Under the pieces are notes generated by a model, which did not search any database, had not been told where the DNA came from, and was given only the letters and a program-made list of their open reading frames with translations. DNA of 64,000 bases from Ruegeria marisrubri (lineage in GTDB: Bacteria > Pseudomonadota > Alphaproteobacteria > Rhodobacterales > Rhodobacteraceae): positions 186,001 through 250,000 of the forward strand of contig NZ_LQBQ01000023.1 of NCBI RefSeq assembly GCF_001507595.1, in the 5' to 3' direction. This document shows, one piece after another, positions 1 through 64,000 of this stretch. The position numbers and the translations under genes were made by a program. The number at the start of each line of letters is the position of its first letter. The stretch's first letter is position 1.

Positions 1-683
1 GTCATGTTCTGGTCGCCTGCTGCAAGGGGATCGAGCTGAAAACCGGGATGGGGCCGGTCTCCATCATTTCCGAGGTTCTGCCCGATGCCCGACCGGCGCT
101 TCTGACCGGCCCCAGCTTTGCGCAGGACATCGCGCGCGGCCTGCCGACCGCCCTGACGCTTGCCTGCGCCGAGGCCGATCTGAGCGCGGCGCTGCAGGAG
201 GAACTGACCACCGCCAACCTACGGCTCTATCGCACGACCGACACGATCGGCGCCGAGCTGGGCGGCGCACTCAAGAATGTCATGGCCATCGCCTGTGGCG
301 CGGTGATCGGGGCCGGCTTGGGCGAGAGCGCGCGGGCGGCCCTGATGACGCGCGGCTATGCCGAGATGCAGCGCATGGCGCTGGCGCTCGGTGCCCAGGC
401 CGAGACCCTTGCCGGGCTCAGCGGTTTTGGCGACCTGGCGCTGACCTGCACCTCGGAGCTTTCGCGCAACTACCGGCTCGGGCTCGCCCTCGGCCGGGGT
501 GAGTCGTTCGATCCGTCGATCACCGTCGAAGGCGTCGCGACCGCCCACGCCGTCAATGCCAAGGCCCTCGAATTGGGGCTGGACATGCCGATTACCCGCT
601 GTGTCACCGGCCTGGTGGATCACAGCCTGACCCTGAACGACGCCATGGCCCAGCTGCTGGCGCGCCCCCTGAAGGAGGAATGA
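1..683 (+). CDS. gpsA: Glycerol-3-phosphate dehydrogenase [NAD(P)+], C-terminal part (5' truncated by window edge)
   Basis: Reduces dihydroxyacetone phosphate to sn-glycerol 3-phosphate in the cytoplasm, supplying the phospholipid backbone. About 226 residues are visible, reading in frame from base 3; roughly 100 N-terminal residues, including the NAD-binding motif, lie outside the window. Recognised by the CKGIE segment, the [14 protein letters not shown] segment, the [15 protein letters not shown] block carrying the catalytic lysine, and [14 protein letters not shown]. Its TGA is followed one base later by the ATG of the YciI gene, so the two are probably co-transcribed. The GAAGGAGG near its end serves the next gene. 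Confidence 0.95.
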
Positions 684-684
684 C

Positions 685-954
685 ATGCTGATAGCCCTGA
701 TTGCCCGCGACAAGGAGGGCGCCCTGCAAACCCGTCTCGACAACCGTGCTACGCATCTCGCCTATATCGAGGAAACCGGTGTGGTCTCGCAGGCCGGGCC
801 TTTGCTGGATGGCGACCAGATGATCGGGTCGCTCGTCATTCTGGATGTCGAGGACATGGCGGCGGCGCAACGCTGGGCCGACAATGACCCCTACGCCAAG
901 GCAGGCCTGTTCCAGTCGGTCGAGCTGATCCCGTGGAAAAAGGTGATCGGCTGA
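685..954 (+). CDS. YciI-family protein
   Basis: Small 89-residue alpha/beta-barrel protein of the YciI-like family (ferredoxin-like fold). The conserved His in THLAYIEE and the GPLLDGDQ segment fit the family, which has been suggested to include enzymes, but no substrate is established. A strong GAAGGAGG Shine-Dalgarno sits inside the end of gpsA, 5 bases before the ATG. The stop overlaps the next start as TGATG, so gpsA, this gene and the EVE gene form one translationally coupled unit. Function in the cell unknown. Confidence 0.85.
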   Translation: MLIALIARDKEGALQTRLDNRATHLAYIEETGVVSQAGPLLDGDQMIGSLVILDVEDMAAAQRWADNDPYAKAGLFQSVELIPWKKVIG

Positions 955-1376
955 TGGCCTACTGGCTTTTCAAATCCGAACCCTCGACCTGGAGCTGGGA
1001 TCAGCAGGTCGCCAAGGGCGACGCGGGCGAGGAATGGGACGGCGTGCGCAACTATCAGGCTCGCAATTTCATGCGCCAGATGAAGCTGGGCGACCGCGGA
1101 TTCTTTTACCATTCGCAGAAGGACAAGGCGATCGTCGGTATCGTCGAGGTCTGCGCCGAGGCACATCGCGACAGCACCACCGATGACGACCGCTGGGAAT
1201 GCGTGGATATCAAGGCGGTGCGGCCCTTCGAAACCCCTGTGACGCTCGAGCAGATCAAGGCCGACCCAAGGTTGGCAGACATGGTGCTGGTGAAGAATTC
1301 GCGCCTGTCAGTGCAGCCTGTCACCGAGGCCGAATGGGCGGCGATCTGCGAACTGGGGCAGACAAGACCCGATTGA
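954..1376 (+). CDS. EVE domain-containing protein
   Basis: 140-residue single-domain protein. WLFKSEPSTWSW at the N-terminus, WDGVRNYQARNFMRQM and FFYHSQKD are hallmarks of the EVE/thymocyte nuclear protein 1 family, a PUA-like fold thought to bind modified nucleobases in DNA or RNA. The chosen ATG overlaps the preceding stop (TGATG); a start further upstream would run into the YciI gene. Last gene of the gpsA unit; no obvious T-rich terminator follows. The ligand cannot be told from sequence. Confidence 0.88.
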   Translation: MAYWLFKSEPSTWSWDQQVAKGDAGEEWDGVRNYQARNFMRQMKLGDRGFFYHSQKDKAIVGIVEVCAEAHRDSTTDDDRWECVDIKAVRPFETPVTLEQIKADPRLADMVLVKNSRLSVQPVTEAEWAAICELGQTRPD

Positions 1377-1435
1377 TCGGACATTCCGTCAACCAAAGCC
1401 TAATGACCGAACCGTTACTGACGCTGTTCTGAAAG

Positions 1436-1595
1436 GAAAACGGGAAGGCCCCGACGACGCGGAACCTTCCCCACCCCGCGTGCTCCCTACCACCACACGC
1501 GAATTGAATTCTCTGGTTCCGACCGTCCTGGTCTTGCCCCCATGTCTAACCTGTTTCGGCAGGTTCGGGCAAACTGTAAGTCCCTAGAATATAGC
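1436..1595 (-). ncRNA. Candidate structured small RNA
   Basis: This gap between the EVE gene and DUF2853 holds no plausible ORF but has three strong hairpins. Read on the minus strand these are: TTGCCC/GGGCAA enclosing AACCTG-ccgaaa-CAGGTT (about 1534-1572), CGCGTG/CACGCG (about 1478-1502), and GGGAAGG/CCTTCCC (about 1442-1472) followed by GTTTTCC, which resembles an intrinsic terminator. A TATATT/TATTCT -10-like element lies near 1587-1594, just beyond the DUF2853 terminator, but no convincing -35 was found. The tmRNA, 6S and SRP signatures I know do not match. The RNA could also be processed from the DUF2853 3' UTR. Confidence 0.4.
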
Positions 1596-1599
1596 TAAA

Positions 1600-1630
1600 A
1601 TCGTCAGCGCCCGCGGGATCGCGGGCGCGT
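1600..1630 (-). terminator. Terminator hairpin of the DUF2853 gene
   Basis: On the minus strand a perfect 9 bp stem, GCGCCCGCG-ATCC-CGCGGGCGC, is followed by TGACGATTTT. It starts about 15 bases after the DUF2853 stop codon and would separate that gene from the candidate RNA further along. Confidence 0.65.
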
Positions 1631-1643
1631 CCTGCCCGCCGGG

Positions 1644-1985
1644 TCAACCGTAGACGGATTCCTTTCCGAAATGCTTGGTCAGCATGTAATAGACGACCGC
1701 GCGATACTTGTTGCGCTCGGACTGGCCATAGGTGTCGATCACCTTGTTGATCGCCTCCATCAGTTCCGGCCCGTCGGACAGACCCAGTTTCTTGATCAGG
1801 AAGTTCTCCTTGACCGTCTCCAGCTCGCCTTCCTGCGTCGCGGCGACCGTGGATGCATCGGCGTCATAGATCGCCGGCCCGCAGCCGATGGTCACTTTGG
1901 TCAAAAGGTCCATGTCGGGTTCCATCCCGCATTTGTTTTTCAAGTCATCGGCATATTTTGCGATCAGTTCATCACGCTTGCCCAT
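1644..1985 (-). CDS. DUF2853 family protein
   Basis: 113-residue acidic, mostly helical cytoplasmic protein with no signal peptide or membrane segment. The sequence (KRDELIAKYADDLKNK at the start; YYMLTKHFGKESVYG at the end) matches the DUF2853 family, common in marine Rhodobacteraceae and of unknown function. The ATG at 1985 is preferred over the in-frame TTG one codon upstream because an AGGGAGAG Shine-Dalgarno sits at the right distance. It is transcribed alone: a terminator hairpin follows, and the TrpB-like gene is divergent on the other side. Confidence 0.85.
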   Translation of the reverse strand: MGKRDELIAKYADDLKNKCGMEPDMDLLTKVTIGCGPAIYDADASTVAATQEGELETVKENFLIKKLGLSDGPELMEAINKVIDTYGQSERNKYRAVVYYMLTKHFGKESVYG

Positions 1986-2213
1986 CAAATCTCTCCCTGT
2001 GTCTTAGTTGAAATCGAATTTTCGGCTTCGATCTCCGAAGATTACCCGTCAAGGAGAACCGGACAAGAGATTTCCGCCCGACCGGCATGAAGATCCGGGC
2101 AGGGAACAGTGAAGGCGGCAAATTTCGGTATCCGCGACAAAATCGTTTCTTGGCAGGCTCGCGCGACTTCGGTCTTATCCCTTCGTGCGACAAATTCATT
2201 GGAACGGACAGGA

Positions 2214-3422
2214 ATGACCAAATACCTCAAGATCACACCGACCCGGGACGGCTATTTCGGCGAGTATGGCGGCGCGATGCTGCCGCCCCCGCTGGAGCCG
2301 CATTTCAAGGAAATCTCCGAGGCCTATGACAAGATATCCAAATCGGCCGAGTTCATCCGGGAGCTGCGTTACATCCGCAAGCATTTCCAGGGGCGGCCGA
2401 CGCCCGTTTCCTACCTCAAGAACCTGTCCGACCTGTGCGGCGGCGCCCAGATCTATGCCAAGCGCGAAGACCTCAACCACACCGGCGCCCACAAGCTGAA
2501 CCACTGCATGGCCGAGGGCCTGCTGGCCAAGCACATGGGCAAGACCAAACTGATGGCCGAGACCGGCGCGGGCCAGCACGGCGTGGCGCTGGCCACGGCG
2601 GCCGCCTATTTCGGCCTGGAGTGCGAGATCCACATGGGCGAGATCGACATCGCCAAAGAGGCCCCCAACGTCACCCGCATGAAGCTGCTGGGCGCCGAGG
2701 TGGTGCCGGTCGGATTCGGCGGCCGGTCGCTGAAAGAGGCCGTGGACAGCGCCTTCCAGAGCTATCTGAACCAGGCCGATACCGCGCTGTTCGCGATCGG
2801 CTCGGTGGTCGGCCCGCACCCGTTCCCCAAGATGGTGCGCGACTTCCAGCACATCGTGGGCATCGAGGCGCGCGAACAGTTCCTGGAAATGACCGGCGAC
2901 CTGCCGGACATGGTCGCGGCCTGCGTCGGCGGCGGCTCGAACGCGATGGGCATCTTCGCCGGCTTCATCGAGGACGAAGGCGTCGAGCTCTACGGGGTCG
3001 AACCGCTGGGCACCTCGTCGCGACTGGGCGAGCACGCGGCCACCATCACCTATGGTCAGGACGGCGACATCCACGGCTTCCGCACCATGGTTCTGGTCGA
3101 TGAGAACGGCGAACCGGCGCCGGTGCACACGGTGGCCTCGGGGCTGGACTATCCCGGCGTCGGGCCCGAGCACGCGCATCTCTACCGCACCGGCCGCGCC
3201 AACTACACGGCCGCCGACGACAAGGAGGCGCTGAACGCCTTCTACGCGCTGTCCCGGCACGAAGGCATCATCCCGGCGCTTGAAAGCGCCCATGCCGTGG
3301 CTTTCGCCATGCGCGAAGCGAAAAACAACCCGGGCAAGTCGATCCTGATCAACCTGTCTGGCCGCGGTGACAAGGATATCGACTATGTCACCGAGACCTT
3401 CGGCTTTGGCGACAACGCCTGA
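2214..3422 (+). CDS. Stand-alone tryptophan synthase beta-like PLP enzyme
   Basis: 402-residue fold-type-II PLP enzyme. [12 protein letters not shown] carries the PLP lysine (about Lys94), AETGAGQHG the catalytic glutamate (about Glu116), GGGSNA the phosphate loop, and SGRGDKD the C-terminal site. It differs from usual TrpB: the N-terminus reads [18 protein letters not shown], the block after the lysine is LNHC, and the conserved Asp of the DEDGQ motif (Asp305 in Salmonella) appears as Asn in DENGEP. No trpA or trpF is adjacent, so it may be a paralogue using indole or another nucleophile. ATG 2214 is preferred over an upstream GTG at 2109 because family similarity begins there. Confidence 0.85.
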
Positions 3423-3438
3423 CGCATCCGCAATGTAA

Positions 3439-3466
3439 AAGGGCGGCCCCGATACGGGCCGCCCTT
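3439..3466. terminator. Bidirectional terminator between the TrpB-like gene and ahcY
   Basis: Perfect 11 bp stem AAGGGCGGCCC with loop CGATAC and arm GGGCCGCCCTT in the 67 bp between two convergent stops. An A-run precedes and TT follows, so it can act in both directions. Confidence 0.8.
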
Positions 3467-3489
3467 CGATACTGCGCAATTGACCGCAA

Positions 3490-4884
<1,395 letters not shown>

Positions 4885-4918
4885 CAGATGCTCCATTCCG
4901 GTAAATCCTGATCCGGGA

Positions 4919-4948
4919 TGCCACTAACACTCCTTGAGTTCAGTGGCA
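4919..4948 (-). promoter_or_regulatory. Inverted repeat in the ahcY leader
   Basis: TGCCACT and AGTGGCA (7 bp each) enclose a 16-base loop that itself pairs ACTC-AAG-GAGT, about 35 bases before the ahcY start. It could be an operator or an mRNA hairpin. It lacks the conserved core I know for SAH or SAM/SAH riboswitches. Confidence 0.3.
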
Positions 4949-4994
4949 ACGACGATGGCCGAACATCCAATTCGGCGCGTTGCCGCGCCTGGGC

Positions 4995-5309
4995 TCAGCT
5001 GGCCGTACCCTTGGCCTTTTCCTTGGGTGACGCCTGGAAGAAGTCCGTTCCGGCCGCCACGATGCAGCTTACCCCGTTGGGGTGCGTCAGCAGAACCGTG
5101 AACGTGCCTGTTTCATTCGACGCCCAGACCTCCATCACCGTCTGCCCGCCCCTGACACCTTGCAGCCCCCCGAAGGTCAGCTCTTCGGAGTAGGCTTCCT
5201 GCAGTTTCGCGATGATGGTGTCTCGCATCGCGCAACTTGCGGCCAGCGCAGGGGGCGCGGTCGCGGCCATGCCAAAGGCAAGGGCAATACCGAACAAACG
5301 CTTGAACAT
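4995..5309 (-). CDS. Small secreted protein of unknown function
   Basis: 104 residues. The N-terminus MFKRLFGIALAFGMAATA followed by PALA-ASC is a typical Sec signal peptide with cleavage near residue 23. The mature part of about 80 residues has two cysteines (ASCAMRD and GVSCIVAA) that could form a periplasmic disulfide. ATG 5309 is chosen because AAAGGAG lies just upstream and the signal peptide begins there. It lies upstream of ahcY in the same direction, with a 110 bp gap. I do not recognise the family. Confidence 0.75.
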   Translation of the reverse strand: MFKRLFGIALAFGMAATAPPALAASCAMRDTIIAKLQEAYSEELTFGGLQGVRGGQTVMEVWASNETGTFTVLLTHPNGVSCIVAAGTDFFQASPKEKAKGTAS

Positions 5310-5514
5310 GGCAAGCTCCTTTCGATACAGGTTTCGCTGTGTGGGGGACGCGCGGGGAGGAACGCACGCCCCCCACGCCACTTGATATCGTGATCAGCAC
5401 GCGCCGCTTCAAAGCACGGTCCTTCAAGAAGGCGTCGGCAGCATGTGATCAAGATGTATTCAGGATACCACAATTCCACGGCGCGGGCACGGCCGGCAAA
5501 GGGGGCATGGCAGA

Positions 5515-6108
5515 ATGGCAACACAACCCAGAGCGTGGCAGAGGATGCTGTCGGGGCGCCGTCTGGACCTGCTGGATCCAACCCCGGTTGATATCGAGAT
5601 CGAGGATATCGCGCACGGGCTGGCTTTCGTGGCGCGCTGGAACGGTCAGACCAAGGGGGACTTCGCCTATTCCGTCGCCGAGCATTCCCTGCTCGTCGAA
5701 GAGCTGTTCGGTCGGATCGCTCCCAAGGCACCGGTCAAATGGCGGCTGGCGGCATTGCTGCATGATGCGCCGGAATATGTGATCGGCGACATGATTTCAC
5801 CGGTGAAGGCTGCCGTTGGACCGGGCTACGGAGAGCTGGACCATCGCCTGTCAGCGGCCATTCACATCCGCTTCGGCCTGCCGGCCGCCATTCCCAAGAC
5901 CATCAAGAAACAGATCAAGCGGGCCGACCGGATCAGTGCCTGGATGGAAGCGACCCAGATCGCGGGGTTTTCAGAAGCCGAGGCAACCAAGTTCTTCGGC
6001 CGACCGGACAAGGCGCTGATGGAGGGGTTGCAGATCACGCTAAGACCACCGATTGAGGTGCGCCGAGCGTATCTGGCGCGGCATGCGGAGCTGTTGGCGG
6101 AGCTGTAG
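5515..6108 (+). CDS. HD-domain hydrolase (YfbR/phosphohydrolase-like)
   Basis: 197-residue metal-dependent phosphohydrolase of the HD superfamily. Metal ligands are visible as His57 (VAEHSLL) and the HD pair His83-Asp84 in LLHDAPEYVIGD, with further acidic residues in the C-terminal helices. The layout resembles YfbR-like 5'-nucleotidases, so a nucleotide monophosphate substrate is plausible but unproven. No signal peptide. It reads toward the convergent cyclase gene, the reverse of the small secreted-protein gene. Confidence 0.82.
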   Translation: MATQPRAWQRMLSGRRLDLLDPTPVDIEIEDIAHGLAFVARWNGQTKGDFAYSVAEHSLLVEELFGRIAPKAPVKWRLAALLHDAPEYVIGDMISPVKAAVGPGYGELDHRLSAAIHIRFGLPAAIPKTIKKQIKRADRISAWMEATQIAGFSEAEATKFFGRPDKALMEGLQITLRPPIEVRRAYLARHAELLAEL

Positions 6109-6205
6109 CACGTGATGCCCGTCCGATGTCCGCTTTGAGCCCGGAGCGGACACAGTGGCTATCAGTTTCCAAGAAGAATTGCGTTGCTGAAAATCAGCGT
6201 TGCAC

Positions 6206-7921
6206 TTACTCGGGCAAGCCGGCCGAACGCAGAGACGCGCAGTCTTTCTCCAATCGTTCTGCATCAGAGAAAAGCTGAGTTTTCGCCCAGTCTGATATGG
6301 AAAACTGAGGGCGATATTTCATCACATTCCGTGCTTCTCCGCGAGCGGCCTCAACGTTACCCGTTTCCACGTGTACGATTACGAGGTCGAGGTGCCCAAA
6401 ACCTTCAACCCTTTGACCGTATTCGGTGAATGCCTTCTTGGCTTCCTCGTATTGACCGTCGAGCCGAAGGGCCAAGCCCAGAACGCCAGCATACCAGCCC
6501 GGATAATGAGGGTTGAGAGTAATGGCTTGCCGCGCCACGCGGATAGCTTCTTTTGCCTGCGCATTGAATGCCAATGTAATCGACAGCCTTGCAGCCACAT
6601 CAGCGTGGTTTGGATTTAGCTGCAGTGCTTCGTTGAACTTCTCGATAGCCGATTCCAGCTTGCCATCGATTGCATCCGCGAAACCCGCAATTGCGTGAGC
6701 CTCTGGGTTGTAGCTGTCTATTTCCAGAGCACGTCGAGCGCAGTCACGTGCCTCGGCCAGCGCCGCATTTCGGTCTGCTACAAAGCCGTGCCTTGCTTCG
6801 ACAGTACAAATGAACCCCAAAGTGCAATATGGCGCAGAGTAGCCAGGATCCAGGGAAATTGCCTGCTGAGCAAACCGGCGAGCGTCAGCCTGTGCTTCCT
6901 TTGTTATTCTGCGCGACGCCTCCACGGCTTGCAATTGAGCAGTCCAGGCATCCAGATTTTTAGTCCCCGAACCTCTGAAACGCGCCATCTCGCCTGCCAG
7001 CAATTCGACTTGAAGCTCAGTCGCAATTCTCAGGGCAATTTCATCCTGAACCTCGAATACGTCTTCTATCAGGCGATCAAACCGGTCTGCCCAAATGTGC
7101 ATTCCGGACTTCGCGTCGATCAGCTGCGCAGTAATTCGCACACGACTACCGCTTTGGCGGACACTTCCCTCGAGAACAAGATCGACTCCTTGTTCCAGTC
7201 CGACCTGTTTCACATCCACGGAGCGCCCCTTGTAGACGAAAGTGGAATTCCGCGCGACGACCAGTAGGTTCGGGAGTTTTGACAGAGTGGTAATTATCTC
7301 TTCGGTAATGCCATCGGCAAAAAATTCCTGATCGGGGTCAGAAGAAAGATTGTCAAAGGGCAGGACGCCGATCAGCAATGACTTCGAGTGACTGGCTGGC
7401 GTCACTCGCGGTGGAGCGGAGCCGGGTGGCGACCATTGGAATACTTCCACTGGTGACGGGGCATTCTTGAACTGCCGTTCGCCAGCGCGGTGAAATTGCT
7501 CGGCCAGCCTCTCGTCAAGGCTGCGATGGACGACATCGGAAATCAACACAGCCTCTTCGTCGGCAGCCTCTTGTAGCCGCGAGGCTATGTTGATCCCGTC
7601 GCCGAAGATGTCATCTTCGTCGAATACTACATCTCCCAGATGAACGCCCACTCGCAGTTTAAGTGAAGACTGGGCTGACACTTGGCTTTGAAGGTCGAGG
7701 GCGCACCGCACAGCGTCCGAGACCGAGTTGAACTCGACTATCCATCCATCGCCCATTCTCTTTACGATATTGCCGCGATGATCGCTAACCAATGGATCGA
7801 ATAACTCTCGACGCAGGACACGGAGTTCGCTGAGAGTTCTGTTCTCATCCGCCTTTATCTGGCCCGAGTAGTTCACTACATCGGCCGAGAGTACTGCGGA
7901 CAGTCTACGGTCTCCGGTCAT
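6206..7921 (-). CDS. Class III adenylate/guanylate cyclase with TolB-like and TPR regions
   Basis: 571 residues. An N-terminal class III cyclase domain (about 1-175) has metal aspartates in SADVVNY and RMGDGW and the transition-state Asn/Arg in DGINIASRL. A TolB/FlgO-like segment follows (about 185-300: IGVLPFDNLSSD, FADGITEEI, LEGSVRQSG), then TPR repeats to the end. This architecture is common in alphaproteobacterial cyclases sensing unknown inputs. No membrane helix is obvious. ATG 7921 is chosen over upstream alternatives because the cyclase domain starts at once. G+C is near 50% (sampled lines 45-55%, against about 68% in regA), suggesting recent transfer into a conserved cluster. Confidence 0.88.
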   Translation of the reverse strand: MTGDRRLSAVLSADVVNYSGQIKADENRTLSELRVLRRELFDPLVSDHRGNIVKRMGDGWIVEFNSVSDAVRCALDLQSQVSAQSSLKLRVGVHLGDVVFDEDDIFGDGINIASRLQEAADEEAVLISDVVHRSLDERLAEQFHRAGERQFKNAPSPVEVFQWSPPGSAPPRVTPASHSKSLLIGVLPFDNLSSDPDQEFFADGITEEIITTLSKLPNLLVVARNSTFVYKGRSVDVKQVGLEQGVDLVLEGSVRQSGSRVRITAQLIDAKSGMHIWADRFDRLIEDVFEVQDEIALRIATELQVELLAGEMARFRGSGTKNLDAWTAQLQAVEASRRITKEAQADARRFAQQAISLDPGYSAPYCTLGFICTVEARHGFVADRNAALAEARDCARRALEIDSYNPEAHAIAGFADAIDGKLESAIEKFNEALQLNPNHADVAARLSITLAFNAQAKEAIRVARQAITLNPHYPGWYAGVLGLALRLDGQYEEAKKAFTEYGQRVEGFGHLDLVIVHVETGNVEAARGEARNVMKYRPQFSISDWAKTQLFSDAERLEKDCASLRSAGLPE

Positions 7922-8075
7922 GTCTCTTCGTAACGCATAATACGTTGCGTGGAAAAGACATCTTGTTTTGGGAATCTTCGCACGAACTTCGACCGGCTGC
8001 TTTGTCCGCGCTGCAGCCATTCCAGCTTGCTATTAAACGAACTTGGACTTCGAGCCGGCGTAGCGCGGCACGATA

Positions 8076-8630
8076 TTACCGCGGGCTGCGTTTCGCCAGA
8101 ATCCGCTGCAAGGTCCGGCGGTGCATGTTCAGCCGCCGTGCGGTTTCGCTGACGTTCCGGTCACACAGCTCATAGACCCGCTGGATATGCTCCCACCGCA
8201 CGCGGTCGGCGCTCATCGGGTTTTCCGGTGGCGGCGGCAGCTCGTCCGGCTTGGCCAGCAGCGCGTTGGTGATGTCGGTGGCGTCGGCGGGTTTCGACAG
8301 GTAATCCGTCGCCCCGATCTTGACCGCCGCGACGGCCGTGGCGATCGCGCCATATCCGGTCAGCACCACGACCCGGCAATCAGGCCGCTTGTCACGCAGC
8401 ACTTCGACCACATCCAGCCCGTTGCCGTCCTCGAGCCGCAAATCGACCACCGCATAGGCGGGCGGCCTCGCGGTTGCGATCGCGCGACCCGCCGCAACCG
8501 ACGCTGCGGTTTCAATCTCGAACCCGCGTTTCTCCATGGCCTTGGCCAGACGCCGCAGGAACGGCTCGTCATCATCTACCAGCAACAGCGACTTGTCGGG
8601 TCCGATTTCAAGCTGGGTGGTTTCGGCCAT
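8076..8630 (-). CDS. regA: Photosynthesis/redox response regulator RegA (PrrA/ActR)
   Basis: DNA-binding response regulator of the global redox system RegBA. 184 residues: a receiver domain with the acidic pocket VDDDE, phospho-acceptor Asp63 (VVDLRLEDGNG) and KPAD lysine; a proline linker PPPPENP; and a Fis-like helix-turn-helix at the C-terminus (NVSETARRLNMHRRTLQRIL). Asp63 matches the site known in Rhodobacter. The gene lies downstream of senC in the same direction, 85 bp apart. It should regulate respiration, carbon and nitrogen genes according to quinone redox state. Confidence 0.96.
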   Translation of the reverse strand: MAETTQLEIGPDKSLLLVDDDEPFLRRLAKAMEKRGFEIETAASVAAGRAIATARPPAYAVVDLRLEDGNGLDVVEVLRDKRPDCRVVVLTGYGAIATAVAAVKIGATDYLSKPADATDITNALLAKPDELPPPPENPMSADRVRWEHIQRVYELCDRNVSETARRLNMHRRTLQRILAKRSPR

Positions 8631-8715
8631 GCTCTTACTTTCCGCTGTTCTTGGGTCGTTGGCTTGCCGCCGAGTATTACCAGCGCCTCAGGAAAGGTCA
8701 AACGCCCCGTTTCGG

Positions 8716-9336
8716 CTACATGTTTTCCAGGAAGCAGCCGATCCGGTCGGCCATCTCCTCGGCCGTCTCATCCCGCTTGAAGAACTCGACGAACCCATAT
8801 TCGGGCAGGACCAGGTATGAGAAGGTCGAATGATCGACCAGGTAGTATTCGTCGCTCTTGTCCTGAGCCTTGTAATAGGTCTTGTAGGCCTTGCTTGCCG
8901 CCTTGACCTGTTCCGGCGAGCCGGTCAGGCCGATCATCCGCTCGTGCAGGTTGCTGGCGAACTCGCCCACCACCTCGGGCGTATCGCGGTCGGGGTCGAT
9001 CGAGATGAAGATCGGCGTGACCATCTGGCCGCGCTCTTCCAGGATATCGACGGCTTCGGCGTTGCGCGAGGTATCCAGCGGGCAGACGTCGGGGCAGAAA
9101 GTGTAACCGAAATAGAGCAGCGAAGGGCCGGTGATCACGTCCTTGTCGGTGACCGTTTCCCCCTTGGAGTTCACCAGCTCGAACGGCCCGCCGATCGCGG
9201 CCGTGCCGCCCGCGACCTGCCCGGCCCGGCATTGGGCGAACCGGTCATCCGACCCACCTCCGACCGCAAGCAGCCAGGTGATTGCCAGCGAGACGATGAC
9301 GATGGCGGCGGCGGCAATGGCATAAATCCGATTCAT
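8716..9336 (-). CDS. senC: SCO1/SenC/PrrC family protein
   Basis: 206-residue membrane-anchored thioredoxin-fold copper chaperone. It has one N-terminal transmembrane helix (about 4-26) and a periplasmic domain with Cys81 and Cys85 in FCPDVCP and His169 in VDHST, the three copper ligands of Sco proteins. It supports assembly of the CuA site of cytochrome oxidase and, in Rhodobacter, affects RegB/PrrB signalling. Divergent from regB across a 90 bp promoter region and followed by regA, the classic arrangement. Confidence 0.95.
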   Translation of the reverse strand: MNRIYAIAAAAIVIVSLAITWLLAVGGGSDDRFAQCRAGQVAGGTAAIGGPFELVNSKGETVTDKDVITGPSLLYFGYTFCPDVCPLDTSRNAEAVDILEERGQMVTPIFISIDPDRDTPEVVGEFASNLHERMIGLTGSPEQVKAASKAYKTYYKAQDKSDEYYLVDHSTFSYLVLPEYGFVEFFKRDETAEEMADRIGCFLENM

Positions 9337-9426
9337 GGTATCTCACCCGAGGCTTGGCACAGTTGATCGTTCTGCCGCAGACACCTATCAAGGTAGCCAG
9401 CGGTTGCAACAGGACATAATCGACCG

Positions 9427-10824
9427 ATGGCAGAATCCAACATGAGCCTCTGGCGCGGGCACGAGCGCAGCAGCTGGATTCGCCTCCGCACGCTGATCCT
9501 GCTGCGCTGGGTCGCGATCATCGGACAGATCATCGCCATCACCGTCGCCCAGCGCATGTACGACCTGCAGCTGGAACTGGGCCTGTGCTATTTCGCAATC
9601 GGCATTTCGGTCATGGGCAACCTGACGGCGATCCTGATATTCCCGGAAAACAAGCGCCTGTCAGAGTTCGAGAACTTCCTGATGGTTCTGTTCGACCTGC
9701 TGCAGCTTGCCTTCCTTCTTTACCTGACCGGCGGCCTGCACAACCCGTTTGCGCTGCTGCTGGTGGGTCCGGTGACGATCTCGGCAAACGTGATGAGCCT
9801 GCGTTCCACCATGATCATCGGTGGTGTGGCGATCTTTCTCGTCACGCTTCTGGCCCAGTTTCACCTGCCGTTGCGGACGGATATGGGCTTCGTCATGCGC
9901 ATCCCCGACATTTTCGTCTTTGGCAACTGGGTGGCGATCGTGATCGCAATCGTCTTTCTGGGTGCCTATTCGCACCGCGTCAGCTCCGAGGTCCAGTCGA
10001 TGTCCGAGGCGCTGGCCGCCACCCAGATGGCGCTGTCCCGCGAACAGAAGCTGACGGATCTGGGCGGCGTGGTGGCTGCCGCCGCCCACGAGCTTGGAAC
10101 GCCGCTGGCGACGATCAAGCTGGCCAGTTCGGAACTGATCGAGGAATTGGACGACCGCCCGGACCTGCGCGAGGACGCCGCCCTGATCCGGGACCAGGCG
10201 GATCGCTGCCGCGACATCCTGAGGAACATGGGGCGGGCCGGGAAGGACGATCTGCACCTGCGGCAGGCCCCCCTGTCGACGGTGGTGCACGAGGCCGCCG
10301 AACCGCATCTCAACCGCGGCAAGCAGATCCATTTCGACGAGGGGCCGGCGCAGGGCGGAGACGTTCAGCAACCCTCGATCCTGCGCAAGCCCGAGATCAT
10401 CCACGGGCTGCGCAACCTCATTCAGAATGCCGTGGATTTCGCCCGTACGAATGTCTGGGTCGAGGCGGAGTGGACCGAGGACTGGATCGCCGTCAGCATC
10501 ATGGATGACGGGCGCGGATTTCCGCCTCACATGATCGGCCGCATCGGCGACCCCTTCGTCCGGCGGCGGCGGGCCGAGTCCGACCAGAAGACACGCCCGG
10601 AATACGAAGGCATGGGTTTGGGTCTGTTCATCGCCAAGACCTTGCTGGAACGCAGCGGCGCGCAGTTGAAATTCGCCAACGGCTCCGATCCCTACCAGAC
10701 CCTGACGGACCAGCCCGACCGGCGAGGCGCCGTGGTCAGAGTGATCTGGCCGCGGAACCTGATCGACGCCCAGATCGGCGACTACCCCGTCCCGTCCGGC
10801 CTCAACGAGAAATTCCAGGTCTGA
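9427..10824 (+). CDS. regB: Redox sensor histidine kinase RegB (PrrB)
   Basis: 465-residue inner-membrane kinase that phosphorylates RegA when the respiratory chain is reduced. Six transmembrane helices span about residues 20-185. The ubiquinone-binding motif GGLHNPF is at 102-108. The H-box AAAHELGTPLATI carries His221. The redox-active cysteine is Cys261 in DRCRDIL, matching Cys265 of R. capsulatus RegB with a four-residue offset. The ATP-binding domain has IQNAVDFA, DDGRGFPP and GMGLGLF. Divergent from senC. The ribosome site ahead of ATG 9427 is weak. Confidence 0.96.
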   Translation: MAESNMSLWRGHERSSWIRLRTLILLRWVAIIGQIIAITVAQRMYDLQLELGLCYFAIGISVMGNLTAILIFPENKRLSEFENFLMVLFDLLQLAFLLYLTGGLHNPFALLLVGPVTISANVMSLRSTMIIGGVAIFLVTLLAQFHLPLRTDMGFVMRIPDIFVFGNWVAIVIAIVFLGAYSHRVSSEVQSMSEALAATQMALSREQKLTDLGGVVAAAAHELGTPLATIKLASSELIEELDDRPDLREDAALIRDQADRCRDILRNMGRAGKDDLHLRQAPLSTVVHEAAEPHLNRGKQIHFDEGPAQGGDVQQPSILRKPEIIHGLRNLIQNAVDFARTNVWVEAEWTEDWIAVSIMDDGRGFPPHMIGRIGDPFVRRRRAESDQKTRPEYEGMGLGLFIAKTLLERSGAQLKFANGSDPYQTLTDQPDRRGAVVRVIWPRNLIDAQIGDYPVPSGLNEKFQV

Positions 10825-10893
10825 GTTAACACGTCGTTAACCTTTGTCGCTCCATGTTTTCCTGGACGGACTAGACTGGCACGGGCAGAATTC

Positions 10894-12402
10894 ATGGCCG
10901 ACTGGATCATTCTGGGCGCAATCAGCCTCTTGTCGTCCGGCCTCGCCGTCTTGTGGTTGTCACCGCGGCGGCGGCGCCGGGATACGACCTTTGGCCTGTT
11001 GTCTCCGCATTCCATTTTTGACGCCGTGTTCCTGTTCGACGGCGACAGGCTGGTCGCGCATTCGGACATCGCTCTGGCCGGCTATCGGGACGTCACCGAC
11101 TGGGGCGGCCTGAGACAATTGCTGCGCCGGGATTTCCCGGAGTTTCCCGATGCGCCCGACGCCGTGCGCACCGCCGGAACCATCACCGTACCTGCAATCG
11201 ACCATGCGATCGAAAGAGAGGTTCTGTGCGAGTGGATCGACGGTATCGTTCGGGTGCAGCTGCGCGATCTGACCGAGCTTCCCCGTTCGGACCATAAGGG
11301 CGGCCCGGCAAACGACCCCATGCGGCTGGCCATGGACAAGGCGCCCTATCCGGTCTGGCTGTGCGAGGCCGACGGCAAGGTGCGGTGGTGCAATGCCGCC
11401 TATGTCGCCTTGGCGCGCCGGATTCGTGGGGCAGCTGCGGATCTGACCCTGCCGCTGTTTCCGAATCCCGAGGAGAGCGGACAGTTCGGCAAGAAAAGGC
11501 GGGTGTCCATCACCGCAGACAAGTCGGACCGAAGGCTATGGTTCGATCTGACCACGGTGGAATGCGAGCCTGACATGCTCTGCTATGCCGTCGACATCAA
11601 TGCGATCGTCGAGGCCGAAATTGCCCAGCGCAAATTCGTTCAGACCTTGGCCAAGACCTTTGCGCAGCTTTCGATCGGATTGGCGATTTTCGATCGCAAC
11701 CGACAGTTGGCGCTGTTCAACCCCGCACTCGTCGATCTGACCAGCCTGCCCGCCGATTTCCTGAGCTGCCGGCCCAGTATTTCCAGCTTTTTCGACCAGC
11801 TCCGGAACAACAACATGATGCCCGAGCCCAAGAACTATCGCGGTTGGCGCAAGCAGATGGACGACCTTCTCGAAGCTGCGCAGGACGGCAGATACCAGGA
11901 GACCTGGTCTTTGCCGTCGGGCTCTGTCTACTCGGTCAGCGGCCGCCCGCACCCGGACGGTGCGGTGGCATTCCTGTTCGAGGACATTACCGCCGAGATC
12001 ACCCTGACCCGGCGGTTCCGATCCGAACTGGAGCTTGTTCAGGCCATTCTCGACAAGCTGGCGGACGCGATCGCGGTCTTTTCGGCCGACGGCACGCTGG
12101 CTTTCACCAATGACGCGTATCACAAACTCTGGGGTGACAATCCCGAGTCGGGCTTTGTCCAGACATCGGTGCTGGACTCGACGAAAATGTGGCAGGACCA
12201 ATGTATTGCCACACCGATCTGGGGTGAAATCCGCGATTTCGTGGACATGCGCGAAAACCGGGCCGAGTGGTCGGCGCAGGTCCGCGCGCGCAGCGGCACG
12301 TCCATGACCTGCACGGTCAGCCCGATCCAGAACGGGGCGACGATCGTAAGGTTCGGCGTGGAGGCATATGAAAACTCGGAACTGGAACCGGTCGGCACCT
12401 GA
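10894..12402 (+). CDS. PAS-domain protein without kinase domain
   Basis: 502 residues. One N-terminal transmembrane helix (DWIILGAISLLSSGLAVLWL), then about three PAS-like regions, including one with FVQTLAKTFAQLSIGLAIFD and a final one with AILDKLADAIAVFSADGTLAF. The protein ends soon after the last PAS, with no histidine-kinase, GGDEF or EAL motif visible. It starts 69 bp after regB in the same direction, so it may be co-expressed and act as an accessory redox or ligand sensor; this is inference from position. The frame is open throughout, so it is not a visible truncation. Confidence 0.75.
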   Translation: MADWIILGAISLLSSGLAVLWLSPRRRRRDTTFGLLSPHSIFDAVFLFDGDRLVAHSDIALAGYRDVTDWGGLRQLLRRDFPEFPDAPDAVRTAGTITVPAIDHAIEREVLCEWIDGIVRVQLRDLTELPRSDHKGGPANDPMRLAMDKAPYPVWLCEADGKVRWCNAAYVALARRIRGAAADLTLPLFPNPEESGQFGKKRRVSITADKSDRRLWFDLTTVECEPDMLCYAVDINAIVEAEIAQRKFVQTLAKTFAQLSIGLAIFDRNRQLALFNPALVDLTSLPADFLSCRPSISSFFDQLRNNNMMPEPKNYRGWRKQMDDLLEAAQDGRYQETWSLPSGSVYSVSGRPHPDGAVAFLFEDITAEITLTRRFRSELELVQAILDKLADAIAVFSADGTLAFTNDAYHKLWGDNPESGFVQTSVLDSTKMWQDQCIATPIWGEIRDFVDMRENRAEWSAQVRARSGTSMTCTVSPIQNGATIVRFGVEAYENSELEPVGT

Positions 12403-12443
12403 TCCGGCTTGCAGCCGACTCCGCTCGGGGCCATTGTGGCGCC

Positions 12444-12917
12444 ATGACGTCCACGCTCGTGAAACTGACCCCCGAATCCCCCGAGGAAACCGCGGATATC
12501 GCGGCGCGGATCGGGGCCGAATTGCAGCCGGGTGACTGCCTGTTGCTGCGCGGCGAAATCGGCAGCGGCAAGACCCACTTTGCCCGCAGTCTGATCCAGT
12601 CGCTGATGGTCGCGCCCGAGGATGTCCCCTCTCCGACCTTCACCCTGGTTCAGGTCTATGACACGACCAGGGGAGAGGTCTGGCATTCAGATCTCTACCG
12701 CCTGTCCGCGGCCGAAGAGCTGGAAGAGCTAGGCCTTTCGGAGGCATTCGAATCCGCCATTTGCCTTGTCGAATGGCCTGACAAGCTGGGCCCACTGGCG
12801 CCGCCCTCGGCCCTGACACTCACTTTCGCGACCGATCCCGAACACGAGGAAACCAGGCACTTGACGGTTTCCGGACCTGATCCGAAATGGTCGCCCCTGC
12901 TGGAGATGCTTTCATGA
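12444..12917 (+). CDS. tsaE: tRNA threonylcarbamoyladenosine biosynthesis ATPase TsaE
   Basis: 157-residue P-loop ATPase acting with TsaB and TsaD in the t6A37 modification of ANN-decoding tRNAs. Walker A is GEIGSGKT (37-44); the switch segment is SPTFTLVQVY; DLYRLSAAEELEELGL and VEWPDKLG are typical of the family. The stop overlaps the ATG of amgK as ATGA, so translation is coupled with the peptidoglycan-recycling genes that follow. Confidence 0.95.
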   Translation: MTSTLVKLTPESPEETADIAARIGAELQPGDCLLLRGEIGSGKTHFARSLIQSLMVAPEDVPSPTFTLVQVYDTTRGEVWHSDLYRLSAAEELEELGLSEAFESAICLVEWPDKLGPLAPPSALTLTFATDPEHEETRHLTVSGPDPKWSPLLEMLS

Positions 12918-13918
12918 CGAACCGGACGGTATTGGCCGAGGCCCTGATCGCCCGGACTCCGTGGGCGAACGCGACCCGCGCGCCTTTGGCCGGAGATGCC
13001 TCCAATCGCCGGTATGAACGCCTGACCGATCCCGAGACCGGCCGCACCGCCGTCCTGATGGATGCGCCACCCGAAAAGGGTGAAGACGTCCGACCATTCG
13101 TCAGGATCGCAAACCACCTGCGCTCAATTGGCCTGAGCGCACCCGAGATCTATGCCGAAGATGCCGAACACGGCTTCCTTTTGCTCGAGGATCTGGGCGA
13201 CGACCTGTTTGCCCGCCTCCTGGAGAAGCACCCCGAGATGGAACGGACGCTGTACGAGGCGGCGACGGATGTTCTGGTCACGCTTTTCGAGGCTCCGACG
13301 ATTCCTCTCGACAGCTACGGGCCGGCGCTGATGACGGAACTGGCCGCGCTGGCCTTTACCAAATACGCAAGCGGCATCACCGGAGAGCCTGACGATGGCA
13401 GGCGAGAGCGGTTTGAGCGCCGGTTCGAGGACATCCTGCACCGCGAGGTTCAGGGACCCAAGGTTCTGATCCAGCGCGACTATCACGCGGAAAACCTGAT
13501 CTGGCTGCCGGATCGCGAGGGCGTGAAGCGCGTGGGGCTGCTGGATTTCCAGTGCGCCATGCTGGGCCACCCGGCCTATGATCTGGTGTCGCTGTTGCAG
13601 GACGTCCGCCGCACGGTGCCGGCCGGGATCGAGATGACGATGGTCAACCGCTACATCAAGGCGACCGGCATCGACGATCACGGGTTCCGCACCGCCTATG
13701 CCGTGCTGGGCGCCCAGCGCAACCTGCGGATTCTGGGCGTGTTCGCCCGTCTGGCCACTGAATACGGCAAGCCACGCTACGTGGACATGATCCCGGCCAC
13801 ATGGGCGCATCTGATGCGCGACCTCGACCATCCCGCACTGGCGTCAGTGGCGGACATGCTGCGCGAGGCCCTGCCGCCCCCGACACCGGAAAACCTGGAC
13901 AGGCTGAGGGTGGCATGA
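12914..13918 (+). CDS. amgK: N-acetylmuramate/N-acetylglucosamine kinase AmgK
   Basis: 334-residue APH-like sugar kinase that phosphorylates the anomeric position of MurNAc, the first step of the cell-wall recycling shunt that bypasses de novo UDP-MurNAc synthesis (fosfomycin target). Kinase hallmarks: APLAGDASNRRYERL in the N-lobe, LLLEDLGDDLFARLL hinge, catalytic RDYHAENLIWL, and metal-binding LLDFQCAMLGHPAYDL. Start and stop both overlap neighbours as ATGA (tsaE before, murU after), supporting this ATG. The murU neighbour makes AmgK more likely than an antibiotic phosphotransferase. Confidence 0.92.
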   Translation: MTNRTVLAEALIARTPWANATRAPLAGDASNRRYERLTDPETGRTAVLMDAPPEKGEDVRPFVRIANHLRSIGLSAPEIYAEDAEHGFLLLEDLGDDLFARLLEKHPEMERTLYEAATDVLVTLFEAPTIPLDSYGPALMTELAALAFTKYASGITGEPDDGRRERFERRFEDILHREVQGPKVLIQRDYHAENLIWLPDREGVKRVGLLDFQCAMLGHPAYDLVSLLQDVRRTVPAGIEMTMVNRYIKATGIDDHGFRTAYAVLGAQRNLRILGVFARLATEYGKPRYVDMIPATWAHLMRDLDHPALASVADMLREALPPPTPENLDRLRVA

Positions 13919-14601
13919 CGAGAAGCCCCGACGCCGTGATGCTCTTTGCCGCGGGTTTCGGCACCCGCATGAAAGAGTTGACCAGGGACCGGCCCAAACC
14001 GCTGATCGAGGTCGCCGGCCGCCCGCTGATCGACCACGCACTCGATCTTGCCCAAGGCGCGCGCGTGTCGCGGATCGTAGCCAACCTGCACTATCTGCCG
14101 GATCAGCTCGAGGCGCATCTGGCGCCGAAAGGCGTTCTGCTGTCACGCGAAGAGCCCGAGATTCTCGAAACGGGGGGCGGGTTGCGCGCGGCCATGCCGC
14201 TTTTGCAGTCCGACCCGGTGTTCACACTGAACACGGACGCGATCTGGGCCGGCCCCAATCCGTTGAGGATGCTGCGCCAAGCCTGGGATCCCGAGAGGAT
14301 GGATGCCCTGTTGATGTGCGTACCGGTTGCGCAGGCGGTGGGCCATTCCGGGGCAGGTGACTTCGTTGCCGACGCCGAGGGGCGGATACGGCGTGGGCCC
14401 GGTCTGATCTATGGCGGGGCGCAGATCATCCGCACCGGGGAACTGGCGGAATTCGAGGAACGGGCATTCTCGCTCAACCTTCTGTGGGACAGGATGCTTC
14501 AGCGAAACCGGCTGTTCGCTCTCACCTATCCCGGCCGCTGGTGCGATGTCGGCCATCCCGGCGGCATCTCGCTGGCCGAGGAGATGCTGGCCGATGTTTG
14601 A
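13915..14601 (+). CDS. murU: N-acetylmuramate-1-phosphate uridylyltransferase MurU
   Basis: 228-residue nucleotidyltransferase converting MurNAc-1-phosphate and UTP to UDP-MurNAc, the step after AmgK in the recycling pathway. The signature LFAAGFGTRMKELTRDRPKP is at the N-terminus, NTDAIW is the metal-binding aspartate region, and CDVGHPGG lies near the C-terminus. ATG 13915 overlaps the amgK stop; the end overlaps the addB start by 8 bases. Confidence 0.93.
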   Translation: MTRSPDAVMLFAAGFGTRMKELTRDRPKPLIEVAGRPLIDHALDLAQGARVSRIVANLHYLPDQLEAHLAPKGVLLSREEPEILETGGGLRAAMPLLQSDPVFTLNTDAIWAGPNPLRMLRQAWDPERMDALLMCVPVAQAVGHSGAGDFVADAEGRIRRGPGLIYGGAQIIRTGELAEFEERAFSLNLLWDRMLQRNRLFALTYPGRWCDVGHPGGISLAEEMLADV

Positions 14602-17521
14602 ACCCGGGACGAAACCAAGGGTTTTCGCGGTTCCGCCCGGGGTGGATTTTCCCAAGGCGCTGGTGTCGGGGTTGCGACAGCGCAGCGCCCATCTGCCGCC
14701 CGAGGCGCTGGCGCGGGTGCAGCTGGTGGTCAACACCCGCCGCATGGCCCGGCGCATCCGCGACCTGTTCGATCAGGGGCCGGCCTGCCTGCTGCCGCGC
14801 CTGTCGCTGGTGACGGACCTTGGTGAAAGCGCCGAACTGGCCAAGCTGCCCCCGGCCGTTCCGCCGCTGCGGCGCAGGCTGGAACTGACCCAGCTGATCG
14901 CCAAGCTGCTGGACGAGCAGCCGGACCTTGCCGCGCGGTCCTCGCTGTTCGATCTGGCCGACAGCCTGGCCGCGCTGATCGACGAGATGCAGGGCGAGGG
15001 CGTTGCGCCGGCCGCGATCCGCGAACTGGATGTCAGCGACATGTCCGGTCACTGGGCGCGGGCGCAGGCCTTCATCGAGATCGCGGACAGGTTCATCGCC
15101 GCGGATGACGACGCGCTGGATGTTCAGGCCCGCCAGCGCCGCGTCGTCGAAAACCTGATCGAACATTGGCAGGACGCGCCTCCGCGGCACCCGGTCATTC
15201 TTGCCGGCTCCACCGGCTCGCGCGGCACGACCCTGATGCTGATGCAGGCGGTGGCCCGCCTGCCCCAGGGCGCTCTGATCCTGCCCGGATACGACTTTGA
15301 TCAGCCGGATCACGTCTGGTCGGGGCTGGATGACGCCCTGCTGTCCGAGGATCACCCGCAATTCCGGTTCCGCAAGCTGATGCGCGAGCTTGACCTCGCG
15401 CCTTCCGAGATCCTGCGCTGGACCGATGACAAGCCGCCCTCGCCGGCCCGCAACCGGCTGGTTTCGCTGGCGCTGCGCCCGGCGCCCGTCACCGATGCGT
15501 GGATGACCGAAGGCCCGCTTCTGACCGATCTCGACGAGGCCATGTCGAACGTCACGCTGGTCGAGGCACAGTCCCCGCGGGCCGAGGCGCTGGCCATCGC
15601 CCTGCGCCTGCGGCAGGCGGCGGAAACCGGCCAGACCGCCGCCCTGATCACGCCCGACCGGATGCTGACCCGACAGGTCAGCGCCGCGCTGGACCGCTGG
15701 AACATCCTGCCGGACGACAGTGCGGGCCTGCCGCTGCAACTCTCGCCGCCGGGCCGGTTCCTGCGCCATGTGGCGGCGCTGTTCGTCAGTCGTCTCGACG
15801 GCGAGGCGCTCTTGACCCTGCTGAAACACCCGCTCTGTCATGGCGGCGGAGACCGGGGCGCGCATCTGCTGCATACGCGCGATCTGGAACTGGACCTGCG
15901 CCACAACGGCCCCCCGTTTCCCGATCCAGACAGCCTGGCTGCCTTCGCCACCCGCAAGGACGTGCCCGAGGACTGGCTGGCCTGGCTCTCGGCCCATTTC
16001 TGCGGTCAGGTGGTGCAAGGCGAGCTGCCCTTGACCGACTGGGTTCAGCGCCTGCGGCGCCTGGCCGAGGCGATCTCGGCCGGCAGCACCGGCGAACCCG
16101 GTCCGCTCTGGGACAAGAATGCGGGCCAAAAGGCGCTGTCGGTGATCACCGCGCTCGAGGACGAGGCATCGCATGGCGGCCCGATGACGGCCCGCGACTT
16201 TGCTGACCTTCTAGGGGCCCTGCTTGCGGGTGAGGAAGTCCGCGACCGCGATGCGCCGCATCCCAGCATCATGATCTGGGGCACGCTCGAGGCGCGGGTG
16301 CAGGGGGCCGACCTGCTGATCCTCGGTGGGCTCAACGAAGGCAGCTGGCCCGAATCCGCCTCTCCCGACCCGTGGCTGAACCGCCAGATGCGCGACAAGG
16401 CCGGGCTGCTGCTGCCCGAGCGGCGGATCGGGCTTTCGGCGCATGATTTCCAGCAGGCGATCGGCGCGCCCGAGGTCTGGCTGACCCGCGCAACCCGCTC
16501 GGAAGATGCCGAAACCGTGCCGTCCCGCTGGTTGAACCGCCTGACCAACCTGTTGCAGGGGCTTCCCGGTCAGGGCGGCCCCGACGTTCTGGCAGCCATG
16601 CGCGGGCGCGGGCAGCAATGGCTCGACTGGTCCAAGCAGTTGGAGGACGCGCCACCGATCCCCGCCGCCGCGCGCCCGTCGCCCCGGCCACCCGTCAAGG
16701 CGCGGCCGCGGCAACTGTCGGTGACCGAGATCAAGCGGCTGATCCGCGACCCTTATGCGATCTATGCCAAGCACGTCCTGCAGCTGAAACCGCTCGATCC
16801 GCTGGTACAGGCCCCGGATGCCCTGCTGCGCGGCATCGTGATCCACGAGATCCTCGAGCATTTCGTCAAGGACAGCGTGCTGGACGGGGCCCTTCTGACC
16901 CGCGAGAACTTTCTGAAGCGCGCCGAGGCGCTTCTGGTTGAAAATGTCGCCTGGCCCACCGCCCGCAAGCTCTGGCTGGCACGGCTGGAGCGCATCGCAG
17001 ATGCGTTTCTGGCCGCCGAGGCCGACCGCCACGCCGATGGCGGCCCGGTCGCCTTCGAGGTCAAGATGAAAGCGCGCCTCGATCCGCTGGATTTCACCAT
17101 CGTGGGCCGCGCCGACCGCATCGACCTCAACAGCCGCGGCGCGCTGCGGATCTATGACTACAAGACCGGCCAGCCACCCACCCGGAAACAACAGGCCAAG
17201 TTCGACAAGCAACTGCTGATCGAAGCCGCCTTGGCCGAGCAATACGGCATCGACGGTTTCGATCCCATGCCCGTGGCCGAGGCGGTCTTCATCGGCATGG
17301 GCGGCACCTACAAAGAGGTCGCGGCCCCCTTGGACGAGGAACCGGCCGACAAGGTGCTGGCCGAGCTCAGACAGCTGATTTCGGCCTATTTAGAGCCTGA
17401 TCAGGGCTTTTCCTCGCGCCGGATGCTGCACCGGGACAGCGATGTCGGGGATTATGACCACCTGGCCCGGTTCGGAGAATGGGACCGCACCGCCATGCCC
17501 AGGCCGGAGGATCTGACATGA
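14594..17521 (+). CDS. addB: Double-strand break repair protein AddB (alphaproteobacterial type)
   Basis: 975-residue subunit of the AddAB helicase-nuclease that resects double-strand breaks to Chi-like sites for RecA loading. The N-terminal half is a degenerate helicase-like region (FAVPPGVDFPKALV, QLVVNTRRMARRI). The C-terminus is a RecB-family nuclease with GRADRIDLN and IYDYKTGQ supplying metal ligands, plus a conserved TEIKRLIRDPYAIYAKHVL segment. ATG 14594 overlaps the murU end by 8 bases. Its stop overlaps the addA start as ATGA, giving equal translation of the two subunits. Confidence 0.94.
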   Translation: MFEPGTKPRVFAVPPGVDFPKALVSGLRQRSAHLPPEALARVQLVVNTRRMARRIRDLFDQGPACLLPRLSLVTDLGESAELAKLPPAVPPLRRRLELTQLIAKLLDEQPDLAARSSLFDLADSLAALIDEMQGEGVAPAAIRELDVSDMSGHWARAQAFIEIADRFIAADDDALDVQARQRRVVENLIEHWQDAPPRHPVILAGSTGSRGTTLMLMQAVARLPQGALILPGYDFDQPDHVWSGLDDALLSEDHPQFRFRKLMRELDLAPSEILRWTDDKPPSPARNRLVSLALRPAPVTDAWMTEGPLLTDLDEAMSNVTLVEAQSPRAEALAIALRLRQAAETGQTAALITPDRMLTRQVSAALDRWNILPDDSAGLPLQLSPPGRFLRHVAALFVSRLDGEALLTLLKHPLCHGGGDRGAHLLHTRDLELDLRHNGPPFPDPDSLAAFATRKDVPEDWLAWLSAHFCGQVVQGELPLTDWVQRLRRLAEAISAGSTGEPGPLWDKNAGQKALSVITALEDEASHGGPMTARDFADLLGALLAGEEVRDRDAPHPSIMIWGTLEARVQGADLLILGGLNEGSWPESASPDPWLNRQMRDKAGLLLPERRIGLSAHDFQQAIGAPEVWLTRATRSEDAETVPSRWLNRLTNLLQGLPGQGGPDVLAAMRGRGQQWLDWSKQLEDAPPIPAAARPSPRPPVKARPRQLSVTEIKRLIRDPYAIYAKHVLQLKPLDPLVQAPDALLRGIVIHEILEHFVKDSVLDGALLTRENFLKRAEALLVENVAWPTARKLWLARLERIADAFLAAEADRHADGGPVAFEVKMKARLDPLDFTIVGRADRIDLNSRGALRIYDYKTGQPPTRKQQAKFDKQLLIEAALAEQYGIDGFDPMPVAEAVFIGMGGTYKEVAAPLDEEPADKVLAELRQLISAYLEPDQGFSSRRMLHRDSDVGDYDHLARFGEWDRTAMPRPEDLT

Positions 17522-20500
17522 CCCCGCGCGACGAAGCGACGGAGCGCCAGGTTCAGGCCGCGCGCCCGAATGCCTCGACCTGGCTGGCCGCCAATGCCGG
17601 CTCGGGCAAGACGCGCGTTCTGACCGACCGCGTTGCGCGGCTGCTGCTGAACGACGTGCAGCCGCAGCACATCCTGTGCCTGACCTACACCAAGGCCGCC
17701 GCCAGCGAGATGCAGAACCGGCTGTTCAAGCGGCTGGGGCAATGGGCGATGCTGGAGGATGCCGCGCTGCAGGCGCAACTGACCGATCTCGGCGTCGATG
17801 GCAGCATCGATCCCGCACGGCTTGCCCATGCGCGCACGCTGTTTGCGCGGGCGATCGAGACGCCGGGCGGGCTGAAGATCCAGACGATCCACTCGTTCTG
17901 CGCCTCGCTGCTGCGCAGATTCCCGCTCGAGGCCGGGGTCAGCCCGCAATTCTCCGAGATGGAGGACCGCGCCGCCGCGCTGCTGCGCGAAGAGATCGTC
18001 GAGGACATGGCCGAGAGTGCGCACGGGCATCTGGTCGAAGCGGTCGCGCGTTTCGTCACCGATACCGGATTCGACGGATTGACCAAGGCGATCGTGCAGA
18101 ACCGCGACGGGTTCGCGCAGCCGCTGGATTGGGCGGCGCTGCTGCGACTGTTCGATCTGCCCGAAGGGTTCGATGAACAGGCCTTGCTGGACCGCGTCTA
18201 TCTGGGCGGCGAAGTGGAACTGATCCGCTCGATCTTGCCGGTGCTGATCGAAAGCGGCGGCAACAATGCCAAGGCGGCCGACAAGCTTGCCGCGTTCACC
18301 GAGCCGACGCTTGCCAACCTGGCCGTGCTCGAAAGCGTTCTGCTGACCGGGGCGGGGGCCAAGGCGCCGTTCTCGGCCAAGGTCGGCTCTTTCCCGACGA
18401 AAGTGGTGCAGGCCGTTCTGGCAGACAGGATGCCCCAGATTGACGCCCTGATGCGACGGGTCGAGGCGGCGCGCGAGCAACGCCTGGCACTGGTGGCGGC
18501 GCAGAAATCGCTGGCGCTGCACCGGTTTGCCGCCGTTTTCCTGCCGGAATACGAACGCCGCAAGCAGCTGCGCGGCTGGCTTGATTTCGATGATCTGATC
18601 TTCAAGGCGCGGCAGCTGTTGAGCGACCCGGCGGTGGCGGAATGGGTGCTCTATCGCCTCGATGGCGGCATCGACCACATCCTGGTGGACGAGGCGCAGG
18701 ATACCAGCCCCGAACAATGGGACGTGATCGAGAAACTGGCGCGGGAGTTCACCTCGGGCGAAGGCGCGCGGTCGGACGTGGAGCGGACGATCTTCGTCGT
18801 CGGCGACAAGAAGCAGTCGATCTATTCCTTCCAGGGCGCCGACCCCGAGGCCTTTGACCGGATGCAGCGGGAATTCGGACAAAGACTGCGCGATTCAGGC
18901 TCTAACCTTGAGAATCTGACGCTGGAATTCTCTTTCCGCTCGTCGGATGCGATCCTGCGGCTGGTCGATCTGGTGTTCGAAAACCGCACCGATGCTGGGT
19001 TTCACAAGGATGCGCTGCACCGCGCCTTCAAAAGCGATCTGCCGGGGCGCGTGGACTTGTGGCCGGTGGTCGAGAAGGTCGAGGAGGAGGAAGAGGGCGA
19101 CTGGACCGACCCCGTCGACCGGCCTGGGGCACGGCATCACAACGTGGTGCTGGCCGAGCAGGTGGCGCAATCGATCAAGCAGATGATCGCGCGTGGCGAG
19201 ACCATTCCGGTGGATGGCGACAAGCCCGGCCAGCTCAGGCGCCGCAAGGTTCGGCCCGGAGATTTCCTGATCCTCGTGCAGCGCCGCTCGGACCTGTTTG
19301 CCGAGATCATCCGCGCCTGCAAGGCCGCCGGGCTACCCATCGCCGGGGCCGACCGGCTCAAGGTCGGCGCGGAACTGGCGGTCAAGGATCTGGCCGCGCT
19401 GCTGAGCTTTCTCGCCACGCCCGAGGACAGCCTGTCGCTGGCGACGGTGCTGAAATCGCCCCTGTTCGGCTGGACCGAACAGCAACTCTTCGATCTGGCG
19501 CATCGGCGCGAGGAGAAGTTTCTCTGGACGGCGTTGCGCAAGCGGGCGGACGTATTTCCCGAAACGCTGGCCGTTCTGGACGACTTGCGCGATCACACTG
19601 ATTTCCTGCGCCCCTATGACCTGATCGAGCGGGTTCTGACCCGCCATGACGGGCGGCGCAAGCTGCTGGGGCGGCTGGGGGCCGAGGCCGAGGACGGCAT
19701 CAACGCGCTGCTGTCGCAGGCGCTGGCCTATGAGCGCACCGACATCCCCAGCCTGACCGGATTTCTCGTCTGGATGCAGACGGATGACCTGGAGATCAAG
19801 CGCCAGATGACCGGGGTCGGGGACATGATACGGGTGATGACCGTGCATGGTTCCAAGGGGCTCGAGGCGCCGATCGTGATCCTGCCCGATACCGGCGCGC
19901 GGCGGGCACCATCGGATGACGAGGTGATGCTGGCCGACGGCACCCCTTTGTGGCGCATGTCCCGTGACCTGTCGCCCGCCATCATCGCCCGGGCGCGGGC
20001 CGAGGCTCAGACCCGCCAGCTGAACGAACGGATGCGGCTGCTGTACGTCGCGCTGACACGGGCCGAGAAATGGCTGATCGTGGCCGCGGCCGGCGATATC
20101 GGCAAGGATGGTTCCAGCTGGTATCAGATGGTCGAGGACGCGATGGGCCGCGCAGGGGCCACGCTTGTTCCCGGCACAGGCATTCGCCGGCTGGAGCATG
20201 GCGACTGGCACGCCCCCCCGCCGGCCGATGTCGCCAAAGCCACCCACATCCCGGCGCCATTGCCGGAGGCGTTCTGGAAACCGGCCCCGGAACCCGTTTC
20301 CGCGCCAGAGGTCCTGAGCCCCTCTGATCTGGGTGGCGCAAAGGCCCTTCCAGGCGATCAGGGGCTGGACGAGGAGGCCGCCAAATTGCGGGGCACGCGG
20401 ATTCACCTGCTGCTGGAGCACCTGCCCGGACTCGAGCCCCGGGACTGGCCGGAAAGCTGCGTGCATCTGCTGCCCGACGTGACCACCTCAGAGCGGGACG

Positions 20501-20874
20501 GCTTGCTGGCAGAGGCCGCCGCCGTTCTGACCGCACCGCATCTGGCGCAGGTCTTTGCCGCGGACGCTCTGGCCGAGGTGCCGGTCACCGCCGATTTGGG
20601 CGCGTTCCGGGTGCATGGAGTCATCGACCGTCTCATCGTGACCGAGACCGATGTTCAGGTCATCGATTTCAAAACGAACGCCACCGTTCCCGACCGGCCC
20701 GAAACCTGCCCCGAGGGCCTGCTGCGGCAGATGGGGGCCTATGCCCGGGCGCTGGCCCAGATCTATCCGGATCGCCAGATCAGGACCGCCATCCTCTGGA
20801 CGCGCACGGCCGACCTCATGTGGCTGCCGCACGATCTTGTGACAGAGGCGCTGGGCCGCAGCCCGATACCTTGA
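17518..20874 (+). CDS. addA: Double-strand break repair helicase AddA
   Basis: 1118-residue UvrD-type helicase with C-terminal nuclease, partner of AddB. Walker [12 protein letters not shown] is near residue 26; Walker [15 protein letters not shown]; motif [18 protein letters not shown]; motif [18 protein letters not shown]; motif [14 protein letters not shown]. The nuclease motif [10 protein letters not shown] and VIDFKTN lie near the C-terminus. A 1118-residue length is usual for alphaproteobacterial AddA. A consensus promoter for trxA overlaps its stop codon. Confidence 0.95.
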
Positions 20875-20899
20875 CCTCGCTCTGGGCCGCACCTAATTT
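20871..20899 (+). promoter_or_regulatory. Predicted sigma-70 promoter of trxA
   Basis: -35 TTGACC at 20871-20876, 17-base spacer, -10 TAATTT at 20894-20899. The -35 overlaps the addA stop codon. It allows trxA to be transcribed independently of the addBA operon. Confidence 0.6.
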
Positions 20900-20933
20900 C
20901 TTGTCTCAAGCACATCTCATTCAGGAGACACAC

Positions 20934-21254
20934 ATGTCCACCGTAGCCGTCACCGACGAAACCTTTGACGCCGAAGTGAAGAACTCGGACATCCCCGTTG
21001 TGGTGGATTTCTGGGCCGAGTGGTGCGGCCCCTGCAAGCAGGTCGGCCCCGCCCTGGAAGAGCTGGCCGCCGAGTATGACGGCAAGGTGAAGATCGCCAA
21101 GGTCGATGTGGACAGCAACCCGAACTCCGCCGCCGCAATGGGTGTGCGAGGCATTCCGGCACTGTTCATCTTCAAGGATGGCCAGGTCGTTTCGAACCGC
21201 GCCGGCGCCGCTCCGAAGGCCGCGCTGCAAAGCTGGATCGAGTCGTCGATCTGA
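20934..21254 (+). CDS. trxA: Thioredoxin
   Basis: 106-residue cytoplasmic thioredoxin with the active site WCGPC at Cys31/Cys34, VVVDFWAEW before it and the cis-proline region RGIPALFIF. Reduces protein disulfides and supplies electrons to ribonucleotide reductase and MsrA-type enzymes. ATG 20934 follows an AGGAGA ribosome site. It has its own promoter at the addA stop and a strong intrinsic terminator, so it is a single-gene unit. Confidence 0.97.
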
Positions 21255-21277
21255 ATCCGGCTACTGACGATTTTTCC

Positions 21278-21305
21278 GAAGCGCCCGCAGGGGCGCTTCT
21301 TTTTT
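21278..21305 (+). terminator. Intrinsic terminator of trxA
   Basis: Perfect 9 bp stem GAAGCGCCC-GCAG-GGGCGCTTC followed by six T. Lies 23 bases after the trxA stop. Confidence 0.9.
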
Positions 21306-21466
21306 GTCCGTTTCGTACGCGGTTTTCAGGGGTCTTCTTCCGTTTTGTACAAACCGGTTTGGCCGTTGCCCGTGGGACGCCGCCCGCGTTGCCGGTCTCG
21401 TCCCGGTTCGTCCGGATCGCGGGACAACATGGCCAAGTAGACACCAGGACCAGCGCCGGCAAACAA

Positions 21467-21499
21467 GAAAAAAGCCGCTCGTCGTTTCGAGCGGCTTTT
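21467..21499 (-). terminator. Intrinsic terminator of the DUF1127 gene
   Basis: 11 bp stem AAAGCCGCTCG with loop TCGTTT and arm CGAGCGGCTTT. On the minus strand it is followed by TTTTTTC, 25 bases after the DUF1127 stop. On the plus strand a TTTT follows too, so it may work both ways. The stretch 21306-21466 between this and the trxA terminator holds no gene that I can see. Confidence 0.85.
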
Positions 21500-21524
21500 C
21501 ATTCGGTCGATCGATTCATTGGCA

Positions 21525-21719
21525 TCAGATCTTGGCGATGTCGCTGCGGGTCAGGCCGATATCGTCCAGCTGGGCATCGGTCAGCCGGGACAGTTCCTTG
21601 CGGGTCACACGGGCCTCGTTCCATTCGACGATGGCGTTCTTGGCCGAGATGATTGCGTCCACTACATGGAGAACGGTGACTGCTCCGAGCGGCGCATTGA
21701 TGTTTGCGGTGTTTGCCAT
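21525..21719 (-). CDS. DUF1127 (YjiS-like) small protein
   Basis: 64-residue protein ending in the arginine/leucine-rich DUF1127 motif: [25 protein letters not shown]. Members in Rhodobacter and Agrobacterium are stress-linked and have been implicated in RNA turnover or phosphate and carbon metabolism, some by binding RNA. ATG 21719 is chosen over an upstream in-frame start because GGAAGGAAA lies directly upstream. Single-gene unit with a strong terminator; the CCUCCUCCC small-RNA motifs found downstream of some Rhodobacter homologues were not seen here. Confidence 0.88.
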
Positions 21720-21859
21720 TGCGCATTTCCTTCCAACAGAAACAGCCGACCCCTCGTCGGTTGCAGGTCTCATCTAGGAACAAGGGCCGCGATTCACAAT
21801 TGTTGGTTCGACAGCCCCGGAATGCACGCAATGCATACCGTTGGGTCAGCCTTAAGCCG

Positions 21860-21888
21860 TTGCGCTTGCCCGCGACCCGGCCCATATA
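21860..21888 (+). promoter_or_regulatory. Possible promoter of hslVU
   Basis: TTGCGC at 21860-21865, 17-base spacer, CATATA at 21883-21888, about 25 bases before the hslV start. The GCCCATATA end resembles a heat-shock -10, but the only CTTG upstream is too close for a standard sigma-32 site, so the sigma factor is uncertain. Confidence 0.4.
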
Positions 21889-21914
21889 CTGACTTCAACA
21901 GTTCGGAGGCACGC

Positions 21915-22472
21915 ATGGCGGACAGCGATTTTCCCGGTTGGCACGGCACCACGATCATTGGCGTGAAAAAGGATGGCGAGGTCGTCGTGGCCGGGGACGG
22001 GCAGGTCAGCCTGGGCCAGACCGTCATCAAGGGCTCTGCGCGCAAGGTGCGGCGGCTGTCCCCCGGCGGGTTCGAGATCGTCGCGGGCTTTGCCGGATCG
22101 ACGGCCGATGCCTTTACGCTGCTGGAACGGCTGGAAGCCAAGCTCGAGGCCACGCCGGGGCAGCTGGCGCGCGCCTCGGTCGAGCTGGCCAAGGACTGGC
22201 GCACCGACAAATATCTGCAAAAGCTCGAGGCGATGCTGATCGTCACCGACGGGGCGGACATGTTCGTGATCACCGGGGCGGGCGACGTGCTGGAGCCCGA
22301 ACATGACGTGGCCGCGATCGGATCGGGCGGCAATTTCGCGCTGGCGGCGGCGCGGGCGATGATGGATGGCGACAAGAACGCCGAACAGGTGGCCCGCGAC
22401 GCCATGGCGATCGCCGCCGATATCTGCGTCTATACCAACGGCAACCTGACCGTGGAGCGGATCGCGAAATAG
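21915..22472 (+). CDS. hslV: ATP-dependent protease subunit HslV
   Basis: 185-residue proteasome-like peptidase of the HslUV (ClpQY) heat-shock protease. The catalytic N-terminal threonine follows a short propeptide: FPGWHG then [10 protein letters not shown], giving Thr12 after removal. [20 protein letters not shown] and [15 protein letters not shown] are typical. The next gene is hslU, 69 bp downstream in the same direction. Confidence 0.97.
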
Positions 22473-22541
22473 CGGGGTTCCGCCTTGTGTTTCCGCAGCC
22501 CATGCTTAGGTTCCCGGCGAAACAACGGGATTTGAAAGCAC

Positions 22542-23849
22542 ATGACCGACCTGACCCCGCGCGAGATCGTCAGCGAACTGGACCGTTTCATCATCGGCCA
22601 GAAAGAAGCCAAACGGGCCGTGGCCGTGGCGCTGCGCAGCCGCTGGCGGCGCAAGCAGTTGCCCGATGATCTGCGCGAAGAGGTGTTTCCCAAGAACATC
22701 CTGATGATCGGCCCCACCGGGGTCGGCAAGACCGAGATCAGCCGCCGTCTGGCCAAGCTGGCGCGTGCGCCCTTCATCAAGGTCGAGGCGACCAAGTTCA
22801 CCGAGGTCGGCTATGTCGGCCGCGATGTCGAACAGATCATCCGCGATCTGGCCGATGCCGCCATCGTCCAGACCCGCGAATTCATGCGCGAAGAGGTCAA
22901 GGCCAAGGCGCACCAGGCCGCCGAGGACCGGGTGATCGAGGCGATTGCCGGATCGGACGCCCGCGAGGCGACCCGCGAGATGTTCCGCAAGAAGCTGAAA
23001 TCGGGCGAGTTGGACGACACGGTGATCGAGCTCGAGATCGCCGACCATTCCAACCCGATGCCGATGTTCGACATTCCCGGCCAGCCCGGCAGCCAGATGG
23101 GCATGATGAATCTGGGCGACATTTTCGGCAAGGCCTTCGGCGGGCGCACGGTCAAGCGCCGGATGACCGTGGCCGAAAGCTATGACATCCTGATCGGGGA
23201 AGAGGCCGACAAGCTGCTGGATGACGAAACCGTCACCCGGACCGCGCTGGACGCGGTCGAGCAGAACGGAATCGTGTTCCTCGACGAGATCGACAAGGTC
23301 TGCGCCCGGGCCGATGCGCGGGGCGCCGATGTCAGCCGCGAGGGCGTGCAGCGCGACCTGCTGCCGCTGATCGAGGGCACCACCGTCTCCACCAAGCATG
23401 GCCCGGTCAAGACCGACCACATCCTGTTCATCGCGTCGGGTGCGTTCCACATCGCCAAGCCGTCGGACCTGCTGCCCGAGCTTCAGGGCCGACTGCCGAT
23501 CCGGGTCGAGCTGCGCGCGCTGACCGAAGAGGATTTCGTGCGCATCCTGACCGAGACCGACAACGCCCTGACCCGCCAGTACACGGCTTTGATGGGCACC
23601 GAGGACGTGAGTGTCTCGTTCACCGATGACGGCATCGCCGCGCTGGCCCGGATCGCGGCCGAGGTGAACCGCAGCGTCGAGAATATCGGGGCGCGGCGGC
23701 TCTACACGGTCATGGAGCGCGTGTTCGAGGAGCTGTCCTTTGCCGCGCCGGACAAGGCCGGGGCGCAGATCACCGTGGATGCCGATTTCGTGCAGGAGAA
23801 CCTCGGTGAGCTGACCAAGTCGATGGATCTGAGCCGCTACGTTCTCTAG
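22542..23849 (+). CDS. hslU: ATP-dependent protease ATPase subunit HslU
   Basis: 435-residue AAA+ unfoldase that feeds substrates to Hsl[18 protein letters not shown] at the N-terminus, Walker [24 protein letters not shown] pore region, Walker [10 protein letters not shown], sensor region [19 protein letters not shown], and the C-terminal tail DLSRYVL that docks into HslV. Partner of the upstream hslV. Confidence 0.97.
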
Positions 23850-23929
23850 ACGGGCCGGAAATATCCGCTAGCGTGGGGCGGGTGCGACCGGTGGTCCGCG
23901 CGCCCAACTCACCGTGGATATCCAGGCTG

Positions 23930-25150
23930 ATGAAACCGTCGGGGTTACGCCAATACCTGTCCGACAACGCCGCGTGGCTGGCGGCTGGCGTGCTGTTGAC
24001 GTTTCTGTCCAGCTTTGGCCAGACCTTCTTCATCTCGATCTTCGCCGGGGAAATCCGGGCCGAGTACGGGCTGAGCCACGGTGAATGGGGCGGCATCTAC
24101 TCGCTCGGCACCACCGTTTCGGCGATCGTGATGCTCTGGGCAGGACCTCTGACGGACAGGTTCCGCGTGCGCGTGCTGGGGCCCGTGGTTCTGGTCGGGC
24201 TGGCGCTGGCGGCACTGGCGATGGCGTTCAATAGGTGGCTTGTCCTGCTGCCAGCGGTCATTTTCCTGCTGCGTCTGTTCGGTCAGGGCATGAGCATGCA
24301 TATCGCCGTTGTCGCGATGGCTCGCTGGTTCACGGCCACGCGGGGCAGGGCGTTGTCGATCGCAACCTCGGGCTATGCCCTCGGCGAGGCGCTGCTGCCC
24401 ATTCTTTTCGTCTCCGCCATGGACCTGGTGGACTGGCGCCTGCTCTGGGTTGCGGCGGCCGGCATTGCGCTGCTGGGACTGCCGATCCTGGCGCGGCTGC
24501 TGCGTCAGGAGCGCACGCCGCAGAGCCTGTCCGACACCCATTCCGCCACGGGGATGGAGGATCGCCACTGGACCCGGCGCGAGGCGCTGGGGCATCCGCT
24601 TTTCTGGTTCGTGGTGCCCGCGCTGCTGGGCCCCGGAGCCTTCATCACCGCGTTCTTCTTCCACCAGGTCCATCTGGCCGAGATCAAGGGCTGGCTGCAT
24701 GTCGAACTGGTGGCGCTGTTTCCCGCCTTTACGACCGCCGGGGTGCTGGCGATGTTCGCCTCGGGCTGGGCCCTGGACAGATGGGGCACGGCGCGGATGA
24801 TGCCCTTCTATCAACTGCCGATGGCTGCCGGATTCCTGGTCCTGACATTTGCCGGAACATTGGCCGGCGGCCTGGTCGCGATGCTCTTTCTGGCCCTGTC
24901 GACCGGTGCCAACAGCACCCTTCCCAGCGCCTTCTGGGCCGAGTTCTACGGAACCCGCCACATCGGCGCGATCAAGGCGGCGGCGGCGGCGGTGATGGTG
25001 CTGGGATCGGCCATCGGCCCCGGTGTGACCGGGGTTCTGATCGACCTGGGCATCGGACTGGAGACGCAGTTCGCCGGAATCGCGGCCTATTTCGTGGCCA
25101 CCTGCGCCTTGCTGTGGATCGGCGTGTCCCGGGCCGCCAGAACGCTTTAG
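23930..25150 (+). CDS. Major facilitator superfamily transporter
   Basis: 406-residue inner-membrane protein with about 12 hydrophobic helices and an MFS-like loop (AGPLTDRFRVRVLGP) between helices 2 and 3. The substrate cannot be read from sequence; the organisation resembles oxalate/formate or nitrate-type MFS permeases without a defining motif. ATG 23930 is preferred to an in-frame GTG at 23873, which would add an unlikely basic extension. It is convergent with the Smr gene, with stops overlapping by 4 bases. In many relatives this position holds no transporter, so it may be lineage-specific. Confidence 0.82.
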   Translation: MKPSGLRQYLSDNAAWLAAGVLLTFLSSFGQTFFISIFAGEIRAEYGLSHGEWGGIYSLGTTVSAIVMLWAGPLTDRFRVRVLGPVVLVGLALAALAMAFNRWLVLLPAVIFLLRLFGQGMSMHIAVVAMARWFTATRGRALSIATSGYALGEALLPILFVSAMDLVDWRLLWVAAAGIALLGLPILARLLRQERTPQSLSDTHSATGMEDRHWTRREALGHPLFWFVVPALLGPGAFITAFFFHQVHLAEIKGWLHVELVALFPAFTTAGVLAMFASGWALDRWGTARMMPFYQLPMAAGFLVLTFAGTLAGGLVAMLFLALSTGANSTLPSAFWAEFYGTRHIGAIKAAAAAVMVLGSAIGPGVTGVLIDLGIGLETQFAGIAAYFVATCALLWIGVSRAARTL

Positions 25151-25734
25151 CGGCTGCGGCGCAGGTAGACGTAATAGGCGCCGTCGCCGCCGTGGCTGAC
25201 ATGCGCGGTGGTGACCTGAAGCACCGCCTGCGCCAGGGGCGGCAGGTTCAGCCATTGCGGCACCTGGTTGCGCAGAACACCCCGGGGCGTCGGAATCGGG
25301 CCGGGCTCGTCGCGGTCCTTGCCCTTGCCGGTGATGACCAGGACCAGCCGCTTGCCCGAGGCCTGCGAGGACAGGATGAAGCGGATCAGGGCCGGATGCG
25401 CCGTATCGACCCGCATCCCGTGCAGATCCAGCCGCGCTTCGGGCTTCAGCTTGCCGCGCTTCATCCGCGCGAACGCCTTGCGATCCATCTGCACGGGCGC
25501 CGCCGCCAGATCTTCTGTCACCGTCGGCTTGAGGCTGTTTTGCCGCGGCCGGGATCGGGACATCTGGCCCAGTTCAAAGGACTCGATCCGCGCGGGCGGC
25601 AGCCTGGTCGGTTTCGGCTTGGGCAGGGTTTTGGGGTGCACCGATTTCGGCATCTCGGGGTGCAGCCGGTCGGCCTGCCGCGCCACCTTGCGCCACAGCT
25701 CGATCTCCTCTGCCGTCAGTCGCCGCCGTGTCAT
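25147..25734 (-). CDS. Smr domain protein
   Basis: 195 residues. Basic N-terminal half without clear fold, then a C-terminal Smr domain (about 95-190) with the LDLHGMRVDTA motif, LVITGKGKD, and HGGDGAYYVYLRR. Smr domains have nicking endonuclease activity and bind branched nucleic acids; stand-alone versions in proteobacteria are linked to mRNA or DNA quality control. The ATG overlaps the stop of the preceding small ORF as TGATG, coupling it to the Tim44 operon. Confidence 0.88.
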   Translation of the reverse strand: MTRRRLTAEEIELWRKVARQADRLHPEMPKSVHPKTLPKPKPTRLPPARIESFELGQMSRSRPRQNSLKPTVTEDLAAAPVQMDRKAFARMKRGKLKPEARLDLHGMRVDTAHPALIRFILSSQASGKRLVLVITGKGKDRDEPGPIPTPRGVLRNQVPQWLNLPPLAQAVLQVTTAHVSHGGDGAYYVYLRRSR

Positions 25735-25985
25735 CAGGAGCCTTCCGTCGTCGGCGCCTGGCCCCCTGGACCCGACGGCAACACGCGCCCCCGGACCGGT
25801 CCCCCCGGAAGGACGGCCGCTTTGCCGACGGGGTCACCACAGGTGTCAGGGAAAGCCGACAGGGCCGCAGCCCAGCCCTTCGGGTCGTCACAGGTCAGGT
25901 CGGTTTGCATGACCCGGGCCCCGGCGTCGCTTGCGGCGGCCGTGACGGCTCCTGCCGGAAAAAGCGACCGGAGCGCGGCAATCAT
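25734..25985 (-). pseudogene. Short coupled ORF at the position of mltA; possible remnant of lytic transglycosylase A
   Basis: 83 residues, translationally coupled on both sides (ATGA with the Tim44 gene, TGATG with the Smr gene). As I recall it, relatives carry mltA (about 320-400 residues) between these genes. The GWAAALSAFPDTCGD stretch resembles the start of mature MltA in such species; the rest, rich in Pro and Gly, shows no MltA catalytic domain. This suggests a large internal deletion that kept start and stop contexts. It could instead be an unrelated small protein. Confidence 0.4.
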
Positions 25986-26638
25986 GCGTCCGTTGCGACA
26001 AGCAGCCAGTTCGGATCGTCAGAGCCCATGACGCGGGCGAAGGTCCAGCTGTCCTTCTGGCGCTTGACGGTGTTCGGGCTGCCTTCGACGATTTCGCCGC
26101 TGGCGTCACGCACGACCGAGGTCAGTTCGCCCACGAAGCGCATGGTGATTTCGGCCCGGTTGGTGTCCTTGTCGAACTTGACGTCCGTCAGCGCGGTTTC
26201 GCGGATGCCGATGAACTCGGCCTCGATGGTCAGGCCTTGATCCTCGCGCGCGGCGACGCCGGCGACGAAGGTTTCGAAAACCTCTTCCGACAGGAAGGGC
26301 TGGATCTCGTCCAGGTTGCCGCGCTCATAGGCCATGACGATCATCTCGTAGGCCCCGCGCGCGCCCTGCACGAACTCGGTGACCGAGAAGCTTGGCTCGA
26401 CCCGCTTCATCGCCGCAAGGGCCTGCGCCTGCGGGCTGTCTTCGGGCACGTGGTCGATGATGTCCTGATCCGGCCCGCCTTCGATCACCTCGAAGTCCCG
26501 ACGCTTGGTGCCAGCGGGCTGTTGCGGCAGGGGCGGTTTCTCGAACCCCTCGCGGGTGCCCAGAACGCTTCTCAGGCGCAGGATCAGGAAGATGGCAATG
26601 CCAGCCAGCACCAGAAGCTGGATCAGGGGTGAGTTCAT
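25982..26638 (-). CDS. Tim44/TimA-domain protein
   Basis: 218 residues with one N-terminal transmembrane helix (LIQLLVLAGIAIFLILRL), a charged linker, and a C-terminal Tim44-like domain (about 85-218). Bacterial TimA proteins are membrane-anchored relatives of the mitochondrial import subunit Tim44; their role is not settled. First gene of a three-ORF coupled unit with the short ORF and smr. Divergent from fxsA across 108 bp. Confidence 0.9.
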   Translation of the reverse strand: MNSPLIQLLVLAGIAIFLILRLRSVLGTREGFEKPPLPQQPAGTKRRDFEVIEGGPDQDIIDHVPEDSPQAQALAAMKRVEPSFSVTEFVQGARGAYEMIVMAYERGNLDEIQPFLSEEVFETFVAGVAAREDQGLTIEAEFIGIRETALTDVKFDKDTNRAEITMRFVGELTSVVRDASGEIVEGSPNTVKRQKDSWTFARVMGSDDPNWLLVATDA

Positions 26639-26746
26639 TTCGTCCTCTTTTCCGAACCGAGACTTTGTAGAAAGGGCCTCGTGTCACTATGTAGGGGACA
26701 GTCGGGGGCAAGTCCACCGTCCGACACGAAGGAAAGGATAAGCTGA

Positions 26747-27247
26747 ATGTACCTGTTTCTGGCCTTTTTGCTGGTCCCGATCATCGAGATCGCCCTGTTC
26801 ATCCAGGTCGGCGGCCTGATCGGGCTGTGGCCGACGCTGGCGATCGTGGTGCTGACCGCGATCCTGGGCACCTGGCTGGTCAGGACGCAAGGGCGCATGG
26901 CGCTGGGCCAGTTGCAGCGGGCGTTCAACGAGTTGGACGACCCGACCGAGCCGCTGGCCCATGGCGCCATGATCCTGTTTTCCGGTGCGCTTCTTCTGAC
27001 GCCGGGGTTTTTCACCGACGCCGTGGGCTTTGCCCTGCTGATACCGGGCGTGCGGGTGGCGGTGTTCCGCTATCTGCGGTCGCGGGTGACCGTCACCCAA
27101 TTTCAGATGGGTTCCGCTGCCCAGTTTCATGCCCGGCGCGATCCGTTCGACCAGGGTGACATCATCGACGGCGAATTCACCGAGGTGCACCCGGGCCGTG
27201 AGCCCGGAAAACCCTCGGGCTGGGTCGAAGGACCGCACCGGCATTGA
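26747..27247 (+). CDS. fxsA: FxsA family membrane protein
   Basis: 166-residue inner-membrane protein: FLLVPIIEIALFIQVGGLIG at the N-terminus, then TLAIVVLTAILGTWLVR and GALLLTPGFFTDAVGFALLIP, the FxsA signature. E. coli FxsA overproduction relieves F-plasmid exclusion of phage T7; its normal role is unknown. The C-terminal tail is hydrophilic and cytoplasmic. Followed 54 bp later by secB. Confidence 0.92.
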   Translation: MYLFLAFLLVPIIEIALFIQVGGLIGLWPTLAIVVLTAILGTWLVRTQGRMALGQLQRAFNELDDPTEPLAHGAMILFSGALLLTPGFFTDAVGFALLIPGVRVAVFRYLRSRVTVTQFQMGSAAQFHARRDPFDQGDIIDGEFTEVHPGREPGKPSGWVEGPHRH

Positions 27248-27301
27248 GGTGCCGCGCCCAAGTTGCTAAGCAAGGACGATTTTCAAACCCGGAGTTGATC
27301 C

Positions 27302-27802
27302 ATGACTGAAGAAACCGCCGCAGAAAACAAGGCGGCCAGCCAACCCCCGCAGGTTCAGATGCGTGTATTGGGGCAGTTCATCCGCGACATGTCCTTTGAA
27401 AACGTGATGGCGCAGAAGGGCGTCTCGGGCGAGGTCCAGCCCGAGATCACGGTTCAGGTGAACCTGGATGCCAAGAAGCGCCAGGCCGAGCATCAATACG
27501 AGGTGTCGATCAAGCTGAACCTGAAATCCAAGGCCAAGGGGATGGAAGACGTTCTGTTCCTGCTCGAGATCGACTATTGCGGCCTGTTCCACGTGGAAGG
27601 CGTGCCGGAAGACCAGCTGCACCCGTTCCTGCTGATCGAATGCCCGCGGATGCTGTTCCCGTTCCTGCGCCGGATCGTCAGCGACATCACCCGCGACGGC
27701 GGCTATCCGCCGGTCAATCTGGACACGATCGATTTCGTGCAGCTTTACCGCAACGAATTGCTGCGCCGGCAGGCCGCGCAGGCCCAAAAATCCGAAGCCT
27801 GA
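27302..27802 (+). CDS. secB: Protein-export chaperone SecB
   Basis: 166-residue cytoplasmic chaperone that keeps preproteins unfolded and delivers them to SecA. QVQMRVLGQFIRDMSFENV, YEVSIKLNLKSK, LEIDYCGLFHVEG, IECPRMLFPFLRRIVSDITRDGG and PPVNLDTIDF are all SecB-family blocks. The C-terminal 20 residues are polar. Convergent with dnaQ, with a strong hairpin between the two. Confidence 0.97.
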   Translation: MTEETAAENKAASQPPQVQMRVLGQFIRDMSFENVMAQKGVSGEVQPEITVQVNLDAKKRQAEHQYEVSIKLNLKSKAKGMEDVLFLLEIDYCGLFHVEGVPEDQLHPFLLIECPRMLFPFLRRIVSDITRDGGYPPVNLDTIDFVQLYRNELLRRQAAQAQKSEA

Positions 27803-27811
27803 TCACAAGGG

Positions 27812-27837
27812 CCGCGCCTGACGGGTGTCAGGCGCGG
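27812..27837. terminator. Hairpin between convergent secB and dnaQ
   Basis: 11 bp stem CCGCGCCTGAC-GGGT-GTCAGGCGCGG, overlapping the last bases of dnaQ. No T-run on either side, so it may slow polymerase or protect 3' ends rather than act as a strict intrinsic terminator. Confidence 0.6.
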
Positions 27838-28553
27838 TTCCACAGGGCTTTTTCCCCCAGTTTCTCGACAAAGGCGTCATGCGCCGCGCGTTCCTCGTCG
27901 GTGATCCGCGAGGGCAGAGGGTTTGGCCGGGCGGTGGGACGCCAGACCTGACCCGCATCGGCGGTATCGGTCGTGGCAACCGCCGACAGGCCGAAATCCG
28001 GCTGGCGCCCGCCGATCAGTTCCAGATAGACCTCGGCCAGGATCTCGGAGTCGAGAAGCGCCCCGTGCAGCACCCGGTTCGAGTTGTCGATGTTGAACCG
28101 GCGGCACAGCGCATCCAGCGAGGCCGGCGAGCCGGGAAACCTCCTGCGTGCAATGGCAAGCGTGTCCACCGCCTGCGCCATCGGGATCAGCGGCAGGCCG
28201 ATCCAGCCGAGTTCCGCATTGAGGAACTTCATGTCGAAGGCGGCGTTGTGGATGATCAGCTTTGCATCCCCCACGAAGTCGCGGAACGCCTGACCGATCT
28301 GCGCGAAGACCGGCTTGTCCTTCAGCGTCACCTGACCCGGTTCGGGGGTCTGCGGCGGCTCCAGCAGGTCGGGGCCGATGCCGTGCACGCCAAAGGCCTC
28401 GGCCGGCATCGAGCGTTCGGGATTGATGTATTGGTGGTAGGTTTCACCGGTGGCCACGTGGTTCCACAGCTCGACCGCGCCGATCTCGACGATGCGGTCG
28501 CCGTTCTCGGGTTCGAAACCGGTCGTTTCCGTATCAAGAACAATCTCACGCAT
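27828..28553 (-). CDS. dnaQ: DNA polymerase III epsilon subunit (3'-5' exonuclease)
   Basis: 241-residue proofreading subunit. DEDDh exonuclease motifs: VLDTETTGFEP (Exo I), IIHNAAFDMKFLN (Exo II), and HGALLDSEILAEVYLEL (Exo III with His and Asp). The C-terminal 50 residues are the polymerase-binding tail. Last gene of maf-aroE-coaE-dnaQ; its ATG overlaps the coaE end by 8 bases. Confidence 0.96.
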   Translation of the reverse strand: MREIVLDTETTGFEPENGDRIVEIGAVELWNHVATGETYHQYINPERSMPAEAFGVHGIGPDLLEPPQTPEPGQVTLKDKPVFAQIGQAFRDFVGDAKLIIHNAAFDMKFLNAELGWIGLPLIPMAQAVDTLAIARRRFPGSPASLDALCRRFNIDNSNRVLHGALLDSEILAEVYLELIGGRQPDFGLSAVATTDTADAGQVWRPTARPNPLPSRITDEERAAHDAFVEKLGEKALWNRA

Positions 28554-29139
28554 CTGCCAGTCCTGCTCTTATCTGCCTGACGATATCCTGCACCTGCTGG
28601 CGGGCATGGTCCAGAGTGTCGGTTTCGATGACGAAATCAGCCCGGGCGCATTTTCCCGCGTTCGGCATCTGCTTGGCGCGGATCTGCTCGAACTGCTCTT
28701 CGGTCATGGTGCCGCGGGCCATGACCCGTTCCTTCTGCACCTCCGGCGGGACGGTGACGCAGGCCACCGCATCCATTGCCGCGTCGCCCCCGGTCTCGAA
28801 CAGCAGGGGAATGTCGAAGACGATGATGTCGGCCTTGGCATTGGCCCGGAACGCCGCCCGGTCCTGAGCCACCAGCGGATGCACGATCGCCTCGATGGTC
28901 TTCAGCGCCGCGGGGTCCTGGGAAATGATGCGCTTCAGGGCCGCGCGGCTGACGGCGCCATCTTCGATCGCTTCGGGGAAGGCGGCGCGCATGGGCTCGA
29001 CCGCGGCACCGCCGGGCGCATAAAGCCGGTGCACGGCCGCATCCGCGTCCCAAAGGGCGCAGCCCTCGTCCACGAACATCTGCGCCGTGGTGCTTTTGCC
29101 CATGCCGATCGAGCCCGTCAGGCCAAGCGCGAAACTCAT
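28546..29139 (-). CDS. coaE: Dephospho-CoA kinase
   Basis: 197-residue kinase for the last step of CoA biosynthesis, phosphorylating the 3'-hydroxyl of dephospho-CoA. P-loop GLTGSIGMGKST, the acidic DADAAVHRLY substrate segment, FDIPLLFETG, and the lid arginines near QKERVMAR. Overlaps aroE (ATGA) and dnaQ (8 bases). Confidence 0.95.
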   Translation of the reverse strand: MSFALGLTGSIGMGKSTTAQMFVDEGCALWDADAAVHRLYAPGGAAVEPMRAAFPEAIEDGAVSRAALKRIISQDPAALKTIEAIVHPLVAQDRAAFRANAKADIIVFDIPLLFETGGDAAMDAVACVTVPPEVQKERVMARGTMTEEQFEQIRAKQMPNAGKCARADFVIETDTLDHARQQVQDIVRQIRAGLADA

Positions 29140-29969
29140 GCCAGCGCCGCCGCCCGGGTTGCGTCATCGACGTCGGGCCGTTTGCCGAACCAGCTTTCGA
29201 AACCGGGAACCGCCTGGTGCAGCAACATGCCCAGACCATCGACGGCAATGCACCCCGCCTCTTCCGCCTCGCGCAGAAGCCGGGTTTGCAACGGCGTATA
29301 GACCAGGTCCGTGACAACGGCGCCGGGTTGCAGCCCATCCAGGGGCACGCGCAGTTCCGGCTGACCGACCATGCCCAGCGAGGTGGTGTTGACGACAAGT
29401 TCCGCATCCTCGACCACGTTTCCGGCCTGCACCCAATCGACAACGGTGATGGTATCTCCGAATTCCTGCTGCAACTGCTCGGCGCGGGCGCGGGTTCGGT
29501 TGGTCAGCAGGATTTCAGGCACGCCGGCCTCGATCAACGCCGCGATCACGGCCCGAGCCGCGCCTCCGGCCCCGAAAATCACCGCGGGCCCGTCTTTGGG
29601 GTTCCAGTCCGGCGCGCCGCTGCGGAGGTTTTCCATGAAGCCGTACCCATCGGTGTTGTCGGCCCGGATCGTTCCGTCGCTTGCGAAAGTCAGCGTATTC
29701 GCCGCGCCGATCCGGCTTGCCTGCTCGGTGACGGTATCGGCGATCCGCAGGGCGGCCTCTTTGTGGGGAACCGTGACGTTTGCGCCGACGAACCCGGCCT
29801 TGGGCAAGGTGCGCAGAACCTGTTCGAGATCCTCGGGCGCCACGTCCATCGGGATGTAATGGCCCGCCAGACCGTATGTCTTCAGCCAATGCCCATGCAC
29901 CTTGGGGGACCTGGAATGCGCAATCGGATGCCCGATCACGCCGGCCAAAGGGATCCGGTTCTCTGTCAT
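29136..29969 (-). CDS. aroE: Shikimate dehydrogenase (NADP+)
   Basis: 277-residue enzyme reducing 3-dehydroshikimate in the aromatic amino-acid pathway. GVIGHPIAHSRSPKVHG binds shikimate, NVTVPHKEAAL has the catalytic lysine, DNTDGYGFM the aspartate, GAGGAARAV the NADP loop, and NRTRARAEQL the NADP-specificity basic motif. Overlaps both neighbours as ATGA. Confidence 0.96.
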   Translation of the reverse strand: MTENRIPLAGVIGHPIAHSRSPKVHGHWLKTYGLAGHYIPMDVAPEDLEQVLRTLPKAGFVGANVTVPHKEAALRIADTVTEQASRIGAANTLTFASDGTIRADNTDGYGFMENLRSGAPDWNPKDGPAVIFGAGGAARAVIAALIEAGVPEILLTNRTRARAEQLQQEFGDTITVVDWVQAGNVVEDAELVVNTTSLGMVGQPELRVPLDGLQPGAVVTDLVYTPLQTRLLREAEEAGCIAVDGLGMLLHQAVPGFESWFGKRPDVDDATRAAALA

Positions 29970-30565
29970 TGGTCGATTACCCCCTGCAAGGTCAGGAAAT
30001 GAAGCAGCTCCAGCAGGGGCATACCCAAAACGTTAAAGTAGTCCCCGTCAATGCTGGTGAACAGGCGCACGCCTTCTTCCTCGAGCTTGTAGGCGCCGAC
30101 CGCGTGGCGGATGCTGTCCCAGTTGCGGGCCACGTAGCCTTGCAGATAGGCGTCCGAACTGTCGCGCATCCGCAGGCGCACTTGTCCGACATGCCGCCAA
30201 AGCGGTTCACCGTTTCGATAGATGACCGCGGCGGACAGCAGCATGTGGCGCTTGCCGCGCATTGCCTTGAGCTGCTCCAGGGCCGCCTCGGGGCTTTCCG
30301 GTTTCGACAGCAGGCTGCCTTCGAAATCGAGAACCTGATCGCACCCCAGAACCATCGCACCGGGGGTCTTGTCGCTGATCTTGCGCGCCTTCAGCTCGGC
30401 CAGGGCATCGGCGATGTCGCGCGGTGACGCGTTTTCGGCGATCAGGGCGCGTTTTGCGGTATCCTCGTCCACGCGCGGCACCTCTTTGGTGAACGGCACC
30501 GCCGCGTTTCGCAGCAGCCGGGCGCGGATCTCGGACCCCGAAGCGAGGATCAGAGGGACAGACAT
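29966..30565 (-). CDS. maf: Maf-family nucleotide pyrophosphatase
   Basis: 199-residue Maf/YceF-like nucleoside triphosphate pyrophosphatase, proposed to remove modified or non-canonical nucleotides. LILASGSEIRARLLRNA is the family signature; GCDQVLDFEG contains the catalytic aspartate; SIDGDYFNVLGMPLLEL is the C-terminal block. ATG 30565 begins the conserved region. First gene of the operon running left from the putative origin; a perfect DnaA-box-like 9-mer overlaps its start codon. Confidence 0.93.
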   Translation of the reverse strand: MSVPLILASGSEIRARLLRNAAVPFTKEVPRVDEDTAKRALIAENASPRDIADALAELKARKISDKTPGAMVLGCDQVLDFEGSLLSKPESPEAALEQLKAMRGKRHMLLSAAVIYRNGEPLWRHVGQVRLRMRDSSDAYLQGYVARNWDSIRHAVGAYKLEEEGVRLFTSIDGDYFNVLGMPLLELLHFLTLQGVIDQ

Positions 30566-30573
30566 GTGGAAAA
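30565..30573 (-). other. DnaA-box-like 9-mer (TTTTCCACA)
   Basis: On the minus strand TTTTCCACA matches the E. coli consensus TTWTNCACA at all positions. It overlaps the first base of the maf start codon, at the left edge of the gene-free segment. Confidence 0.5.
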
Positions 30574-30607
30574 CCCCGTGGGCAAGTGAATGAACGGTCC
30601 AGAACGG

Positions 30608-30635
30608 TTTGTATGGTTTTCCGGTTGACACGCAA
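30608..30635 (-). promoter_or_regulatory. Possible promoter of the maf operon
   Basis: Minus strand: TTGCGT (30635-30630), 16-base spacer, TACAAA (30613-30608), about 43 bases before the maf ATG. Moderate match only. Confidence 0.35.
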
Positions 30636-30745
30636 CCCCGGCGTTTTCGGGAAATTGATGCTCGAGTCGCTCTGTATCCGCCCATACGGGACAAGGATAA
30701 CTCGGCCATTCTGGAAAAAGAGGATACTCGAAAACTGTCCACGAG

Positions 30746-30754
30746 TTATCCACG
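30746..30754 (+). other. DnaA-box-like 9-mer (TTATCCACG)
   Basis: Eight of nine bases match TTATCCACA. A second, weaker box CTGTCCACG ends 3 bases upstream in the same orientation. Confidence 0.55.
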
Positions 30755-30970
30755 GAAAAGCGGAGCTATCAACCGTATAAGTTATTGTTTTTCAATACCT
30801 TTGATTGGTTCTTCAACATGCCGGGGAAATCGCCCGGCCGGCTCGTCCACCTGGGGAAAACCTGCCGACAAAAAAGTAATCCACGGATTTTGTCCCCCCT
30901 ACAAAACCATCATCCTTTTTCTTTTCTTTCTTTTTTATTAGGGAGGGCCTGTCCAAACGAGAGATCCCGG

Positions 30971-31420
30971 ATGACCGACCTTCTTTACACGCTGTACCCT
31001 TGGGTGAAGTCGCTCCATGTCATGGCCGTGATCTCGTGGATGGCCGGTCTGTTCTATCTGCCCAGGCTGTATGTCTATCATGTCGAGCAGGCGCAGAAGG
31101 TCGAAGGCGCGCCCAGGATCTTCCTTGAAATGGAAGAGAAGCTTTTGCGGGTGATCATGCGCCCGGCGATGGTCGTATCCTGGGCTTGCGGGCTGATCAT
31201 GGTCTTCACGCCGGGCATCGTGGACTGGCAATGGGCGTGGCCCTGGGCCAAGGGGGCAGCCGTGATCGCGATGACCTGGTTCCATCACTGGCTGATGGCG
31301 CGGCGCAAGGATTTCCTGGAAGGGCGCAACAGGCTGTCAGGCCGCCAGTATCGCATGATGAACGAGGTTCCGACCGTTTTGATGATCGTGATCGTTCTGG
31401 CGGTCATCGTGAAGTTCTGA
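30971..31420 (+). CDS. hemJ: Protoporphyrinogen IX oxidase HemJ
   Basis: 149-residue four-helix membrane protein that oxidises protoporphyrinogen IX in heme biosynthesis. WVKSLHVMAVISWMAGLFYLP carries the conserved histidine, followed by RLYVYH and, later, KGAAVIAMTWFHHWLM; these histidines and nearby arginines and lysines are typical of HemJ. ATG 30971 is chosen because the membrane domain begins there; the upstream reading frame lies in the origin segment. First gene to the right of the candidate oriC. Confidence 0.94.
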   Translation: MTDLLYTLYPWVKSLHVMAVISWMAGLFYLPRLYVYHVEQAQKVEGAPRIFLEMEEKLLRVIMRPAMVVSWACGLIMVFTPGIVDWQWAWPWAKGAAVIAMTWFHHWLMARRKDFLEGRNRLSGRQYRMMNEVPTVLMIVIVLAVIVKF

Positions 31421-31427
31421 GCCGGGT

Positions 31428-31456
31428 TTGACTCCGCGCCTGCGCTCTCTTATGTA
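31428..31456 (+). promoter_or_regulatory. Predicted sigma-70 promoter of rho
   Basis: TTGACT at 31428-31433, exact 17-base spacer, TATGTA at 31451-31456. It leaves a leader of about 80 bases before the rho ATG at 31545, which might support autoregulation of Rho as seen elsewhere. Confidence 0.6.
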
Positions 31457-31544
31457 GGGAGGAACGCGCCCGTCCGGGCGATGTGTCTTCCTGTTCGAAA
31501 TTCTCATCCATGCCGCTGAACCTGCGGCCAAGGGTCTTATCATC

Positions 31545-32816
31545 ATGACAACCGAAACCCTGAACCTGTCCGATCTCAAGGCGAAGAGCCCGCAAGACCT
31601 TCTGGCCATGGCCGAAGAGCTCGAGATCGAAAACGCCTCGACCATGCGCAAGGGCGAGATGATGTTCCAGATTCTGCGCGAACGCGCGGATGAGGGCTGG
31701 ACCGTGGGCGGTGACGGCGTGCTTGAGGTGCTGCAGGACGGCTTCGGGTTCCTGCGCTCTCCCGAGGCGAACTATCTGCCCGGCCCGGATGACATCTACG
31801 TCTCGCCCGAGATGATCCGCCAGTATTCGCTGCGCACCGGCGATACGGTCGAAGGCGAGATCAAGGCCCCCGAAGAGAACGAGCGCTACTTCGCGCTGAC
31901 CAAGGTCACCAAGATCAACTTCGAGGACCCGGAAAAGGCCAAGCACAAGATCCTGTTCGACAACCTGACGCCTCTCTATCCCAACGAGCGGCTGAAGATG
32001 GAGATCGAGGATCCCACCATCAAGGACAAGTCGGCCCGGGTCATCGACCTGGTGGCGCCGATCGGCAAGGGCCAGCGTTCGCTGATCGTGGCGCCGCCGC
32101 GGACCGGTAAGACGGTGATCCTGCAGAACATCGCGCACTCGATCGAAAAGAACCATCCTGAGTGCTACCTGATCGTCCTGCTGATCGACGAACGCCCCGA
32201 AGAGGTGACCGACATGCAGCGCTCGGTGAAGGGCGAGGTGGTGTCCTCGACCTTTGACGAACCGGCGTCGCGCCACGTGGCCGTGTCGGAAATGGTGATC
32301 GAAAAAGCCAAGCGTCTGGTCGAGCATAAACGAGATGTTGTTATCCTTCTCGACTCGATCACAAGACTTGGTAGGGCCTTCAACACCGTGGTGCCGTCCT
32401 CGGGCAAGGTTCTGACCGGCGGTGTGGACGCCAACGCGCTGCAGCGGCCCAAGCGGTTCTTTGGCGCGGCCCGGAACATCGAAGAGGGCGGTTCGCTGAC
32501 CATCATCGCCACCGCGCTGATCGACACCGGCAGCCGGATGGACGAGGTGATCTTCGAAGAGTTCAAGGGCACCGGCAACTCGGAAATCGTTCTGGACCGC
32601 AAGATCGCCGACAAGCGCGTCTTCCCGGCCATCGACATTCTCAAGTCGGGCACCCGGAAAGAGGACCTGCTGGTCAACAAGGCCGATCTGCAGAAGACCT
32701 TCGTGCTGCGCCGGATCCTCAACCCGATGGGCACCACCGACGCGATCGAGTTCCTGCTGTCGAAACTGAAACAGACCAAGACCAACTCCGAGTTCTTCGA
32801 TTCGATGAACACCTGA
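31545..32816 (+). CDS. rho: Transcription termination factor Rho
   Basis: 423-residue hexameric RNA-dependent helicase. The N-terminal domain has [21 protein letters not shown] and the cold-shock-like RNA-binding [16 protein letters not shown]. The ATPase domain has Walker [24 protein letters not shown], Walker [13 protein letters not shown], and the secondary RNA-binding Q/R loops ([11 protein letters not shown]). C-terminal [17 protein letters not shown]. Its own promoter lies just downstream of hemJ. Confidence 0.98.
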
Positions 32817-32847
32817 GGCCGTCTCGGGACATAGGCGAGGCCTTCGA

Positions 32848-34134
32848 ATGGACACGATCTTTGCCTTGGCCAGCGCGCAGGGCAAGGCAGGGGTGGCGGT
32901 GATACGCCTCTCTGGCCCCCAGGCGCATGAGGCGGCCGCCGTGCTTGCCGGACCGGGCCTGAAGGGCCGCGGGATGCATCTGCGTACCCTGAGGGCACCG
33001 GACGGCGAAAGGTTGGACGAAGGCCTGGTTCTGACCTTTCAGGCGCCTGCGAGCTTTACCGGCGAGGATGTGGCGGAGTTGCAGATCCACGGCAGCACCG
33101 CCGCGGTGAACGCTGTTCTGCGCTGCCTGTCGGAACTGGACGGGGTGCGCATGGCCGAACCCGGAGAGTTCACGCGCCGGGCGCTGGAGAACGGCAAGAT
33201 GGACCTGGCGCAGGTCGAAGGCCTGGCCGATCTGATCGACGCGGAAACCGAGGCGCAGCGCCGGCAGGCGCAGGCGGTTCTGGCTGGCGAACTCGGGCAG
33301 CTCGCCGAGCGCTGGCGCAAGGATCTGATCCGCGCCGCGTCGCTTCTGGAGGCGGTGATTGATTTTGCCGACGAGGAAGTGCCTACCGACGTCACCCCCG
33401 AAGTGCGGTCTCTGGTTTCCGGCGTCATGGCCGATCTGGAGCGCGAGGTGGCTGGGGTCAGGATCGCCGAGCGGATCCGGACCGGGTTCGAGGTTGCCAT
33501 CGTCGGCCCGCCGAATGCGGGGAAATCCACGCTTCTCAACGCTCTGGCCGGGCGCGAGGCGGCCATTACGTCGGAATATGCCGGAACGACGCGGGATGTG
33601 ATCGAGGTTCGCATGGACCTTGCTGGCCTGCCTGTCACGCTGCTGGACACCGCCGGACTGCGTGAGACCAGCGATCATGTCGAAGGCCTGGGAATCGCCC
33701 TGGCACGTCAAAGGGCGGAATCGGCGGATCTGCGGGTCTTTCTGGCAGAGACGGTGGATGGGCTTGGAATCGCCTTTCAGGACGGCGATATCCATGTTCT
33801 GCCAAAAGCCGATTTGCGCGACGAGGCGGGAAACGCGATTTCCGGGCAGACCGGTGCGGGGATAGATCGGCTGATTTCCCAGATTTCGTGTGTTCTGACC
33901 GAAAGAACCACAACTTCTGGTATTGCGACGCGGGAACGGCATCGGCAAGCGATGAAAAAGGCGCTGACGGCCTTGGGCGAGGGGTTAGGCGTTCTGGAAT
34001 CCGGGCCGGATATGTATGATATCGCCGCAGAAGAGCTGAGAACAGCGATCCGGGCCTTGGAATCACTGGTGGGCAGAATAGATGTCGAGAACTTGCTGGA
34101 CGAGATTTTCGCAAGTTTCTGCCTCGGGAAGTAA
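32848..34134 (+). CDS. mnmE: tRNA modification GTPase MnmE
   Basis: 428-residue GTPase that with MnmG builds 5-carboxymethylaminomethyl-uridine at U34 of certain tRNAs. The N-terminal folate-binding domain ([22 protein letters not shown]) is followed by a helical domain and a G domain: G1 [12 protein letters not shown], switch EYAGTTRD, G3 DTAGLRET. It ends in the diagnostic FCLGK motif (C-x-GK). Followed 12 bases later by the MnmG coding region, its partner. Confidence 0.97.
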
Positions 34135-34138
34135 GGAG

Positions 34139-34154
34139 TGTTTCACGTGAAACA
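34139..34154. other. parS centromere site 1
   Basis: TGTTTCACGTGAAACA, a perfect 16 bp palindrome identical to the widespread chromosomal parS consensus bound by ParB. It sits across the mnmG ribosome site and start: the GTG at 34147 is within its CACGTG core. About 3.4 kb from the candidate oriC. Confidence 0.93.
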
Positions 34155-36015
34155 TTCACAATTCGATGTCGCGGTGATCGGGGCCGGCCATGCCGGAACC
34201 GAGGCGGCGCATGCCGCTGCCAGGATGGGTGCGCAAACCGCGCTGATCACCCTGTCGGAAAACGACATCGGCGTGATGTCCTGCAACCCGGCGATTGGCG
34301 GCCTGGGAAAAGGGCATCTGGTCCGCGAGATCGATGCCATGGATGGCGTCATGGGCCGGGTCGCCGACCGCGCCGGCATCCAGTTCCGCCTGCTCAACCG
34401 CAGAAAGGGCCCGGCCGTGCAGGGGCCGCGGGCACAGGCCGACCGCGCGCTTTATCGCGCGGCGATGTTGCAGGAAACCGTTGGTCGTCCGAATCTGTCG
34501 ATCATCACCGGAGAGGTGACCGACTTCCTGATGGCGGGAGATCGAGTTGCGGGTGTGATTCTGGCAGATGGCTCGGAAATTCCAGCGAAAACGGTGATCC
34601 TGACCTCGGGGACCTTCTTGCGTGGCGTCATTCATATCGGCGATGTTTCGCGCCCGGGTGGACGCATGGGAGACCGGCCTTCGGTCAGATTGGCCGAGCG
34701 GCTGGACAGTTTCGATCTGCCGACCGCGCGCCTCAAGACAGGAACACCCCCGCGGCTGGATGGGCGAACCATCGACTGGTCGGTCCTGGAACGCCAGGAA
34801 GGGGACGAAGAGCCGACGCTGTTCTCGTTCATGTCCAGGTCCGTCGTCGCGCCTCAGATCGCCTGCGGAATCACGCATACCAATGCCAGAACGCATGAGA
34901 TCATCGAACAGAACCTGTCCCGGTCGGCCATGTATGGTGGGCATATCGAAGGGGTAGGCCCAAGATATTGTCCATCGATCGAAGATAAGATCGTCCGTTT
35001 TGCCGACAAGGACTCGCATCAGGTGTTTCTGGAGCCCGAAGGCGTGAATGACCACACGGTCTATCCGAACGGGATTTCGACCTCTCTGCCGGAAGACGTC
35101 CAGCTGGAATATGTCCGGTCGATCAAGGGATTGGAAAACGCGGAAATTCTGCAGCCGGGTTACGCGATCGAGTACGACTATTTCGATCCGCGCATTCTGA
35201 CGCCGCGCCTGTCCTTGCCGCAGATCCCGGGCCTTTACCTGGCTGGTCAGATCAACGGCACGACGGGCTATGAGGAGGCTGCCGCGCAGGGATTGGTCGC
35301 GGGGCTCAATGCGGCCTTGGAGGTCAGGGGGGCCGATCCGCTGCATTTCACGCGATCGAACAGCTATATCGGCGTCATGATTGACGATCTGACGACGCGA
35401 GGAGTCGCCGAGCCATATCGAATGTTCACCTCGCGGGCCGAATTCCGCTTGTCGCTGCGCGCCGACAATGCCGACCAAAGACTGACGCCGACCGGGATTT
35501 CGATTGGCTGCGTCGAAGAGGCGCGAAAGGCCGAATTTTCCGTGAAAATGGAGCGATTGGAGGCGGCCAAGGCCCGTCTGACGGCTGAAACATACACGCC
35601 GCGTCAGATTCGGGAGGTTGGCATCGAGGTCAACCAGGACGGAACGCGGCGGGACGGAATGGCCCTTCTGGCCTTCCCGAAAGTGGAGTTCGAGCACCTG
35701 ATTCCCCTGATCGAAGGATTGTCGGACGTGGATGAAGAGATCCGCCGGCAGCTGGAGCGGGATGCGATGTATGCGAACTACATCGCGCGGCAGCAGCGGG
35801 ATGTCGAAGCGATGAAGAGGGATGAAGCCTATGAAATCCCAGACGATTTCGATTATGATTCGCTGGAAGGGCTGTCAAACGAGGTGAAGCAGAAGCTATC
35901 CCTCGCGAGGCCGGGCAATATTGCACAGGCCGGCCGTGTTGAGGGGGTTACTCCGGCGGCGCTTACCTTGATTCTGGCGCGCCTCAGGCGAGATCTGAAG
36001 GTGCGCAACGCATGA
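34147..36015 (+). CDS. mnmG: tRNA uridine-5-carboxymethylaminomethyl(34) synthesis enzyme MnmG (GidA)
   Basis: 622-residue FAD enzyme, partner of MnmE. FAD-binding [18 protein letters not shown] at the N-terminus, [48 protein letters not shown], and the C-terminal helical domain ending [10 protein letters not shown]. Start choice: an in-frame GTG at 34138 overlaps the only Shine-Dalgarno (AAGGAG, 34133-34138), whereas GTG 34147 is 8 bases downstream of it, so 34147 is favoured. The parS palindrome covers this start. Confidence 0.95.
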
Positions 36016-36635
36016 CACCGGAACAACTCGCCGGGTTTTCCGATCTCGATGTTTCACGTGAAACATTCGATCGCCTGACGGTTTTCGCCACGCTGCTGGA
36101 GCGGTGGAACCCACGGATCAACCTTGTCTCCCGAAACAGTCTGAAAGATTTATGGACCCGACACATACTTGATTCCGTTCAGGTTTTCCGTTGTGTCGAG
36201 GCAAAGGGTCATTGGGTGGACCTGGGCAGCGGTGGCGGCTTTCCTGGAATGGTTTGCGCAATCATGGCTGCAGAGGAAGCCCCGGACGCCCATTTCACGC
36301 TTGTCGAAAGCGACCAGAGAAAAGCGGCGTTTCTTCGCAGTGCCGCGCGCGAGTGCAGAGCGAAATGCACGGTCCTGAGTCGGCGAATCGAGAAGATCGC
36401 CCCCTTGGAGGCAGACATTCTTTCGGCTCGGGCCCTGGCGGATCTGACGGTTCTTTTGTCCTATTGCGACAGGCATTTGCGGGATACCGGCGTGGCGCTG
36501 TTTCCGAAAGGCGCCACATGGGAAAAAGAGGTCGCCGAAGCGCGCAAACAATGGAATTTCGCCGCCGAGCCGATTACTAGTTTAACGGAGCCCCAGGCGG
36601 TTATCCTGAAAATCAAAGGAGTGTCACGTGGTTGA
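36012..36635 (+). CDS. rsmG: 16S rRNA (guanine(527)-N(7))-methyltransferase RsmG (GidB)
   Basis: 207-residue methyltransferase forming m7G527 of 16S rRNA; loss gives low-level streptomycin resistance. [16 protein letters not shown] and [17 protein letters not shown] (SAM loop) are diagnostic. The peptide DVSRETF at residues 13-19 is encoded by a parS palindrome. ATG 36012 overlaps the mnmG stop (ATGA); the end overlaps the parA start. Confidence 0.96.
36050..36065. other. parS centromere site 2 (inside rsmG)
   Basis: Second exact copy of TGTTTCACGTGAAACA, within codons for DVSRET of rsmG. It shares 19 bases with site 1 (the palindrome plus TTC) and lies 1.9 kb from it and about 560 bp before parA. 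Confidence 0.93.
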
Positions 36636-37431
36636 TCTGTCCCGTCCTTCGGCCCCCCGGATCGTAGCGGTTGCGAACCAGAAGGGCGGCGTGGGAAAGA
36701 CCACGACGGCGATCAACCTTGCGGCGGGGCTGGTCGAGTGTGGTTGCCGGGTGCTGGTCGTGGACCTGGATCCGCAAGGCAACGCGTCCACGGGATTGGG
36801 CGTCGAGGACCGGGACTGGACGACTTATGACCTGGTGATCGACGACGCACTGCTGGAGGCGGTCATTCAAGAGACCGAGATCGACGGGCTTTACATCATT
36901 CCCTCAACGGTGGATCTCAGCTCGGCGGATATCGAGCTGATTTCGAACGAAAAGCGCAGTTTTCTGCTGCACGATGCCTTGCGGCAAACCGGGATGGACG
37001 CGTTTCGGTTCGATTATATCCTGATCGACTGCCCGCCGTCGCTGAACCTGTTGACGGTGAACGCAATGGTTGCGGCCGATTCAGTCCTTATTCCGCTGCA
37101 AAGCGAGTTCTTCGCCTTGGAGGGGTTGTCGCAGCTGATGTTGACGGTTCGCGAGGTCCGGCAGACCGCCAATCCGGACCTGAGAATCGAAGGTGTTGTG
37201 TTGACTATGTTCGACAACCGCAACAACTTGTCCCGTCAGGTCGAGAAAGACGCCCGTGACAATCTGGGAGAGATGGTATTTAAAACCAAGATACCCAGGA
37301 ATGTCCGGGTCAGCGAAGCGCCATCCTACGCGTTACCGGTTCTGCAATACGACTCGGGCTCTTTGGGCGCGATGGCCTACAGGCATCTGGCACGCGAAAT
37401 GTTGCAGAAACACAGGAAAATGGCCGCTTGA
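36628..37431 (+). CDS. parA: Chromosome partitioning ATPase ParA
   Basis: 267-residue deviant-Walker ATPase that moves ParB-parS complexes to opposite poles. NQKGGVGKTTTAINLAAGL contains the signature lysine pair; VVDLDPQGNAS is motif A' and LIDCPPSLNLLTVNAM Walker B. GTG start at 36628 with AAAGGAG upstream, overlapping the rsmG stop by 8 bases. Forms an operon with parB, 20 bp downstream. Confidence 0.97.
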   Translation: MVDLSRPSAPRIVAVANQKGGVGKTTTAINLAAGLVECGCRVLVVDLDPQGNASTGLGVEDRDWTTYDLVIDDALLEAVIQETEIDGLYIIPSTVDLSSADIELISNEKRSFLLHDALRQTGMDAFRFDYILIDCPPSLNLLTVNAMVAADSVLIPLQSEFFALEGLSQLMLTVREVRQTANPDLRIEGVVLTMFDNRNNLSRQVEKDARDNLGEMVFKTKIPRNVRVSEAPSYALPVLQYDSGSLGAMAYRHLAREMLQKHRKMAA

Positions 37432-37451
37432 ACGGCGGATAGGGGGCTGAG

Positions 37452-38345
37452 GTGAGCGTCAAGAAAGGCAAATCGAGGGGATTGGGCCGGGGGCTGTCCG
37501 CGCTGATGGCGGATGTTGCACAGGATACCGCGGCGGCTTCGGTTGAACCCAGACGCCCCGACATGCGGGTTCCGATCGAAAAGGTCAGGGCCAACCCCAA
37601 TCAGCCGCGCCGGACGTTTTCGCAGGATCAGCTTGATGAGCTGGCCGCCTCGATCAAGGAAAAGGGTATCATTCAGCCGCTGATCGTGCGCCCGGTGGCG
37701 GGTGGAGAGTATGAGATCGTTGCCGGCGAGCGCCGTTGGCGCGCGGCGCAGTTGGCGCAATTGCATGAAATCCCGGTTCTCGTGCGGGAATTCGACGATA
37801 CCGAGGTTCTCGAGGTCGCGATCATCGAGAATATTCAGCGGGCCGACCTGAATGCGGTCGAAGAGGCGGCCGGCTACAAGCAGTTGATGGAACGATTCGG
37901 CCATACGCAGGAAAAACTCGCGGAGGCCTTGGGCAAAAGCCGCAGCCATATCGCGAACCTGCTGCGTCTCTTGTCCTTGCCGAAGGACGTTCAGGCGCTT
38001 GTCGTCGAGGGAAAGCTGTCTGCAGGCCACGCACGCGCCCTGATCACGGCGGAAAACCCGTCTGAACTGGCCCGAATCGTCGTTCGGGATGGGTTGTCTG
38101 TTCGCCAGACCGAGGCCTTGGTGAAAAAACAACAGAACCGTGGGGGTGAAGCGGGGCCTGCGCGTTCCAGTTCGCCGTCTTCTGCAAAGGATGCGGATAC
38201 ACGGGCGCTGGAAAAGGATCTGTCGGCCATTCTGGCGATGAAGGTCGTGATCAACCACAAGCCGGGCACCGAGACCGGGCAGGTGGTCTTGACCTACGAG
38301 AACCTCGATCAGCTGGACGATCTCTGCGCCAAGCTCAGCCGTTAG
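37452..38345 (+). CDS. parB: Chromosome partitioning CTPase/DNA-binding protein ParB
   Basis: 297-residue CTP-dependent clamp that loads at parS. RGLGRGLSALMAD near the N-terminus, the CTP-binding GERRWRAAQLAQL and ENIQRADLNAVEEA, a helix-turn-helix (TQEKLAEALGKSRSHIANLLRLLSLP region), and a C-terminal dimerisation domain. GTG start at 37452. Its targets, two parS sites, lie upstream in mnmG and rsmG. The 3' end overlaps the convergent ybaN gene by 11 bases. Confidence 0.97.
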   Translation: MSVKKGKSRGLGRGLSALMADVAQDTAAASVEPRRPDMRVPIEKVRANPNQPRRTFSQDQLDELAASIKEKGIIQPLIVRPVAGGEYEIVAGERRWRAAQLAQLHEIPVLVREFDDTEVLEVAIIENIQRADLNAVEEAAGYKQLMERFGHTQEKLAEALGKSRSHIANLLRLLSLPKDVQALVVEGKLSAGHARALITAENPSELARIVVRDGLSVRQTEALVKKQQNRGGEAGPARSSSPSSAKDADTRALEKDLSAILAMKVVINHKPGTETGQVVLTYENLDQLDDLCAKLSR

Positions 38346-38688
38346 GACGCGACCAGATGAAGATCAGGACGCCGCTGAGGATGATGGCCTGAAAGATCAG
38401 AACGAAAACCGGCGCATTGAAGACGTAGGAAATCACCAGAACGGCGGCGATCGACAGGGTTGCCGCCTTTTTTGCGCGCGGATTTATGGCGCGGTTGGTC
38501 TGCCAGTCCAGGATAAGCGGACCAAAGACCCGGTGCGTCAAAAGCCAGGTGTGCAGCCGGGACGAGGATCGGGCGAAAAAGAAGGCCGCCAGCAGAAGGA
38601 AGGGAACGGTCGGCAGAAGCGGGAGAAAGACGCCCATGAACGCCAGAGCGACGCAGATCAATCCCAATCCGGCCCAGAGAAACTGCAT
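38335..38688 (-). CDS. YbaN family (DUF454) membrane protein
   Basis: 117-residue inner-membrane protein with three or four hydrophobic segments, beginning FLWAGLGLICVALAFMGVFLPLLPTVPFLLLAA, the DUF454 signature, followed by FFFARSSSRLHTWLL. Function unknown; E. coli YbaN sits by priC and apt. Read toward parB and overlapping its 3' end. The start lies 3 bases past the hemW stop, so it belongs to the rph-rdgB-hemW operon. Confidence 0.88.
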   Translation of the reverse strand: MQFLWAGLGLICVALAFMGVFLPLLPTVPFLLLAAFFFARSSSRLHTWLLTHRVFGPLILDWQTNRAINPRAKKAATLSIAAVLVISYVFNAPVFVLIFQAIILSGVLIFIWSRPNG

Positions 38689-38691
38689 CGT

Positions 38692-39849
38692 TCAATCCGC
38701 CAGCAATTCGCGGATGACCGCGTTCAGGACAGCTCGACCGTCTGGGGTCGCCCGGATACGGTTGTGATCGGTTTCGATCATGCCCAGTTCCGTCAAGTGA
38801 TCCAGCTTATTGGCTGGCAGTGGGGCACTGGACAAACGCTCGAATCTCTCAATATCTAGTCCTTCCACAATCCTCATACCGATCATGAGGTATTCGTTTG
38901 CCTGATCCTGACGTGACAATTCGAAACGGACCGACTCGCCGGTACCCTCTGCGACCGCCGCCAGCCAAGATGTTGGCGACAGGTGGGTTTCGGTTGCGAA
39001 CTTTCGGCCGCCGATGGTCAGACGGCCATGCGCGCCGGGGCCGATCCCGACATAGTCGCCATAGCGCCAGTAGATCAGGTTGTGGCGCGATTCGGCTCCG
39101 GGCCGCGCGTGGTTCGATACCTCGTAGGCTGGCATGCCATGCGCCTCGCAGATCTCCTGCGTGGCCAGATACATGTCGGCGGCGCTGTCGTCCTCGGGCA
39201 GGCCGCGCAGTTTTCCGACGGCATAGCGGTCACCGAACGCGGTGCCGTCCTCGATGGTGAGCTGATACAGAGACAGATGATCGATCGACATCGACAGGGC
39301 TTCGGTCAGTTCCGCCCGCCATGCCGCGACCGTCTGGTGCTGTCTGGCATAGATCAGGTCAAAGCTGACGCGGTCGAAACAGTCGCGCGCGATGTCAAAG
39401 GCGGCGCGGGCCTCGGCCACGGTGTGAATCCGCCCCAGACGGCGCAGGTCTTCGTCGTTCAGGGCCTGAATGCCCATCGAAACCCGGTTCACGCCTGCGT
39501 CGCGATAGGCGGCAAAGCGTCCGGCCTCGACCGATCCGGGATTGGCCTCGAGGGTGATTTCCATGTCATTGGCCGGGCGCCACAGCGACCGCGCCGCGTC
39601 GATGATGGCGGCAACGGTTTCGGGATCCATCAGAGAGGGCGTTCCCCCGCCGAAGAATATCGTGTTCAGGACACGGTCGGGGGTTTCGGCCGCCGCGCGT
39701 TCCAGTTCGGCGAGATATGACATAAGCCATTGTTTTTGTTCTATATTTTTTGAAACATGGCTGTTGAAGTCGCAATAGGGGCACTTGGCCTCGCAAAACG
39801 GCCAGTGCATATACAGGCCAAAGCCCCCGTTGCGCCAATCATCCGCCAA
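38692..39849 (-). CDS. hemW: Radical SAM heme chaperone HemW
   Basis: 385-residue radical SAM protein. The 4Fe-4S motif is CEAKCPYC (CxxxCxxC) with no fourth cysteine, which separates HemW from coproporphyrinogen dehydrogenase HemN; other blocks are YMHWPFC, FFGGGTPSLM, EANPGS and GIQALNDEDLRRLGRIH. HemW binds heme and delivers it to membrane proteins such as respiratory oxidases. The start is a TTG at 39849 with AAGGG upstream, overlapping the rdgB end; no closer ATG precedes the conserved domain. Confidence 0.92.
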   Translation of the reverse strand: MADDWRNGGFGLYMHWPFCEAKCPYCDFNSHVSKNIEQKQWLMSYLAELERAAAETPDRVLNTIFFGGGTPSLMDPETVAAIIDAARSLWRPANDMEITLEANPGSVEAGRFAAYRDAGVNRVSMGIQALNDEDLRRLGRIHTVAEARAAFDIARDCFDRVSFDLIYARQHQTVAAWRAELTEALSMSIDHLSLYQLTIEDGTAFGDRYAVGKLRGLPEDDSAADMYLATQEICEAHGMPAYEVSNHARPGAESRHNLIYWRYGDYVGIGPGAHGRLTIGGRKFATETHLSPTSWLAAVAEGTGESVRFELSRQDQANEYLMIGMRIVEGLDIERFERLSSAPLPANKLDHLTELGMIETDHNRIRATPDGRAVLNAVIRELLAD

Positions 39850-40453
39850 AACAGCCCTTCACGAATTTCTCCACCGCTTTCGCGCGATGGCTGATCTTGT
39901 TCTTTTCCCACCGGTCCATCTCGGCAAAGGTCTGGTCATAGCCTTCGGGGACGAACATCGGATCATAGCCGAACCCTTCGGCCCCCCGGATCGGCCAGAC
40001 CAGATGGCCGGGCGCCACGCCTTCGAACACCTCGTCATGCCCGTCGGGCCAGGCCAGAACCAAGGTGCAGCGGAACTGGGCGGTGCGGGGGTGGGGCGCG
40101 TTTTTCGCCTCCAGTTCTTCATGGGCGCGGGTCATCGCCATCAGGAAGTCACGCCCTTGGCCGGTTTCGGCCCAATCGGCGGTGTGAACCCCGGGGGCGC
40201 CGTCCAGCGCGTCGATGGTAATGCCGGAATCATCCGACAGAGCCGGCAGGCCGGTGGCCCTGGCGGCGGAATGCGCCTTGATCCGGGCATTTCCGACAAA
40301 GGTTTCTTCGGTTTCCTCGGGCTCCGGCAGGTTCATTTCACCTGCGCCGACCACCTTGACGCCGAAAGGTGCGAGGAGATGCGCCATCTCCTCGAGTTTT
40401 CCCTTGTTGTGGGTCGCCACCAGCAGCGTGTCGCCCTCGAACCGGCGGGTCAT
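39839..40453 (-). CDS. rdgB: dITP/XTP pyrophosphatase (RdgB/HAM1)
   Basis: 204-residue house-cleaning enzyme hydrolysing dITP, ITP and XTP so that deaminated purines are not incorporated. [14 protein letters not shown], the [17 protein letters not shown] active-site block, [13 protein letters not shown] and [11 protein letters not shown] are all HAM1-family motifs. ATG 40453 overlaps the rph stop (ATGA). Part of rph-rdgB-hemW-ybaN. Confidence 0.96.
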
Positions 40454-41163
40454 GCGGTGGCGGCCTTTTGTGCGGCGACCAGTTCCCCGACGCCTTTTTC
40501 GGCGAGGGTCAGCAGCTGGTCCATCTGGTCCCGCGAGAAAACGGAACCCTCGGCGCTCATCTGCACCTCGATCAGCTTGCCCGAGCCGGTCATGATGAAA
40601 TTGCCGTCGACGCCGGCCTCGCTGTCCTCGGGGTAATCGAGATCCAGAACCGGCTGGCCGGCATAGATGCCGCAGGACACGGCGGCGACCGGATCGAGCA
40701 GCGGATCGGAGATCACGTCGCCGGCCTTCATCAGCTTGTTCACCGCCAGACGCAGCGCCACCCAGCCGCCGGTGATCGCGGCGCAGCGGGTGCCGCCGTC
40801 GGCCTGGATCACGTCGCAGTCCACGGTGATCTGGCGTTCGCCAAGGGCCACGCGATCGACGCCGGCCCGCAGGGCGCGGCCGATCAGGCGCTGGATCTCG
40901 ACCGTGCGACCGCCCTGCTTGCCGGCCGACGCCTCGCGACGCATCCGGGTGTTGGTCGCGCGCGGCAGCATGCCGTATTCGGCCGTCACCCAGCCCAGCC
41001 CCGATCCCTTGATGAAGGGCGGAACCCGGTCCTCGATCGTGGCGGTGCAAAGCACATGGGTGTCGCCGATCTTGATCAGGCACGAGCCTTCGGCATGTTT
41101 CGTGAAACCGGTCTCGATTGAAACCGGGCGCATTTCGCTTAAATCTCGTCCAGAGGGTCGCAT
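40450..41163 (-). CDS. rph: Ribonuclease PH
   Basis: 237-residue phosphorolytic 3'-5' exoribonuclease for tRNA 3' maturation. [20 protein letters not shown] start, [24 protein letters not shown], the phosphate/RNA site [18 protein letters not shown], and QVDGGTR-like [14 protein letters not shown]. Full length. First gene of its operon, divergent from hrcA across 111 bp. A TTGCAT-N18-TATCCC element on the minus strand there could be its promoter. Confidence 0.97.
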
Positions 41164-41274
41164 GGGAAATCCTTTGTTAGCTGGGTTGGGGATACCGCCC
41201 GGCGGCCTGATGATGCAACCCCGATTGACCTTACCGTGGCCTGAGATTTAATGGGCCGCAACGAGGAACTGGCG

Positions 41275-42339
41275 ATGAGCGAAGCGAGCAAGATTCTGGA
41301 CGAAATGAACGACCGGTCACGGGAAGTGTTCCGGTTGATCGTCGAGAGCTACCTCGACAGCGGCGAACCGGTCGGCAGCCGCACTCTGACCCGCGCCATG
41401 AGCGAGAAGGTCAGCGCCGCCACGGTTCGCAACGTGATGCAGGACCTGGAGTTTCTCGGGCTTCTGAACAGCCCGCATGTCAGCGCGGGGCGGGTTCCGA
41501 CGCAGATGGGCCTGCGCATGTTCGTGGACGGCCTGCTGGAGGTCGGCGATCTGAACGCCGATGACCGCAAAAAGCTGGACGAGACCCTGGGCGACAATGC
41601 CGGCGACGTCGGCGGCATGCTGGATCGTGTCGGATCGGCCTTGTCGCGGGTGACACATGGGGCGTCTCTGGTGCTGACGCCCAAGCACGAGGCCGAAATC
41701 CGGCATATCGAGTTCGTGTCGCTTGCCCATGACCGGGCGCTGGTGGTTCTGGTCTTTGCCGATGGCCATGTCGAGAACCGGCTGTTCACCCCGCCGCCGG
41801 GACAGACGCCGAGTTCCATGCGCGAGGCGGCCAATTTCCTGAATGCCCTCATCGAGGGGCGGACGCTGACCGAGGTGCGCCGGATCATCCAGACCGAAAT
41901 CGCGGCCCGCCGTCAGGAGATCGACGAGCTTGCGCGCGAGATGGTGGAAAGCGGGCTGGCCGTCTGGGACAGAGAGGGCGAGGACTCGGCCCGCCTGATC
42001 GTGCGCGGGCGGGCGAATCTGTTGGCAGAGACCGGTCAGGAAGAAGAACTGGAGCGTATCCGCACCCTGTTTGACGACCTGGAACGCAAGCGGGATATCG
42101 CCGAATTCCTCGAATTGACCGAGGAAGGCGAGGGGGTGCGCATTTTTATCGGCTCGGAGAACAAACTTTTCTCACTTTCGGGTTCCTCTTTGGTGGTCTC
42201 TCCATATATGAACGCGGATCGGAAGATTATTGGCGCCGTGGGCGTCATCGGCCCGACGCGTCTGAATTACGGACGGATCGTGCCGATCGTGGATTATACG
42301 GCACAACTGGTCGGCAAGCTGATTTCCGACCGGAGCTAG
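41275..42339 (+). CDS. hrcA: Heat-inducible transcription repressor HrcA
   Basis: 354-residue repressor of groE-type heat-shock genes, normally acting at CIRCE elements and requiring GroEL for folding. N-terminal winged helix (DRSREVFRLIVESYLDSG, GSRTL, SAATVRNVMQDLE) and C-terminal GAF-like domain (NYGRIVPIVDYTAQLVG). ATG 41275 is chosen because GAGGAA lies 7 bases upstream; another in-frame ATG at 41251 has no ribosome site. No CIRCE repeat was found upstream, so it does not seem autoregulated through one. grpE follows 10 bp downstream. Confidence 0.95.
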   Translation: MSEASKILDEMNDRSREVFRLIVESYLDSGEPVGSRTLTRAMSEKVSAATVRNVMQDLEFLGLLNSPHVSAGRVPTQMGLRMFVDGLLEVGDLNADDRKKLDETLGDNAGDVGGMLDRVGSALSRVTHGASLVLTPKHEAEIRHIEFVSLAHDRALVVLVFADGHVENRLFTPPPGQTPSSMREAANFLNALIEGRTLTEVRRIIQTEIAARRQEIDELAREMVESGLAVWDREGEDSARLIVRGRANLLAETGQEEELERIRTLFDDLERKRDIAEFLELTEEGEGVRIFIGSENKLFSLSGSSLVVSPYMNADRKIIGAVGVIGPTRLNYGRIVPIVDYTAQLVGKLISDRS

Positions 42340-42349
42340 AGGTAGAGAA

Positions 42350-42913
42350 ATGGCAGAGCCGAAGAACGAAGAATTTCTGGACGATATTGCCACCGCCGAG
42401 GCCGAGGAACTGGCCGAGGAACTGGCGGAGATCAGCGAAGAGGCGCTGGAGCTGGACGCGCTGCGCGCCGAGCGTGACGAACTGAAGGACAAGTTCATGC
42501 GCGCTCTGGCCGATGCCGAGAACGCCCGCAAGCGGGGCGAACGGGCGCGTCGCGAGGCCGAGCAGTATGGCGGCTCGAAACTGGCCCGCGACATGCTGCC
42601 CGTCTATGACAACATGAAGCGCGCGCTCGAAGCCGTGACGGATGAGCAGAAAGAAGTCGCTGCCGGTCTGCTCGAGGGGATCGAGCTGACGATGCGGGTG
42701 CTGAAGGACGTGTTCAAGAAACACGGGATCGAGGTGATCGCGCCCGAGGTCGGTGACAAATTCGACCCGAACCTGCATGAAGCCATGTTCGAAGCGCCGG
42801 TGCCGGGCACCAAGGCAGGCGAGATCATCCAGGTTTCGGCCGAAGGGTTCATGCTGCATGACCGCCTGCTGCGTCCGGCGCAGGTTGGCGTGTCGTCAAC
42901 CCCGGCAAGCTGA
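42350..42913 (+). CDS. grpE: Nucleotide exchange factor GrpE
   Basis: 187-residue DnaK exchange factor. An acidic, long coiled-coil N-terminal half (AEELAEELAEISEEALELDALRAERDEL region) is followed by FMRALADAENARKRGERAR and the C-terminal beta domain KHGIEVIAPEVGDKFDPNLHEAMF. Overlaps nothing but lies 10 bp after hrcA with GAGGTAGAG as ribosome site, so heat-shock control is probably shared. Confidence 0.96.
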   Translation: MAEPKNEEFLDDIATAEAEELAEELAEISEEALELDALRAERDELKDKFMRALADAENARKRGERARREAEQYGGSKLARDMLPVYDNMKRALEAVTDEQKEVAAGLLEGIELTMRVLKDVFKKHGIEVIAPEVGDKFDPNLHEAMFEAPVPGTKAGEIIQVSAEGFMLHDRLLRPAQVGVSSTPAS

Positions 42914-42971
42914 AACGCGCCCAAGGGCACGTGACTTCGGCGAGAGTATTTGGGAAAAGATGAAGGGGCGG

Positions 42972-45602
42972 TCAGGTTCTGGCCGCCTCTTTCAGTTTGT
43001 AGATCAGGTCCAGCGCCTCGCGCGGGGTCAGCTCGTCCGGCAGGATATCCTTGAGCATCACGTCCACAGCGGAGGTTTTCGGCGTGGGCGGCGGCGGTGG
43101 CGCCGCAGAAAACAGTGGCAGATCGTCGATCAGGGCCTTCTGCTTGCCGCCTTCGCGTTCGGTTTTCTCCAATTGGTCCAGAACCACACGCGCGCGCTCG
43201 ACGACCGAGGCGGGCAGGCCCGCCAGTTGCGCGACCTGCACGCCATAGGAGCGGTCGGCGGCGCCCTTGTGGACCTCGTGCAGGAAGATCACTTCGCCGT
43301 CCCATTCCTTGACCGCGACGGTGGCGTTGTCGACACCTTCCAGCTTGCCGGCCAGCGCGGTCAGCTCGTGGTAGTGGGTGGCGAACAGCGCGCGGCAGCG
43401 ATTGGCGGCGTGCAGATGTTCCAGCGTGGCCCAGGCGATGGACAGGCCGTCATAGGTGGCGGTGCCACGTCCGATTTCATCGAGGATCACCAGCGCCCGG
43501 TCATCGGCCTGGTTCAGAATGGCCGCGGTTTCCACCATCTCGACCATGAAGGTCGACCGGCCCCGCGCCAGATCGTCGGAGGCGCCCACGCGGCTGAACA
43601 ACTGGCTGACCAGCCCGATATGCGCGCGCTCGGCCGGGACGAAACTGCCCATCTGCGCCAGCAGCGCGATCAGCGCATTCTGGCGCAGGAAGGTCGATTT
43701 ACCGGCCATGTTCGGGCCGGTCAGCAGCCAAATGGCGGCGCCGTCCTCGGCGCTCAGGTCGCAGTCATTGGCGATGAAGGCATCGCCCGATTGCTGGCGC
43801 AGCGCGTGCTCCACCACCGGATGGCGGCCTGCAACGACATCAAAAGCGCGCGAGCCGTCCACCTGCGGGCGGCACCAGTTCTCGCCCCGCGCCAGATCGG
43901 CCAGCGCGGTGGTCAGGTCCAGCTCGGCCAGCCCGCGCGCGGCCTGGTTCAGGCGGGCAGCCTGGGCCAGAATCTCGTCAGAAAGCCTTTGATAGAGCCG
44001 CTTTTCGATCTCAAGCGCCAAGTTGCCGGCATTCAGGATGCGGGTTTCGATCTCGCTGAGCTCGACCGTGGTGAACCGCACCTGGTTGGCGGTGGTCTGG
44101 CGGTGGATGTAGGTCTCGCTGAGGGGCGGGTTCAGCATCTTTTCGGCATGGGTGGCCGTGGTTTCGATGAAATAGCCCAGCACGTTGTTGTGCTTGATCT
44201 TCAGCGACGCGATGCCGGTGTGTTCGGCGTATTTCTGTTGCAGCCCGGCAATGACCGAGCGGCCTTCGTCGCGCAGGGTGCGGGCCTCGTCCAGTTCGGC
44301 GTCGAAACCCGGCGCGATGAAGCCGCCATCGCGTGCCAGCAGCGGCGGGTCGGCGACCAGCGCCTGATCCAGCAGGTCGAGCAGATCATCAAAGCCCACG
44401 AGGTTCTGCACCGCGGTCGCCAGCAGCACCGGCAGGTCCTGCCCGGCGCAGATTTCGGCAATCGCCTGGGCCTGCGCCAGCCCGTTGCGGATGGCGGCCA
44501 GGTCGCGCGGGCCGCCGCGCTCGAGCGACAGGCGCGACAGGGCGCGGTCCAGATCGGGCGTTTTGCGCAGCGCCTCGCGCAGATCGGCGGCGATCAGGCT
44601 GTCCTGGGCGGCAAAATCGACCGCGTCCAGCCGCGCCTGGATCACGTCCAGATTGCGCGAGGGGCTGGACAGGCGTTGTTCCAACAGGCGCGCACCGCCC
44701 GGGGTCACCGTGCGATCCACCACCGACAGCAGCGATCCGGCCCGCCCGCCCGACAAGGATCGCGTCAGTTCGAGGTTGCGGCGGGTGGCCGCGTCTATCT
44801 GCACGACGCGATCCTCGGATTCCTTCATCGGCGTCTGCAGCAGCGGCAGTTTGCCCTTTTGCGTGATTTCCAGATAGTCGATCAGCGCGCCCATGGCCGA
44901 GATCTCGGCCCGGCCAAAGCTGCCGAACGCGTCCAGCGTGCCCACGTGAAACAACCCGCAGATGCGTTTTTCTGCCGCAGTGCTGTCGAAACTGGCCCGC
45001 CCGATCGGGGTGAGCGCGATACCCAGGTCGTCGACCGTGGCGCGCAGTTTCATCTCGGACCCATCGGCCACGATCAGCTCGGACGGGGCCAGCCGGGCCA
45101 GCTCGGGGCTGAGGCGCACCGAGGTCAGCGGCATCACGTGAAACGCCCCGGTCGAAATGTCGGCCCAGGCCAGCGCGGCCTCGTCGCGCACCTCGGCATA
45201 GGCGGCCAGAAAGTTGTGGCGGCGCGCCTCCAGCAGGGCGTCCTCGGTCAGGGTGCCGGGGGTGACAAGGCGCACGACATCGCGCTTTACCACCGATTTA
45301 GAGCCTCTTTTCTTGGCCTCGGCCGGGCTTTCCATCTGTTCGCAGACCGCCACGCGAAAGCCCTTGCGGATCAGCGTCAGCAGATAGCCTTCGGCCGAAT
45401 GCACCGGCACGCCGCACATGGGGATGTCTTCGCCATTGTGCTTGCCGCGCTTGGTCAGGGCGATGTCCAGTGCCTCGGCGGCGTTCACGGCGTCCTCGAA
45501 GAACATCTCGTAGAAATCGCCCATGCGGTAAAACAGCAGGGCGTCTTTGTGGGCCTCTTTGATTTCCAGGTATTGCGCCATCATCGGCGTGACGTTGGAC
45601 AA
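42972..45602 (-). CDS. mutS: DNA mismatch repair protein MutS
   Basis: 876-residue mismatch-recognition ATPase. PMMAQYLEIKEAHKDALLFYRMGDFYEMF carries the Phe-x-Glu mismatch wedge. Walker A is TGPNMAGKST; Walker B and signature are ALVILDEIGRGTATYDG, and the dimer helix-turn-helix is near the C-terminus. The start is TTG at 45602, favoured by GGGGAG 6 bases upstream; the ATG at 45584 has no ribosome site. Convergent with grpE and divergent from the malic enzyme gene. Confidence 0.97.
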   Translation of the reverse strand: MSNVTPMMAQYLEIKEAHKDALLFYRMGDFYEMFFEDAVNAAEALDIALTKRGKHNGEDIPMCGVPVHSAEGYLLTLIRKGFRVAVCEQMESPAEAKKRGSKSVVKRDVVRLVTPGTLTEDALLEARRHNFLAAYAEVRDEAALAWADISTGAFHVMPLTSVRLSPELARLAPSELIVADGSEMKLRATVDDLGIALTPIGRASFDSTAAEKRICGLFHVGTLDAFGSFGRAEISAMGALIDYLEITQKGKLPLLQTPMKESEDRVVQIDAATRRNLELTRSLSGGRAGSLLSVVDRTVTPGGARLLEQRLSSPSRNLDVIQARLDAVDFAAQDSLIAADLREALRKTPDLDRALSRLSLERGGPRDLAAIRNGLAQAQAIAEICAGQDLPVLLATAVQNLVGFDDLLDLLDQALVADPPLLARDGGFIAPGFDAELDEARTLRDEGRSVIAGLQQKYAEHTGIASLKIKHNNVLGYFIETTATHAEKMLNPPLSETYIHRQTTANQVRFTTVELSEIETRILNAGNLALEIEKRLYQRLSDEILAQAARLNQAARGLAELDLTTALADLARGENWCRPQVDGSRAFDVVAGRHPVVEHALRQQSGDAFIANDCDLSAEDGAAIWLLTGPNMAGKSTFLRQNALIALLAQMGSFVPAERAHIGLVSQLFSRVGASDDLARGRSTFMVEMVETAAILNQADDRALVILDEIGRGTATYDGLSIAWATLEHLHAANRCRALFATHYHELTALAGKLEGVDNATVAVKEWDGEVIFLHEVHKGAADRSYGVQVAQLAGLPASVVERARVVLDQLEKTEREGGKQKALIDDLPLFSAAPPPPPTPKTSAVDVMLKDILPDELTPREALDLIYKLKEAART

Positions 45603-45679
45603 GGCTGCTCCCCTCTGGCGTATTCCGGGCGCGACCTTACAAATCCCCCAACCGCGACGAAAGGTGAAAACGCATAGTC

Positions 45680-45708
45680 GTTGAGGCGCGCCCCCGCCTG
45701 CGGTATGA
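45680..45708 (+). promoter_or_regulatory. Possible promoter of the malic enzyme gene
   Basis: TTGAGG at 45680-45685, 17-base spacer, TATGAG at 45703-45708; 19 bases before the ATG, so the leader would be very short. Confidence 0.45.
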
Positions 45709-45727
45709 GGCGGAAAGCCCCGAAGTC

Positions 45728-48001
45728 ATGGAACCGACCGTCAAAATGCCCAAAGCGAAGATCACCAAAGAAGAGGCGCTGGCCTTTCACCTGGAACCCA
45801 CCCCCGGCAAGTGGGAGGTGCAGGCCACCGTTCCCATGACCACGCAGCGCGATCTGTCGCTGGCCTACAGCCCGGGCGTGGCGGTTCCATGCGAAGCCAT
45901 CGCCGAGAACCCCGAAACCGCCTATGACTATACCAACAAGGGCAACCTTGTGGCCGTGATCTCGAACGGGACGGCGGTTCTGGGGTTGGGCAACCTGGGC
46001 GCGCTGGGCAGCAAGCCGGTGATGGAGGGCAAATCCGTCCTGTTCAAACGCTTCGCCGACGTGAACTCGATCGACATCGAGCTGGACACCGAGGACCCCG
46101 ACGAATTCTGCCGCGCGGTCAAGCTGATGGGGCCGACCTTTGGCGGCATCAACCTGGAAGACATCAAGGCGCCCGAGTGCTTCATCATCGAACAGCGCCT
46201 GAAGGAAGAGATGGACATCCCCGTCTTTCACGACGACCAGCACGGCACGGCGGTGATCTGTGCGGCGGGGCTGATCAACGCGCTGCACATCTCGGGCAAG
46301 AAGATCGAGGATGTGAAGATCGTCCTCAACGGGGCCGGGGCGGCGGGGATCGCCTGTATCGAACTGCTCAAGGCGATGGGTGCCAAGCACGAGAACTGCA
46401 TCGTCTGCGACACCAAGGGCGTGATCTATCAGGGCCGGACCGAGGGCATGAACCAGTGGAAATCGGCCCACGCGATTTCGACCGAACTGCGCACGCTGGA
46501 AGAGGCCATGAAGGGCGCCGACGTGTTCCTGGGCGTATCCGTCAAGGGCGCGGTCACGCAGGAGATGGTCGAAAGCATGGCCGACAACCCGGTGATCTTC
46601 GCCATGGCCAACCCCGACCCGGAAATCACCCCCGAAGAGGCGCACGAGGTCCGGCCGGACGCGATCGTGGCCACCGGGCGCAGCGACTACCCCAACCAGG
46701 TCAACAACGTTCTGGGCTTTCCCTACCTGTTCCGCGGGGCGCTGGACATCCACGCCCGCGCCATCAATGACGAGATGAAGATCGCCTGCGCCCATGCGCT
46801 TGCGCATCTGGCCCGCGAAGATGTGCCCGACGAGGTGGCGATGGCCTATGGCCGGAACCTGAGCTTTGGGCGCGACTACATCATCCCGACGCCCTTCGAT
46901 CCGCGGCTGATCTACCGTATTCCTCCGGCAGTGGCCAAGGCCGGGATGGAAACGGGGGCCGCCCGTCGCCCGATCATCGACATGGAGGCCTATGAGCTGG
47001 GCCTCAAGACGCGGATGGATCCGACCGCCAGCATCCTGCGGGGCATCAACGCGCGCGCCCGCAAGGCGCAAAGCCGGATGATCTTTGCCGAGGGCGACGA
47101 TCCGCGCGTGTTGCGTGCGGCGGTGATGTATCAGCGGTCCGGCTTCGGCAAGGCGCTGGTCGTGGGGCGCCCCGACGACGTGAAGAACAAGCTCGAGGCT
47201 GCCGGCCTGGGCGACGCGGTGCGCGAGATCGAAGTCGTCAATGCCGCCAACACCGCGTATCTGGATCAATACAAGGATTTCCTCTACCGCCGCCTTCAGC
47301 GTCGCGGCTTCGACCAGAAGGACGTTCACCGCTTGGCCGCACGCGACCGGCACGTGTTCTCGGCATTGATGCTGGCGCATGGGCATGGCGACGGGCTGGT
47401 CACCGGCGCGACCCGGAAATCCGGGCACGTCCTCGATCAGATCAATCACGTTTTCGACGCGGATGCGGCGCATGGGGCGGCGGGGGTCACGGCCTTGCTG
47501 CACAAGGGCCGGATCGTTCTGATCGGCGACACCCTGGTGCATGAATGGCCCGACGAGAACGACCTTGCCACCATCGCCGAGCGCGCCGCCGCCGTGGCCC
47601 GCCACATCGGGCTTGAACCGCGCGTGGCGTTCGTCAGCTTCTCGACCTTCGGCTATCCGGTCTCGGAGCGCACCGAGAAGCTCTACAAGGCCCCGCAGGT
47701 TCTGGAACAGCGCGGCGTCGATTTCGAGTTCGAAGGCGAGATGACCGTTGACGTGGCGCTGAACGTAAAGGCGCAGGAGGCCTATCCCTTCTCGCGCCTG
47801 ACCGGCCCGGCGAACATCCTGATCGTCCCGGCGCGGCACTCGGCCTCGATCTCGACCAAGCTGATGCAGGAGATGGGCGGGGCGACGGTGATCGGTCCGA
47901 TCCTGACCGGCGTCGACAAGCCGATCCAGATCTGCTCGACCGTTTCGACGGCCAATGACATCCTGAACATGGCGGTTCTGGCCTCGGCCAAGATGGGCTA
48001 G
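45728..48001 (+). CDS. maeB: NADP-dependent malic enzyme with C-terminal phosphotransacetylase-like domain
   Basis: 757-residue MaeB-type enzyme converting malate to pyruvate, CO2 and NADPH. N-terminal malic domain (about 1-420): SLAYSPGVAVPCEAI, NGTAVLGLGNLGALGSKPVMEGK, FHDDQHGTA, NAD(P)-binding VLNGAGAAGIAC, and MANPDPEI. The C-terminal third resembles phosphate acetyltransferase (FAEGDDPRVLRAA, SFSTFG, GPANILIVP) but usually lacks that activity and acts as an acetyl-CoA-responsive regulatory domain. Followed 3 bp later by a sugar kinase gene. Confidence 0.95.
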   Translation: MEPTVKMPKAKITKEEALAFHLEPTPGKWEVQATVPMTTQRDLSLAYSPGVAVPCEAIAENPETAYDYTNKGNLVAVISNGTAVLGLGNLGALGSKPVMEGKSVLFKRFADVNSIDIELDTEDPDEFCRAVKLMGPTFGGINLEDIKAPECFIIEQRLKEEMDIPVFHDDQHGTAVICAAGLINALHISGKKIEDVKIVLNGAGAAGIACIELLKAMGAKHENCIVCDTKGVIYQGRTEGMNQWKSAHAISTELRTLEEAMKGADVFLGVSVKGAVTQEMVESMADNPVIFAMANPDPEITPEEAHEVRPDAIVATGRSDYPNQVNNVLGFPYLFRGALDIHARAINDEMKIACAHALAHLAREDVPDEVAMAYGRNLSFGRDYIIPTPFDPRLIYRIPPAVAKAGMETGAARRPIIDMEAYELGLKTRMDPTASILRGINARARKAQSRMIFAEGDDPRVLRAAVMYQRSGFGKALVVGRPDDVKNKLEAAGLGDAVREIEVVNAANTAYLDQYKDFLYRRLQRRGFDQKDVHRLAARDRHVFSALMLAHGHGDGLVTGATRKSGHVLDQINHVFDADAAHGAAGVTALLHKGRIVLIGDTLVHEWPDENDLATIAERAAAVARHIGLEPRVAFVSFSTFGYPVSERTEKLYKAPQVLEQRGVDFEFEGEMTVDVALNVKAQEAYPFSRLTGPANILIVPARHSASISTKLMQEMGGATVIGPILTGVDKPIQICSTVSTANDILNMAVLASAKMG

Positions 48002-48004
48002 GTC

Positions 48005-48880
48005 ATGGCGATCTGGAACCTCGGCTCGATCAATGCGGACATGGTCTATGCCGTGCCGCATCTGCCGCGGCCGGGCGAGACGCTTGCGGCGACGGAGCTG
48101 TCGCATTTCCTGGGCGGCAAGGGCGCGAACATGTCCGTTGCCGCCGCGCGGGCCGGGGCAACAGTCCACCATATCGGCGCTGTCGGCCCGGATGGGCGCT
48201 GGACGGTCGGGCGGTTGGCCGACTATGGCGTGGACACGGAACATGTGGCGCAGGTCACGGTTCCCACGGGTCACGCGATCATTGCCGTCGAAGAGACGGG
48301 CGAAAACCTGATCGTGCTGTTTCCTGGCGCCAACCAGGAAATTGCCGTGGAACAGCTGGAACAGGCGCTGGCCGGGGCAAAGGCGGGCGATCTTCTGGTC
48401 ATGCAGAACGAAACCAATGCCCAGGTCGAGGCGGCGCAGATGGGGCGGGAACGCGGGCTCAAGGTCTGCTACGCCGCGGCGCCCTTTGATGCCGAGGCGG
48501 TAAGCGCGCTGTTGCCCCATCTCGATTTCCTGATCCTCAACGAGGTCGAGGCCGAGCAGTTGCAGCAGGCCACCGGCCTTGCGCCCTCGGAGCTGCCGGT
48601 GGCGCAGGTCATCGTTACGCTCGGCTCGAAAGGTGTGCGCTATTTCGACTCTGACACAGGGGAATCGCAGGAATTTCCCGCCTACAAGGTCAAGGCGGTC
48701 GATACCACCGGCGCGGGTGATACCTTTACCGGATATGTGCTGGCGGGGATGGATCAGGGGATGTCCATGCCGCAGGCGATCGACCTGGCCATGCGCGCGG
48801 CCGCGATCATGGTCACGCGCCACGGAACGGCGGATGTGATCCCCTTACTCGACGACGTGCGGCAGGCCCGGCTGGGTTAA
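48005..48880 (+). CDS. PfkB-family carbohydrate kinase (ribokinase-like)
   Basis: 291-residue kinase. N-terminal signature [16 protein letters not shown] and C-terminal PfkB signature [16 protein letters not shown] with catalytic Asp. The overall pattern ([33 protein letters not shown]) is closest to ribokinase, making D-ribose 5-phosphate, but there is no ribose transporter or rbsD next to it, so adenosine or another pentose is possible. Starts 3 bases after maeB; convergent with msrA, overlapping by 4 bases. Confidence 0.85.
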
Positions 48881-49539
48881 CTGCCGGCGAACGGCGCCGC
48901 ATCGCCCCAAAGCTGCCTGACCCGCGCGTCGCGGCCACAGGCCTTGCGGTAGGCCTTGTAGGCGCTGGCTTGGCGCTTGGGGCCGAAGCGGGTGAGGACG
49001 ATCTTGGTCCCCTTGTAGTAATCCTGATGATAGGCCTCGGCCGGGTAGAAGGCCGAGGCCGACAGGATCGGCGTGACGATCTTTTGACCCAGATCCGTCT
49101 GCGCGCGCGCCTTGGCCTGCTCGGCAATGGCTTTTTCGCCTTTGTTAGAGACGAAAATCGCGGTCCGATAGCTAGGGCCCCGGTCACAGAACTGCCCCCC
49201 GGCATCGGTGGGATCAATCGAGCGAAAGAACATGTCGAGCAGCCGTTCGCGCGAAACCTTTGCCGGGTCGAAGGTGATCCGGACCGCCTCGTAATGGCCG
49301 GTATTGCCGCCCGTTACCTGTTTGTAGGTCGGGTTCTTGACCGTGCCGCCGGTATAGCCGGAAACCGCCTCGATCACGCCGGGTACCTTCTCGAAATCCG
49401 CTTCGACGCACCAGAAACACCCGCCCGCGACGGTCAGTGTTTCCGGTTGCGCCGCCGAGGCGGGCAGGCAGCGCAGGATGGCGGCGAGGGTGAGCAGAAG
49501 GAAAAGCGCGAGGGGCCTGATCGTGTCGAGCCGGGTCAT
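48877..49539 (-). CDS. msrA: Peptide-methionine (S)-S-oxide reductase MsrA, exported
   Basis: 220-residue single-domain MsrA repairing methionine-S-sulfoxide. Catalytic Cys41 in GGCFWC, then [23 protein letters not shown] and YHQDYY. The N-terminus [22 protein letters not shown] followed by LPASAAQ is a Sec signal peptide, so the enzyme probably acts in the periplasm. ATG 49539 follows AAAGGAG; a start 60 bases upstream would bury the signal peptide. A periplasmic reductant would be needed. Confidence 0.92.
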
Positions 49540-49682
49540 GTCGATACTCCTTTGCAGGAACGCTGCCGCAGCACGGTCAACCGGGCAATCCTCTGTCATG
49601 GAATGTCACGCTCAGGTGAGTGGAGTTTACCCCTTGGCCCCGGATCGACAGCCGACTAGCTTGCGGCCATCAGGAGGAGTCC

Positions 49683-50594
49683 ATGACCGAAAAAATGAGC
49701 ACCCACCAGGCCGCAGAGGATGCGCGCAACGAAGAGATCCTCATCTATGTGGACGGCCGGATCGTTCCCAAGGCCGAGGCCACCGTCAGCGTCTATGACA
49801 GCGGTTTCATGCTGGGCGACGGCGTATGGGAGGGGCTGCGCCTCTACAATGGGCGCTGGGCGTTCCTCGACGAACACATGGACCGCCTGTTCGAGGCCGC
49901 CAAGGCGATCGATCTGGATATCGGCATGGATCGGCAGGGGGTGATCGATGCCTTGACCGCGACGCAACAGGCCAACGGCATGACGACCGATGCCCATGCC
50001 CGCCTGATGGTGACACGCGGCGTCAAGATGCGCCCGTTTCAGCACCCGTCGCTCAGCCGGTCGGGACCGACCATGGTCATCATCATGGAACACTCGCGCC
50101 CGAACCTGCCGCGCCCGATCCGTCTGGCGACCGTGCCGCATATCCGGGGCCTGCCGATGACGCAGGATCCGAAACTGAACTCGCATTCCAAGCTGAACTG
50201 CATCCTGGCCTGCATCGCGGCGGAAAAGGCGGGTGCGGACGAGGCGTTGATGCTGGACGTGAACGGGTTCGTGAACACCACCAACGCCTGTAACTTCTTC
50301 ATCGTGCGCAAGGGCGAGGTTTGGACCTCGACCGGCGATTACTGCATGAACGGGATCACGCGGCAGAAGGTGATCGACCTGTGCCGGGAAAACGGCATTC
50401 CGGTTTTCGAGCGGAACTATTCGCTGGTCGATACCTATGGCGCGGACGAGGCCTTTCTGACCGGCACCTTCGGCGCCCAGACACCGGTGGGCGAGATCGA
50501 CGGCCGCGTGATCGGCACCGGCGAGATGGGGCCGATGACCAGGCGGATACGCGAGCTTTACAAGGCCTTGATCGAAAAGGAGGTTTCGGCATGA
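49683..50594 (+). CDS. Class IV (fold-type IV) PLP aminotransferase-like protein with altered active site
   Basis: 303 residues with the BCAT/D-amino-acid aminotransferase fold: YVDGRIVPKAEATVSVYDSG, LGDGVWEGLRLYNGR, HMDRLFEAAKAI, GADEALMLDVNGF, FLTGTFGAQTPV. Aligned by eye, the PLP lysine position (K in IKSLNYL of relatives) is Asn166 in DPKLNSHSKLN; Lys164 and Lys170 are nearby. The glutamate contacting PLP N1 (GYVTEGSSSN) appears as Thr199 in GFVNTTNACN. Substrate unknown. Strong AGGAGG ribosome site; stop overlaps the sulfotransferase-like start (ATGA). Confidence 0.82.
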   Translation: MTEKMSTHQAAEDARNEEILIYVDGRIVPKAEATVSVYDSGFMLGDGVWEGLRLYNGRWAFLDEHMDRLFEAAKAIDLDIGMDRQGVIDALTATQQANGMTTDAHARLMVTRGVKMRPFQHPSLSRSGPTMVIIMEHSRPNLPRPIRLATVPHIRGLPMTQDPKLNSHSKLNCILACIAAEKAGADEALMLDVNGFVNTTNACNFFIVRKGEVWTSTGDYCMNGITRQKVIDLCRENGIPVFERNYSLVDTYGADEAFLTGTFGAQTPVGEIDGRVIGTGEMGPMTRRIRELYKALIEKEVSA

Positions 50595-51304
50595 AGATCG
50601 CGATGTGGTCGGGGCCGCGCAACCTTTCGACGGCGATGATGTATGCCTTTGGCGCCCGCACCGATTGCGCGGTGATCGACGAGCCATTCTATGCCGCCTA
50701 CCTGGCGATGACAGGCCTGGACCACCCCATGCGCGAAGAGATCCTGGCCGCGCAGCCGCAAGACCCCGAAGAGGTGGCCCGCGCGCTGGTCGGCCCCAAT
50801 CCCGGAGCAAGGCCGTTCTGGTATCAGAAGCACATGACCCAGCACATGATCCCGGGCGTGCCGCGCGACTGGATGCGCCAGGTGCGCAACGTGTTCCTGA
50901 TCCGCCACCCGGCCCGTGTGATCGCCAGCTATGCGGCCAAGCGCGAGAACCCGACGCTGGACGACATCGGTTTCCGGCAGCAGGCGGAACTGTTCGACGA
51001 GGTGCAGGGCTGGGGCGGCGAGCCGGTCGTGATCGACAGCCACGACATCCGCGAAGACCCCGCCGGAATGCTTGAAAAGCTGTGCGACGCGATCGGCGTG
51101 CCGTGGTCGCCGCATATGCTGAGCTGGCCCAAGGGCGGGCACAAGGATGACGGGGTTTGGGCGCCGCACTGGTATGGCGCGGTCTGGAACTCGACCGGCT
51201 TTGCCGGGCCCGAAGGGCCGCTGCCCGAGGTGCCCGAGCATTTGCAGCCGGTGCTGGGGGCGGCGTTGCCTCACTACGAGAAGATGAAGGCGGTCAAGCT
51301 GTGA
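50591..51304 (+). CDS. Sulfotransferase-family protein
   Basis: 237-residue P-loop protein. WSGPRNLSTAMMYAFG is a 5'-phosphosulfate-binding-like loop, CAVIDEPFYAAYL follows, and FLIRHPARVIASYAAK resembles the 3'-phosphate-binding motif of PAPS-dependent sulfotransferases. Whether it transfers sulfate is not known; this group is often found beside class IV aminotransferase genes. Translation is coupled to the upstream PLP protein through ATGA, so the two probably work on the same compound or pathway. No signal peptide. Confidence 0.78.
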   Translation: MKIAMWSGPRNLSTAMMYAFGARTDCAVIDEPFYAAYLAMTGLDHPMREEILAAQPQDPEEVARALVGPNPGARPFWYQKHMTQHMIPGVPRDWMRQVRNVFLIRHPARVIASYAAKRENPTLDDIGFRQQAELFDEVQGWGGEPVVIDSHDIREDPAGMLEKLCDAIGVPWSPHMLSWPKGGHKDDGVWAPHWYGAVWNSTGFAGPEGPLPEVPEHLQPVLGAALPHYEKMKAVKL

Positions 51305-51340
51305 CCTGAAAAAGGGATTGTCCGCCCTTCGGACAAGGGC

Positions 51341-51625
51341 CTACTTGAGCAGCTGCCCCAGCTTCATCGCCACGCCCATATCGCCCGAGATCTTGAGCTT
51401 GCCCATCATGACGCCGGTCATCGGGTTCAGCTTGCCGGTCAGCAGCCTGGTCAGGTTCTCGCGCGAGATGCGGATGGTGCAGTCGGTTTCCTGGTCCTGT
51501 GTCGTGGCGGACCTGTCCGCCAGAACGATCACGCCGTCCTTGCCGCAGTCGAATTTCAACGAGCCTTCGAAGTTCATGTCGGACAGACCGGCCCGAATGC
51601 CATCTGCGATGTCCTGAAGCGCCAT
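51341..51625 (-). CDS. SCP2 sterol-binding domain protein
   Basis: 94 residues making up one SCP2-like lipid-binding fold: LKFDCGKDGVIVLAD, TIRISRENLTRLLTGKLNPMTGVMMGKLKISGDMGVAMKLGQLL. Such stand-alone proteins in alphaproteobacteria bind hydrophobic ligands or acyl chains. ATG 51625 starts the domain. Convergent with the sulfotransferase-like gene; 80 bp separate it from DUF1810 upstream, in the same direction. Confidence 0.88.
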   Translation of the reverse strand: MALQDIADGIRAGLSDMNFEGSLKFDCGKDGVIVLADRSATTQDQETDCTIRISRENLTRLLTGKLNPMTGVMMGKLKISGDMGVAMKLGQLLK

Positions 51626-51705
51626 TTCACTCTCCGTCTTTGACGTTCGAGGGTTATGCGCACCGACAGGACGCGGCAAGCCTGACCAGACGAGAGGTGC
51701 CTGGG

Positions 51706-52146
51706 TTACGGCAGGTCAAGCGCCTTCCGGGTCATCGGGCAGGCCTTGCCGCCATAGAAGCTGTCAAGGATCTCCTGAAACTCGGCGGGCGCGCCGGGGA
51801 CGGCGGCGAACAGGGTCATGGATGACCGCAGTTTCTTGGCGTCGATGTGCCCCAGAATCTCCGCCGGGTCCTTGCCCTTGTGCGTCAGCATCAGGCGGCT
51901 GACCTCGATCAGGCGGCGGCGCAGTTCCGGGTGGTTCAGATAGGCCGTCGCCTCGGCCAGATCCTCGATGCCGAACAGCTGGGACATGCGGGACCGCCCC
52001 AGTTCGGCCAGCTGCGGAAAGACGAACCACATCCAGTGGCTGGTTTTCTGGCCGGCGGTCAGTTCACGCAGGACATCGTCCCAGACGGTGTCCTGCGCCT
52101 CGATGAAAATGTCGAGCTCGTCGTCGATATCGTCTTCGATGCTCAC
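51706..52146 (-). CDS. DUF1810 domain-containing protein
   Basis: 146 residues matching DUF1810: [58 protein letters not shown]. Function unknown. The start is GTG at 52146, overlapping the argG stop as GTGA, so it is co-translated with argG; whether it has to do with arginine metabolism cannot be told. Confidence 0.88.
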
Positions 52147-53369
52147 TTGGCGGTGCGCCTGTTGCGCATCGCCAGCAGGCGCAGACGCAGGGCGTTCAGC
52201 TTGATGAAGCCTGCGGCGTCCTTCTGGTCATAGGCGCCGGCGTCCTCTTCGAAGGTCACGTGCTCTTCGGAATAGAGCGAGTGATCCGACCAGCGGCCCA
52301 CGGTCGAGGCCAGACCCTTGTAGAGTTTCACGCGAACGGTGCCGGTGACATGTTCCTGGCTCTTGTCGATGGCCGCCTGCAGCATCTCGCGCTCGGGGCT
52401 GTACCAGAAGCCGTTGTAGATCAGTTCGGCATATTTCGGCATCAGCTCGTCCTTCAGGTGCATCGCGCCGCGGTCCATGGTGATGGACTCGATGCCGCGA
52501 TGCGCCTCGAGCAGGATGGTGCCGCCCGGCGTCTCGTAGATGCCGCGCGACTTCATGCCGACGAAGCGGCCCTCGACCAGGTCGAGACGCCCGATGCCGT
52601 GCTTGCGGCCATATTCGTTCAGCTCGGTCAGCAGGGTGGCCGGGCTCATGGCGACGCCGTTGATGCTGACCGGGTCGCCTTTTTCAAAGCCGATCTCGAT
52701 ATATTCCGGCTCGTTCGGGGCGTCCTCGGGGTGGACGGTGCGCTGATAGACGTAATCGGGTGCCTCGACGGCTGGGTCTTCCAGAACCTTGCCCTCGGAC
52801 GAGGTGTGCAGCAGGTTCGCGTCCACCGAGAAGGGCGCCTCGCCGCGCTTGTCCTTGGCGATCGGGATCTGGTGCGCCTCGGCAAACTCCAGCAGCTTGG
52901 TGCGGCTGGTCAGGTCCCACTCGCGCCAGGGCGCGATCACCTTGATATCGGGGTTCAGCGCATAGGCCGCCAGTTCGAACCGCACCTGGTCGTTGCCCTT
53001 ACCGGTCGCGCCATGCGCCACCGCGTCGGCGCCGGTTTCCTCGGCGATCTCGATCAGGCGCTTGGAGATCAGCGGCCGCGCGATCGAGGTGCCCAGCAGA
53101 TAAAGGCCCTCGTAAACCGCGTTGGCGCGGAACATCGGGAAGACGAAATCGCGGACGAATTCCTCGCGGATGTCCTCGATATAGATGTTCTCGGGCTTGA
53201 TCCCGAGCATCTCGGCCTTCTTGCGGGCCGGCTCCAGCTCTTCGCCCTGGCCCAGATCGGCGGTGAAGGTCACCACCTCGCAACCATATTCGGTCTGCAG
53301 CCATTTCAGGATGATCGAGGTATCAAGGCCACCGGAATAGGCCAGAACAACTTTCTTGGGCGCGGACAT
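52143..53369 (-). CDS. argG: Argininosuccinate synthase
   Basis: 408-residue enzyme joining citrulline and aspartate with ATP in arginine biosynthesis. PP-loop [55 protein letters not shown], and [17 protein letters not shown] are diagnostic. ATG 53369 is preferred because GAAGGGAAG lies 4 bases upstream; the ATG 15 bases earlier lacks a ribosome site. Divergent from ilvA. Confidence 0.97.
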
Positions 53370-53524
53370 CTGACTTCCCTTCATGCGTATGACGCTTGGC
53401 CCCTAGCGTTTTTTCCACCGGGGGGCAAGTTGTGCCGCGTGACGAGGCGGAGTTTGTCGCAAGCGGGCAGTGTATTCCGATGTATTCCTTGCGCGTGGCG
53501 CGGTGTTGCGGCACTGAATCGGCC

Positions 53525-54751
53525 ATGACCGACTTCATGACCCGCGCCCGCGCTGCCGAAAATGCCATGCGCACCGTCTTTCCCGCAACGCCGCTGCAGC
53601 GGAATGCCCATCTGTCCGAGAAGTATGACGCCGACATCTGGCTGAAACGCGAAGACCTCAGCCCGGTGCGATCCTACAAAATCCGCGGCGCGTTCAACGC
53701 CATGCGCAAGCAGCAGGGGCAGGGCCTGTTCGTCTGCGCCAGCGCCGGAAATCACGCCCAAGGCGTGGCCTATATGTGCAAGCACATGGATGTGAAGGGC
53801 GTGATCTTCATGCCGGTGACGACACCGCAGCAGAAGATCCAGAAAACCCGGATGTTCGGTGGCGACAATGTCGAGATCCATCTGGTCGGCGACTATTTCG
53901 ACGACACGCTGGCTGCGGCGCAGAAATGGTGCGCCGAGCAGGGCGGGCATTTCCTGTCGCCCTTCGACGACGAGGACGTGATCGAGGGGCAGGCCTCGCT
54001 GGCCGTCGAGATCGAGGAGCAGCTTGGCCGCCTGCCGGATCACGTCGTCCTGCCGGTCGGCGGTGGTGGGATGTCGGCGGGGGTTGCGACCTGGTTCGGG
54101 GATCGCACCCATTGCCTGTTCGTCGAACCGGCGGGCGGGGCCTGCCTGCGCGCGGCGCTGGCGGCGGGCCATCCGGTTTCGCTGGGTCGTGTGGACACGT
54201 TCGTGGACGGGGCCGCCGTGGGGCGGATCGGTGACAAGACGTTCGAGTTGCTCAAGTCGCGGCACCTGTCGGACGTGATCGTTCTGCCCGAGGATCGCAT
54301 CTGCACCACGATCCTCGAGATGCTCAATGTCGAGGGCATCGTGCTGGAACCCGCCGGTGCCCTGGCGATCGAAGCGATCGGCGACGTGCAAAGCTTCATT
54401 CGCGGCAAGACGGTGGTCTGCGTCACCTCGGGCGGCAATTTCGATTTCGAGCGCCTGCCCGAGGTCAAGGAACGCGCCCAACGCTATTCGGGCGTCAAGA
54501 AATACCTGATCCTGCGGCTGCCCCAGCGCCCCGGCGCGTTGAAGGAGTTTCTGAACATCCTCGGACCCGAAGACGACATCGCCCGGTTCGAATACATGAA
54601 GAAATCGGCCCGAAACTTCGGTTCGGTGCTGATCGGCATCGAAACGACGAGGCCCGAGAATTTCATGCGCCTCTTCGCCCATCTGGACGATGCCGGGTTC
54701 ACCTACACCGACATCACCGAGGACGAAACATTGGCGCAATTCGTCATCTAG
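53525..54751 (+). CDS. ilvA: Threonine ammonia-lyase (threonine deaminase)
   Basis: 408-residue PLP enzyme converting threonine to 2-oxobutanoate for isoleucine synthesis. PLP lysine in SPVRSYKIRGAFNAM, SAGNHAQGVAY, and PVGGGGMSAGVA loop. A single C-terminal ACT-like regulatory domain (about 325-408, LILRLPQRPGALKEFLNILG) marks the shorter form rather than the 514-residue E. coli type. ATG 53525 starts the family similarity. Convergent with the Hpt gene, 3 bp between stops. Confidence 0.95.
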   Translation: MTDFMTRARAAENAMRTVFPATPLQRNAHLSEKYDADIWLKREDLSPVRSYKIRGAFNAMRKQQGQGLFVCASAGNHAQGVAYMCKHMDVKGVIFMPVTTPQQKIQKTRMFGGDNVEIHLVGDYFDDTLAAAQKWCAEQGGHFLSPFDDEDVIEGQASLAVEIEEQLGRLPDHVVLPVGGGGMSAGVATWFGDRTHCLFVEPAGGACLRAALAAGHPVSLGRVDTFVDGAAVGRIGDKTFELLKSRHLSDVIVLPEDRICTTILEMLNVEGIVLEPAGALAIEAIGDVQSFIRGKTVVCVTSGGNFDFERLPEVKERAQRYSGVKKYLILRLPQRPGALKEFLNILGPEDDIARFEYMKKSARNFGSVLIGIETTRPENFMRLFAHLDDAGFTYTDITEDETLAQFVI

Positions 54752-54754
54752 GGA

Positions 54755-55081
54755 TCACGAGTTCTGTTGCAGGCCCGTTTGAAACAGCAGCCGTGACTGC
54801 CGGAAGGCTTCGAAGATCGCGTCGAGATCGACGGCCTGCGCGGATCCGGCCGCCGCGCGGAGTTCGCCGTCCTGACACAGGTCGGCAAAACTCTGGAACC
54901 CGAGACTTGCGGCGCCGCCCTTCAGGAAATGCAGGTTCTGTTCCAGCCCTGTCCGTCCCGTGTCCGCCTTGATCCGCCCGATCACTTCTTCGACTTCCTC
55001 AAGAAAGATCCGGACGACCTCGTCGAACTCATCGGCGCCGACTTCGTCGCGCAGTTGCTGGACCCTCGGCCAGTGAATCAT
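54755..55081 (-). CDS. Hpt-domain phosphotransfer protein
   Basis: 108-residue four-helix histidine phosphotransfer domain. His51 in LHFLKGGAASLGF is the expected phospho-acceptor. No other domain. It lies divergent from the receiver/PP2C phosphatase gene 146 bp away, so it probably relays phosphate to or from that receiver; this is inference from position. Confidence 0.85.
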   Translation of the reverse strand: MIHWPRVQQLRDEVGADEFDEVVRIFLEEVEEVIGRIKADTGRTGLEQNLHFLKGGAASLGFQSFADLCQDGELRAAAGSAQAVDLDAIFEAFRQSRLLFQTGLQQNS

Positions 55082-55227
55082 GCTGCGTCCCTCCCTGTTC
55101 CGGCTTCTGACGTGCTATCGCACAGGCGTGAATGCCCGGTTAAGGGATTGCGGTTTCACATTTTCAGAGGATGTTAACGGGCTCCTCCTACGGTCGGTCG
55201 CATTCTTTATGATGCAAGCAGCTGGGA

Positions 55228-56505
55228 ATGATGGTTTTTCACGGCAATGGCGCGGATGTTCGGGCGGACCTGGATTTCGGCGCCATTCGCAGGGTTCTGG
55301 TCGTCGATGACAGCCGCCTTCAGCGGCGGATACTTGTGGGCTCTCTCAGGAAATGGGGTTTCGAAGTCGTCGAAGCCGACTGCGGGGAAACGGCGATGGA
55401 ACTTTGCCGGGCCGATCCTCCCGATCTCGTTCTCAGCGACTGGGTCATGCCGGGCATGAGCGGATTGGAATTCTGTCAGGCATTCCGGCGGCTGGAGGCG
55501 AACGACTACGCCTACTTCATTCTGCTGACCGCCAAAAGCGAGAAGAACGAGATTGCACAGGGGCTGGATGCGGGCGCCGACGACTTTCTGGTCAAGCCGC
55601 TGGGCGCCGACGAGTTGCGTGCCCGGATTTCGGCCGGAGCCCGCATTCTGAACATGCAGAGGGAACTGTCCGAAAAAAACCGCATCATCGAAAGCGCACT
55701 GGATGAGTTGAAGATCGCGCATGACGCGATCGACAAGGACTTGATGCAGGCCCGGAAGATCCAGGAATCGCTGGTGCCCGAGCTGTCGCGCAGTTTCGGC
55801 AAGTCGCGCGTCAGCCTGTTGCTCAAGCCCTGCGGCCATATCGGCGGCGATCTGGTCGGCATGTTCGCCCCCAGCGACAACCGGCTGGGATTCTACAGCA
55901 TCGACGTCTCGGGCCACGGGATCACCTCGGCCATGATGACGGCGCGGCTGGGCGGATACCTGTCCAGCACCTATTTCGACCAGAACGTCGCGATGCAGAG
56001 GCGATTCGACCGGTTCTATGCCCTTCTTCCCCCCGAAGAGGTTGCGGCCATGCTCAACGCGCGCCTGCTCGCCGATACCGGGATCGACGAATACTTCACC
56101 ATGGTCTACGCCACCATCGACCTGCGCAACGGCCACTTGAAGATGGTGCAGGCCGGTCATCCGCATCCCCTGCTCATGCGCAGGGACGGGCAGACCGAAT
56201 TCCTGGGAGAGGGCGGAATCCCGATCGGCCTGCTGCCCGGCGTTTCCTATCAGCAGGTTGAAACCTACTTGCAGCCCGGTGACCGCCTGCTGCTGTATTC
56301 GGACGGCTTTACCGAATGTCGCCTGACAAATGGAGAGATGCTGGAGTCAGAGGGGCTGGTGCGGCTGGTGCGGGACTGCGGCCCCGATCGCGGCGGGCCG
56401 GAGTTTCTGGACGATCTGTATTGGCGCCTGACACAGGCCATGTCGCCGGAACATGGTCTCGACGATGATCTTTCCGCCGTATTCTTCGAGTATGAAGGGA
56501 ACTAG
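55228..56505 (+). CDS. Response regulator with C-terminal PP2C-type (SpoIIE) phosphatase
   Basis: 425 residues. Receiver domain (about 20-140) with VVDDSR, phospho-acceptor Asp71 in LVLSDWVMPGMSG, and KPLG lysine. A coiled-coil linker (ELSEKNRIIESALDELKIAHDAIDKD region) is followed by a PP2C/RsbU-like phosphatase (about 190-425) with GGDLVGMF, IDVSGHGITSAMM, LYSDGFTEC and DDDLSAVFF metal-binding motifs. Resembles RbaY, the phosphatase of the Rba partner-switching system controlling gene-transfer-agent production in Rhodobacter capsulatus. Target anti-anti-sigma protein not in the window. ATG 55228 or 55231. Confidence 0.88.
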   Translation: MMVFHGNGADVRADLDFGAIRRVLVVDDSRLQRRILVGSLRKWGFEVVEADCGETAMELCRADPPDLVLSDWVMPGMSGLEFCQAFRRLEANDYAYFILLTAKSEKNEIAQGLDAGADDFLVKPLGADELRARISAGARILNMQRELSEKNRIIESALDELKIAHDAIDKDLMQARKIQESLVPELSRSFGKSRVSLLLKPCGHIGGDLVGMFAPSDNRLGFYSIDVSGHGITSAMMTARLGGYLSSTYFDQNVAMQRRFDRFYALLPPEEVAAMLNARLLADTGIDEYFTMVYATIDLRNGHLKMVQAGHPHPLLMRRDGQTEFLGEGGIPIGLLPGVSYQQVETYLQPGDRLLLYSDGFTECRLTNGEMLESEGLVRLVRDCGPDRGGPEFLDDLYWRLTQAMSPEHGLDDDLSAVFFEYEGN

Positions 56506-56945
56506 AGCCCGCGGGCATGCAGCGCGGCAAAGTGCCGGTCGCCAGCATTGCCGAGGCGACGGGCGGCCTCGCCGGCCTCCATCCACAGGGGCTGGTGCTG
56601 GGCCTCGGTGGGCGGGCCAAGCCGTCGCACGGGTTTCGCGCGGTAGATCAGGCAGACCTTTTCCGCCCACAGATCGTATTCCGGCATGTAGGTAAAGCGC
56701 CGGAACGCGCCGATCCGGCGGGGCGCGGAGATCATCCAGCCGGTTTCTTCGTACACCTCGCGATGCAGGGCGGGCACCGGCGATTCCCCCGGATCGATTC
56801 CGCCGCCCGGGAGTTGCAGGTCGGGGCCCGGCTCCAGCTGCCACGTCAGCAGCAGCGAGGACCCTTTCGGCAGCAGCGCGTAGACGCCGACGCGACGGAT
56901 ATATCTGCGATCCGGTTCGGGGCTTTCGCCGAAACGTCTGATCAT
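56502..56945 (-). CDS. NUDIX hydrolase
   Basis: 147 residues with a complete Nudix box: GGGIDPGESPVPALHREVYEETGW contains the G-x5-E-x7-REUxEExGU pattern. N-terminal RRYIRRVGVYALLPKGSSLLL and the Trp-rich end are ordinary for the family. Substrate unknown (nucleoside diphosphate derivative likely). Convergent with the receiver/PP2C gene (4-base overlap), divergent from hslO. Confidence 0.88.
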   Translation of the reverse strand: MIRRFGESPEPDRRYIRRVGVYALLPKGSSLLLTWQLEPGPDLQLPGGGIDPGESPVPALHREVYEETGWMISAPRRIGAFRRFTYMPEYDLWAEKVCLIYRAKPVRRLGPPTEAQHQPLWMEAGEAARRLGNAGDRHFAALHARGL

Positions 56946-57021
56946 GTATGGCCCCTTTCAACCCTTAGCATTCGACATATATGGTTGCGATATGCCAACC
57001 TGTGGCCTGTAAGGAAACCCC

Positions 57022-58008
57022 ATGTCTCTTGGTACCAAAATCGCGTGGGACGACACCGTCCTGCCCTTTCAGCTTGACGCATCCGACATGCGCGGCCGCG
57101 TGGCCCGCCTGGACGGTGTGCTGGACGGAATCCTGAAACAGCACGACTACCCGGCCCAGGTCGAGGCGCTGGTGGCCGAAATGGCCCTGCTGACGGCCCT
57201 GATCGGGCAGACCATTGATTTGCGGTGGAAATTGTCTCTGCAGGTCCAGTCCAACGGCCCGGTGCGGATGATCGCCACCGACTATTTCGCGCCGCGGGAA
57301 GAGGGGCGGCACGCAAAGATCCGCGCCTATGCCAGCTATGACGAGGACCGGCTGACCGAGGGCGCGCCGTTCGACCAGTTCGGCGAAGGCTATTTCGCCA
57401 TCCTGATCGACCAGGGCAAGGGCACGCAACCCTATCAGGGGATCACGCCGCTGGCCGGGGGCTCTCTGCGCGCTTGCGCCGAATCCTATTTCGCCCAGTC
57501 CGAGCAGCTGCCCACCCGGTTTTCGCTGAGTTTCGGCAAATCGACCGAGGCGGGTTCCGACGAACGGTGGCGGGCCGGGGGGATCATGCTCCAGCATATG
57601 CCCAAGGCGTCCCCGTTTGCCGCGACCGGGTCCGGCAGTGGCGGGCTGCTGACCGCCGAGGACCTGGTGGACGGTGAGCAGGGTGAGAACTGGAGCCGGG
57701 TCAACATCCTGTTGGATACGGTCGAGGACCTGGAACTGATCGGGCCGTCGGTGCAGATGCCCGACCTGCTGGTGCGCCTGTTTCACGAGGAACAGCCGCG
57801 GGTCTATGACGCGCAACAGGTGCAGTTCGGCTGCACCTGTTCCGAGGACCGGGTGCGGCAGAGCCTGTCGATCTATTCGGCCAGGGACATCGAGAAGATG
57901 ACAACGGACGAGGGCACGGTCACCGCCGACTGCCAGTTCTGCGGGGCGCATTACGTGCTCGATCCCAGCACCGTCGGATTCGATGCCGACTCGCAAGACG
58001 GTGCGTGA
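57022..58008 (+). CDS. hslO: Redox-regulated chaperone Hsp33
   Basis: 328-residue holdase activated by oxidation. The C-terminal zinc site has FGCTCSED and CQFCGAHY, giving the CxC and CxxC pairs. MALLTALIGQTIDLRWKLSLQ and GPVRMIATDYF are in the N-terminal domain. CATATATG palindrome at the upstream edge may be part of the promoter. The end overlaps the next gene by 26 bases in another frame. Confidence 0.95.
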   Translation: MSLGTKIAWDDTVLPFQLDASDMRGRVARLDGVLDGILKQHDYPAQVEALVAEMALLTALIGQTIDLRWKLSLQVQSNGPVRMIATDYFAPREEGRHAKIRAYASYDEDRLTEGAPFDQFGEGYFAILIDQGKGTQPYQGITPLAGGSLRACAESYFAQSEQLPTRFSLSFGKSTEAGSDERWRAGGIMLQHMPKASPFAATGSGSGGLLTAEDLVDGEQGENWSRVNILLDTVEDLELIGPSVQMPDLLVRLFHEEQPRVYDAQQVQFGCTCSEDRVRQSLSIYSARDIEKMTTDEGTVTADCQFCGAHYVLDPSTVGFDADSQDGA

Positions 58009-58597
58009 CCCGGTTGCCGACCTGCTGGCGGCGCTGAACCGTCCGGGGGACGGGTCGAGCGATTTCGACCTGAACCCGGACACGGTGCTGCCTGCGGGGC
58101 GCAAGCTGCGCCCGGCGGGTGTGTTGGTGCCGATCTCGCTGGTCTCGGGCGCGCCTCGCGTGATCCTGACCAAGCGGTCCTCGGCCCTGAAACATCACCC
58201 CGGCCAGATCGCCTTTCCCGGCGGCAAGCAGGACGAGGGCGACGCGGACGTGACCGCGGCCGCGCTGCGCGAGGCGCAGGAGGAGATCGGCCTGCCCGCG
58301 CATCTTCCGCGCATCCTCGGGCATCTGCCGGCGCATGAGACCGTGACCTCGTTTTCTGTGACGCCTGTCGTTGCCGTGTTGGAGCAAGCCTTCGAGCCGG
58401 TGCCCGAGCCGGGCGAGGTCGAAGAGGTGTTCTCGGTGCCCTTGGGCCATGTGTTGAACCTGGACAACTACATTGTAGAGTCCCGCATATGGCGTGGGCA
58501 GAGGCGGTTCTACTTCACCGTCCCCTTCGGCCCCTATTACATCTGGGGCGCCACGGCGCGCATGTTGCGGGGGCTTGCGGTGCGGATGAACGGATGA
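57983..58597 (+). CDS. CoA pyrophosphatase (NudL-like NUDIX)
   Basis: 204 residues of the coenzyme A diphosphatase family. LRPAGVLVPI, the NuCoA motif LTKRSSALKHHPGQIAFPGGKQDEGD, and the Nudix box ALREAQEEIGL are adjacent. Cleaves CoA to 4'-phosphopantetheine and 3',5'-ADP. The start lies 26 bases inside hslO, and the stop overlaps the CCA gene (ATGA), so hslO, this gene and the nucleotidyltransferase are one operon. Confidence 0.92.
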   Translation: MPTRKTVRDPVADLLAALNRPGDGSSDFDLNPDTVLPAGRKLRPAGVLVPISLVSGAPRVILTKRSSALKHHPGQIAFPGGKQDEGDADVTAAALREAQEEIGLPAHLPRILGHLPAHETVTSFSVTPVVAVLEQAFEPVPEPGEVEEVFSVPLGHVLNLDNYIVESRIWRGQRRFYFTVPFGPYYIWGATARMLRGLAVRMNG

Positions 58598-59769
58598 CAC
58601 GGATCAAGGAAGCCTGGGTGAACGACCCCGACACGCAGAAGGTCTGCGCGGCCCTGACCGATGGTGGCGCGCAGGCGCTGTTCGTCGGCGGCTGCGTGCG
58701 CAACGCGCTGCTGGGTGTTCCCGTGTCGGATATCGACATCGCCACGGATGCCCGCCCCGAGCGGGTGGTGCAGCTTGCGGAAAAGGCGGGGATCAAGGCC
58801 GTTCCCACCGGGATCGACCACGGGACCGTGACGCTGGTCAGCGGTGGCGTTCCGCACGAGGTGACCACCTTTCGCCGGGACGTGGAAACCGACGGGCGAC
58901 GCGCCAAGATTGCCTATTCCGACCGGGTCGAGGAGGACGCGGCGCGGCGGGATTTCACCATGAACGCGCTGTATGCCAGTCCGGACGGCACCGTTCTGGA
59001 CCCGCTGGGCGGGCTGCCCGACCTCAGGGCGCGGCGCGTCCGGTTCATCGGCAGGGCCGAGGACCGCATCCGCGAGGATTATCTGCGGTCCTTGCGGTTT
59101 TTCCGGTTTCACGCCTATTACGGCGACGAAGAGGCGGGCTTTGATCCCGACGCCCTGTCGGCCATCGCGTCGAATCTCGACGGGCTGTCGAAACTCTCGC
59201 GCGAGCGGGTGGGGGCCGAGTTGCTCAAGCTGCTGGGCGCCCCCGACCCGGCGCCTTCGGTGGCCGCCATGCGCACCGCTGGGGTTCTGGCGCGGATCCT
59301 GCCGGGCGCCGGGGACCGCGCCCTGGCCCCGCTGATCGCGCTCGAGGCGCAGGCCGGTGTCAGTGCGGATCCGGTCCGGCGCCTTGCCGCGCTAGGCGGG
59401 GACGATGTCGTCTCGACCCTTCGGCTCAGCCGAGCGCAGCTCAGGCGCGTGGGCCGTATCCGCATGGCTGCGGAAGGGTCGGCGGGTGCGGCCGAACTTG
59501 GCTATCGCCTTGGCGCGGATGAAGGGCTGGACGCGGTGCTGTTGCGGTGCGCTTTTCTCGAACAGCCGTGGCACCCCGAACTGGCAAAAAGTTTGCAGAA
59601 GGGCGCAGGGGCGCTCTTTCCTATCAAGGCAAAGGACCTGGTTCCGGATTTCCAAGGCGTCGCGCTGGGCCGCAAGCTGGCCGAGCTTGAGGCGCGCTGG
59701 ATCGCGTCCGGTTTCGCGCTGGGCAGGGACGAATTGCTGGCGCAGGCGAACCAGCCGCCGGCGGGGTGA
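58594..59769 (+). CDS. cca: CCA tRNA nucleotidyltransferase / polyA polymerase family protein
   Basis: 391-residue class II nucleotidyltransferase. FVGGCVRNALLGVPVSDIDIATDARPE contains the GG and DxD catalytic motifs; TVTLVSGGVPHEVTTFRRDVETDGRRAKI, RDFTMNALY, and ERVGAELLKLLGAP belong to the neck and body regions. Adds CCA to tRNA 3' ends. Several related proteins are polyA polymerases, but a single copy at this length in Rhodobacteraceae is normally the CCA enzyme. ATG 58594 overlaps the preceding stop. Confidence 0.93.
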   Translation: MTRIKEAWVNDPDTQKVCAALTDGGAQALFVGGCVRNALLGVPVSDIDIATDARPERVVQLAEKAGIKAVPTGIDHGTVTLVSGGVPHEVTTFRRDVETDGRRAKIAYSDRVEEDAARRDFTMNALYASPDGTVLDPLGGLPDLRARRVRFIGRAEDRIREDYLRSLRFFRFHAYYGDEEAGFDPDALSAIASNLDGLSKLSRERVGAELLKLLGAPDPAPSVAAMRTAGVLARILPGAGDRALAPLIALEAQAGVSADPVRRLAALGGDDVVSTLRLSRAQLRRVGRIRMAAEGSAGAAELGYRLGADEGLDAVLLRCAFLEQPWHPELAKSLQKGAGALFPIKAKDLVPDFQGVALGRKLAELEARWIASGFALGRDELLAQANQPPAG

Positions 59770-59900
59770 CAATCGGCGGTATTTGCGGCTAGGCTGCGCC
59801 TGTTCGCATGGATGGAGGGTGCGGACTGGGCGCGGCTTTGGCTTTCCGATGCCGCCTTGCCGCGCGATGTTTGATTGTCCGCTCGAATGGAGCATCTTCC

Positions 59901-61739
59901 ATGTTTCGCTTTTTCGAAGACCTGATCGACCCGTTTCGCCCAAGCGACACGCCGCCGCCGCAAACCCTGTGGGCCTTCGTGCGCTGGTGCCTGTCGGGGG
60001 CCTGGCCGATGCTGGTCCTGGCGGCCTTTTTCTCGGCGGCCGCGGGCGCGATGGAGGCCGTGACGGCCTGGGTGCTGGGCCTGGTGATCGACCTGACGGT
60101 AGCCAGCGGCCCCGAGGGTTTTCTGACCGCCGACAATCTGTGGGTCATCATCGGCGCGGTTGTGTTCTTCATGCTGTTGCGGCCGGCCCTGTTCGGCCTG
60201 TCGTCGCTGTCGAACAACTACATCGTGATGCCGAACGTCCCGCCGCTTGTGCTGTCCAAGCTGAACCGCTGGACGCTGGGGCAGTCGGTCACCTATTTCG
60301 ATGACGATTTTGCTGGCCGTATCGCCCAAAAACAGATGCAGACCGCCAACGCGCTGAGCTCGGTCGTGTCCGACACGATCAGCGCGGTGGTTTTCGCGCT
60401 GGCGTCATTGGTCGGCTCTTTGGCCTTGTTAGGGTCTATTCATCCCCTGGTGATGCTGCCATTCGTGTTGTGGCTGGCGGTCTATTTCGTCCTGATCCGC
60501 TGGTTCCTGCCGCGCATCCGCATCCGGTCGGGCGCCCGGGCCGGCGCGCGCGCGATGGTGTCGGGGCAGGTGGTCGACACGATCACCAACATCAAGACGG
60601 TCAAGCTGTTCGCCCATGCCGAGCATGAGGATCAGGCCGCCCGCGACGCCATGGTCGAACTGCGCGAGAAGGCGCTGGATTTCGGGCGCCTGTCGGTCAG
60701 TTTCCGGGTGGTCCTGATGGGGCTGGCGGGGGTGCTGCCGGTGTTGTTGCTGGCGGCCACGCTGCTGCTGTGGCAGGCGGGCCACGCGACAACCGGCGAT
60801 ATCGTTGCGGCCGGAACCGTTTCGATCCGCATCTCGCAGATGACCGGCTGGGTCAGCTTTACCCTGATGGGTCTGTTTGCCCATCTCGGCGAGGTCGAGA
60901 ACGGGATGAAGACCCTTGCCGTGCGCAACCGGATCGAGGACGACATGTCAGCCGCCGAGCTGACCGTGACAAAGGGTGAGATCGCGTTTGACGATGTGAG
61001 TTTTTCCTATGGGCGCGACACGGGCGGTGTGCAGGGCATATCGCTGACGGTCAGGCCGGGGGAAAAACTGGGCATCGTCGGGGCATCCGGGGCCGGCAAG
61101 TCCACCTTGGTTGCGCTTCTGCTGCGGCTCTATGACGGGGAAAAAGGCGCGATCCGGGTCGATGGTCAGGACATTGCGACGGTGACACAGGACAGTTTGC
61201 GCCGGCAGATCGGCATGGTCACGCAGGAAACCGCGATGTTCAACCGTTCGGCGCGAGACAACATCCGCTATGGCCGTCCCGATGCCACCGAGGAACAGGT
61301 GATGGCGGCCGCCCGGAAGGCCGAAGCGCATGAGTTCATCCTCGGGCTTGAAGACGCGCAGGGGCGCAAGGGGTATGACGCGCATCTGGGCGAGCGGGGC
61401 GTCAAGCTGAGCGGCGGTCAGCGCCAGCGCATCGCCCTGGCGCGCGCCATTCTCAAGGATGCACCGATACTGGTGCTGGACGAGGCGACCTCGGCGCTGG
61501 ATTCCGAGGTCGAAGCCGCGATCCAGACCGCCCTGCACCGGGTGATGGAGGGCAAGACGGTTCTGGCGATCGCGCACCGCCTGTCCACGCTCGGCGAGAT
61601 GGACCGGATCGTCGTTCTGGACCAGGGGCGCATCGTGGAAAGCGGCACGCATGAAAGCCTTCTGGCCAGGGGCGGGCTCTATGCCCGGTTCTGGCACCGG
61701 CAGTCGGGCGGGTTCATTCGGACCGAGGCGGCGGAATAA
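59901..61739 (+). CDS. ABC transporter, fused permease/ATPase (exporter type)
   Basis: 612-residue half-transporter of the lipid/drug exporter class. Six transmembrane helices in the first 330 residues, then an ATPase: Walker A GASGAGKST, Q-loop MVTQETAMF, signature LSGGQRQRIALARAI, Walker B ILVLDEATSALDSE, and H-loop IAHRLST. Works as a homodimer; substrate unknown. ATG 59901 follows GGAG by 8 bases. The 131 bp before it contain no clear promoter. Confidence 0.92.
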   Translation: MFRFFEDLIDPFRPSDTPPPQTLWAFVRWCLSGAWPMLVLAAFFSAAAGAMEAVTAWVLGLVIDLTVASGPEGFLTADNLWVIIGAVVFFMLLRPALFGLSSLSNNYIVMPNVPPLVLSKLNRWTLGQSVTYFDDDFAGRIAQKQMQTANALSSVVSDTISAVVFALASLVGSLALLGSIHPLVMLPFVLWLAVYFVLIRWFLPRIRIRSGARAGARAMVSGQVVDTITNIKTVKLFAHAEHEDQAARDAMVELREKALDFGRLSVSFRVVLMGLAGVLPVLLLAATLLLWQAGHATTGDIVAAGTVSIRISQMTGWVSFTLMGLFAHLGEVENGMKTLAVRNRIEDDMSAAELTVTKGEIAFDDVSFSYGRDTGGVQGISLTVRPGEKLGIVGASGAGKSTLVALLLRLYDGEKGAIRVDGQDIATVTQDSLRRQIGMVTQETAMFNRSARDNIRYGRPDATEEQVMAAARKAEAHEFILGLEDAQGRKGYDAHLGERGVKLSGGQRQRIALARAILKDAPILVLDEATSALDSEVEAAIQTALHRVMEGKTVLAIAHRLSTLGEMDRIVVLDQGRIVESGTHESLLARGGLYARFWHRQSGGFIRTEAAE

Positions 61740-61778
61740 GGCTTTTGCCGGCCCGCAGGCAACGTTATCAGGCAGGCC

Positions 61779-63008
61779 ATGACACAGGCGTTCACCATTC
61801 TCAGGCTGGGGCATCAGGGCGACGGCATTGCCGAGGGCCCGGTCTATGCCCCGCGCACCTTGCCCGGAGAGGTGGTCAGCGGCACGCTGGCCGGAAACCA
61901 ACTGACCGATATCCGGGTCGAGCAGCCCTCGGACCATCGCGTCAAGGCGCCCTGCCGGCATTACAAGGCCTGCGGGGGCTGTCAGTTGCAACATGCCTCT
62001 GACGCTTTTGTCGCCGACTGGAAGGTCGGGGTCGTCCGGAATGCCCTGGCCGCGCAGGGGCTCGAGGCGGAGATGCGGCCGATCCACACCTCGCCCGCGC
62101 AATCGCGGCGCCGGGCCGTGATCGCGGTGCGCCGCACCAAGAAGGGCACTTTGGCGGGGTTTCACGGGCGCGCGTCGGACGTGATCACCGAAATTCCAGA
62201 CTGCCTGCTGCTGGACCCCGCCCTGATCGCCGGCATTCCGGTGGCCGAGGCGCTGGCGCTGTTGGGCGGCAGCCGCAAGGGCGTTCTGGCCGTGACGCTG
62301 ACCCTGTCCGAAACGGGCCTCGACGTGGCCGTGAAGGGCGGCAAACCGCTGGACGGGCCGCTGGAGCTGGCGTTGGCCCAGGCGACCGAGAAACACGGGC
62401 TGGCGCGGCTGACATGGGATGACGAGGTGATCGCCATGCGCGTGCCGCCGGTGCAGCGGTTCGGCCGCGCCGAGGTGGTGCCGCCGCCGGGTGCGTTCCT
62501 GCAGGCAACAAAGGACGGTGAACAGGCGTTGTTGCAAGCGGTTCAGGAGGCGGTTTCCGGCGCGAAACGGGTGGCGGACCTCTTTGCCGGCAGCGGCACG
62601 TTTTCGCTGCCGCTGGCCGAGGATGCCGAGGTTCACGCGGTCGAGGGTGACGCGGCGATGACGCGGGCACTGGAAAAGGGCTGGCGCAAGGCGCAGGGGT
62701 TGAAACGGGTAACGGTGGAGGCGCGCGATCTGTTCCGCCGCCCCCTGATGCCGGACGAGTTGACAAGGTTCGATGCCGTCGTTCTGGACCCGCCCCGCGC
62801 CGGGGCCGAGGCGCAGGTGTCGGAGCTGGCGCAGGCCAAACGCCCGGTGATCGCCTATGTCTCGTGCAACCCGGTCACTTTCGCCAGGGATGCAAAAACG
62901 CTGGTCGAGGCAGGATACCGCCTGAATTGGGTTCAGGTAGTTGACCAGTTCCGCTGGTCATCCCATGTGGAACTGACCGCAAGCTTTGCACTGGAGAACG
63001 AGGGCTGA
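61779..63008 (+). CDS. 23S rRNA (uracil-5-)-methyltransferase family (RumA/RlmD-like)
   Basis: 409-residue class I methyltransferase. N-terminal TRAM-like domain (LRLGHQGDGIAEGPVYAP), iron-sulfur ligands in CRHYKACGGCQLQH and IPDC, SAM loop ADLFAGSGTFSLPLA, LDPPRAGAE, and the catalytic cysteine in YVSCNPVTFARD. Forms m5U in 23S rRNA or tRNA; the exact uridine cannot be told. Its TGA overlaps the next ATG by one base. Confidence 0.92.
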   Translation: MTQAFTILRLGHQGDGIAEGPVYAPRTLPGEVVSGTLAGNQLTDIRVEQPSDHRVKAPCRHYKACGGCQLQHASDAFVADWKVGVVRNALAAQGLEAEMRPIHTSPAQSRRRAVIAVRRTKKGTLAGFHGRASDVITEIPDCLLLDPALIAGIPVAEALALLGGSRKGVLAVTLTLSETGLDVAVKGGKPLDGPLELALAQATEKHGLARLTWDDEVIAMRVPPVQRFGRAEVVPPPGAFLQATKDGEQALLQAVQEAVSGAKRVADLFAGSGTFSLPLAEDAEVHAVEGDAAMTRALEKGWRKAQGLKRVTVEARDLFRRPLMPDELTRFDAVVLDPPRAGAEAQVSELAQAKRPVIAYVSCNPVTFARDAKTLVEAGYRLNWVQVVDQFRWSSHVELTASFALENEG

Positions 63009-63817
63009 TGAGCAATCAGGAGAGCGTTTCGATGGGATTTCGACAGCGTCTGTGTGCGCTGACCGAGGCACCGGCGTTCGGCCAGTTCATCACCGGCGTC
63101 ATCCTGTTCAATGCCGTTGTTCTTGGCATGGAAACCTCGCCGGCCCTCATGGCGTCCTACGGCGTGGCGATCAAGTTCCTGGACGGGCTGTGCCTGACCA
63201 TCTTCATTGCCGAGATCGCGATGAAGCTGGTCGCGCGCGGGCACCGGTTCTTTCTGAACGGCTGGAACCTGTTCGACTTTGCCGTTGTCAGCATCGCCCT
63301 TGTGCCAAGCGGTCAGGGCCTGTCCGTTCTGCGGGCCCTCAGGATTCTGCGGGTGCTGCGGGTCATCTCGGTCGCGCCGAGACTGCGGCGCGTGGTCGAA
63401 GGTTTCATCCAGGCGCTGCCGGGCATGGGCAGCGTGTTCCTTCTGATGACGATCATCTTCTATATCGGTGCCGTCATCGCGACCCGGCTGTTCGCCAGCG
63501 CCTTCCCCGAATGGTTCGGCGATCTGGGTCTGTCGGCCTATACGCTGTTCCAGATCATGACGCTGGAAAGCTGGTCGATGGGGATCGTGCGGCCGGTGAT
63601 GGAGGTCTATCCCTACGCCTGGATGTTCTTCGTGCCGTTCATCATGATCACCACCTTCGCCGTGGTGAACCTGCTGGTCGGTCTGATCGTGAATTCCATG
63701 CAGGACGCTCATCATGCCGAGGACGAGGTCAAGACGGACGCCTATCGCGACGAGGTGCTGGAACGGCTGGACTCCATCGAACGGCGCCTGATCGGCCAGG
63801 ATGACGCGAAAAAGTGA
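63008..63817 (+). CDS. Voltage-gated sodium channel (NaChBac/BacNav family)
   Basis: 269-residue six-helix channel, active as a tetramer. S1-S3 lie at about 27-100. S4 (about 108-127: VLRALRILRVLRVISVAPRL) has arginines every third residue. S5 is at 139-162 and S6 near the end. The selectivity filter TLESWSM (185-191) is that of bacterial sodium channels. The C-terminal tail (DEVKTDAYRDEVLERLDSIERRL) is a coiled coil. Close to the well-studied channel of Ruegeria (Silicibacter) pomeroyi. Overlaps the methyltransferase stop by one base. Confidence 0.95.
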   Translation: MSNQESVSMGFRQRLCALTEAPAFGQFITGVILFNAVVLGMETSPALMASYGVAIKFLDGLCLTIFIAEIAMKLVARGHRFFLNGWNLFDFAVVSIALVPSGQGLSVLRALRILRVLRVISVAPRLRRVVEGFIQALPGMGSVFLLMTIIFYIGAVIATRLFASAFPEWFGDLGLSAYTLFQIMTLESWSMGIVRPVMEVYPYAWMFFVPFIMITTFAVVNLLVGLIVNSMQDAHHAEDEVKTDAYRDEVLERLDSIERRLIGQDDAKK

Positions 63818-63878
63818 TTTTTGGATCTGCGTTATTCTGGCATAATGGGGTCAAAACAAACATACGGGCAGTGAGACA

Positions 63879-64000
63879 ATGGACCGTCGAGCATTCGGTT
63901 TGGGCGCGGTGGCGATGCTGGGGCTGTCGGCATGCGCATCGGGCGACCCGAGATTCCGCAGCTACAATGGACCTGAGGTGACCTCGGTCGTGGTCAACAA
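63879..64000 (+). CDS. Lipoprotein, probable L,D-transpeptidase (3' truncated by window edge)
   Basis: Only 40 residues are visible: MDRRAFGLGAVAMLGLSACAS, a signal peptide with lipobox LSAC (Cys19), then GDPRFRSYNGPEVTSVVV. This start matches alphaproteobacterial L,D-transpeptidase/ErfK-YbiS proteins, which cross-link peptidoglycan or attach lipoproteins, but the catalytic SHGC-like motif lies beyond the window, so the assignment is provisional. ATG at 63879 follows AGTGAGAC. Confidence 0.6.
   Translation, partial: MDRRAFGLGAVAMLGLSACASGDPRFRSYNGPEVTSVVVN

Follow-up and report, generated by a model that had tools for sequence, protein, structure and literature searches.

A maf–hemJ intergenic region with a conserved box-plus-block element is the predicted chromosomal origin of Ruegeria marisrubri

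The genome of Ruegeria marisrubri is a 4.01-Mb draft in 39 contigs, and the window, i.e., the whole stretch of 64,000 nucleotides analyzed here, corresponds to positions 186001–250000 of contig C23 (365,478 bp). Within it, a gene-free region of 405 bp lies between maf, aroE, coaE, and a dnaQ-like exonuclease gene on the left and hemJ, rho, mnmE, mnmG, rsmG, and parAB on the right (Table 1). The identities of maf, aroE, coaE, hemJ, rho, mnmE, mnmG, rsmG, and parB were confirmed using NCBIfam or Pfam; both the extent of the gap, bounded by the starts of maf and hemJ, and the sides on which the genes lie are as given in a preliminary description of this DNA, which had proposed the region as oriC. 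The G+C content of the gap is 49%, compared with 63% for the window. Two exact copies of TGTTTCACGTGAAACA, which we take to be the parS motif, are located 3.2 and 5.1 kb from the gap, and parS and parAB together span 3 to 8 kb away. The dnaA gene is located on a separate 39-kb contig (C6).

Table 1. Features of the predicted origin region and its surroundings (positions in the window)
Feature	Position	Strand	Remarks
dnaQ-like exonuclease	27828–28553	−	PF00929 exonuclease domain; name dnaQ from the preliminary description
coaE	28546–29139	−	TIGR00152
aroE	29136–29969	−	NCBIfam
maf	29966–30565	−	TIGR00172, PF02545; start at 30565
DnaA-like box TTTTCCACA	30565–30573	−	≤1 mismatch at the aligned place in 37/37 genomes
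Predicted oriC (maf–hemJ intergenic region)	30566–30970		gene-free; 405 bp; 49% G+C
Conserved block GGTTTGTATGGTTTTCCGGTTGACACGCAACCCCG, inverted repeat GGTTG..CAACC	30606–30640		strongly conserved in the genus
GANTC (CcrM-type methylation) site	30664–30668		same 5-nt bin in 36/37 genomes
Weak DnaA-like site TTATCCTTG	30692–30700	−	≤3 mismatches in 95% of 37 genomes
DnaA-like box TTATCCACG	30746–30754	+	≤2 mismatches in 37/37 genomes
Weak DnaA-like site	30843–30851	+	≤3 mismatches in 97% of 37 genomes
DnaA-like box TTTTCCCCA	30852–30860	−	≤2 mismatches in 37/37 genomes
Box-plus-block element	30871–30946	+	sole R1 match at E ≤ 0.01 in own genome (E 1.2e-18; own sequence belonged to the training set)
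DnaA-like box TAATCCACG, adjoining the block	30877–30885	+	≤2 mismatches in 37/37 genomes
G-free strand, 48 nt, presumed unwinding region	30893–30940	+	sole G-free run of ≥34 nt on the contig
Conserved core CCTACAAAACCATCATCCTTTTTC	30898–30921	+	≤3 mismatches in 14/295 family genomes
hemJ	30971–31420	+	TIGR00701; start at 30971
rho	31545–32816	+	TIGR00767
parS TGTTTCACGTGAAACA	34139–34154		exact match
parS TGTTTCACGTGAAACA	36050–36065		exact match
parA-type ATPase and parB	36628–38345	+	parA 36628–37431, ParA-type ATPase by domain; parB 37452–38345

DnaA-like boxes were defined as 9-mers with at most two mismatches to TTATCCACA in either orientation. Five such 9-mers lie in or at the gap, in both orientations, as had been described; the seven to nine matches assigned to them are actually seven or eight, and no box is perfect. 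The box TTTTCCACA at 30565 (−) overlaps the maf start codon by one base, just outside the start of the gap, and the place of the box TTTTCCAGA at 30710 (−) is not conserved among relatives. The four boxes inside the gap compare with an expectation of 1.07, and 23 of 1000 dinucleotide shuffles reached four; judged from this genome alone, the enrichment is modest. A density scan covering two of the 39 contigs, C23 and the dnaA contig, showed that the 407-bp interval from the first box, with five boxes, is the maximum of the 365-kb contig C23 (next best, four), and that no 407-bp interval of the dnaA contig holds more than three. On C23 outside the window, 92 kb from the origin, the segment 309333–309885 has two one-mismatch DnaA boxes 152 bp apart and four near-match boxes within about 400 bp; it is possibly a DnaA-titrating or DnaA-regulated site.

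The gap was present in all 36 same-genus genomes searched, and its length is 402 to 407 bp in the 37 genomes of the genus, own included. Four boxes (30565−, 30746+, 30852−, and 30877+) are fixed in position in 37/37 of these genomes, and sites with at most two mismatches average 5.6 per gap, versus 1.36 expected from mononucleotide shuffles. The box at 30746 (+) reads TTATCCCCA in 26 of the 37. Of 34 other-genus representatives in which maf and hemJ directly flank the gap, 10 of which had been chosen by the motif described below, 31 have a maf–hemJ spacing of 370 to 430 bp. A DNA-level match to the gap was detected in none of 24 genomes of other families. The block at 30606–30640 is absent from the Rhodobacteraceae family consensus and is perhaps the maf promoter. 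One contig labeled as a Verrucomicrobia metagenome-assembled genome (L155, JAAAPI010000392.1) carries the maf–origin–hemJ locus of Rhodobacteraceae and is probably mis-binned.

The right part of the gap contains, directly after the innermost box, a T/C-rich strand without G, and neither strand of the 365-kb contig has another G-free run of at least 34 nt. When the gap was shuffled 2000 times at the mononucleotide level, the longest run obtained was 40 nt, short of the observed 48 nt; in all 37 genomes of the genus, the gap has a maximal G-free run of 38 to 54 nt. In other genera, the 200 nt before hemJ contain a G-free run of at least 35 nt in 21 of 27 cases; the runs are 20 to 45 nt in nine ppsR–hemE gaps of other families and 9 to 21 nt in seven loci with hemE elsewhere, six of them from Rhodobacteraceae. 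Among the runs listed, 160 kb of the relative G032 contain two further G-free runs, of 44 and 37 nt, and the sampled chromosome stretches of relatives contain runs of up to 38 nt. A long G-free run is thus rare, not unique. The preliminary description had also pointed to an AT-rich stretch and a long pyrimidine run. The pyrimidine run is there and occupies 30913–30936, inside the G-free run, and the gap has an easily melted AT-rich region: only four loci elsewhere on the contig are less stable than the 30-nt stretch from 30912.

Strict CtrA sites (TTAA-N7-TTAA) were found in none of the 37 gaps of the genus; a relaxed form is present in 36 of them, versus 96 of 300 shuffles, and lies mostly inside the T-tract. 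The gap of R. marisrubri has one IHF site (WATCA-N5-WTR, at 30767), and this site is not conserved, since some such site is found in 12 of 37 genomes and in 48 of 300 shuffles. The occurrence of a GANTC anywhere in the gap is unremarkable (249 of 300 shuffles have one). The DnaA-trio pattern was taken as a box, a spacer of at most 16 nt, and then at least three (.A.) triplets on the strand read 3′ to 5′ from the box. It was not found on the + strand of the gap itself and occurs somewhere in 27 of 37 genomes of the genus and in 19 of 38 family representatives, but also in 52 of 500 shuffles.

Conservation in the right half of the gap is highest from the box at 30877 to approximately 30946. The core in this segment, CCTACAAAACCATCATCCTTTTTC, occurs once per genome in its 14 of 295 family genomes, and a reversed control was found in 0 of 295. 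A 23-nt degenerate form was found on 43 contigs among 84,980 species (one genome each), in every case beside hemJ; maf lies on the opposite side in 42 of them, and the remaining stretch starts too near to show maf. Thirty genomes of other genera were also picked without regard to the motif, and in the 27 of these with a true hemJ the core was clear in 11 (at most three mismatches over 18 fixed positions), weaker in nine (four or five mismatches), and unrecognizable in seven. The core is not invariant, because its second CAT is CTT in 14 of 37 genomes of the genus and two further genomes are off-pattern.

A sequence-only model of the element, R1, was trained on 29 of 41 family loci, with 12 weak ones excluded. 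With a cutoff of E ≤ 0.01 it matched 77 of 120 Rhodobacteraceae genomes, and with E < 1e-4 it matched 65; when 17 training genomes are removed, the figures are 60 and 48, respectively, of 103. No match was found in 43 of the 120, including G061. The 31 best-scoring family loci were examined, and all lie beside maf, hemJ, or rho. In four of these 31, hemJ is absent and the element is retained between maf and rho. Because it persists where hemJ is missing, the element does not represent a hemJ leader; a hemJ leader RNA was likewise rejected, as the block outlasts the loss of hemJ and has no Rfam match. In L099, L101, L234, and L236, which represent four genera, the origin locus lacks hemJ, and of the genes sought, rho comes next.

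When R1 was applied to 240 genomes drawn from the class, 34 outside Rhodobacteraceae matched at E ≤ 0.01. Seventeen extra-family loci were examined; six adjoin hemE with maf on the far side, and five of these also adjoin ppsR. The four best extra-family matches (E 2.5e-7 to 8.1e-5) lie between ppsR and hemE, and the flanks of the best locus were checked as uroporphyrinogen decarboxylase and kinase-pyrophosphorylase genes. The other two matches that adjoin hemE rank among the chance-like ones. The remaining 11 of the 17 loci lack all four genes maf, ppsR, hemE, and hemJ, with rho at a greater distance in one of them, and resemble chance matches to T-rich DNA. By its coordinates, one further match (G488, E 0.0036), the seventh at hemE, is located immediately upstream of that gene. 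Among nine ppsR–hemE gaps viewed, R1 matched three (G455, G452, and G488) and missed six. The matches at ppsR–hemE in some other families suggest a shared origin core.

The whole order maf–ppsR–hemE–hemJ–rho was found in one genome outside the family (L244). Within the family, partial orders occur in G061 (maf–ppsR–gap–hemJ–rho) and G336 (hemE–hemJ–rho); in the stretches viewed, the block was unrecognizable in both. Given these partial orders, the maf–hemJ locus appears to be what remains of an ancestral maf–ppsR–[ori]–hemE–hemJ–rho order once hemE and ppsR had been lost from it.

Alternatively, the conserved parts of the region could serve the expression of maf and hemJ as a divergent promoter and leader, and the true origin could lie at another place close by. 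The region does sit between divergent genes, and the 30606–30640 block could well be the maf promoter. However, neither a sigma70-like promoter or terminator match nor an Rfam family at E ≤ 1 was found in the region, the box-plus-block element is kept whether hemJ or rho follows as the next known gene, and also where, in other families, hemE does, and the DnaA boxes are fixed in place. We consider this explanation improbable. Promoters, including types beyond the sigma70-like scan, may occur alongside an origin.

GC skew, for which the preliminary description had expected a minimum at this region, gave a divided result. In four relatives the skew turns over, coarsely, at or near the locus, whereas on the own contig the minimum lies 13 to 28 kb to the left. 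There, the raw cumulative minimum is at position 17703 of the window, 12.9 kb left of the gap, and the mean skew is −0.016 on the left and +0.033 on the right; after correction for gene strand, the best break lies 27.7 kb left of the gap and is 20 log units better than the gap. G032 has its raw cumulative minimum over 160 kb (3,292,842) approximately 30 bp beyond the edge of the gap, within the initial hemJ codons, and in G028 the minimum lies 24.6 kb to the left, nearly tied with the gap (−1110 versus −1092). The strand-corrected break is 55 kb to the left in G028, where its advantage over the gap is just 1.6 units. In G032 it is 68 kb to the right, 6.7 units above the gap yet only 2.5 above no break. 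The chromosome skew of the relatives was obtained from 20-kb stretches sampled around their chromosome contigs. In G028 and G032, the locus falls within the best-fit origin (zero offset); the offset is 1 to 2% of the chromosome in G115 and 3 to 7% in G063, which represent two other genera. In G474, from outside the family and with one half sampled, the skew changes sign at 1.11–1.15 Mb, at its element, and also elsewhere there. The GC skew therefore appears to support the neighborhood and not the exact spot, because the minimum and the corrected break on the own contig, like the corrected breaks in G028 and G032, fall off the gap.

These displaced signals are what would be expected of an origin 13 to 28 kb further left, at position 17703 of the window or at the strand-corrected break near 189–190 kb of the contig. 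Position 17703, however, lies inside a + strand open frame of 1131 codons, and no 407-bp interval in 134–216 kb of the contig has four or more boxes. Moreover, the arrangement of genes is retained in G028 as far as 36 kb to the left of the gap, and the raw minimum of G032 lies next to the gap itself. The shift is more likely due to noise or to a local bias of the coding strand, although it persisted after strand correction, and we regard an origin at these positions as very improbable. Several long frames at 12887–25150, left of the origin, are oriented toward it and counter to the expected movement of the replication fork, which may explain the displaced minimum; they presumably include AddA-like helicase and HslV/HslU-like frames. 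Finally, the origin lies beside dnaA in many bacteria, but here dnaA is on contig C6, with at most three boxes per 407 bp and no R1 match, and an origin beside it is extremely improbable.

We conclude that the region at 30566–30970 is very probably the chromosomal oriC, as had been proposed; the boxes fixed in 37/37 genomes, the skew turn-over at or near the locus in four sampled relatives, the nearby parS and parAB, and the sequence kinship with ppsR–hemE gaps of some other alphaproteobacteria all support this reading. With the own skew minimum 13 to 28 kb off, it remains a prediction. Comparison among genomes gives the main support, with the box-plus-block element as its strongest part, and carries the case far beyond the single-genome evidence. 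At the predicted origin, DnaA-ATP would gather on the boxes, spread from the innermost one (30877) across the spacer onto the G-free stretch, melt it, and then load the helicase. The strand without G might stay open after melting, because G–C hairpins cannot form on it. ParB bound to the two parS sites would then separate the new origins.

The orientation of the Ruegeria box presumably matches that in the basal unwinding system. In that system, known from Bacillus subtilis, the published passages considered here give a spacer and trio rule for DnaA-trios (PMC8287927). Similarly, the Ruegeria box is followed by a 13-nt G–C-rich spacer and then CTA, which is 3′-GAT-5′ on the other strand, as in the trio rule set out in those passages (PMC8287927). 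However, the next triplets on the top strand are CAA AAC CAT CAT, and no (.A.) repeat is found on the expected strand. A broader interpretation is tentative and on balance doubtful: the box and G-free block, with CTA, C-A-W-like triplets, and a T/C tract, could form a lineage-wide alphaproteobacterial origin-opening module that is recognizable despite replaced neighboring genes. Its layout would be trio-like but built on another trinucleotide, placed on the opposite strand, and it would perhaps be read differently by DnaA or by a new factor. The odds of such a module are reduced because R1 misses six of the nine ppsR–hemE gaps viewed.

The experimentally located origin of Caulobacter crescentus, Cori, spans 404 bp in the gap between hemE and COG1806/DUF299, a location also given for Rickettsia, and contains five CtrA sites and one IHF site, according to the portions of that report drawn on here (PMC1914354). 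Cori is further described in excerpted text as having weak G- and W-boxes (PMC4468827), and in Hyphomonas neptunium the marker-frequency sequencing peak is, in the part of the account used, close to hemE (PMC6650430). The Ruegeria region was compared with Cori by position and published description. As far as these partial accounts go, the two share a length of approximately 400 bp and imperfect DnaA boxes, like the weak G- and W-boxes of Cori, and their positions derive from apparently the same ancestral gene order; R1 matches in other families hit the hemE–ppsR gap. By contrast, the Ruegeria gap is flanked by maf and hemJ rather than by hemE and ppsR (COG1806), and the genus lacks the strict CtrA sites (0/37) and a conserved IHF site (12/37) of the Cori description, while the GANTC at 30664 is kept in 36/37.

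Chromosomal origins in the family have been placed earlier by skew, Ori-Finder, and par position, as stated in the consulted parts of these studies (PMC6699656, PMC8116508, PMC6315104). In Rhodobacteraceae, Kopejtka (2019) assigned origins with Ori-Finder in 101 strains and not in eight, as its main text reports (PMC6699656). That study concerns the same family and uses the same logic, i.e., DnaA boxes, the GC-disparity minimum, and nearby parAB; nowhere in its main text are maf, hemE, or hemJ mentioned, and the consulted parts describe no conserved element (PMC6699656). In the available text of a 2007 study, the origin sequences of its set were alike only among close relatives (PMC1914354). 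The element, including the string CATCATCCTTT together with oriC, was not found described in the open-access literature searched, outside which subscription papers mostly fall; an element shared by the origins of more than one family may thus be undescribed.

The result is a base-level map of a predicted origin in a major marine family. The box-plus-block element, which is single in its own genome, could be used to locate origins by sequence in closely related draft genomes. The G-free block offers a well-defined site at which the opening of DNA by alphaproteobacterial DnaA can be tested.
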